A stretch of 28,417 nt of DNA from a virus, in IMG/VR virus record IMGVR_UViG_3300031757_000666, positions 1-28,417 of that record; one strand, written 5' to 3'. A program made the translations under genes and the position numbers. The notes beneath the pieces are model-generated. The model was not told the origin of the DNA and did not search any database. It saw only the letters and a program-made list of their open reading frames with translations. Shown here piece by piece: positions 1-28,417 of the stretch. Position 1 is the first letter of the stretch. Each line of letters starts with the position of its first letter.

Positions 1-477
1 GCGATCTCCTCTGCTTGTGCGACGAAACTCCTCACGCAAAGCCTCCTGTGATCCCCACCGCGCTGGACCAGAAGATGCGGGTGGTTTAGGAATCGGAGGC
101 AAACTCGCTGCTCGTTGTTGCGCCTCGCGCGCTTTCCGTCGTTCCTCCTGTTGGGAAACCGTCGTGGTTTGTATTGTCCGTAAACCTGACGGTTGTTCTC
201 CACCAACATCGGTTGCCACAGATGGAGCCTCATAGCCTTGATCCCCGTAAGTCGGGGTGTATGCAACAGCGTTGCCTTTCTTATCAACAACCCTGACATC
301 TCTTGGACGAGTAGTGGCCTCTAATCCCTCCAGAATTTCCTTACCGAATTCATCTAACATCCGTGTTCCACCGGGCCGCTCCCAAGCCGTGCCCTCCTGA
401 ACAATTTTATCCATGTCCGCGTCGATAGGTTCAGACTTGTAAGGCTCGATTCTTAACCCACCCCAACGCGGAGCCAT
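1..477 (-). CDS. Hypothetical protein, C-terminus cut by the window edge
   Basis: An open frame runs from an ATG at 477 to the left edge with no stop, giving about 159 residues of an incomplete protein. It begins MAPRWGGLRIEPYKSEPI. The first 65 residues have mixed composition; the rest is rich in Gln, Arg, Ala and Pro and looks disordered. The ATG shares a base with the stop of the upstream gene (TAATG), a usual sign of translational coupling and the reason for choosing this start. I do not recognise the family. Its place downstream of a terminase-small-like gene suggests a late or packaging-region gene, but no catalytic motif is visible and the C-terminus is missing. Confidence 0.7.
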   Translation of the reverse strand, partial: MAPRWGGLRIEPYKSEPIDADMDKIVQEGTAWERPGGTRMLDEFGKEILEGLEATTRPRDVRVVDKKGNAVAYTPTYGDQGYEAPSVATDVGGEQPSGLRTIQTTTVSQQEERRKAREAQQRAASLPPIPKPPASSGPARWGSQEALREEFRRTSRGDR

Positions 478-731
478 TAGCCGCTCAACCTCTCCCCACA
501 CTTGTCGCAAAACGATGACCACGGATAAGTCTGACGGAACTCCGCAGGATGAGTGCAGTATAAAACTGTCTTAACATAGGAACCGACAGTAGTTCGAATC
601 AACTCCGACATACTTATATCGCCCGTCTCGGCAGCACGCTTCCACTCCTCTCGCTCCTCTTCAGAAATTCTTACCAAAATCTGTGCTGTTTTAGTATCTT
701 CTTCAGTCGCTATGTTCGATGGCTTCTGCAT
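477..731 (-). CDS. Ribbon-helix-helix-like small protein with C-terminal Cys/His cluster
   Basis: This 84-residue protein has a strand-helix-helix pattern like Arc/MetJ or CopG proteins. A short strand around TAQILVRI is followed by an acidic helix with many Glu and Arg, then a second helix beginning SMSELIRTTVGSYV. RHH proteins dimerise and bind operator DNA through the strand. After the fold comes an unusual tail with C-x-H and then C-x-x-C, which could hold a zinc ion. An upstream TTG is also in frame at 734. I chose the ATG at 731 because a GGAG lies about 7 nt before it. The gene overlaps the end of the terminase-small-like gene by 29 nt. Role as a DNA-binding regulator is inferred from fold only. 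Confidence 0.72.
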   Translation of the reverse strand: MQKPSNIATEEDTKTAQILVRISEEEREEWKRAAETGDISMSELIRTTVGSYVKTVLYCTHPAEFRQTYPWSSFCDKCGERLSG

Positions 732-1311
732 CAATAATCTCCGCTTCTGTTATTTCCTCTGAATCTTCAACTTCTGCTAATACTTTTTCGACTACACCCG
801 ATTCCAAAACTCCAGCCTTCTGCATCAATTCCAATAGTTGCATCGATTCGCCTCGATAATCAACCATGCCCGTTTTCTGTAAGGCTTCCCCAGCCAAACT
901 GTGACGAATGTCCGCAGTACCGCCAACATTCAAATCAACCTTCTGAACCTCCATGCCCAACAGGCGCGACCTGCGATCCATGATTCCCAGAACTGTTTGA
1001 ATTGCTTTCATGTCAGGCTCAACAACTAACTCCTCATCACCAATCGTTTCCCGTCGGAACTGAGTCAATGGCCAGACAGAGGATTGAAGATTATCTAAAC
1101 GCTCCAATTCCATTCTCAAAACTTCAGGATATGCCAAAGCGGTATCCCGGTTTAATCTTTCCAGAACACGACTGATCCCCTTCGAAACAACCGACACGGA
1201 TACTTCATAACGCTTGGCTATCTCAGAATGAGAAGCACCGGCCTGCCGCATACGGAACATCTTTAAATCCCGTTCAGCAATAAACTCCCTAGTTAGATTA
1301 TTCCCTGCCAT
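703..1311 (-). CDS. Terminase-small-subunit-like HTH DNA-binding protein
   Basis: 202 residues. The N-terminus (about 12-55) contains a helix-turn-helix of the type MRQAGASHSEIAKRYEVSVS followed by a long helix. Next comes a segment with LERLDNLQSSVWPL and then a helix ending IMDRRSRLLGM. That order (HTH, Leu/Asp/Arg-rich helix with a Trp, and a IM-RR-LLG helix) is typical of actinophage small terminase proteins that recognise the phage genome for packaging. The C-terminal 60 residues are acidic and probably flexible. It overlaps the upstream WhiB gene by 14 nt and the downstream RHH gene by 29 nt, so the three are likely co-translated. A large terminase would be expected nearby but is not in the window, so a regulatory role remains possible. 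Confidence 0.7.
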   Translation of the reverse strand: MAGNNLTREFIAERDLKMFRMRQAGASHSEIAKRYEVSVSVVSKGISRVLERLNRDTALAYPEVLRMELERLDNLQSSVWPLTQFRRETIGDEELVVEPDMKAIQTVLGIMDRRSRLLGMEVQKVDLNVGGTADIRHSLAGEALQKTGMVDYRGESMQLLELMQKAGVLESGVVEKVLAEVEDSEEITEAEIIDAEAIEHSD

Positions 1312-1663
1312 CTTCCCTAGTTCCTTTTACAATAGGTTGATCCTTATAATACCGCAGCATGTCAGCCATAAACTCTGCAATCGTGGGTTTCGCTGGTGGA
1401 ATCCCTCGCGCTCGTTGTTCCTTAGATAGTTGTCGTGGGGTTAGTCCGGCCCACACCCCATGCATATCTGCTGCTGGGAACTCTAAAGCATACATTAAAC
1501 ACTCCGACTTAACAGAACAGGCCCGACAGATACGTCGGGCCTCAGAGATGTAGGTAATGTCTTTATGCTTCTTGGGGAACATCAAATGACCCTTCCCCTT
1601 GCAGTTTGCTTTGTCTTTCCAGTTGACAACCTCTCTACTGTCACCTAATGTTTCATCGTCCAT
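1298..1663 (-). CDS. WhiB-family Fe-S transcriptional regulator
   Basis: 121 residues. Four cysteines at about C21, C46, C49 and C55 match the WhiB arrangement (C...C-x2-C-x5-C) that binds a [4Fe-4S] cluster. They are followed by GVWAGLTPRQL at 69-79, the diagnostic G-V-W-G/A-G-turn. A C-terminal basic stretch (KGTREDGRE) is weak compared with the usual AT-hook-like tail. WhiB proteins act on the host primary sigma factor and are restricted to Actinobacteria and their phages, so this gene is the main evidence for the host. It lies between a phosphoesterase and the terminase-like gene, with its start 9 nt after the previous stop and an AGGTG just before it. In actinophages such proteins can repress host whiB2-type functions or exclude other phages. 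Which applies here is unknown. Confidence 0.93.
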   Translation of the reverse strand: MDDETLGDSREVVNWKDKANCKGKGHLMFPKKHKDITYISEARRICRACSVKSECLMYALEFPAADMHGVWAGLTPRQLSKEQRARGIPPAKPTIAEFMADMLRYYKDQPIVKGTREDGRE

Positions 1664-1671
1664 CTACACCT

Positions 1672-2823
1672 TTATCGAATGTATTCTTTGTCCCTATAAA
1701 GGGACCATCCTTCACGAATAGTTACCATTTCCATATTGAATTTCCCGTCACCTTCCTCGTACTGAACTACCGCTAAACCTTGTTGCCAATTTTCATGGCG
1801 TTTCAGGGGCCGACCATCTAAATCCGTACCACCTTTAGTGGAAGGAACCGCTCCATCTATCCGAGCCAAACAACCCGGCGAGGCTGCCGTCACAGTTTTG
1901 GGACCGTCGTAATCTTCACGAGTCATTTCCGCCCATTCTCGCCTGTGTATATGTCCATATATAACAGAAATCTTCTCGCGTTTCAAGTATGCCATAGCGG
2001 TACTGCCACCACTTCGCACAATATCTCCATGAATAACTTTTATATGCTCGTTAATCCACACCATTGAAGCAGGATAACCAGACAAATATTCAATACCGAA
2101 ATCATCCAAGCGACAAAGATTTGGAACACTCAACACGGGCCAACTCTCTGGATGCTTCCCCTGCTTTATACCAAATGCTGCCATAGCATTATCCAGCATG
2201 AAATTCGTTAACCGTTCTTCATGGTTGCCCGCCAACCAACTGATCTTCGCATTGGGGGCAGCAGCCCGCGTCTCAGCACAAATCTCCGTAGCCCTGTCAA
2301 TGGATGCCTGCGTCGTCTGTTGAAACGCCGGAGACAGTCGATACTTGCCCAACTCTGGCAGATCCAGATTGTCCCCCACCATCACCACCAAATCAGGATT
2401 GATGTCTTTAGTAATCTCCAGAGCAATAGCGATGGCGTCTTCGTCGTGGGTTGCCTCTAGTTCTCCATCCTTGTTCCGGAAGTACCCGATCTGCATGTCG
2501 GGTAGAACAACACAGGTTTTTAACGCCGTTTTCTTTTTGGTGGTAGAACTCTTGGGAAGTTTGATTGTGGGTCCGGGTTGGATGACGGGCCACTCTGGAC
2601 CCGTTTCCCACGACGGAGAAATTTGAATACCGACCAGATCATGTACCTGCGCCTCGCCGTCCGCATCTTTAGTTAGAGATTGATAAACGGAAATCTTTTT
2701 GATATCCCCGATTTGATCAATGTCGATGTCTTGACGATCCAGCAGTTGAGCCAACTTGCCAATCGACTGTCGGCTCGGCTCCTGCATCTTCTTCAAATTA
2801 TCCTTCAAATCCTTCTTACTCAT
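1672..2823 (-). CDS. Calcineurin-like metallophosphoesterase
   Basis: 383 residues with all five motifs of the family: D-x-Q at 109-111 (Gln replacing the usual His), GDNLD at 150-154, GNHEE at 199-203, HGD at 265-267 and GHIHR at 290-294. These residues coordinate a dinuclear metal centre that hydrolyses phosphodiesters or phosphomonoesters. The first 100 residues are a separate region of helices and charged residues, of the kind seen before the phosphoesterase domain in actinophage proteins. The start at 2823 (MSKKDLK) is preferred over an upstream in-frame codon: its ATG overlaps the previous stop (ATGAGTAA) and follows GGGAGG. It sits upstream of WhiB and the terminase-like gene. Substrate is unknown; DNA or nucleotide turnover is plausible. 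Confidence 0.92.
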   Translation of the reverse strand: MSKKDLKDNLKKMQEPSRQSIGKLAQLLDRQDIDIDQIGDIKKISVYQSLTKDADGEAQVHDLVGIQISPSWETGPEWPVIQPGPTIKLPKSSTTKKKTALKTCVVLPDMQIGYFRNKDGELEATHDEDAIAIALEITKDINPDLVVMVGDNLDLPELGKYRLSPAFQQTTQASIDRATEICAETRAAAPNAKISWLAGNHEERLTNFMLDNAMAAFGIKQGKHPESWPVLSVPNLCRLDDFGIEYLSGYPASMVWINEHIKVIHGDIVRSGGSTAMAYLKREKISVIYGHIHRREWAEMTREDYDGPKTVTAASPGCLARIDGAVPSTKGGTDLDGRPLKRHENWQQGLAVVQYEEGDGKFNMEMVTIREGWSLYRDKEYIR

Positions 2824-3097
2824 TACCGCCTCCCAAGAGTTCTGAACAATGTGGGTTACATCTACAAACCCGCCGTTTGTAGATACTGATGCTCTCACGA
2901 CTGATCTTGTAGCCGTGACCTTTCAACTCCTGCTGGAGACTCAGGATCGGCACATCCGAGTTCATAAAAAGGTCTGACAACATTGTGGACAACTCGGGAT
3001 CATCTTCCTTCACCGCTCGTAAAAACCTTTCCGCTGGGCATGTCAACTCGGCAGAATCCGGTGAGAGCGCTTTCAACTTTTCCCGAAGTTCCCGCAT
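2816..3097 (-). CDS. Small HTH-like protein, first gene of the minus-strand run
   Basis: 93 residues. The first 45 are helical and charged. A segment LQQELKGHGYKISRESISIY with a following basic patch KRRVCRC resembles a helix-turn-helix with its recognition helix (S-R-E-S-I-S-I-Y-K-R-R). Several actinophages carry such small HTH proteins just ahead of the phosphoesterase and terminase genes. Four cysteines are present, two of them in CRCNPHC, which may bind metal. The stop overlaps the ATG of the phosphoesterase by 8 nt. It begins about 60 bp from the divergent winged-helix gene, so it is probably the promoter-proximal gene of the leftward operon. Function is inferred only. Confidence 0.65.
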   Translation of the reverse strand: MRELREKLKALSPDSAELTCPAERFLRAVKEDDPELSTMLSDLFMNSDVPILSLQQELKGHGYKISRESISIYKRRVCRCNPHCSELLGGGNE

Positions 3098-3147
3098 ACT
3101 GCTGCCTCTCTGTTGCTGTCGTGGTCAAACTCGTTGCTGCTGTCGTC

Positions 3148-3153
3148 TATGAT
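3148..3153 (+). promoter_or_regulatory. Possible -10 element in the 3098-3158 divergent gap
   Basis: TATGAT lies 5 nt upstream of an in-frame ATG at 3159 and 35 nt upstream of the preferred ATG at 3189. The 61-bp gap separates a leftward operon (from 3097) and a rightward gene, so a promoter is expected. I see no good -35 hexamer at the right distance. If this -10 is real, transcription would begin at about 3159-3160. That would give either a leaderless message or a roughly 29-nt leader carrying GGGGATC before the ATG at 3189. Confidence 0.3.
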
Positions 3154-3188
3154 AAACCATGACGAGTGGTTCTACGGGGATCAAAGAC

Positions 3189-3626
3189 ATGACAGATTTC
3201 AAAGGCTACGGAGCCAACTATCAGCATTACGTTAAGAAACGCATCGCTGATGCCATCGCTGGCGCAGACACATTGGAAGTGGCTGCTGACTATGTAATGG
3301 AAATCCTTAACGATTTACGTCTGGTCTCGTATAGCAAGCGTGACCGCGTCTCTTTATTGACCCAAGCGGGAAGAGCATTTGTCCTTCTGATAGAGAATCC
3401 AAACTCCACCCAACGAGAAATCGCTGTTAGGCTGGGGATTAACGATTCCGGGGCACAGCGTCTAATAACAAAACTCCTAGAAGACGGACTGGTGCAACGA
3501 CAAAAGCGAGGACAGGGGTATTCCTACCGTCCCCACTATGAAAGCGTGTGGAAGCACCCCGATGTGTGGAGATTTGCCCTTGCTATAGCCGACATGTCCA
3601 AGAAACAGCCGGAAGATCCCCACTGA
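3189..3626 (+). CDS. Winged-helix (MarR-like) DNA-binding protein
   Basis: 145 residues from the ATG at 3189. The C-terminal half is a winged helix: helix LLTQAGRAFVLLIENP, then STQREIAVRLGINDSGAQRL as the helix-turn-helix, then LLEDGLVQRQKRGQGYSY as the wing. The N-terminal 45 residues are helical and may dimerise. MarR/GntR-like proteins of this layout are usually autoregulatory repressors. Transcribed away from the minus-strand packaging genes, it is well placed to control both directions. The start at 3189 has a GGGGA 7-9 nt upstream. An in-frame ATG at 3159 would add ten residues (MTSGSTGIKD) and could be used if the message is leaderless. Operator sites were not identified. Confidence 0.75.
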   Translation: MTDFKGYGANYQHYVKKRIADAIAGADTLEVAADYVMEILNDLRLVSYSKRDRVSLLTQAGRAFVLLIENPNSTQREIAVRLGINDSGAQRLITKLLEDGLVQRQKRGQGYSYRPHYESVWKHPDVWRFALAIADMSKKQPEDPH

Positions 3627-3695
3627 TATACATAGATTTGCTAAGATCGAACAGATTTCAACTCTGAAAGTCTCCAATTCTTGTCAGGAGTAGCC

Positions 3696-4070
3696 ATGTC
3701 AGACAACGGTGCTGAAATAACACACGCCCCCGGATCGGATTTGTCGTTAGAGGCGACAGAAATGTTGTTGGAAGACATCGCTTCAACTGTTTTCGGAGCA
3801 GAGGTAGAGGAAGTTATCGAGATTCACTACGCCATGTTGGAAAATGGAACAACAAATACACACACCGTCCAGTGTAAATCTCTTGAAGCGGCATTTAAAA
3901 ATGTTAGAGAACTTGCAAAATCATCTTCCATTCTTCCCAACACTATACAGGTAACTTCTCATAAAAGAATCATCACACCAAAAGTAGAACACGCAATAAA
4001 AGAAGAAACCCCACCCGATGCACCCAGATGGAAGCCCCCTGAATCGCATCCGTATATCCCCAAAAATTAA
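3696..4070 (+). CDS. Hypothetical protein, acidic N-half and Pro-rich tail
   Basis: 124 residues starting MSDNGAEITHAP. The start at 3696 is supported by AGGAG ending 5 nt before the ATG; an upstream TTG at 3681 is in frame but has no such site. Residues 20-95 alternate short strands and helices with VEEVIEIHYAML and a T-H-T-V-Q-C strand, suggesting a small alpha/beta fold. The last 20 residues (EETPPDAPRWKPPES...) are Pro-rich and probably extended. I do not recognise the family. It follows the winged-helix gene by 69 bp and ends in a 4-nt tail-to-tail overlap with the next, leftward gene. Confidence 0.68.
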   Translation: MSDNGAEITHAPGSDLSLEATEMLLEDIASTVFGAEVEEVIEIHYAMLENGTTNTHTVQCKSLEAAFKNVRELAKSSSILPNTIQVTSHKRIITPKVEHAIKEETPPDAPRWKPPESHPYIPKN

Positions 4071-4420
4071 TCGTCCGACTTCAAAGGTTCTCGCACTCCC
4101 AGCCAACTAGCAAAAGCCGTGTCCTCCAAGGGTAACCACCACATCTGACACGCACCCAAGTCGAAGTCATCCCCCAAAAGCGTCCATGCTATTTCCATCT
4201 CAGCCTGAACTGGGGCCGAACCAACGTTACATTCCAACCCAAAGTTATTGATGAAATACTCAACAACACAAGGAGCCTCTCTCAAATTACACGGTCCCCC
4301 TTGTTTCCCATGAGGACACACCAGTAATCCTATTTTCAACTCATTCTGTTCTAACTCTAGGTATATGATATGGCCATCTGTGTGCCACGTTGCATCATAA
4401 CTGGCTGTAATCTCAGCCAT
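4067..4420 (-). CDS. Hypothetical protein, Cys/Trp-containing
   Basis: 117 residues, beginning MAEITASYDATWHTDGHI. It contains five cysteines, including VCPHGKQGGPC and APCVVEYF, and a Trp-rich C-terminal segment QMWWLPLEDTAFASW. The C-P-H-G...C pattern may be structural or metal binding, but it is not a motif I can assign. The ATG overlaps the stop of the coiled-coil gene upstream (TAATG), so the pair is probably co-translated. Its stop overlaps that of the plus-strand gene by 4 nt. No function is proposed. Confidence 0.62.
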   Translation of the reverse strand: MAEITASYDATWHTDGHIIYLELEQNELKIGLLVCPHGKQGGPCNLREAPCVVEYFINNFGLECNVGSAPVQAEMEIAWTLLGDDFDLGACQMWWLPLEDTAFASWLGVREPLKSDD

Positions 4421-4593
4421 TACTTCTTCTTTTTCTCCTGATCTGCCTCCACCTCTGGCTCCGCAATCACACTACGTTCTGCTAGTTCTTGTTGCATTTT
4501 GGCCAAAGCCATCTTCAACATTGTATTTTCTGTCGTCAAAGCACCAATCTGAGAACTTAGACTGTTGATTACTTCTTCAGGGTTGATGTCCAT
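4420..4593 (-). CDS. Small coiled-coil protein
   Basis: 57 residues beginning MDINPEEVINSLSSQIGAL. Nearly all of it is a single predicted helix with heptad hydrophobics, and it ends in a Lys run (DQEKKKK). The start at 4593 was chosen because AAGGAGA lies 7 nt upstream; the longer frame reaching back to 4758 would run into the divergent gene. In phage genomes short coiled-coil proteins like this can be virion chaperones or bring proteins together, but nothing specific is visible here. It is divergently oriented from the Ig-like gene starting at 4652, with a 58-bp shared upstream region. Confidence 0.65.
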   Translation of the reverse strand: MDINPEEVINSLSSQIGALTTENTMLKMALAKMQQELAERSVIAEPEVEADQEKKKK

Positions 4594-4651
4594 CAATTTC
4601 TCTCCTTGTAGGGCACCCCGTAAGGATAGACTATTCACCGGAGGTAATGCA

Positions 4652-5002
4652 ATGACCGCAGCAACCCACAACATAACCTGCGAACAGGGATCAACATTTG
4701 TAAAAACGTTGACAATCACCAACAACGCCACCCCCGCCGTCGCCCGCGATCTCAGCACTTACTCGGGCCGAATGCAACTGCGTCCTGATATTGAATCAAC
4801 CACAAAATTATTGGATCTCACTTCAGGAGCAGGAGATATTACTCTCAACTCAAGTGGTGTCATCGTCGTTACAGTTAGCGCAACAAACACCGCCGCCCTA
4901 AGTCAAGGTGGAGTTTACGATCTAGAGATCGAAGATGCGAGTGGTGTCGTGGAGCGCGTTATTGAAGGAACTTTCACCCTCAACAAAGAAGTAACCCGTT
5001 AG
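4652..5002 (+). CDS. Ig/beta-sandwich-like phage protein (BppU-N-like)
   Basis: 116 residues. The chain is almost all beta strand: NITCEQGSTFVKTLTITNN, then ARDLSTYSGRMQLRPD, then SSGVIVVTVSATNTAAL and a terminal GVYDLEIEDASG...RVIEGTFTL. The pattern of a G-T-F-x-x-x-x-x-I start, a D-L-x-x-Y-x-x-R-M-Q-x-R strand, and a Y-D-L-E-I plus R-V-x-x-G-x-x-x-x end is common in small phage virion or baseplate proteins related to the BppU N-terminal domain. It would act on the particle surface or at the baseplate. The start has a clear GGAGGT about 8 nt upstream. It meets the next gene tail-to-tail with a 4-nt overlap. Confidence 0.7.
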   Translation: MTAATHNITCEQGSTFVKTLTITNNATPAVARDLSTYSGRMQLRPDIESTTKLLDLTSGAGDITLNSSGVIVVTVSATNTAALSQGGVYDLEIEDASGVVERVIEGTFTLNKEVTR

Positions 5003-5460
5003 TTAAGTATCCCCGGTGGTGAATGCTTCCTCTTCTTGGCCGCTGGCTTCGGGGATGATTTGGATTTCTTCTTGGGCTGTTCGTAGGCTTCGTTCACATC
5101 GGGAGTGGATTTGTCGTCACTCCTATAGGTACCGTCCGACTTGCGCGCCCGCTTAGATGCGGGCGCTTGTGCTGAGAGAGTTCTTACTAGTTCCTGTAGT
5201 TCTCTTCGCTCCCCGTGACATCGTTCGACATCCTTCTCCAAAGCGGTAATCCTTGCTTCCAACTCCCTGCGATCTGCTTGATATTCCTGCTCGCGCCGAT
5301 CCATCTCGGTCCGTAGTTCATCTCGTAATCGTTGACCAATTTGGAAGTCCGACTGGTAACGCTCAGTCTTATGTTTACGCCTCATATTGCGCTCCCTGAA
5401 AATTGCCGCCACAGCGACTAAGATAGCGCCGATTGCACCACTAGCGAAGACGGATTCCAT
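4999..5460 (-). CDS. Single-pass membrane protein with coiled coil and basic tail
   Basis: 153 residues. Residues 4-23 (VFASGAIGAILVAVAAIF) form a transmembrane segment, followed by RERNMRRKHK, a positive patch that should stay in the cytoplasm. Residues 35-105 are a charged coiled coil with many Arg and Glu. The last 45 residues are Lys/Pro/Ser-rich and disordered. The arrangement could suit a holin-like or spanin-like lysis accessory, or a membrane tether, but there is no lipobox and no second membrane segment. The start at 5460 has GGGGG a few bases upstream and avoids an implausible extension to 5499. Function not assigned. Confidence 0.6.
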   Translation of the reverse strand: MESVFASGAIGAILVAVAAIFRERNMRRKHKTERYQSDFQIGQRLRDELRTEMDRREQEYQADRRELEARITALEKDVERCHGERRELQELVRTLSAQAPASKRARKSDGTYRSDDKSTPDVNEAYEQPKKKSKSSPKPAAKKRKHSPPGILN

Positions 5461-5532
5461 AGGACCCCCACGGGACAGCAGACCTGCTAATAATAGCAAC
5501 TAAGGAATACGAAAACCTACAACAAACAAAAC

Positions 5533-6399
5533 ATGAATATAAACCCAGACCTATTTCAAAAATTCTACGATCATAACTTGATCGAAAACTGGCCATCTCC
5601 GGAACTCCTCCCACGGCTGGATCGACCCAACCAAGAACCTACGACTAATCTCCAAGCCGAATGGCAAGACGACGGACTAGTGATTCTTCCCAACTTCATG
5701 CCTGAATATTTTCTGGACAGATATGCAGAAGCGTGGCTACGGGACAACGCCAACCGACCCCGCGGCTGGCCATTCGACGTTCCTTATATGTACATTTCAG
5801 CCCTTATGGATATGCTGGCATACGAACCGCTACATAAAGTAATGGAAGAACTCATCGAAGAACCGATGGGAACTCATCTCAACCTGACCGGATGGCGTTC
5901 AACTCAAAGAAACTGGCATCAAGACGGATATCTAAACCCCGATCATGTACATGACTTTTACTGTGCCGTATGGATTGCTCTTGATGACATCCATCCAGAC
6001 GCAGGACCATTTCAATTTATTCGTGGTTCTCACACATTCCCAGTCATCACCAACCAGAAGATGCTCGCCGCCTTAAAACCAGAGCAGAGAGGTGATAACT
6101 GGCCCAAACATTCAGAAGAAATCCTGACTCCCATCTTTGAACAACTTCTCATTGATGCGGAATTGAATGTAGAAAGTTTCATCGCCCAAAAGGGAGATGT
6201 ATTGATCTGGCACAGCCGACTGATGCATCGTGGGAGCGCCCCCATCAATCCAGACTTGGAGCGCCGCGCGTGTATCGCTCACTATTCAGGCATCGATCAC
6301 AGACCCGACATGCCCAATCAGCCACTCTCACGAATCGGCAGGACTAATAACTTTCAACTTTCTGGCTACTACTTCCCGATTGAACAAGCGTATCGTTAA
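5533..6399 (+). CDS. Phytanoyl-CoA dioxygenase (PhyH) family Fe(II)/2OG oxygenase
   Basis: 288 residues. The facial triad is visible: H129-Q-D131 within NWHQDGYL and a distal His at 232 within SRLMHRGSAP, with R244/R245 after it for 2-oxoglutarate binding. PFQFIRGSHTF (about 159-169) and AQKGDVLIWHSRLMHRG are typical PhyH landmarks. The family hydroxylates small molecules, lipids or sugars and nucleosides; the substrate here is unknown. The gene ends with TAA immediately followed by the ATG of the glycosyltransferase, so they are likely one transcript and one pathway. No strong ribosome-binding site precedes the start (AAGGA lies about 26 nt away). An A-rich leader is present instead. Confidence 0.92.
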   Translation: MNINPDLFQKFYDHNLIENWPSPELLPRLDRPNQEPTTNLQAEWQDDGLVILPNFMPEYFLDRYAEAWLRDNANRPRGWPFDVPYMYISALMDMLAYEPLHKVMEELIEEPMGTHLNLTGWRSTQRNWHQDGYLNPDHVHDFYCAVWIALDDIHPDAGPFQFIRGSHTFPVITNQKMLAALKPEQRGDNWPKHSEEILTPIFEQLLIDAELNVESFIAQKGDVLIWHSRLMHRGSAPINPDLERRACIAHYSGIDHRPDMPNQPLSRIGRTNNFQLSGYYFPIEQAYR

Positions 6400-7020
6400 A
6401 TGCTAACCATAGTTATTGCCTCTTACCGGTATGGACATTTGGCCGCACATTGTATTGAAAGTCTCCTAGCCCAAACTAAAGCACCTGACAAAATTCTATT
6501 CGTAGATGATGGCATCGGTGACTGCACCCATTTGCCAGCAGTGTATCCCGAAGTTGAATACGTTCTAAGAGAAGAAAACCTTGGCGTAGTAAACAACTTT
6601 CAAGACATGTTGATGAGAGTTCAAACTGAATACACAATGTTTGTAGGAGCAGACAACTGGCTACGCTCTGACACTGTTGAACAACTATTAGAACATAACT
6701 ACCTACGAGATGCTGACATTGTTACCTATGAAATTATGGTAACCGGAGAGTTCAAGATGAAACATCGCGACGCAGGATTGCCCGATGTTATGAGAAACGG
6801 GGATGTCTACTGGCGTCGTAACGGCCACCACGGTTCGATAATGTACCGCACATCCTTAGGACAAGCAGCGGGGTATGCAGCCAAGGACGGACAAAAGAAC
6901 GCGTGTGAAGATTGGGAACTGTGGGATCGGATGCTGGCGGGCGGTGCCACAGTTACTCATCTCAACGAGCCGCTGCTCTACTATAGAAGACACAGAGAGA
7001 ACTTCATTAACTGTGGTTAG
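6400..7020 (+). CDS. Family 2 glycosyltransferase (GT-A fold)
   Basis: 206 residues, short for the family. The N-terminus MLTIVIASYRYGHLAAHCIE is the classic GT2 start strand and helix. FVDDG at 35-39 binds the nucleotide, GADN at 83-86 takes the place of the D-x-D metal site, and CEDWELW at 169-175 carries the likely catalytic acidic pair. The enzyme transfers a sugar from a nucleotide-sugar to an acceptor; neither can be named. The ATG directly abuts the stop of the PhyH gene, and the end overlaps the leftward PhyH gene by 4 nt. With the two PhyH genes, the deacetylase and the methyltransferase near it, glycan modification is a reasonable reading. Confidence 0.9.
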   Translation: MLTIVIASYRYGHLAAHCIESLLAQTKAPDKILFVDDGIGDCTHLPAVYPEVEYVLREENLGVVNNFQDMLMRVQTEYTMFVGADNWLRSDTVEQLLEHNYLRDADIVTYEIMVTGEFKMKHRDAGLPDVMRNGDVYWRRNGHHGSIMYRTSLGQAAGYAAKDGQKNACEDWELWDRMLAGGATVTHLNEPLLYYRRHRENFINCG

Positions 7021-7733
7021 GGAATCTTTTTAGGATCAACCTTTTCAACTATTTTACCATTTACAAGATAATCGGGATAGGTGCTCGCTGATCTAGTTCG
7101 GCAAAAACCATTCATATAAGTCATTCTGGAACTGGTTGATTTGTTCGCCTCACTTCCGTGGACAATCGTCACCGACCAAACCATCACATCGCCCTTTTGG
7201 GCTGTGTACTTTGTCCCCTCCAAATCACCTCTTTCAAAAAGCCGCAGGTTTGCAGGGTCGCCAAACTCTTCCCAAAGATGTGATCCTGTAATGAACTCAA
7301 CAGGACTATTTTCTTCTGTAATGTTGTCTATAGCAATGATCGTTTGAAGATAATCCGTCACAAGATTCGAAGTGAATACATGACCTTCTCTAAATATCGT
7401 ATCCCTATGCCACGCAAAGGTATCTAGATCACCTTGTTCTCGGAAATAGATTTGATTATTTATCTGTCGAACATCATCGCCTAAAAATATTCGTACAAGA
7501 TTTTGCATTCGTTCATCAATGCGTATGTCATTCAAATAATTATTGGCTAATGCCGGAAAAAATATAAGCGACTTCTTGTTGTAGGCTTGTTCACTTGGAG
7601 CATGCTTGTACCCCCCTGCCTTAATCTGATCGTCCGTGACTCCATACGCTTCACTCTTGATCCTGTCGCACTCTTCCTCAGTGAAGACGGAAGGTATAAC
7701 AACTACACCCTTATGCTTATATTCTTTCAACAT
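7017..7733 (-). CDS. Second PhyH-family Fe(II)/2OG oxygenase
   Basis: 238 residues. H109-R-D111 in FAWHRDTIF gives the first two iron ligands and H192 in IVHGSEANKS the third, with R203 following for 2OG. The intermediate block VEFITGSHLWEEF and AQKGDVMVWS match the other PhyH protein in position, but overall sequence is clearly different, so it is not a recent copy. It is the last gene of the long leftward run, and its start overlaps the deacetylase end by 17 nt. Co-translation with the deacetylase and the NodS-like methyltransferase suggests action on a sugar or acyl group of the same product. Substrate is not predictable. Confidence 0.91.
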   Translation of the reverse strand: MLKEYKHKGVVVIPSVFTEEECDRIKSEAYGVTDDQIKAGGYKHAPSEQAYNKKSLIFFPALANNYLNDIRIDERMQNLVRIFLGDDVRQINNQIYFREQGDLDTFAWHRDTIFREGHVFTSNLVTDYLQTIIAIDNITEENSPVEFITGSHLWEEFGDPANLRLFERGDLEGTKYTAQKGDVMVWSVTIVHGSEANKSTSSRMTYMNGFCRTRSASTYPDYLVNGKIVEKVDPKKIP

Positions 7734-8232
7734 AGTTACTAAGAATCTTATACTGATGATCTTCTACGCCCTGTGCGGCAGAGTAAGCCTTTTCATACCC
7801 CGCCCGCTTCGCACACTCTATAACTTTGTCACAGTATTCTCCATAGGGGTACCGCAGATACCTCGTTCTGAACGGTGCAGCGATTTCTTGCATTATCTCT
7901 TTTTCCGATAGTTCACAAAGGTTCCTATGCGACCATGTATGCCACCCGATTTCAAATGTATAAAGACTGCATAATTCTTTAACTTCGTGCATAGTGCAGT
8001 AGCGTTCAAGTTTTGGAACATTCTTCAAATCAAACTCGTTGTTTCCTCCTAGGAAATTCCCCATCACAAACATAATACCAGATTTATCTTTCAAAACATC
8101 TTGATTTTCATAGACGTTCCGATAGACCCCATCAAACCCAATCGGATCATCACAGGCAAGTATCTGCTCTCGGGTGTGATAGTTGGGATGATTTTCATCT
8201 CCAATGTTATGCGCCAATCTCAACCCTTCCAT
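7717..8232 (-). CDS. NodB-homology polysaccharide deacetylase (CE4), compact
   Basis: 171 residues. The CE4 signatures are present in order: acidic pair CDD at 27-29, the metal-binding H-T-W-S-H at 98-102, and R-Y-P-Y-G at 127-131. CE4 enzymes remove N- or O-acetyl groups from chitin-like, peptidoglycan or exopolysaccharide sugars. At 171 residues it is slightly shorter than a typical NodB domain and lacks a signal peptide, which suggests cytoplasmic action on a precursor. Its ATG lies within the last 13 nt of the methyltransferase gene and its end overlaps the PhyH gene. Order and overlap make a shared pathway likely. Confidence 0.87.
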   Translation of the reverse strand: MEGLRLAHNIGDENHPNYHTREQILACDDPIGFDGVYRNVYENQDVLKDKSGIMFVMGNFLGGNNEFDLKNVPKLERYCTMHEVKELCSLYTFEIGWHTWSHRNLCELSEKEIMQEIAAPFRTRYLRYPYGEYCDKVIECAKRAGYEKAYSAAQGVEDHQYKILSNYVERI

Positions 8233-8723
8233 GGGGAATACCGTTCATACTTGTAAACATTAAACACTGAAGTGTATTCCCTGTAAGGAAATCGAAACGT
8301 TTCTATCAACCTTCCAAACGGATAAGGCAACAACCAATCTTGAATCCCACCAATACAGACATGCTTACTGGCAGCCTCCAACACCAGCCTCGCTATCTGT
8401 TCATGGTCGTACTGCCTATAAAGCAGACCAGTCACTAGAACTAAATCGTACTCTCCCTCTGGAGCGAACACACGTTCGACATTCTTGGGCAACCTGCTCG
8501 CGGCATTGTCACTCATCTCAATGGCGTGGATCTGCTTTGCCGGAAGATCCCCCGTTATGAATCCCTCACCAGCACCAACATCCAATGCCCTGTCATAGTA
8601 TTCGCCTAAGCCTTCTAGAACTGTCAGATAGAAACGCTTGCGGTAGATGTCATCAGGGGTGACCGTGTACTCCCACGGGTCATCCTGTTCATACCATTCT
8701 TCAAGTTCCTGCTTGGTCTGCAT
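8220..8723 (-). CDS. SAM-dependent methyltransferase, NodS-like
   Basis: 167 residues. LDVGAGEG at 47-54 is the SAM-binding loop; EMSDNAASRLP follows as the second motif and YDLVLVTGLLYR as motif III. The N-terminus EQDDPWEYTVTPDDIYRKR resembles the NodS/small-methyltransferase start (D-P-W...Y...K/R). NodS N-methylates the amino group exposed after NodB deacetylation of a chitooligosaccharide; this gene is directly followed by a NodB-like deacetylase, overlapping it by 13 nt. That pairing makes N-methylation of a deacetylated amino sugar a good hypothesis, but other acceptors cannot be excluded. The small basic protein ends 3 nt before its ATG. Confidence 0.85.
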   Translation of the reverse strand: MQTKQELEEWYEQDDPWEYTVTPDDIYRKRFYLTVLEGLGEYYDRALDVGAGEGFITGDLPAKQIHAIEMSDNAASRLPKNVERVFAPEGEYDLVLVTGLLYRQYDHEQIARLVLEAASKHVCIGGIQDWLLPYPFGRLIETFRFPYREYTSVFNVYKYERYSPWKG

Positions 8724-8726
8724 TCA

Positions 8727-8828
8727 TTAGCGCCGCTTCGTCCTTGGCCTGCGCTCGGGTCGCCGTGCGCGCGGTTTCTTGGGCAGGCGCTTGGCGTTCC
8801 CGCTCCTCTTCCCCCCGTAATACCCCAT
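8727..8828 (-). CDS. 33-residue highly basic protein
   Basis: A small frame, MGYYGGKRSGNAKRLPKK followed by RARRPERRPRTKRR-type sequence, runs between the polysaccharide-lyase-like gene and the methyltransferase. About half its residues are Arg or Lys. The ATG overlaps the preceding stop (TAATGG), as at several junctions in this window, and the following ATG begins 3 nt after its TAA, so it fills an otherwise empty gap exactly. A longer frame across the same bases (8701-8982) would overlap the lyase-like gene heavily and is not believed. It could bind nucleic acid or a polyanion; the acidic lipoprotein is one possibility. That is inference only. Confidence 0.6.
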   Translation of the reverse strand: MGYYGGKRSGNAKRLPKKPRARRPERRPRTKRR

Positions 8829-9676
8829 TACAACTCTTCGATCTTGTCTGCCAATTCCCTAAGTTTCTCAGCCAACTCACGAGCATGGGCTTCTTTCGGA
8901 TCGGCAGGCGGCCAACCAGTAGTCGTCCCCACCATGGCCTCAGCCTCTTCCGTTTCTTTAGCGGCCTCTTCCTTCTCGGCAATCATCCGAGCAACGGCAT
9001 CCCAATCAATGCCGGGGTCCAATGGGTCAGGACCAAGGTTTTCCAACTTGTAATCCGAAATATCCCACGCCATATTTTCAGGAGCCACCGCAGGGCCGCC
9101 ATAGTAAGCATCCAACCACGCCCAAACTACCGCCGTCTTATCAGTGACTACGAGATTGTGGCGAACCCAGTCACCTCCATCTACTCGGGCACGAATGAAA
9201 CCCTCATCGAAATCGGCTTCACATTCAAAAAGAACAGCGTTGCCACCCACTTTGAGTTGTCCAACCTTGACCGAATCACCCCACTTTGGACCCTGACCCA
9301 GATGGTAGAAGTACATGCCAATAGGCATGAATCCATCCTTGGTCTTGCCGAACCAAGTACGAAACGAGAAACCATCGGGAGCGGGCTGTCGGTTGCCATG
9401 TCCATAGGATTGGCCTCTGGCATTCTTGTAGCGCAGATCAGCGAACCCCAGCGTCTTTCCCGTACTGTGGGAATCCCAATTACTGAGCGCCCTGACCATG
9501 TAAGACACCTTCACATGGCGACAGGGTGGGACTTCCTTGTAGAGAGCGCACCCGTAGTGGTCGCCGGTTCGGAACATCAGCCGTAGGGCATCACCGCTCA
9601 CATAGGCGTTTTTGATGTCCCCCTTCCACGACTTCTGCCATCCCTCTTCAAACGTTTCATGGACCAGAATGGACAT
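8828..9676 (-). CDS. Polysaccharide-lyase-like beta-jelly-roll protein with C-terminal coiled coil
   Basis: 282 residues. Residues 1-215 look like the jelly roll of alginate/glucuronan lyases (PL14/PL20-like): an early GDALRLMFRTGDHYG, a central GFSFRTWFGKTKDGFMP, the Tyr-rich GMYFYHLGQG, GFIRARVDGGDWV and WAWLDAYYGG near the end. These correspond to the family's strands that line the sugar cleft, with Tyr/His/Arg candidates for catalysis, though I cannot place the catalytic residues. Residues 225-282 are an acidic, Ala/Glu-rich coiled coil, ending in ARELAEKLRELADKIEEL. No signal peptide is present, so it may be virion-borne or cytoplasmic. A virion depolymerase or a carbohydrate-binding protein are both possible. 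Upstream SNase gene ends 3 nt before its ATG. Confidence 0.62.
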   Translation of the reverse strand: MSILVHETFEEGWQKSWKGDIKNAYVSGDALRLMFRTGDHYGCALYKEVPPCRHVKVSYMVRALSNWDSHSTGKTLGFADLRYKNARGQSYGHGNRQPAPDGFSFRTWFGKTKDGFMPIGMYFYHLGQGPKWGDSVKVGQLKVGGNAVLFECEADFDEGFIRARVDGGDWVRHNLVVTDKTAVVWAWLDAYYGGPAVAPENMAWDISDYKLENLGPDPLDPGIDWDAVARMIAEKEEAAKETEEAEAMVGTTTGWPPADPKEAHARELAEKLRELADKIEEL

Positions 9677-9679
9677 GGC

Positions 9680-10042
9680 TTATCGTTTACCTCCGTCGTA
9701 TCGGACCGCGTGGCCCTCTTCAAGCAATACATCATTCAAACAAACGCCTTCTTCATTAAGAATCCGCCCCAGAACCCGACCAAACTTTCCCTTCTTATCT
9801 AAAGAAGTTTCAATAATGGGATGATTCCCTGCATGTTCAACCAACCAACGGCCCACAAAATCTTTTGCAGCAAGACCCAAAGCCTTTTCCTCCAAGTCTC
9901 TGGTGCGAGATTCCGGAGTATTGATACCTACCAACCGCACGCGGGATTTGTACGAAATATCGAAACCTAAATCGAAGATGACATCTACGGTGTCTCCGTC
10001 AACGACGCGATCCACTTTGGCACGGTATTGGTATAGTTGCAT
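9680..10042 (-). CDS. Thermonuclease-like nuclease (SNase fold)
   Basis: 120 residues. The staphylococcal-nuclease landmarks are present: VVDGDT at 13-18, VRLVGINTPE at 35-44 with the catalytic Arg36 and Glu44, GKFGRVLGRIL around 85-94 with Arg89 as the third catalytic residue, and LLEEGHAVRY near the end. These enzymes hydrolyse DNA and RNA with Ca2+. There is no signal peptide, so the product probably acts in the cell, perhaps on host DNA or in recombination. The gene lies 16 nt after ferredoxin and is followed 3 nt later by the lyase-like gene, in the same leftward run. Confidence 0.9.
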   Translation of the reverse strand: MQLYQYRAKVDRVVDGDTVDVIFDLGFDISYKSRVRLVGINTPESRTRDLEEKALGLAAKDFVGRWLVEHAGNHPIIETSLDKKGKFGRVLGRILNEEGVCLNDVLLEEGHAVRYDGGKR

Positions 10043-10058
10043 CTAAACATACTAATGC

Positions 10059-10334
10059 CTACTCCCCTACCTCAATGTAAATACACTCACCCGGACACTC
10101 ATCTGCCGATTCAATCACGGCCTCCAACTGGTCCTCAGGAACCTCGGCCATGCCTTCGGCCATCTGGTAGGCGGGATCACCCTTGGGGGAACCATCTGGG
10201 CCGTACATCGTGGGCCATCCAACCTCCTTGACGTAGGCCAATCCATCGTCGTGCATCTCGAAGATGTCAGGGCAAATCTCGGCGCACAGACCGTCGCCCG
10301 TACACAGGTCTTGGTCAATCCAAACCTTCATCAT
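10059..10334 (-). CDS. Single-cluster ferredoxin with Asp in the second ligand position
   Basis: 91 residues. CTGDGLCAEICP at 11-22 places C11, C17 and C21 with Asp14 where the second Cys of a [4Fe-4S] motif would be. C80 in ADECPGECIYIE is the fourth ligand. Such C-x2-D-x2-C-x3-C-P proteins carry a [3Fe-4S] or Asp-ligated [4Fe-4S] cluster and are common in Actinobacteria as P450 or oxygenase electron donors. The middle region (about 40-70, with GWPTMYGPDGSPKGD) is an insertion before the last Cys. The ATG overlaps the stop of the giant lipoprotein by 4 nt (ATGA), so it is translationally coupled to it. Which enzyme it serves is unknown; Fe(II)/2OG oxygenases do not need one, but keeping iron reduced is conceivable. 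Confidence 0.9.
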   Translation of the reverse strand: MMKVWIDQDLCTGDGLCAEICPDIFEMHDDGLAYVKEVGWPTMYGPDGSPKGDPAYQMAEGMAEVPEDQLEAVIESADECPGECIYIEVGE

Positions 10335-13300
10335 TCAACCTCTTCGATAGTTAGTCGGTACCACCCACTGTTGTTCCCGTTGTACACGGAAGCACGCACC
10401 ACATAGTCGCCAGCAGCCTGATTCGTGCGGACGATGCGGCTGTCCCACTGATCGCTCACGTTGTCGATCACGGGAACACCGTCAGAGCAAGCCCCCCCGG
10501 TATCGCAGTAGGTGATCGTCGGGGTTTCGTCCACATCCACGGCGGTGCTGGGAGGGTTAACACAAGTGTTCCCACAGTCGTTCCCGCCATCATCGTCACT
10601 TTCAATCTGTTGACCGACCCCTACTGCTGACGCATCTCCTGAGTGGTCTCCCTCGGGAGCGTGGGTATCCCAGTTCAGGTAGATGTAGGGGTCGGCAGCC
10701 TCGTTGTTTGTATTGAACTGAGCACGGGTCAGGTTCGTTTCAGCGTCGATACGGATGCTCGTAGGTTCATCCAACGTGAACTGGACATAGTCATAGTTGG
10801 TGCGGCTAGTAGACGAGACGATGCACCAGTCTCCCATGCCTCTCCAACCACCCTCAGCGCAGCCCTCCTCGGTGCCCACGGTCGCGCTCGCACTCGCAGT
10901 AGTCGTGGTGGCCTCCGTGTAGGCATCACCAACAGTGGCCGTTGTTTCATTGTCATTCCATGACCTCTGGGTGGAGCAACCGCCACTCTGCTGTATCCCA
11001 TCTATCATGAGGCAGGACACAAAGTCAGTTCCTGTTCGCGCCACCACGGTCGTTGTATCAACGAGGGTGTTGGTGACCGTCGTAGCGGTCGTCGTCACCG
11101 TCGTTGTGTCCAGATGCCAGTGACCGTCGTTGCTGTTATGCGTCAGAATCCCCGACTCTGCGGTGGTGACATTGGTCGTGGTTGCTGTCCCCGTCTGGAC
11201 AGTTGACGAGGATGTAGAGATCGTTTCTTGCAATGACACAGCAGTGTTCGTATATGTGTAGGTCGGAACATAGACCGGAGCAGGAGGGGGGATGTATGTC
11301 TCTTGGACTTCTTCGGGGAGATATTCTTCTGCGACCTCAGCATCAACTATCCCTGCTTCTACCTCAACAGTGAAGTCAACCCATGTAACATACCCACCCG
11401 GCGGAGTACCCCAGTCATCGTAATAGTTAGGATCATTTGCTGCGTCGTAAGCCTCCCAACTAGTGAAGCCGCCGGGAGCCATAGAGCAGGCATCCGTACC
11501 CCTACACCCTTCATAGGGATCCCAACTAGGTTCAGGTACTACTGGTTCCGGTTCCTCTACTACTGGCTCTTCTGGTGGCTCCTCTGGCTGCAATTCACAC
11601 CAGTGTTCATCACAAATATCAGGTGAGTCTTCATCAGGCCAAGGCACCACCTCTTCATCCCAGTATGGATCTTCTTCCTCGTCCCAAGGCTCCTCGTCCC
11701 AAGGCTCCTCTTCACACCAAGACTCCGCATCACAAACGTCAGGCTCTTCAGGCTCCCAATCTGGATCCCAGTCTGGATCTTCTACCTCCCAATCTGGGTC
11801 TTCTTCGATCTCCTCATCCCAAGGCGGCTCTTCGCACCAATCAGTATCTGAACAGCCCTCCTCTACCTCAGGCTCCTCCACCTCAGGCTCATCCGTTTCT
11901 TCGATTTCAGGTTCGTCTACTTCTTCAGAAGGCACCTCCGCTTCATCCACTTGCTCTTCATCCACTTCCTCTTCTGAAGGTGAATCTGGCTCGGGTAGAA
12001 GTTCTTCGTCAAAGGTGCCTGTATCTTCCGGGTCGGTGAATGGGTCTTCCTCATCATCCCACAACTCTGGCTCTTCCAAGTCATCAACATCTTCACCCGT
12101 GAATTCATTCCAGTCGTCCCACTCCTCCTCGGTCCACTCCTCGGTCATGTCCTCCCAGTCCTCCTCCCACTGGGCTTCCATTTCCTCGTCGTATTCCTGC
12201 CAATCCTCTTCTGTCCATTCCCATGTTTCGCTAGGTGGTGGTCCCCAGTCCTCGGGCCACTCCTCTAGACCCTCCTCCTCCAGAATCCACGCTTCCTCAT
12301 CTTCCGCTGACCAGTTTCCCCACTCGTCATCTTCTTCTAACCAAAGATCATCTTCAGATACATTTTCATCTTCTTCTTCCATCCAATCTTCATCAGACCA
12401 ATCCTCTTCCAAGGACAAATCGGAATCTTCATCCAAGGACCACTCGTCATCTTCTTCATCATTGACCTCCCATAACAATTCCTGTTCAGCGTCATACGCT
12501 TCCCAATCACCATCATCCCACAGCGCGGTTTCGCTAGGTGACGGACCCCAGTCCTCTGGCCATTCGTCAAAACCTTCCTCTGCAAGAATCATGGCCTCTT
12601 CATCAGCGGCCCACTCTTGATCGTAGGCGTCCCAATCGTCTTCAGTCCACTCTGCGGATTCCGTGGGTGACGGACCCCAATCCTCAGGCCACTCCTCTAC
12701 ACCCAGTTCTTCCAGCAGTTCCTCTTCCCACGACTCCGGATCTTCCATCTCCTCTTCCCAGATGGCGTCCATTTCCTCGTCGTAGATATCCCAATCTTCT
12801 TCTTCCCAGTCAACGGTTTCGGTAGGCGACGGACCCATGAGGTCTTCGTTCCACTCCTCCAAACCCATCTCTTCCAGAATCCACGCCTCTTCCAAATCAG
12901 CGTCATACTCCTGAAAGGCGAAATCCTCTTCGTAATATTCTTCTTCGTACTCCTCCCAGAACTCCTCCTCATCAAACTCTTCATGTTCTTCAAAGAATTC
13001 GATGCGCTCCTCTTCGACCTCCTCCATGAACGATTCAACTTCTTCAAACAGTTCTTCAACATCGACAGCCTCACCAAAGAGATCGTCCATCAACTCCTGT
13101 TCTTCTTCAAAATATTCGTCGTCGTATTCGACTTCTTCCCACTGCTCGTCTTCCCAATACTCTTCATCCACACTGAGAAGAATCTCAACGAAATCAATCT
13201 CATCTTCTTCAAATATTTCAGGGGCTTCCCACTCTTCAACTGATTCGATCTCTTCGACGTAGGACGCGCCCAACACTTCTTCAATGCGATCCTCAGCAAC

Positions 13301-15175
13301 CGCTTGGAAATATTCAGCATCCGAAGCGACCCACGCTTCAACTTCAACTTCCTCTACTGTGATCTCCCCTACATCTACATCGAACGTCAGTTCGATAACA
13401 ACGGGAACGATTACCGGTTCTGGTGCAGGGGGCAGGGTCGCTGCCGGAGCATCCGGTCGATCCGGAATGGTGACAGTCGGTTCATCGAACACCTGTTCGA
13501 CAACCCGGTAAGCGGTCATGTCAACCTCTACCTCGGCCAGCACCTCGCCCGCTTCATCTTGAATAGCAATATCCAGCGTGTCTCTGACTGGCTCCGACTC
13601 AGGAATTGTGACACCCGGCTGCTCAGGTTCAGGCTCCGGTTCTGGAGCAAAAGCCACCTCAATTTGCTGACCGGCTTCCAGTTCGATCTCAACCTCAAGG
13701 GCATCAACAGCAATCGCGACAGTCGCTTCCTCTATCTCTGCAATTTCGATTGATTCTTCAGAGAAGGCCAACAACGACTGAGCCTCTTCAGGTTCTTCTT
13801 CAACCTCTTCTTCAGCCTCTTCCCACCGTTCCGGCTCTTCCTCCTCCACGATGACCGCTTCAATCTGAACCGATTTCTCCTCGCTCAGAACCAGCAGAGA
13901 GAACTTTTGTTCAGTTTCTTCTTCTATCTGTTCCTCTATTGCTTCTTCGATTCTGTCCCTAGTAGAAGTCGGCTCTTCTACTTCGGGAGTTGGAACATCA
14001 ATCTCTTCGACATCTGCGGAGAACGACTCCACCCCCGGTGGAAGAAACACCAAAACTGGATCAGCGGTACTTGGCCCTGAAATCAGATAACGATAAGTAG
14101 CGCCTTCAATTTCATTAACGAACGCACCATCGTAGTAACCCAGCCTGTCACCTGATTCAGTTTCAATCTTAAGAGCCATCTGCTTGTCACCAGAAGCGGC
14201 AACGGTAAGCATTGTCCCTGACTCTTCTCCCTCTTCCTGAGGGCAGAAACTGCAAGTAAACGGACCGGACCGGGAACGCATCGGAGTGAGTTCCATGGTC
14301 CCCGTCCCACCAAACCAAGCCTCCGATTGTTCCGTGGGGTTGGTCGCAGCAAGGGCATACATCCATTGACCGTCATTGGATACGTCGATCCAACGTTCCT
14401 CGTTAGGCCAGTTGGAATCGTAGATATGGATGCGATAGCCACCGGCCATCTCTTCTACTCGGTAAGGCGTGACGGCGTGTCCGCCCATCTCGCTGTAAAT
14501 ACCGATTGTGAAACCGGTGTGCGGGTTTCCCTTTTCTGCTTCTGAGAAATCGTAGAGAAGAACCTCTGCCAATTCCGTGGGAGACTTCTCTAGATAAGAG
14601 GATGCTTCCTGCTGCACCTCCATGGCGAACTGGGTTACATACCAGTAGGCGATTTCAGAGAGGAGGGCCGGATCCTGCTTGATGAGTTCCGCAACAGTTT
14701 GTGTGTTTTGGAAGGTCGCAAGGGTTTCTATGTCGCCCGCGAGGCGGAGGCTCAACACCGCCAAGCCTTCGCACAGCCCTCCACGCATTGACTTGTTGGC
14801 CTGCGACATCAACTGCAAGATCACCGGATACGGCGTACATTGACCGTCGGTTACATCTGAACAAACTTGGTTGTCGCCGTACAGACGACGCGCCATGTTT
14901 ACTGTCAGGTCTGCTGGTGCTTCCCCACCACCGAAGTTCTCAAAAGAGAAGGTGTCATCTACGGTCGCGTAATTCGGGATGGCGTGATCCGCCAGAGGAA
15001 CTTCCTCAAGAACTACTGAAGCGATAGTGGCAGTAGGGGCAACAGTTGTCGTGACTACATCAGTGGTCGTCGGAGGAAAGAGTGTCGTCGGAGATGCATC
15101 CGGATCTCCGGCAGGGGAGGAACATCCGAATAAGAACAGCGACCCCGCTAGCAGGGTGGCGATAAACCGTTTCAC
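10331..15175 (-). CDS. Giant acidic lipoprotein: papain-like domain, Glu/Asp/Trp-rich repeats, beta-sandwich C-terminus
   Basis: 1614 residues. Residues 1-18 are a lipoprotein signal, MKRFIATLLAGSLFLFGC, with C18 as the lipidated Cys; a Thr/Pro-rich linker follows (to about 55). Residues 75-300 resemble a papain-like fold with C135 in GGLCEGLAV, H233 in GGHAVTPYRV and D253/N255 in IYDSNWP as a candidate triad. About 385-1225 is dominated by Glu, Asp and Trp, with four GPSPTE-type repeats (residues 762-1010) and four Cys pairs (1108-1230). About 1303-1390 is Thr/Val-rich. Residues from about 1460 to the end look like a pre-peptidase C-terminal (PPC)-type beta sandwich. It would sit on the cell surface or be released. 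Function unknown. It follows the 146-residue membrane protein by 4 nt and overlaps ferredoxin by 4 nt. Confidence 0.85.
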   Translation of the reverse strand: MKRFIATLLAGSLFLFGCSSPAGDPDASPTTLFPPTTTDVVTTTVAPTATIASVVLEEVPLADHAIPNYATVDDTFSFENFGGGEAPADLTVNMARRLYGDNQVCSDVTDGQCTPYPVILQLMSQANKSMRGGLCEGLAVLSLRLAGDIETLATFQNTQTVAELIKQDPALLSEIAYWYVTQFAMEVQQEASSYLEKSPTELAEVLLYDFSEAEKGNPHTGFTIGIYSEMGGHAVTPYRVEEMAGGYRIHIYDSNWPNEERWIDVSNDGQWMYALAATNPTEQSEAWFGGTGTMELTPMRSRSGPFTCSFCPQEEGEESGTMLTVAASGDKQMALKIETESGDRLGYYDGAFVNEIEGATYRYLISGPSTADPVLVFLPPGVESFSADVEEIDVPTPEVEEPTSTRDRIEEAIEEQIEEETEQKFSLLVLSEEKSVQIEAVIVEEEEPERWEEAEEEVEEEPEEAQSLLAFSEESIEIAEIEEATVAIAVDALEVEIELEAGQQIEVAFAPEPEPEPEQPGVTIPESEPVRDTLDIAIQDEAGEVLAEVEVDMTAYRVVEQVFDEPTVTIPDRPDAPAATLPPAPEPVIVPVVIELTFDVDVGEITVEEVEVEAWVASDAEYFQAVAEDRIEEVLGASYVEEIESVEEWEAPEIFEEDEIDFVEILLSVDEEYWEDEQWEEVEYDDEYFEEEQELMDDLFGEAVDVEELFEEVESFMEEVEEERIEFFEEHEEFDEEEFWEEYEEEYYEEDFAFQEYDADLEEAWILEEMGLEEWNEDLMGPSPTETVDWEEEDWDIYDEEMDAIWEEEMEDPESWEEELLEELGVEEWPEDWGPSPTESAEWTEDDWDAYDQEWAADEEAMILAEEGFDEWPEDWGPSPSETALWDDGDWEAYDAEQELLWEVNDEEDDEWSLDEDSDLSLEEDWSDEDWMEEEDENVSEDDLWLEEDDEWGNWSAEDEEAWILEEEGLEEWPEDWGPPPSETWEWTEEDWQEYDEEMEAQWEEDWEDMTEEWTEEEWDDWNEFTGEDVDDLEEPELWDDEEDPFTDPEDTGTFDEELLPEPDSPSEEEVDEEQVDEAEVPSEEVDEPEIEETDEPEVEEPEVEEGCSDTDWCEEPPWDEEIEEDPDWEVEDPDWDPDWEPEEPDVCDAESWCEEEPWDEEPWDEEEDPYWDEEVVPWPDEDSPDICDEHWCELQPEEPPEEPVVEEPEPVVPEPSWDPYEGCRGTDACSMAPGGFTSWEAYDAANDPNYYDDWGTPPGGYVTWVDFTVEVEAGIVDAEVAEEYLPEEVQETYIPPPAPVYVPTYTYTNTAVSLQETISTSSSTVQTGTATTTNVTTAESGILTHNSNDGHWHLDTTTVTTTATTVTNTLVDTTTVVARTGTDFVSCLMIDGIQQSGGCSTQRSWNDNETTATVGDAYTEATTTTASASATVGTEEGCAEGGWRGMGDWCIVSSTSRTNYDYVQFTLDEPTSIRIDAETNLTRAQFNTNNEAADPYIYLNWDTHAPEGDHSGDASAVGVGQQIESDDDGGNDCGNTCVNPPSTAVDVDETPTITYCDTGGACSDGVPVIDNVSDQWDSRIVRTNQAAGDYVVRASVYNGNNSGWYRLTIEEVE
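11486..11854 (-). repeat. Four Cys-pair repeats at 36-40 residue spacing
   Basis: In the giant lipoprotein, Cys pairs occur at residues 1108/1114 (CSDTDWC), 1148/1154 (CDAESWC), 1188/1193 (CDEHWC) and 1224/1230 (CRGTDAC). The first members are spaced 40, 40 and 36 residues. Each pair is embedded in Glu/Asp/Trp/Pro-rich sequence with EEPPWDEE-like neighbours. The regular spacing suggests a repeated small module stabilised by one local disulfide, or a metal or calcium site. Nearby, a 15-nt direct tandem repeat (11677-11691 and 11692-11706) encodes EEPWD twice. Confidence 0.8.
12148..12892 (-). repeat. Four degenerate GLEEWPEDWGPSPTE-type protein repeats in the giant lipoprotein
   Basis: Residues 762-1010 contain four copies of a unit: a WILEEEGLEEW-like helix, then PEDWGPSPTET, then a W-x-x-x-D-W-x-x-Y-D segment and an EEM-x-x-x-W-EEE tail. 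The Gly of each G-P-x-P-x-E core is at residue 781, 834, 877 and 978, giving spacings of 53, 43 and 101. The first core reads LMGPSPTET and the others DWGPSPTES, DWGPSPSET and DWGPPPSET. The DNA copies have diverged, so these are old protein repeats and not recent DNA duplications. They are likely to be structural or ligand-binding modules. Confidence 0.85.
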
Positions 15176-15179
15176 GGCT

Positions 15180-15620
15180 CTACTGCCGTTTGCGTTTATT
15201 CTGGTACCAGAAAAGAAAGCCGACTAGAACAACTAACGCGGTAGCGACAATAATAACGGTTACCGATCCACCCGGCGCTCCGCTCATGTCCAACGAAAAG
15301 TTTTTGGTCCCACCGCCAAGAAGATCGTTCTCGGCCTTCATCTCTGCTACTGCCTGCTCCAACTGTTCAACCTTGTAGTTGAGAGCAGCCTCTTCCCCAG
15401 ATGATTGCCAGATGAATCCAAAGGCTCCAGAAATGGCAGCAGGTAGACCAAGGACGTAGGCTATGTTGTCTTTGATGCGGTCAAACAAGCCTGAAGCGTG
15501 TTTAGCCGCACCGACGACAGACATACCTACGCCCTCGGTTACCTCTAAGTCCGTTTCCTCCAGTGCGTTGGAAATATTATCCGCAGCACCTTCCAAGTAT
15601 TTCCGAAGCGCGTCATCCAT
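15180..15620 (-). CDS. Membrane protein with amphipathic region and C-terminal TM segment
   Basis: 146 residues. There is a possible first hydrophobic stretch, AYVLGLPAAISGAFGFIW (about 54-71), then a charged coiled coil (85-102). A strong transmembrane helix, SVTVIIVATALVVLVGFLFW (about 118-137), follows, with a basic KRKRQ end that should face the cytoplasm. It lies 98 bp downstream of the r1t-type holin and 4 nt before the giant lipoprotein, so it may help lysis or act as a membrane partner of the lipoprotein. AGAGG lies about 6 nt upstream of the ATG at 15620. No family recognised. Confidence 0.68.
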   Translation of the reverse strand: MDDALRKYLEGAADNISNALEETDLEVTEGVGMSVVGAAKHASGLFDRIKDNIAYVLGLPAAISGAFGFIWQSSGEEAALNYKVEQLEQAVAEMKAENDLLGGGTKNFSLDMSGAPGGSVTVIIVATALVVLVGFLFWYQNKRKRQ

Positions 15621-15632
15621 AGCAACCTCTTA

Positions 15633-15710
15633 TGGGCTTATGCCCAAGTCACTTAGATGATACCCGCTAACGTAATACGGAAACGGTTAGTTTCTGGTCT
15701 TCCCCGTATT
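15633..15710 (-). other. Two candidate stem-loops in the leader of the membrane-protein gene
   Basis: Between the holin-like gene (ends 15719) and the next start at 15620 lie two inverted repeats. The first is TGGGC-TTAT-GCCCA (15633-15646), just upstream of the ribosome-binding site. The second is an outer pair AATACGG/CCGTATT (15674-15680 and 15704-15710) that encloses GAAAC-GGTTA-GTTTC (15680-15694). No poly-U run follows on the transcribed strand, so a standard intrinsic terminator is unlikely. A translational control element or an RNA-processing site is possible. Confidence 0.4.
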
Positions 15711-15718
15711 CAATGTCC

Positions 15719-15925
15719 TCAAGACATCATCGACGGCGAACGGTCTCCGAACTTACTTGCAGCCCAGCCCTTGATAACTGCGACACCTGCTGACACACCG
15801 GCCATCAGAATCATCTTCCAGTTATCTACGCCAAGGTCCATGACGCTGTTGGTACCCATGGCACCAATAGCGGCTTGAACAAAAGTTGCAATTGTACGTT
15901 CGGCAAGATCCTTGTATTCGGCCAT
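15719..15925 (-). CDS. r1t-type holin-like protein
   Basis: 68 residues with two hydrophobic segments: TFVQAAIGAMGT (about 14-25) and MILMAGVSAGVAVIKGWAA (about 38-56), joined by NSVMDLGVDNWK. The layout matches the r1t-type holin family widespread in actinophages: AEYKDLAERT-like start, T-F-V-Q-A, L-G-x-D-W-K, AGVSAGVAVIK and a hydrophilic C-end. Such holins make membrane lesions that let endolysin reach the cell wall. No endolysin is in the window. GAGGTT lies about 6 nt before the ATG. It is the first gene of the leftward run from the 180-bp divergent gap, which suggests that run is a late operon. Confidence 0.72.
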   Translation of the reverse strand: MAEYKDLAERTIATFVQAAIGAMGTNSVMDLGVDNWKMILMAGVSAGVAVIKGWAASKFGDRSPSMMS

Positions 15926-16105
15926 GAAATAACCTCACATCTCGCCAATATGGACAGCCCTAAGGCTAATGAGAGTTTACTCCACTTGAATATGCTGAAA
16001 GATGAACCTTATACTGTTTCAAATACCGCGTCACTTTCTTCGTATGGATAGTCGCGTGGTGTAGTATAGTCATCATCGCGTATCAGACGAATCTAAGGAC
16101 GGGCG
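15926..16105. promoter_or_regulatory. 180-bp divergent intergenic region; candidate -10 at 16065-16070
   Basis: This gap divides the leftward run starting at 15925 from the rightward run starting at 16106, so it should contain promoters for both. For the rightward side, TATAGT at 16065-16070 lies 36 nt before the ATG with AAGGA in between, but no good -35 is seen. For the leftward side I see only weak candidates. A short inverted repeat AGCC-CTAA-GGCT lies at 15956-15967 in the probable leftward leader. Nothing else is recognisable. Confidence 0.35.
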
Positions 16106-16357
16106 ATGGAATTTGCGAACGTTATTCCAGATGGAACCAAGAAGGTGATCCTGACTCGTGTCATCAAAGAACTAGAGATTGAAATCTGGGACAAATGCAC
16201 GATGATGGGCGTTGATATGGCTGCCCTCGCCGCTGATTATGCTGCTCCGGCTGAACCAGAAGACAGCGACGGCCTAACGTATGTGGGTGAGAGGCAGATC
16301 GAATCACTGAACACACGCATCGTCAGTTGTAAGGCCCAACTAGCAGCATTAGGATAA
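16106..16357 (+). CDS. Small helical protein, first of three related proteins
   Basis: 83 residues, mostly helical. After MEFANVIPDGTKKV, residues 20-45 (LTRVIKELEIEIWDKCTMMGVD) are followed by an Asp/Glu/Pro-rich loop and a helix ending CKAQLAALG. A Cys, a G-V-D and a final Q-L-A-A-L-G recur in the next gene; a related L-G-L-D and helix recur in the protein at 16818. I do not know a family. AAGGA lies 6 nt before the ATG. It begins the rightward run of small proteins, 16106-17117, that precedes the oxygenases. Confidence 0.65.
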   Translation: MEFANVIPDGTKKVILTRVIKELEIEIWDKCTMMGVDMAALAADYAAPAEPEDSDGLTYVGERQIESLNTRIVSCKAQLAALG

Positions 16358-16361
16358 TCAA

Positions 16362-16571
16362 ATGGCTCTCACCGTTGAACAGGTGGCCGCAGCCAAAGCG
16401 GAAGCCAAAGAATTCTTGGAGTATTCCACACAGATACTCTGTCACACGCTTGGCGTAGATCCGGCGACTGTCACCGCTTCTTACACCAATCCAGTTGCCG
16501 TAGATGACGCGTTCTATGAATCCCACGAATGCCTGCGAATTCAACTAGCAGCGCTTGGCGCATTGGCGTAA
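16362..16571 (+). CDS. Small helical protein, paralog of the preceding one
   Basis: 69 residues: helix KAEAKEFLEYSTQILCHTLG, then VDPATVTASYTNPVAVDDA, then ESHECLRIQLAALG. The L-G-V-D after a Cys-containing helix and the end Q-L-A-A-L-G align with the previous protein, in which the spacing is similar. This points to an old local duplication. Spacing to the previous stop is 4 nt, with AGGA in the end of that gene as its ribosome-binding site. Function unknown. Confidence 0.62.
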   Translation: MALTVEQVAAAKAEAKEFLEYSTQILCHTLGVDPATVTASYTNPVAVDDAFYESHECLRIQLAALGALA

Positions 16572-16574
16572 GTC

Positions 16575-16814
16575 ATGGCTGAAAAGAATCAGCAGGACAT
16601 CGCCAAAGAGGCCGGTAAAACCCTCCTAACAGAAACACTGCTGTTCGACCCTCTCGTTATGGAAGGAACAGACGGTCTTAGCCCTGTCGGTAAGTGGCGC
16701 GAGAACGAGCCTATTCATTGGAATCAGGAACTAGCCGTTTGGGAATACAAGTCTGACGCGAGCATATTCGCGTGTAGTCGCATGGATCCCGACACCGATG
16801 CGCGTGGGAACTGA
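16575..16814 (+). CDS. Hypothetical protein
   Basis: 79 residues. The N-terminus MAEKNQQDIAKEAGKTLLTE is helical. The middle (VGKWRENEPIHWNQELAVWEY) has three Trp and no catalytic motif that I can name. The start is 3 nt after the previous stop and the gene is followed 3 nt later by the next ATG, so this is a tight operon. I do not recognise it. Confidence 0.55.
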   Translation: MAEKNQQDIAKEAGKTLLTETLLFDPLVMEGTDGLSPVGKWRENEPIHWNQELAVWEYKSDASIFACSRMDPDTDARGN

Positions 16815-16817
16815 CCA

Positions 16818-17117
16818 ATGGCTGCTCGTAGCACTCCCGGCAACTCGTACTCTGCTTCTGCGGAATTAGAATTTTGTGAATCGCAAATAGCGAAAATGAT
16901 GTTCATCCTTGGTTTGGACTGGGCCAATATTGACTCCACATCCATTGATGACATGCTTGACAAAATCAATGAAAACTATTGGCTGAATCCAAATGGTGGT
17001 GCTGAAGACGGACAAGGACGCGCCCCCGAAGACTATCTAAGAGCCAATAACAACCTTCTCGCAATCTTGACACGACGCAACTGGTATTGGCGTCACATGG
17101 CCATAGGGGTGTCGTAA
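16818..17117 (+). CDS. Small helical protein related to the two at 16106-16571
   Basis: 99 residues. Helix AELEFCESQIAKMMFILGLD, then an acidic loop with Asn and Gly, then a helix around APEDYLRANNNLLAILTRR. The pattern Cys-helix-L-G-L-D, acidic loop, closing helix with N/Q and L-A-x-L matches the two smaller relatives at 16106 and 16362, with a longer loop. Last residues RRNWYWRHMAIGVS are rich in Arg and Trp. The stop shares one base with the next ATG (TAATG). No function known. Confidence 0.6.
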   Translation: MAARSTPGNSYSASAELEFCESQIAKMMFILGLDWANIDSTSIDDMLDKINENYWLNPNGGAEDGQGRAPEDYLRANNNLLAILTRRNWYWRHMAIGVS

Positions 17118-17863
17118 TGGCTCACGCATGGTTTGAAACCAACCTGATCTCCAAGTCGCTATCCACCCTCGGAGACAAGCACGATCAAGCGTGGAACGAT
17201 TCAACCGTTGACTACATCAACGCGTGGTCAGCGCACGACACTGCCATGAATACTGACCGGCGAGCAGTAGCCACAGGAAACGACGCCGAACTTCATTGGT
17301 GGACGATGATTCAAACCAACATTCCCGGCTGGGACGCAAATGTTTGGTCAGCCGAAATGCGAAGCGCATTGTTTACAGAATGCATTAACGCCACCAACTC
17401 TTTGTGGGCAATCGGGATACCAGAAACGTGGATGACGGAGCAAATGAACGACCGCTCCAAGAACGTCACACTAGTCAATGACCGATTTCTGTACGGATAT
17501 GAACAGTTTTACCTGTCCCAAAGTGCAGCGTCCGCATACTCTGACACACAGTATTCCACCATGGACGTTCAAGATATTCTGGCTGGCACCAACGCCGGAA
17601 CCTTCGACTATGTTCATGTTCGCATGGCGGATCTAATTGACACTTCCACCAAGTTGGTAGACGGCTACTTGTCCATGCTGGCTGTCGGTGGAATCATGCA
17701 CATCGAAGACTCTGGCATGTTCGGACAAATCTACACCAACCATCAGGCGCTACATAAACATTACGCAACCAGAACCAACAGGCATCTTTTGACCAAGGAC
17801 AACCTGCTGGTATTCCATCTCGTCACCGATGATGGAACAACCATCATAAAACGAGTGTCTTAA
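17117..17863 (+). CDS. Hypothetical protein with a possible degenerate class I methyltransferase fold
   Basis: 248 residues from the ATG at 17117, which overlaps the previous stop (TAATG) and follows AGGGG by 7 nt. The first 90 residues are helical and Trp-rich (DHQAWNDSTVDYIN-like and LHWWTMIQTNIPGWD). A later part looks Rossmann-like: SLWAIGIPETWMTEQM, VTLVNDRF, TFDYVHVRMADLID and YLSMLAVGGIMHIED. That matches the order strand 1, strand 2, strand 4 and strand 5 of a SAM-dependent methyltransferase, but the Gly-rich loop is missing. It may be inactive, may use another ligand, or may be unrelated. A 17-nt gap leads to the first P4H-like oxygenase, so a shared pathway is possible. Confidence 0.5.
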   Translation: MAHAWFETNLISKSLSTLGDKHDQAWNDSTVDYINAWSAHDTAMNTDRRAVATGNDAELHWWTMIQTNIPGWDANVWSAEMRSALFTECINATNSLWAIGIPETWMTEQMNDRSKNVTLVNDRFLYGYEQFYLSQSAASAYSDTQYSTMDVQDILAGTNAGTFDYVHVRMADLIDTSTKLVDGYLSMLAVGGIMHIEDSGMFGQIYTNHQALHKHYATRTNRHLLTKDNLLVFHLVTDDGTTIIKRVS

Positions 17864-17880
17864 TCTGCTAAAATCTGCTC

Positions 17881-18906
17881 ATGGCCTTAGTTAGAGAGTA
17901 CCCCGGATGCAGAACCCCGATCCCTTACGTCTCCGAAGCAGACTGTGAATACATCGGAGGTCTAGAGGTACACGACTATGGGGCAGGGGTTACCGTATTT
18001 CGCAATGTCATAGACGTAGACCAGCCTAGATTATTTGAATACATAGACAAATATGCCGTGCATTCAACGCCGGGAGTGTTTCTCAAAGAAGAAAACGGCG
18101 AGCAGTGGTGCGAAGACCTAGAAGGCAGGAAGCATCCAGTAGCAACCTATTACAGAAATCCATATCGACTTGGTGGATTTGGTAACAGCAAACCCGTCAT
18201 GGATAAAACTCCTAAGGACATCGCGGAGTTCTTCTATGAAAACGAGAATCAAATCTATCTGTGCCTAATGAAATACATAGACATATACACCCATGTTCTC
18301 AACTCATTGTGGTGGCGCTTTAGGGGCAATGTTCTCAAGTATTATCCCAACGGAGCAATCGGAATGCATAGCGACAATGACACCAGTCGCAAGACCAGAG
18401 ACGGGCAGCGATACGAAACTGATCGTCCTGAAGCCATCTTCCAAGTTCTTTCCACCATCACCTATTACAACGATTGCGTGGACACGGAAGAAGAACTAGA
18501 CGGAACCAATTTCACGGGTGGAGAGATGTGGTTTCCGTTCCTTAACAATCTTACTTACAAGCCGCGTACCGGAGACATTCTGTTCTTCCCCGCGAACTAT
18601 GTTGGTTCACACGGTGTACGAGACATCACTGGTGGCATAAGGTACGACTACCAATCTGTGTTTGGTCAAGGAATACATACAGACGAACCTTCCCCTTTGG
18701 TTCCGATTTATGAATCAGATGCCGGACATTGGTGTCAGGCCATTTACCTGCCATGGCTTCATCAGGATTGGGAAAGGTTTACCCAATCTCCACATTCAAG
18801 GTGGAACACCAAAGGCGAAGGACCACCCAACGGTGAGATCAATCCATTATTGCGACCTGTCGAATCCGACCCAGAAGGCCCACTGATGTCCTATGAACAT
18901 ATTTGA
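17881..18906 (+). CDS. Prolyl-4-hydroxylase-like Fe(II)/2OG oxygenase, paralog group member 1
   Basis: 341 residues. The iron triad is H163-S-D165 in GMHSDND and H244 in GSHGVRD, with R254 in GGIRYDY for 2OG. Between them lie TITYYND, EEELDGTNFTGGEMWFPF and GDILFFPANY, which give the double-stranded beta-helix core. An N-terminal helical region of about 150 residues contains a shared WWRFRGNVLKYY element just before the core. Three neighbouring proteins (18893, 19909, 22958) repeat this layout closely, and 21423 more loosely. It is the first of three tandem copies. The family includes protein and free amino-acid hydroxylases; substrate is open. No clear ribosome-binding site is present. Confidence 0.92.
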   Translation: MALVREYPGCRTPIPYVSEADCEYIGGLEVHDYGAGVTVFRNVIDVDQPRLFEYIDKYAVHSTPGVFLKEENGEQWCEDLEGRKHPVATYYRNPYRLGGFGNSKPVMDKTPKDIAEFFYENENQIYLCLMKYIDIYTHVLNSLWWRFRGNVLKYYPNGAIGMHSDNDTSRKTRDGQRYETDRPEAIFQVLSTITYYNDCVDTEEELDGTNFTGGEMWFPFLNNLTYKPRTGDILFFPANYVGSHGVRDITGGIRYDYQSVFGQGIHTDEPSPLVPIYESDAGHWCQAIYLPWLHQDWERFTQSPHSRWNTKGEGPPNGEINPLLRPVESDPEGPLMSYEHI

Positions 18907-19912
18907 TGCTTCCACCCCTGAAATAACCGATGACACCTTAAGGGAAATCCAAAACCTAGAGGCAGATCATCTTGGTGGAGGCGTAGTCAAATTTGGCAAT
19001 ACCTGCACAGTGGACCCCTCATTCTTGTCTTGGGTTGACGACAACGCTTCTGAAGCCTTTGAACAGAACTGGACTTACGAAACAGACGAAGCCGGAAACA
19101 CCTACGCCCTTAATATTGATCGCAACAAGTTCTCGCTTGAACAAGTCAAGATGGTGCCGACTCGTCTGTTACAGCCGGTCAAACACGACACTCCTCAAGA
19201 CATCGTTGACATCTTTCAACATTACGAAGCCGCCATCTACAAATGCCTAATCAAATATATAGACATGTTCCCTCTTGTGTTGGGCACTATTTGGTGGCGT
19301 TCTAGGGGACACGTTCTACATTACGATCCGGGCAGTTTCTTGGGGGTACATAACGACAACGACGCCAACTACAGAGCCTTGGATGGGCAACGATTTATTC
19401 CCCACGCACAGAATGGCTCTCGTCAAACACTTGCCATTATCTTGTATCTAAACAACGGCATCAAAGATCCCGAAGAATTGGATGGCACCAACTACCTCGG
19501 TGGGGAAATCACATTCCCTTATCTGGACATTGAACACCAAGGACAAATAGGCGACGTTCTAATCTTCCCATCCAACTTCATGGCATCGCATGGAGTGAAC
19601 ACAGTTATCGAAGGCACTCGGTACTCGTATCTAGAATTCCTATCTCACGGAAGCCCCTCGCCGGAAGTAATGGTCGAAGTGTTTGAACCCGACGAAATAC
19701 AAGCATGGTGTGAGCCGCACTGGCTAATGGGCATCTACGAAGATTACGCCAAGTACGCACTCAAGACGCAGCAAGGCAACACGGACAAAACAGCAACTAG
19801 TTCTGTCAACCCGGTGTTTCAAAACAGATCGCTAGAGGGGGAGGTAGGACTAAAGAAGGCGTATGCCCACGAAGATGTTGTAGAACAGAATCTGGTAAGA
19901 GGACAGTCGTGA
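18893..19912 (+). CDS. P4H-like Fe(II)/2OG oxygenase, paralog group member 2
   Basis: 339 residues. The triad is H153-N-D155 in GVHNDND and H233 in ASHGVNT, with R243 in GTRYSYLEF. Shared landmarks are HLGGGVVKF at the start, CLIKYIDMFPLVL, WWRSRGHVLHYD, EELDGTNYLGGEITFPYLD and GDVLIFPSNF. The last 70 residues (after CEPHWLMGIYEDY) form an extension also seen in member 1, with a similar CQAIYLPWLHQDW. The ATG lies 14 nt inside the end of member 1, so the two are likely co-translated. Divergence shows an old duplication, not a recent one. Confidence 0.92.
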   Translation: MNIFDASTPEITDDTLREIQNLEADHLGGGVVKFGNTCTVDPSFLSWVDDNASEAFEQNWTYETDEAGNTYALNIDRNKFSLEQVKMVPTRLLQPVKHDTPQDIVDIFQHYEAAIYKCLIKYIDMFPLVLGTIWWRSRGHVLHYDPGSFLGVHNDNDANYRALDGQRFIPHAQNGSRQTLAIILYLNNGIKDPEELDGTNYLGGEITFPYLDIEHQGQIGDVLIFPSNFMASHGVNTVIEGTRYSYLEFLSHGSPSPEVMVEVFEPDEIQAWCEPHWLMGIYEDYAKYALKTQQGNTDKTATSSVNPVFQNRSLEGEVGLKKAYAHEDVVEQNLVRGQS

Positions 19913-20667
19913 CGCCGGAAATGACAAATGAAATTCTTGATGAAATACTCGGTTACAGGGACAAGATCAGCAATCTGGGAGGTGGGATCGTACAGTTCCA
20001 CGATGTAGTGGAAATAGATCAACTCACACTATTGCCTCATCTTGATCAACTGGCCGAAGAATCCCATACCTCCCGATGGGAATATACAACCGACGAAGAT
20101 GGACATGATATTGCCTTGAACGAAGACGGGTACCAATTCCTATTACACGAAATCAACGAAGCCCCTATCCCTATCCGCCACCCAGATACACAACTATTCA
20201 AAGACACGTTATACAAATGTGCCCTCAAATACATCGACCTGTTTCCTGTGATGATGCTGGAAACCGTCTGGTGGCGAAGCGAGGGTCACTACCTCAAATA
20301 CCCCACTCGTTCTTATCTGGGCAAGCACAGCACCAACGTCCAAACCATCAGCCTTCAACTATTGCTTAATGATGACTATTCCGGTGGGGAAATGAAATAT
20401 CCATACCTTGATGTGGCCGTGGAAGCAAAGGCCGGGGACGTAGTTGTGTCCCCCTGCAACTTCGTGGCTGCCCATGAAATCAAACCTATTACTGAAGGAA
20501 ACAGATATTCCTATTTAGAGTTCTACTCACAAGGAAGTCCAGAAAAGGGGATTCCCATGCTCAGTAATATCTTCAACGATTACGATAAGTTGCTGGACCG
20601 AAGAAACAATCTTTTAGCGGCTTACGGCATGCGACACGGTTTGATGAATTTCGGTCACAGTGATTGA
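19909..20667 (+). CDS. P4H-like oxygenase paralog lacking the iron-binding Asp (H-S-T)
   Basis: 252 residues. It keeps NLGGGIVQF, YKCALKYIDLFP, VWWRSEGHYLKY and SGGEMKYPYLD. The H-x-D motif reads H140-S141-T142 in GKHSTNV, with Thr where iron-binding Asp is expected. H189 in VAAHEIK and R199 in GNRYSYLEF are retained. The region between the two His sites is shorter than in its neighbours (no EELDGTN insert), and it lacks the C-terminal extension. It might be inactive and act as a partner of its paralogs, or it might use a different iron coordination. The GTG at 19909 overlaps the previous TGA (GTGA) and follows AGAGGA; an ATG at 19921 is the alternative start. Confidence 0.88.
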   Translation: MTPEMTNEILDEILGYRDKISNLGGGIVQFHDVVEIDQLTLLPHLDQLAEESHTSRWEYTTDEDGHDIALNEDGYQFLLHEINEAPIPIRHPDTQLFKDTLYKCALKYIDLFPVMMLETVWWRSEGHYLKYPTRSYLGKHSTNVQTISLQLLLNDDYSGGEMKYPYLDVAVEAKAGDVVVSPCNFVAAHEIKPITEGNRYSYLEFYSQGSPEKGIPMLSNIFNDYDKLLDRRNNLLAAYGMRHGLMNFGHSD

Positions 20668-20668
20668 G

Positions 20669-21451
20669 ATGAAACTGAACCTCGGCTGCAACTTCCATCA
20701 ACCAGAAGGATGGATCAACGCAGACATTAGGGAAGAATTCAATCCTGACGTATTGTTACCAATGCCAGAAGAACCCCTGTGGGAGGGCGCCTTATCTACA
20801 AAGACTACCAATAATCCCCTGCCATGGGAGAACGACACGTTCGATCAAGTATTACTATCTCATGTATTAGAGCACATTTGGTTGGAGGAGGTGCCCTCAT
20901 TTTTGCATGAGATTCGACGTATAACCAAGACTGGCGGTCAACTACTTATTATTTGTCCTGATGTAAACACATTAGTGCGAAGGTGTGTGGGCCTTAATAG
21001 TGCTGGCTGCATGGGCCACGATGCGGACGGCCATAACTGGTATATCGAACCCCCGATGGACAGAAACGTTGAAAAACCATGGTCTACGGAAACTGTAATA
21101 GAACACCTATTTAGCGAACTGGTATTGGAAGATGATCCACGTTTAAGAGATGCGGCCGCGGCACGCATGAACGACGGAATTAGAAGTCAGTTCGGCAAAC
21201 TGGCACTACCTCATTCTGATCATAAATGGAATTCATACGGAAATCGACTACTTGAAATAGTGCAGGAGGTTTATCCCTCTTCCGAATTGTTGGGAACCAA
21301 TGGCATGCCCGAAGAAATCAGAGCGCAGGGCAGAGAAACTAGCACCCACGGCAATCCCTACGAATTCCAATGGACGGATCCCAACAGTGGATATGTGTGG
21401 GACACCACCAGTTGGACCAGCGCTACATGTTCGGTGCTGTCAACTCGCTGA
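20669..21451 (+). CDS. SAM-dependent methyltransferase (Methyltransf_11 type)
   Basis: 260 residues from the ATG at 20669; an earlier GTG at 20660 is also in frame. LNLGCNFHQPEGWINADIR starts the Rossmann fold. WENDTFDQVLLSHVLEHIW is the D/E-rich motif with the H-V-L-E-H signature, and ITKTGGQLLIICPD is motif III. An insert (GMGHDADGHNWYIEPPMDR-like) lies after the core and may bind the acceptor. The end of the protein is Ser/Thr-rich (WDTTSWTSATCSVLSTR) and overlaps the convergent oxygenase by 29 bp. It follows the three tandem P4H-like genes directly, so it may methylate their hydroxylated product, for example as an O-methyltransferase. The acceptor is not known. Confidence 0.88.
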   Translation: MKLNLGCNFHQPEGWINADIREEFNPDVLLPMPEEPLWEGALSTKTTNNPLPWENDTFDQVLLSHVLEHIWLEEVPSFLHEIRRITKTGGQLLIICPDVNTLVRRCVGLNSAGCMGHDADGHNWYIEPPMDRNVEKPWSTETVIEHLFSELVLEDDPRLRDAAAARMNDGIRSQFGKLALPHSDHKWNSYGNRLLEIVQEVYPSSELLGTNGMPEEIRAQGRETSTHGNPYEFQWTDPNSGYVWDTTSWTSATCSVLSTR

Positions 21452-22331
21452 TTTGACTGCTCGGCGCTCCATCTGAACCATGCACAGGAGGAACCCAATC
21501 CCCCTCCTTGTTGCGCCATGCGTCCACATGCGTTTGACTCTGTCCATCTATCGGCGTGCCTTGACAATAAAACTGTAGATAAGAAACACGATCTCCATTA
21601 GTAACAGTTTCCACAGAATGAGATCCAATATAAGACGACGGATAAAATGCCACTGTTCCAACTGGGAACTTCTCTTTATGCTCTGCGTGGGGGAAATACA
21701 TCGACCCACCTTCAGCGGTGTCCCTTAAAATTATAGAACCCGTTACGACAGTCTTAGTTGGAAACTCATTTACAGGCTTGTCATTCTCATCCGCCGGACC
21801 ATACCCCCACATGCTGTCACCGCGCTCCACGGCCTGATCGGAATGCGGCCCAAGCGAATGTCCCTCAGAATAAATAGCAGCATGACTAGGGGTTCGATAC
21901 CAGATCGAAACACGAATCTCTGGATACATCACCATATACTCCTCTAAGCACATGGCCAAAACTGAATCCAAATATTCGACAAAGGCTTTATCTTCCGGCT
22001 CGGCGTCGTACAATAATCCAACAAGACGTAACGGAGTCGTGTTGAATTGTTCGGGGGTGAACTTGTACCCCCCACGATTGATGTAGTTACCATCCTCATC
22101 AATCGTAAACTCTTCAGCCGTTTTCAAACGACGATCAGTCTTTCCTTCAAGATTTCCCACGAAGGCAGAACGCCGTTCTATCCAACCTTCTAAAAAGTCT
22201 TGATCTATTTCAGCAGCATCTGGAAAAACAACTAATCCTGCTTTGTGCTTGATCCGCGTGAATTTGTACCCGCCGCGATTAGCCGAACGGGACCGAATGT
22301 TCATATTCTTATCGGCTATCCAATCACCCAT
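21423..22331 (-). CDS. P4H-like Fe(II)/2OG oxygenase, paralog group, with duplicated N-terminal motif
   Basis: 302 residues. The triad is H163-S-D165 in GPHSDQA and H238 in GSHSVET, with R248 in GDRVSYLQF. The core is VTGSIILRDTAEGGSMYFP and GTVAFYPSSYI. An unusual feature is an exact 8-residue repeat NRGGYKFT at 18-25 and 85-92. The second copy is the normal family position (DEDGNYINRGGYKFT); the first lies in an N-terminal extension. The ATG at 22331 overlaps the previous stop (ATGGGTGA), which supports this start; ATG 22304 (residue 10) is a weak alternative. It ends convergently with the methyltransferase. Sequence ties to members 1-3 are looser than theirs to each other. Confidence 0.9.
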   Translation of the reverse strand: MGDWIADKNMNIRSRSANRGGYKFTRIKHKAGLVVFPDAAEIDQDFLEGWIERRSAFVGNLEGKTDRRLKTAEEFTIDEDGNYINRGGYKFTPEQFNTTPLRLVGLLYDAEPEDKAFVEYLDSVLAMCLEEYMVMYPEIRVSIWYRTPSHAAIYSEGHSLGPHSDQAVERGDSMWGYGPADENDKPVNEFPTKTVVTGSIILRDTAEGGSMYFPHAEHKEKFPVGTVAFYPSSYIGSHSVETVTNGDRVSYLQFYCQGTPIDGQSQTHVDAWRNKEGDWVPPVHGSDGAPSSQISELTAPNM

Positions 22332-22977
22332 TCGCTTCTATCCAACTGTCATCAGTTCGTGAGTATTTTTCAATATCCTCTGGGGGAGGAACGTTTTCTT
22401 CCATCATTTGACGCTTGTATGCCTTTGCGTCGCCATCTACTATCTCAACATGTAAGGCACTCAAGGTGTCCACGCCTTCTTCTGACATCAGCGCTACAAC
22501 ATCCTCAGCAGAATCGCCGTTCACAAACAACATACGACCATCCCGATCTGGATACCCATAAAGAGAACCCGACACATAGGACGCTCCATTTGAATTCACA
22601 TAATCGGCCAGAGCGAGTTCCCAACGAGCCTGAGCAGGATCAGAAATAATACTGTTGCAATCTACATAAATGCCTTTGAAGCCAGCCTCCATGACTTCTT
22701 TCGCCACTGGAAATTCAACGACTTCACCTTCGGTGTCTAAACCGTAGACAGCGAACACACCGTGTCCGCCACAGAGACAAAAGATCACATCTACTTCATC
22801 CACCAATTTCTGGATGGTTCCAACGTCTTCAAATTCCTGCCCCCGCTCTTTAGTTTCGTCAGAGCGACCGTCGGTAGCGACGAACACCTCATGCCCGACG
22901 CTCTTAAGCACATTACCCACGGCTGTAGCCATTCTTCCGGGGTGCAGTATTCCAACTTTAACTGGGAGGATGCTCAA
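22324..22977 (-). CDS. NAD(P)-dependent dehydrogenase-like (6PGDH/DUF1932 type), compact
   Basis: About 217 residues. VKVGILHPGRMATAVGNVL is a Rossmann start with G-x-x-x-x-G replacing the usual G-x-G-x-x-G and a His before the Pro. It is followed by GHEVFVATDGRS and VDEVDVIFCLCGG. The second half has IYVDCNSIISDPAQARWE and GASYVSGSLYGYP, which match the DUF1932 class of 3-hydroxyisobutyrate-dehydrogenase-like proteins. The C-terminal helical substrate domain is much shorter than usual. The start is uncertain: a TTG at 22977 is chosen because the fold begins soon after and the overlap with the previous gene is short; GTG 22989 and TTG 23034 are alternatives. It may oxidise or reduce a product of the neighbouring oxygenases. 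Confidence 0.78.
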   Translation of the reverse strand: MSILPVKVGILHPGRMATAVGNVLKSVGHEVFVATDGRSDETKERGQEFEDVGTIQKLVDEVDVIFCLCGGHGVFAVYGLDTEGEVVEFPVAKEVMEAGFKGIYVDCNSIISDPAQARWELALADYVNSNGASYVSGSLYGYPDRDGRMLFVNGDSAEDVVALMSEEGVDTLSALHVEIVDGDAKAYKRQMMEENVPPPEDIEKYSRTDDSWIEANG

Positions 22978-23806
22978 GGTTGTACCCACTTTCCATAAAT
23001 ACGTTTGTCGATATCTTAGCACCACCCGGATCAACGGATGGATCTACGGCCATCTCGTTGACTTCTGGGTTCGGAGTTCCCTGACAATACCATCCGACAT
23101 GGCTATATCTTGAACCTCCGCTCACCAGAGAAACCGCGTGGGAGGCCATGTAGTTGGACGGGAAAATCAACAGATCACCCTTGGAGGGTTTGTATTGAAT
23201 GTCCAAGTATCCGAAATGGACGACTCCCCCTGTGAAATTGGTCCTATCCAATTCTTCCTCGGTTTCTACATGATCGTTGAAAAAAGCAATAGTTGAAACC
23301 ACGGTTCTGGTAGCGATCTGATCTGTCGGAGTGGGTGAACCGTAGGCGTAGTCGGTGCTGGTGTCGGCGTGCATTCCCAAGTAGCCACCTTTTGGATACA
23401 CCAAGATGTGGCTTTTGATCTTCCACCAAATAGACATGCCCGCTATGGGAAAAAGGTGCAAGTAATCCCACAGGCAATCGTCCTTGGCATCCTCCAACTT
23501 TTTGAGAACTGCCTGTATCTCAGGTCTATCGTCCGCTTGGGTATAGGCGCAATGTTGAGGCATCACTTCTATTGATTCTGTTGGAAAGAAATACCCATTG
23601 CGATTTATGTACCCGTCCTCACCGCTGATCGGATCTTTGCCGGGGACATACATCGTGTCCCTCTCCCTCATCGCAGCCTCCTCTGAGTAGGCTCTGAGAA
23701 GATCCCAGTCCGTTGAGATGTGTTCCCTGTATAAGACCACCCCTCCGCCTAGATGCTCTCCCCTGCCGCCCTTGGGCTGCCAAGTATCTCCAAACCCTAA
23801 ACTCAT
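22958..23806 (-). CDS. P4H-like Fe(II)/2OG oxygenase, paralog group member
   Basis: 282 residues. The triad is H146-A-D148 in LGMHADTS and H223 in ASHAVSL, with R233 in GSRYSHVGW. Shared elements with the tandem trio are HLGGGVVLY, WWKIKSHILVYPKGGYLG, EEELDRTNFTGGVVHFGYLD and GDLLIFPSNYM. The N-terminal part (YINRNGYFFP, 67-76) aligns with YINRGGYKFT of the gene at 21423, so the two share a family subtype. The ATG at 23806 overlaps the previous stop by 4 nt (ATGA) and is preferred to the upstream start at 23851. It is between a TauD-like gene and the dehydrogenase. Confidence 0.91.
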   Translation of the reverse strand: MSLGFGDTWQPKGGRGEHLGGGVVLYREHISTDWDLLRAYSEEAAMRERDTMYVPGKDPISGEDGYINRNGYFFPTESIEVMPQHCAYTQADDRPEIQAVLKKLEDAKDDCLWDYLHLFPIAGMSIWWKIKSHILVYPKGGYLGMHADTSTDYAYGSPTPTDQIATRTVVSTIAFFNDHVETEEELDRTNFTGGVVHFGYLDIQYKPSKGDLLIFPSNYMASHAVSLVSGGSRYSHVGWYCQGTPNPEVNEMAVDPSVDPGGAKISTNVFMESGYNLEHPPS

Positions 23807-24627
23807 CTGTAAATGCCTATCAACGAGGGATCCATCAGCGGAACCTTCCACGCCTCCTCATGCCCTCCGTGGTATACCCCCCGATCAAACACCCGCTGCC
23901 CCAATTCAAATCCCCAAGTGACTGCATGTGCCATACGCATCCCTGCGAACATCACCATGTCACCCTGTTCCCATGACCACCACTCTTGGTTTGTTTCGTC
24001 GTACAAATAATTCTGAATCCACGCATTGATTTCTACGAGGTCATCTTCTGTTAAACCATTACAAGTTTCTATGTCAATGCGATATGGAGGCTGGATAGTG
24101 TCTTTGTATCCCTGCATGTGAAGTATCAACTCTCCTGTTAACCCATCCTCTTTTATCAACTTGACGGGAGAATGGATCAACGGCGACTTGAAGTGTGCTA
24201 CTTGTTCTTCTACGGTGCGAGCGTCTTTTATTCCTTCTCTCCATTTGTTTGGAAGAGATGTGTACGCACCATGCATGTCTACGAATCCGGTCATCCCTTT
24301 ATCCTGATCCACCTCAAAGGTGTGCATGTTCATGGCGATGACTACGGCGGGATGTTCCTTAAAGGTGTCTTCCACATGCCATGTGAGAAATAATTTGGCC
24401 TTCCCCAACTCGGGGTCTTTCATACATTGATGAAATCTCGTCCGATGATCTACATCCTTAGACACAGGGCTATCATCAAACCCCATACCAATCAAAATAT
24501 CTGTAAATTCTTGCCGCTTCAAACCGATCTCACGAAACCCCAACACTAAATTTTCCCGCAACAACGACCTGAAATATTCGGGGTCTTTCCTCAAATCATC
24601 CCCAGTAACTCCTTTAAGTTCAATCAT
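23803..24627 (-). CDS. TauD/TfdA-like Fe(II)/2OG oxygenase with H-x-E
   Basis: 274 residues. LTWHVEDTF (82-90) occupies the TauD W-H-x-D-x-x-F position, but the acidic residue is Glu86 (H84-V-E86), as in clavaminate-synthase-like enzymes. The distal His is H234 in MRMAHAVTW, and R245/R249 in ELGQRVFDRG may bind 2OG. GMTGFVDMHGAYTSLP is the usual F-x-D-M-x-A-A-Y-x-x-L-P block. The ATG at 24627 is chosen because it overlaps the previous stop (ATGATTGA). A start at 24657 would add ten residues and overlap the redoxin-like gene further. TauD-like enzymes hydroxylate small acids or amino-acid derivatives; target unknown. Confidence 0.86.
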   Translation of the reverse strand: MIELKGVTGDDLRKDPEYFRSLLRENLVLGFREIGLKRQEFTDILIGMGFDDSPVSKDVDHRTRFHQCMKDPELGKAKLFLTWHVEDTFKEHPAVVIAMNMHTFEVDQDKGMTGFVDMHGAYTSLPNKWREGIKDARTVEEQVAHFKSPLIHSPVKLIKEDGLTGELILHMQGYKDTIQPPYRIDIETCNGLTEDDLVEINAWIQNYLYDETNQEWWSWEQGDMVMFAGMRMAHAVTWGFELGQRVFDRGVYHGGHEEAWKVPLMDPSLIGIYR

Positions 24628-25264
24628 TCCAATACTGCAAATGCGATCCGCGATCATGCAAAATATTTAGACTTTCCAAGGTGTCTGTCAAAAAGGACTC
24701 TCTCAGATCATCACCCATCTCAAACATCGCAGCACACACATAATCCAAGATCGCCTGAAGCAACGCCTCGTAAGTTACTCCGTGGTCATCCGCTGGTTCC
24801 GGATACAGATGATCCCTAGTAAGCGGCCTGTCCCCTTTCCTATAACCGCCCGCTCCGGAGCCTCGCCAATCCGGATAATGCCATTCGTTGCCGATATGAC
24901 GCCGTTCTTGAGGAGTCTCAAATATCTTCCGTAGCGTCCCTTCTTGACTGCCGAAGTCCTCTTGCTCATTCAAGGTATATATCAAAGTGCCATTGCGACT
25001 GAAGATGAAGGCTTTGGCAGAGGAATGCAGCCTGCGATATGGCTCTACCTTGTTCCACTCATACGATCCCCAAGAAGCAATCGTCCACTGGAAATCTTCC
25101 CCCAAATCCTGTAACCGTTGACACAGGGCAGTCAACTCCGGAGATTCCAATCCGAAAATAACTAGAAGCATTTTCCCTTCGTATTGCTCAAACAGTGAGT
25201 CACCGTAAAGACCCCTCGTGTATACCCACGGAATATGATCGCCCTCTCTAAATTCAAGACTCAT
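24620..25264 (-). CDS. Redoxin-like (AhpC/TSA fold) protein with unknown C-terminal half
   Basis: 214 residues. The first 105 follow a thioredoxin-fold layout: a G-D-x-I-P-W start (GDHIPWVYTRG), then QYEGKMLLVIFGLESPELTALCQRL, then FQWTIASWG and AKAFIFSRNGTLIYTLN. This resembles the redoxin domains found attached to some bacterial 2OG oxygenases. C48 is preceded by P42 and T45, close to but not identical with the peroxidatic P-x3-T-x2-C. Residues 125-175 are Gly/Arg/Tyr-rich and probably flexible (WRGSGAGGYRKGDRPLTRDH), and the end is helical. The ATG at 25264 shares a base with the previous stop. As a stand-alone gene among oxygenases, it may protect or assist them; catalytic activity is uncertain. 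Confidence 0.62.
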   Translation of the reverse strand: MSLEFREGDHIPWVYTRGLYGDSLFEQYEGKMLLVIFGLESPELTALCQRLQDLGEDFQWTIASWGSYEWNKVEPYRRLHSSAKAFIFSRNGTLIYTLNEQEDFGSQEGTLRKIFETPQERRHIGNEWHYPDWRGSGAGGYRKGDRPLTRDHLYPEPADDHGVTYEALLQAILDYVCAAMFEMGDDLRESFLTDTLESLNILHDRGSHLQYWND

Positions 25265-26037
25265 TACTGCTCCTTGGGCTGAACAGGGCATTTACCAATG
25301 TCCGCTAAAATCGGATGCCCCCCATACGCCGGACCGATACGTTCATCTTTTTCATTCAAACCAGTGCGTATGCCCCCCGCCCACACCCACGGTTCATCTA
25401 TTTCCTTCTGGGCTTTTGCCGCCCCATAGGCGGCTCGCGCTTTCCTCAACTCTGGATCATCTCCCATATCCCTAGTTGCAAACTCCACCGATGGCAACAG
25501 ATCATCGTGGTAGAACTGAAAGAACATGAACGGCATCCCTTTGGGAAACCGCACGGGAGTATCGAACTTCGTTATCAACCAGTTCATATTCCATTGGTCA
25601 GGCCACCAACTGGTAGGAATAGAGGCTGTCAACGGAACCGCACCATCAATAAAGTAGTTAGGTGTGCCTGTGATCCATGTGCTTACACCCTCTGGTGTTT
25701 CCATAGACCAACCAGTATCAAAAGAAATTATGTTGATGATGCTGGGAGAAACTATAGGACGGACATAGGTGCCTCCCCGCTCATGTGTGTGAGTAATCGT
25801 TTCTCCGCTCAATACCCTCGGCACTGTTCCATGAAATCCAGATCCGTATTCAGGGGCATCTACCTGAACGACTACATCTTGTTGTAACTCCAACTCCCAA
25901 CCATGTATGTTGGCTGATGTCATAGGCAAACACTTATACGCATGTTTATTGTAAGTGTCATCCATCCAGTCGCGTCTCGGCAACGCCTGCCGGATCGGCG
26001 GCGGATTATCGTGAGCGCGAGTGAGAGTTACTTTCAT
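25264..26037 (-). CDS. DUF6065 family protein
   Basis: 257 residues. It matches the DUF6065 layout: RDWMDDTYNKHAYKCLPMTSA near the start, SANIHGWELEL, then IINIISFDTGWSMETPEGVS, WITGTPNYFIDGAVPLTA, WPDQWNMNWLITKFDTPVRF and PKGMPFMFFQFY. The family has no established reaction; its fold is likely a double-stranded beta-helix or cupin-like barrel and it is common near biosynthetic or 2OG-oxygenase genes. The ATG overlaps the end of the upstream oxygenase gene (ATGA). A related protein is at 27392. The repeated pairing of oxygenase and DUF6065-type gene suggests a substrate-binding or accessory role, which is inference. Confidence 0.82.
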   Translation of the reverse strand: MKVTLTRAHDNPPPIRQALPRRDWMDDTYNKHAYKCLPMTSANIHGWELELQQDVVVQVDAPEYGSGFHGTVPRVLSGETITHTHERGGTYVRPIVSPSIINIISFDTGWSMETPEGVSTWITGTPNYFIDGAVPLTASIPTSWWPDQWNMNWLITKFDTPVRFPKGMPFMFFQFYHDDLLPSVEFATRDMGDDPELRKARAAYGAAKAQKEIDEPWVWAGGIRTGLNEKDERIGPAYGGHPILADIGKCPVQPKEQ

Positions 26038-26732
26038 GCGTGAAATGGTGTCGTAATCACGATCTGATCGGTTTCTGTGAAGGCGGGCGCTTCATACTGT
26101 GCGGTACTGGGATCTTGGTGATTGCGGTCGTTGTAGTCATACATCGTGACCGCCGAATACTTTGTACCCTTCGTCACGGGCAGAGAAGCGTGGGCATACA
26201 CGAAGGTTGACGGGTGTACCAGCACATCACCGAACTCAGGTAAAAAGTTCATGTTCTGATGGGGCATGTGATACTCCCCGCCCTCGTAATCGTCATTGAT
26301 ATATCCGATAGCCGATACTGTGGCAACGTAGGAGAAGCCGTGATCGGCGTGGACGGCAAAGTGCTGTCCCTCGTTGTATCGAACGAAGTTGGTTGCTTCC
26401 TCAAAATCTAGTTGAAGGTTGTAACAGCCTGCGTAATGCTTCACGCACTCTCGTATTCCTGTTATTACTTCGTCATAGACCGCAGCCGCAGCCGAAAACT
26501 CTTCCGGGCAAGTTTCTAGATCGGAAGCACGCATCTTGAAGTCGGAGCAATCCCGGTAGTCGGGCATCTCTTCCATGTCACCGACGAGGGCTTTCTTCCA
26601 TGAGTAATACTCATGTTCACTGTCCCCGATACAGTCCTCCAACCTCTCCACAAAGTTGGAGTCTTCCGGCCAGACCTTCTTGTAGAGGGCAATCCCAGAA
26701 GCGGGATGGCAGACGTATCCTGCGTATTCCAT
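26034..26732 (-). CDS. 2OG-Fe(II) oxygenase, P4H-like, with Lys at the 2OG position
   Basis: 232 residues. The triad is H128-A-D130 in FAVHADHG and H181 in YAHASLPV. K191 in KGTKYSAV takes the place of the Arg that follows the distal His in the others; Lys serves in true prolyl 4-hydroxylases. The core is YINDDYEGGEYHMP and GDVLVHPSTF. The N-terminal part is helical with five Cys. This protein and its upstream neighbour (26734) differ from the five longer paralogs and from each other, so they are a separate P4H subgroup. The ATG is 1 nt from the upstream stop, so they are co-transcribed. Substrate may be a protein or a small molecule. Confidence 0.9.
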   Translation of the reverse strand: MEYAGYVCHPASGIALYKKVWPEDSNFVERLEDCIGDSEHEYYSWKKALVGDMEEMPDYRDCSDFKMRASDLETCPEEFSAAAAVYDEVITGIRECVKHYAGCYNLQLDFEEATNFVRYNEGQHFAVHADHGFSYVATVSAIGYINDDYEGGEYHMPHQNMNFLPEFGDVLVHPSTFVYAHASLPVTKGTKYSAVTMYDYNDRNHQDPSTAQYEAPAFTETDQIVITTPFHA

Positions 26733-26733
26733 A

Positions 26734-27399
26734 TTATTCTCCTGTATGTAAATCGGTTATCGTGTAGAACGCTGGCGTAGTCCATCTCACGCCAGAGGTC
26801 ACTGTCTTAATGCCGTGTAGATAATTGATGTCTCCGGGGTGGGCTACAGCCATTCCCGGCTCTATCTCAAGTTCTATGCCGTGTTCCGGGTAATAGAACT
26901 GTCCACCCTCAAATTCGTCGTTCCAATAGATAATACTGTTTATGTCATAGGTGAGGAACGGATTGGGTGACCCATCGTTTAACTGCTTATCTGCATGTGG
27001 CGCTTGTTCCAGTCCGGGCAACCACCTGACGAGGCAGGGATTTCTTGAATAACAGGACACCCCAAACTTGTCCTCTATCACTTCTCTCATTTTTTCAACG
27101 TACCCATAAACCATTTCCCAGATGAAAGGATCGACTCCTTTGAGAGTGTCAGACATGCAAACACGGTCCCACCAATACGAAGCGTCATAGATGCAAACAC
27201 CGTCATCATCGTATTCGGTTTCCATTGGGTTATCGAATTTATTCAAATGAGGAAGAAAGGTTGCCATATGCTCCAAATCCAAAGGAGACACAAAGTTTTT
27301 GATAACTACAATATTGTCCTGAGAATCTCCAAAGTGACCCGGTTCGACAAGAGACTCCTCCCGAACAAGAGACTCTGCCTTCAAATCCCGACTAGTTTC
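26734..27399 (-). CDS. 2OG-Fe(II) oxygenase, P4H-like
   Basis: 221 residues from the ATG at 27399, which overlaps the previous stop by 8 nt and follows GGGAGG by 3 nt; an upstream in-frame start at 27474 is not needed. The triad is H136-A-D138 in APHADKQ and H196 in YLHGIKT, with R206 in GVRWTTP. The core is NSIIYWNDEFEGGQFYYPEHG and GMAVAHPGDI. The N-terminus (IVVIKNFVSPLDLEHM) is typical of the small P4H-like hydroxylases. It is in the same transcript as the oxygenase 26034 and the DUF6065-like gene upstream. Confidence 0.9.
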   Translation of the reverse strand, partial: ETSRDLKAESLVREESLVEPGHFGDSQDNIVVIKNFVSPLDLEHMATFLPHLNKFDNPMETEYDDDGVCIYDASYWWDRVCMSDTLKGVDPFIWEMVYGYVEKMREVIEDKFGVSCYSRNPCLVRWLPGLEQAPHADKQLNDGSPNPFLTYDINSIIYWNDEFEGGQFYYPEHGIELEIEPGMAVAHPGDINYLHGIKTVTSGVRWTTPAFYTITDLHTGE

Positions 27400-28150
27400 C
27401 ATCAGCCTCCCTTTCGTGCTGTCGGTACAGACGCTTACGTCTGAAGGTATCAAATCCGCCCCAACCAATGCCACGGTTCTTCAGCATCGGGAACATGCGA
27501 GCCTCCCCCATGACCACAGCCTTGACCTTTCCAGTGTCACTTCTCTTGAACGGGATCAAGTGATACATCGGAGTTCCAGCCGGAATAATGAATTCCTCAT
27601 CAGTTAAGACCCTGAAAATCAGGTTCACTCGGTGGAAGTAATCCGTGTTCACCACCGATGGTAGCACTTGGTACCGACTGTCTGGTTCGTACAGAACCGG
27701 CAGGGCCAACAAAGAATATCCACGGGCGGTCTTGTACAGGAAAGGTGACCTTAAATCTGGACACCCAGCATGTTCCATCGGAGTGTCCTCCATGATCGGA
27801 CAGCCCTGTACTGCTTCCCGTGGAAACTGTGTCGTCGTAAAGAAGGGGTCAGCCATCGCTGCGACTACACCGCCCCCCTCTGTGGGATGAACCTTCACAT
27901 CTCCCCACAACGGAACGGTGATTCCTAAAGATAGGAAGTCCTGTATCCCCTTGCAGTTTTGAATGCTGACTTCGACCTTGTCAACCTTGGGTGCCCTCTT
28001 GAACCATTCGGGCCAACCCGTTGAGTTGCGAAACGGTGGATGTTCCAATAGGCGGTCATCTTTAGGGATCACCAATATCTCATCGGGTTTGACTTTGGGC
28101 CAGTCCCCGTAGAACCGCATCCTGTCAACCCCGGTCACCCGTTTGTCCAT
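27392..28150 (-). CDS. DUF6065-like / cupin-like hypothetical protein
   Basis: 252 residues. NCKGIQDFLSLGITVPLWGDV, then FLYKTARGYSLLALPVLYE, then LPSVVNTDYFHRVNLIFRV and IIPAGTPMYHLIPFKR recur in the same order as in the DUF6065 protein at 25264: Cys, turn and 'T/V-P', then R/E-G-Y/V-S, then a D-containing strand, then x-x-G-x-P-x-x-x-x-x-P/F. The last 30 residues are basic (RRKRLYRQHERE). Members of this type are seen in phages, often with 2OG oxygenases. No catalytic residue can be picked. It starts 9 nt after the TauD-like gene, with no clear ribosome-binding site. Confidence 0.68.
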   Translation of the reverse strand: MDKRVTGVDRMRFYGDWPKVKPDEILVIPKDDRLLEHPPFRNSTGWPEWFKRAPKVDKVEVSIQNCKGIQDFLSLGITVPLWGDVKVHPTEGGGVVAAMADPFFTTTQFPREAVQGCPIMEDTPMEHAGCPDLRSPFLYKTARGYSLLALPVLYEPDSRYQVLPSVVNTDYFHRVNLIFRVLTDEEFIIPAGTPMYHLIPFKRSDTGKVKAVVMGEARMFPMLKNRGIGWGGFDTFRRKRLYRQHEREADGN

Positions 28151-28159
28151 ATTTTTAGT

Positions 28160-28417
28160 TTAGCCAGTTCGGCCATTCAAAGCGCGGTCTGATTCAGGTA
28201 AGGACAAACCCGCTTGGATTAGAATCGTTTGTGCCAATTGCTCAACGACTGTGGGGTCCGGTTCCGGCAAATCGAAAAATGGTGCCTCAGCACCAATACA
28301 GTAACGGTCAAAGATTCGCTCATCAATTCCCCAGCCACCAAAATAATTATGTATACAAGACCTGTTATCCCAAATTAGAAAATCTCCTTCTTCCCACTTC
28401 ATTCTGAACTGGTTCTC
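28160..28417 (-). CDS. TauD/TfdA-like Fe(II)/2OG oxygenase, N-terminus beyond the window
   Basis: Only the last 85 residues are in the window. WEEGDFLIWDNRSCIHNYFG is the canonical TauD G-D-x-x-I-W-D-N-R-x-x-x-H block with the distal iron-binding His, and GIDERIFDRYCIG contains the Arg for 2OG binding. The frame continues through residues ENQFR before the internal ATG at 28402, so the gene almost certainly starts to the right of 28417. The proximal H-x-D/E pair is therefore not visible. It is a second TauD-like member, distinct from the one at 23803. Confidence 0.85.
   Translation of the reverse strand, partial: ENQFRMKWEEGDFLIWDNRSCIHNYFGGWGIDERIFDRYCIGAEAPFFDLPEPDPTVVEQLAQTILIQAGLSLPESDRALNGRTG

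Follow-up and report, generated by a model that had tools for sequence, protein, structure and literature searches.

Our results show that a methyltransferase (MT), a deacetylase and a GT2 glycosyltransferase form a conserved functional unit in many phages, in which the three genes move together. The best explanation, and one that we hold to be reasonably probable, is that they make up a mobile phage cassette for the production of an N-methylated amino sugar.

Arrangement of the cassette in phages

The DNA analyzed here, which we call the window and take at its full length, makes up a single linear virus record of IMG/VR, 28,417 bases long, for which a nucleotide search of phage records returned zero matches. 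The gene positions and the 13-nt overlap reported in an earlier note on this DNA agree with the open reading frames. Namely, the first cassette gene (8220-8723, minus strand) encodes a NodS-like Class I SAM MT of 167 aa, with an N-terminal DPW motif and an LDxGxGEG SAM-binding loop, and its stop overlaps by 13 nt (8220-8232, minus strand) the start of the gene for a 171-aa CE4-type N-deacetylase of NodB2 (permuted) topology (7717-8232, minus strand), assigned by its PF01522 match and its fold. The latter gene in turn overlaps by 17 nt that of a PhyH-type Fe(II)/2OG oxygenase (7017-7733, minus strand), an optional third member of the cassette, and transcription on this strand runs from the MT through the deacetylase to this PhyH. 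The GT2 gene (6400-7020, plus strand; 206 aa, no membrane segment) matches PF00535 with E=4.7e-14, while the two PhyH genes of the window match Pfam PhyH with E=5.9e-24 and 2.4e-17. The PhyH gene other than that at 7017-7733 lies at 5533-6399 (plus strand), abuts GT2 and is not a constant part of the cassette. In the earlier note, two PhyH genes were said to flank the set, which does not hold, as one abuts GT2 upstream and the other has GT2 on one side and the deacetylase on the other. The 4-nt overlap of GT2 with the next gene, also pointed out there, does exist, but the plus-strand GT2 meets the minus-strand PhyH tail to tail and, since the two genes are convergent, the overlap implies no operon coupling in the genome of the window.

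As for the surroundings, a 282-aa protein that has no Pfam match (8828-9676) lies directly before the cassette, and a very acidic 1614-aa protein with a lipoprotein-type signal, LFGCSS, is encoded at 10331-15175; both are kept in the window's clade. In the region 17881-26732, both strands are crowded with 2OG-Fe(II) oxygenase-like genes, of which there are at least six (PF13640, with several below cut-off), together with a methyltransferase, a DUF6065 gene and one gene of the TauD type. A WhiB-family regulator, encoded at 1298-1663 and in 6 of the 18 other records with the cassette, points to actinobacteria as hosts of part of these phages.

Gathering loci by deacetylase similarity yielded 39 and then 64 viral-contig loci, to which the named phage MW202801 and three MAG contigs were added; the set contains 49 distinct deacetylase sequences. 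Both genes were scored in 68 loci, and in every one of these the MT immediately precedes the deacetylase, on the same strand; the two reading frames overlap or abut in all but one of them (67/68). GT2 follows the deacetylase with PhyH in between in 36 loci, directly in 14 and in other arrangements in 3. In further loci its position falls beyond the contig end, L111 being the only locus lacking a nearby GT2, and MW202801 carries a different glycosyltransferase instead. While co-directional in other phages, GT2 is inverted in place in 7 loci, which make up the window's clade, and PhyH is missing in about a quarter of the loci. The genes around the cassette are wholly different between groups of contigs: one group consists of WhiB-bearing phages (7 of 19 records), whose hosts are probably actinobacteria, another of phages bearing a T4-like DNA polymerase, and there are others besides. 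Such a fixed order and overlap in unrelated phage backgrounds mark the cassette as a mobile functional unit. In other words, the trio that the earlier note had proposed to look for elsewhere is found as a block in dozens of unrelated viruses. Among cultured or named phages, a clear deacetylase together with the MT was seen only in MW202801.

Could these nonetheless be unrelated accessory genes, neighbors by chance and with no joint function? Phages freely gather methyltransferase, PhyH and glycosyltransferase genes, and the window is full of them. That said, every scored locus, in phages unrelated to one another, has the same order and overlap, and bacteria possess a natural fusion of the three domains, so that we find chance hardly credible. 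The adjacency of MT and deacetylase, the presence of GT2 in nearly all loci and the rhizobial fusion described below bear out the view of the earlier note that the three genes are a functional set.

Bacterial counterparts

On plasmids, the MT finds its best match in a protein of 1000 aa from R. leguminosarum, WP_094088823, annotated as a trifunctional glycosyltransferase/methyltransferase/polysaccharide deacetylase. It comprises a PF00535 domain, a NodS domain (PF05401, 85.6 bits against a cut-off of 24) and a PF01522 domain with an N-terminal LMYHRI motif, and the same GT2-NodS-CE4 layout occurs in a Mesorhizobium protein. The fusion shares with the phage cassette its three activities, the MT-before-deacetylase order and the type of deacetylase, with an N-terminal YH motif; what is more, no closer match to the phage GT2 was found than its GT2 domain. 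In contrast to the cassette, it is a single protein, has a canonical FDD metal site, comes without PhyH and, in R. leguminosarum, is encoded near an ABC transporter in a cluster of exopolysaccharide type. The rhizobial fusions are located at L113:7399-10401, in an exopolysaccharide-type cluster, and at L118:4501-7413, and are apparently uncharacterized.

A NodS-like MT also lies between a PIG-L N-deacetylase and a glycosyltransferase in Acinetobacter, Novosphingobium, Komagataeibacter and Sulfitobacter. As in the phages, an N-deacetylase gene here adjoins a NodS-like MT beside a glycosyltransferase, but the deacetylase has an unrelated fold, the gene order is reversed, the glycosyltransferases are others and there is an additional acyl-CoA dehydrogenase. 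The plasmid operons in question (L120, L121, L122 and L123, from four unrelated proteobacteria) have the acyl-CoA dehydrogenase, PIG-L and NodS-like MT genes beside the glycosyltransferase. Nod factors are N-methylated only after deacetylation (PMC5080398), and the repeated pairing of a NodS-like MT with an N-deacetylase supports N-methylation of the freed amine as a chemistry that these systems may have in common. Searching the literature for the fused protein, for the PIG-L operon and for NodS-like genes of phages turned up no paper; polysaccharide deacetylases have been reported as auxiliary genes in viral contigs (PMC6460857).

Relationship of the enzymes to NodS, NodC and NodB

The Pfam matches of the window MT are confined to generic Class I MT models, all below cut-off, and neither NodS model (NCBIfam NF041650, Pfam PF05401) is listed for it at E<=1; of 22 MT relatives, 10 match PF05401 weakly, with a best E of 0.0018, and generic MT models match more often. 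The likeness to NodS that the earlier note had claimed is nevertheless recovered by profile and by fold. Namely, NodS 3OFJ comes first when the family profile is compared with PDB chains (E 2.3e-5; next 1.5e-3), and the AlphaFold model (pLDDT 93.6) matches NodS 3OFK best out of 1000 chains (Z 18.1 over 160 residues, rmsd 2.3; next Z 16.4). In profile-profile comparisons, the PIG-L-associated bacterial MTs score highest of those tested (88.5), followed by NodS (77.6), a Deinococcus MT (75.3) and the rhizobial fusion MT (71.3), as against 28.9-57.2 for the unrelated RlmA, Tam, UbiG and CmoM. It is only with the former four that the alignment extends through the N-terminal DPW segment. Reference nod genes were those of R. 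tropici, R. etli and Bradyrhizobium. In a tree with the unrelated MTs as outgroups, the NodS sequences group on one branch (100/98) and the phage sequences on another (99/98), beside NodS; in this tree, which is dominated by long branches, a single clade of phage and NodS-like sequences is not rejected (p 0.39), the value for phage plus NodS alone being p 0.086. A true NodS was rejected as an identity for the MT, with the curated models unmatched and the phage MTs outside the NodS clade. The phage MT is, in other words, NodS-like but not NodS. It should be noted that the sequence of this family does not discriminate between N- and O-methylation.

The phage GT2 profile scores 73.8 with the GT2 domain of the rhizobial fusion, 43.7 with NodC and 30.4 with PgaC. 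We also rejected NodC as an identity for GT2: the latter is a soluble protein of 206 aa, compared with about 400-450 aa and membrane segments in NodC, its maximum hydropathy is 1.04 versus 1.86, and the NodC model TIGR04242 is not listed for it at E<=1.

The deacetylase matches PF01522 with 37.5 bits (cut-off 23.1; E=2.6e-9), and the ten best structural matches of its AlphaFold model (pLDDT 88.6), among them IcaB, PplD, BA0330, BC0361 and PgaB, are all NodB2 enzymes, with Z of 12-16 over 155-171 residues (15.8 for IcaB 4WCJ), while classical NodB1 enzymes of CE4 reach Z of at most 9.2 over about 115-135 residues. In the NodB2 class, motif 5 is N-terminal, motif 3 reads AYPYG and motif 4 is lacking; chitin and chitooligosaccharide deacetylases all belong to NodB1, and the substrates of the solved NodB2 enzymes are surface polysaccharides (PMC10967932). 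The phage family has His8 in LAHNIG, i.e. a motif 5 shifted to the N-terminus, (A/R)YPYG as motif 3 and HTWSH, and no motif 4 was seen in it; the window protein has H8, D34, G35, H98-T-W-S-H102 and RYPYG. Given this topology, and with chitooligosaccharide deacetylases being NodB1, the phage enzyme is not of the NodB type proposed earlier, and NodB was rejected as its identity, also because it scores 22.3 bits with the curated NodB model TIGR04243 against a cut-off of 240. It shares with IcaB and PgaB the NodB2 CE4 fold, the N-terminal catalytic His motif and (A/R)YPYG, but those proteins are larger and exported, whereas the phage form has 171 aa, no signal peptide and no second Asp in motif 1.

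This last feature deserves attention. Motif 1 of the phage family reads FDG: Asp34 is retained, and the position of the metal-binding Asp is occupied by an invariant Gly35 (20 of 20 sequences), which leaves the Asp-His-His metal triad incomplete, with His98 and His102 present. The deacetylase may consequently use another metal site or be inactive. Indeed, one could argue that this CE4-like protein is a pseudoenzyme, or some other amidase acting on, e.g., a formamido sugar, and that the MT is an O-methyltransferase for the transferred sugar. Besides the invariant G35, this would be consistent with the better agreement of the MT relatives with generic models than with NodS, and with BA0150, which lacks the metal triad and is considered no functional polysaccharide deacetylase, CE4 being a family that includes inactive proteins (PMC5855634). 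However, Asp34, His98, His102 and His8 are all invariant in the phage deacetylases, and the retention of residues and gene position in 49 distinct sequences is unexpected for a dead enzyme. Moreover, the metal-coordinating Asp is likewise absent from MurNAc deacetylases, among them PdaA, an active enzyme (PMC5855634), for which reason the phage deacetylase is likely active by prediction. By homology, His8 would be the catalytic acid and Asp34 the base. Altogether, we regard a pseudoenzyme or other amidase as rather unlikely.

With respect to the NodC-NodB-NodS system, the cassette exhibits the same logic of a deacetylase, an N-methyltransferase and a GT2, and NodS is the nearest of the solved structures to its MT. 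The differences are that its deacetylase is NodB2 and not NodB1, that its MTs fall outside the NodS clade, that its GT2 is small and soluble as opposed to a membrane chitooligosaccharide synthase, and that NodA, NodU and NodIJ are missing. The membership in the Nod system that the earlier note had suggested can therefore not be maintained, as no cassette protein matches the curated NodS, NodB or NodC models. As to its two central enzymes, the deacetylase falls outside the NodB type, while the MT is still NodS-like by profile and fold, so that the refuting case set out in the earlier note applies to the former but not to the latter. Our results do support an analogy of function with Nod-factor modification, with the chemistry and the target being deduced.

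Proposed pathway and its acceptor

How would an N-methylated amino sugar be made? In the pathway that we propose, GT2, working in the cytosol, would put an N-acetylated, or otherwise N-acylated, amino sugar on an acceptor; the CE4-type enzyme would take off the N-acyl group and the NodS-like MT would methylate the freed amine; where PhyH is present, it may add a hydroxyl group. We infer both that the MT acts on nitrogen and that it does so after the deacetylase. No cassette protein has a membrane segment, and the enzymes are therefore probably cytosolic.

A virion protein is the most likely acceptor, with a host surface glycan as the main alternative. In L048, the cassette and additional glycosyltransferases are flanked by the major head protein on one side and the head-tail adaptor on the other, and in MW202801 the cassette comes after the major capsid protein; its place amid head genes in these two phages suggests virion decoration. 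The L048 region (L048:1390-15607, from a Micromonosporaceae MAG) contains head, connector and tail genes, with several glycosyltransferase-type genes after the major head protein. Corndog-type mycobacteriophages have an O-methyltransferase, two GTs and an N-acetylglucosaminyltransferase beside the portal gene, for which capsid modification was proposed (PMC4351075). The likeness is one of gene content, with methyl and glycan genes among virion genes; a deacetylase is unmentioned in that paper.

In many loci, the cassette lies away from structural genes, e.g. near a DNA polymerase, endolysin or RecA, and for this reason its location is not general evidence for a virion target. The same enzymes and chemistry could serve on a capsule, LPS or wall polymer of the host, masking a receptor or blocking superinfection, in line with the idea of the earlier note that surface amino sugars are decorated or disguised. 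The frequent distance from head genes would fit with this, as would the surface-polysaccharide substrates of the solved NodB2 enzymes, the exopolysaccharide-type cluster and ABC transporter around the rhizobial fusion, and nucleotide-sugar dehydrogenase/epimerase-type genes in a relative of the window. On the other hand, all the phage enzymes are soluble, and L048 and MW202801 have the cassette among head genes. We take a host-glycan target to be a possible, if less probable, reading. Small glycosyltransferases also glycosylate DNA in phages, and the product could conceivably be a sugar on a modified base of hypermodified phage DNA. A candidate for a base hydroxymethylase of the thymidylate-synthase type was found in only 1 of 18 cassette-bearing records, most of which are incomplete, and DNA modification is an unlikely role for the cassette, one to which we give very little weight.

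To return to the N-methylated amino sugar, its chemistry is probably like that of rhizobial Nod factors, but achieved via distantly related enzymes. Tentatively, one can go further and picture a previously unrecognized, horizontally moving pathway for the decoration of virions with this sugar. Its deacetylase would represent a new CE4 subfamily, with Gly for the metal-binding Asp of motif 1 and another means of holding the metal, and the pathway would have an ancestry in common with the bacterial three-in-one enzyme. Genes annotated separately as methyltransferase, polysaccharide deacetylase and glycosyltransferase become one testable pathway in many phages. They are also a source of small soluble enzymes for studies of amino-sugar N-methylation, and of CE4 proteins whose metal site is unusual. 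Finally, the conserved gene order, the fusion in rhizobia and the variant with PIG-L, taken together, point to a general rule, namely that NodS-like MTs accompany N-deacetylases outside symbiosis too.
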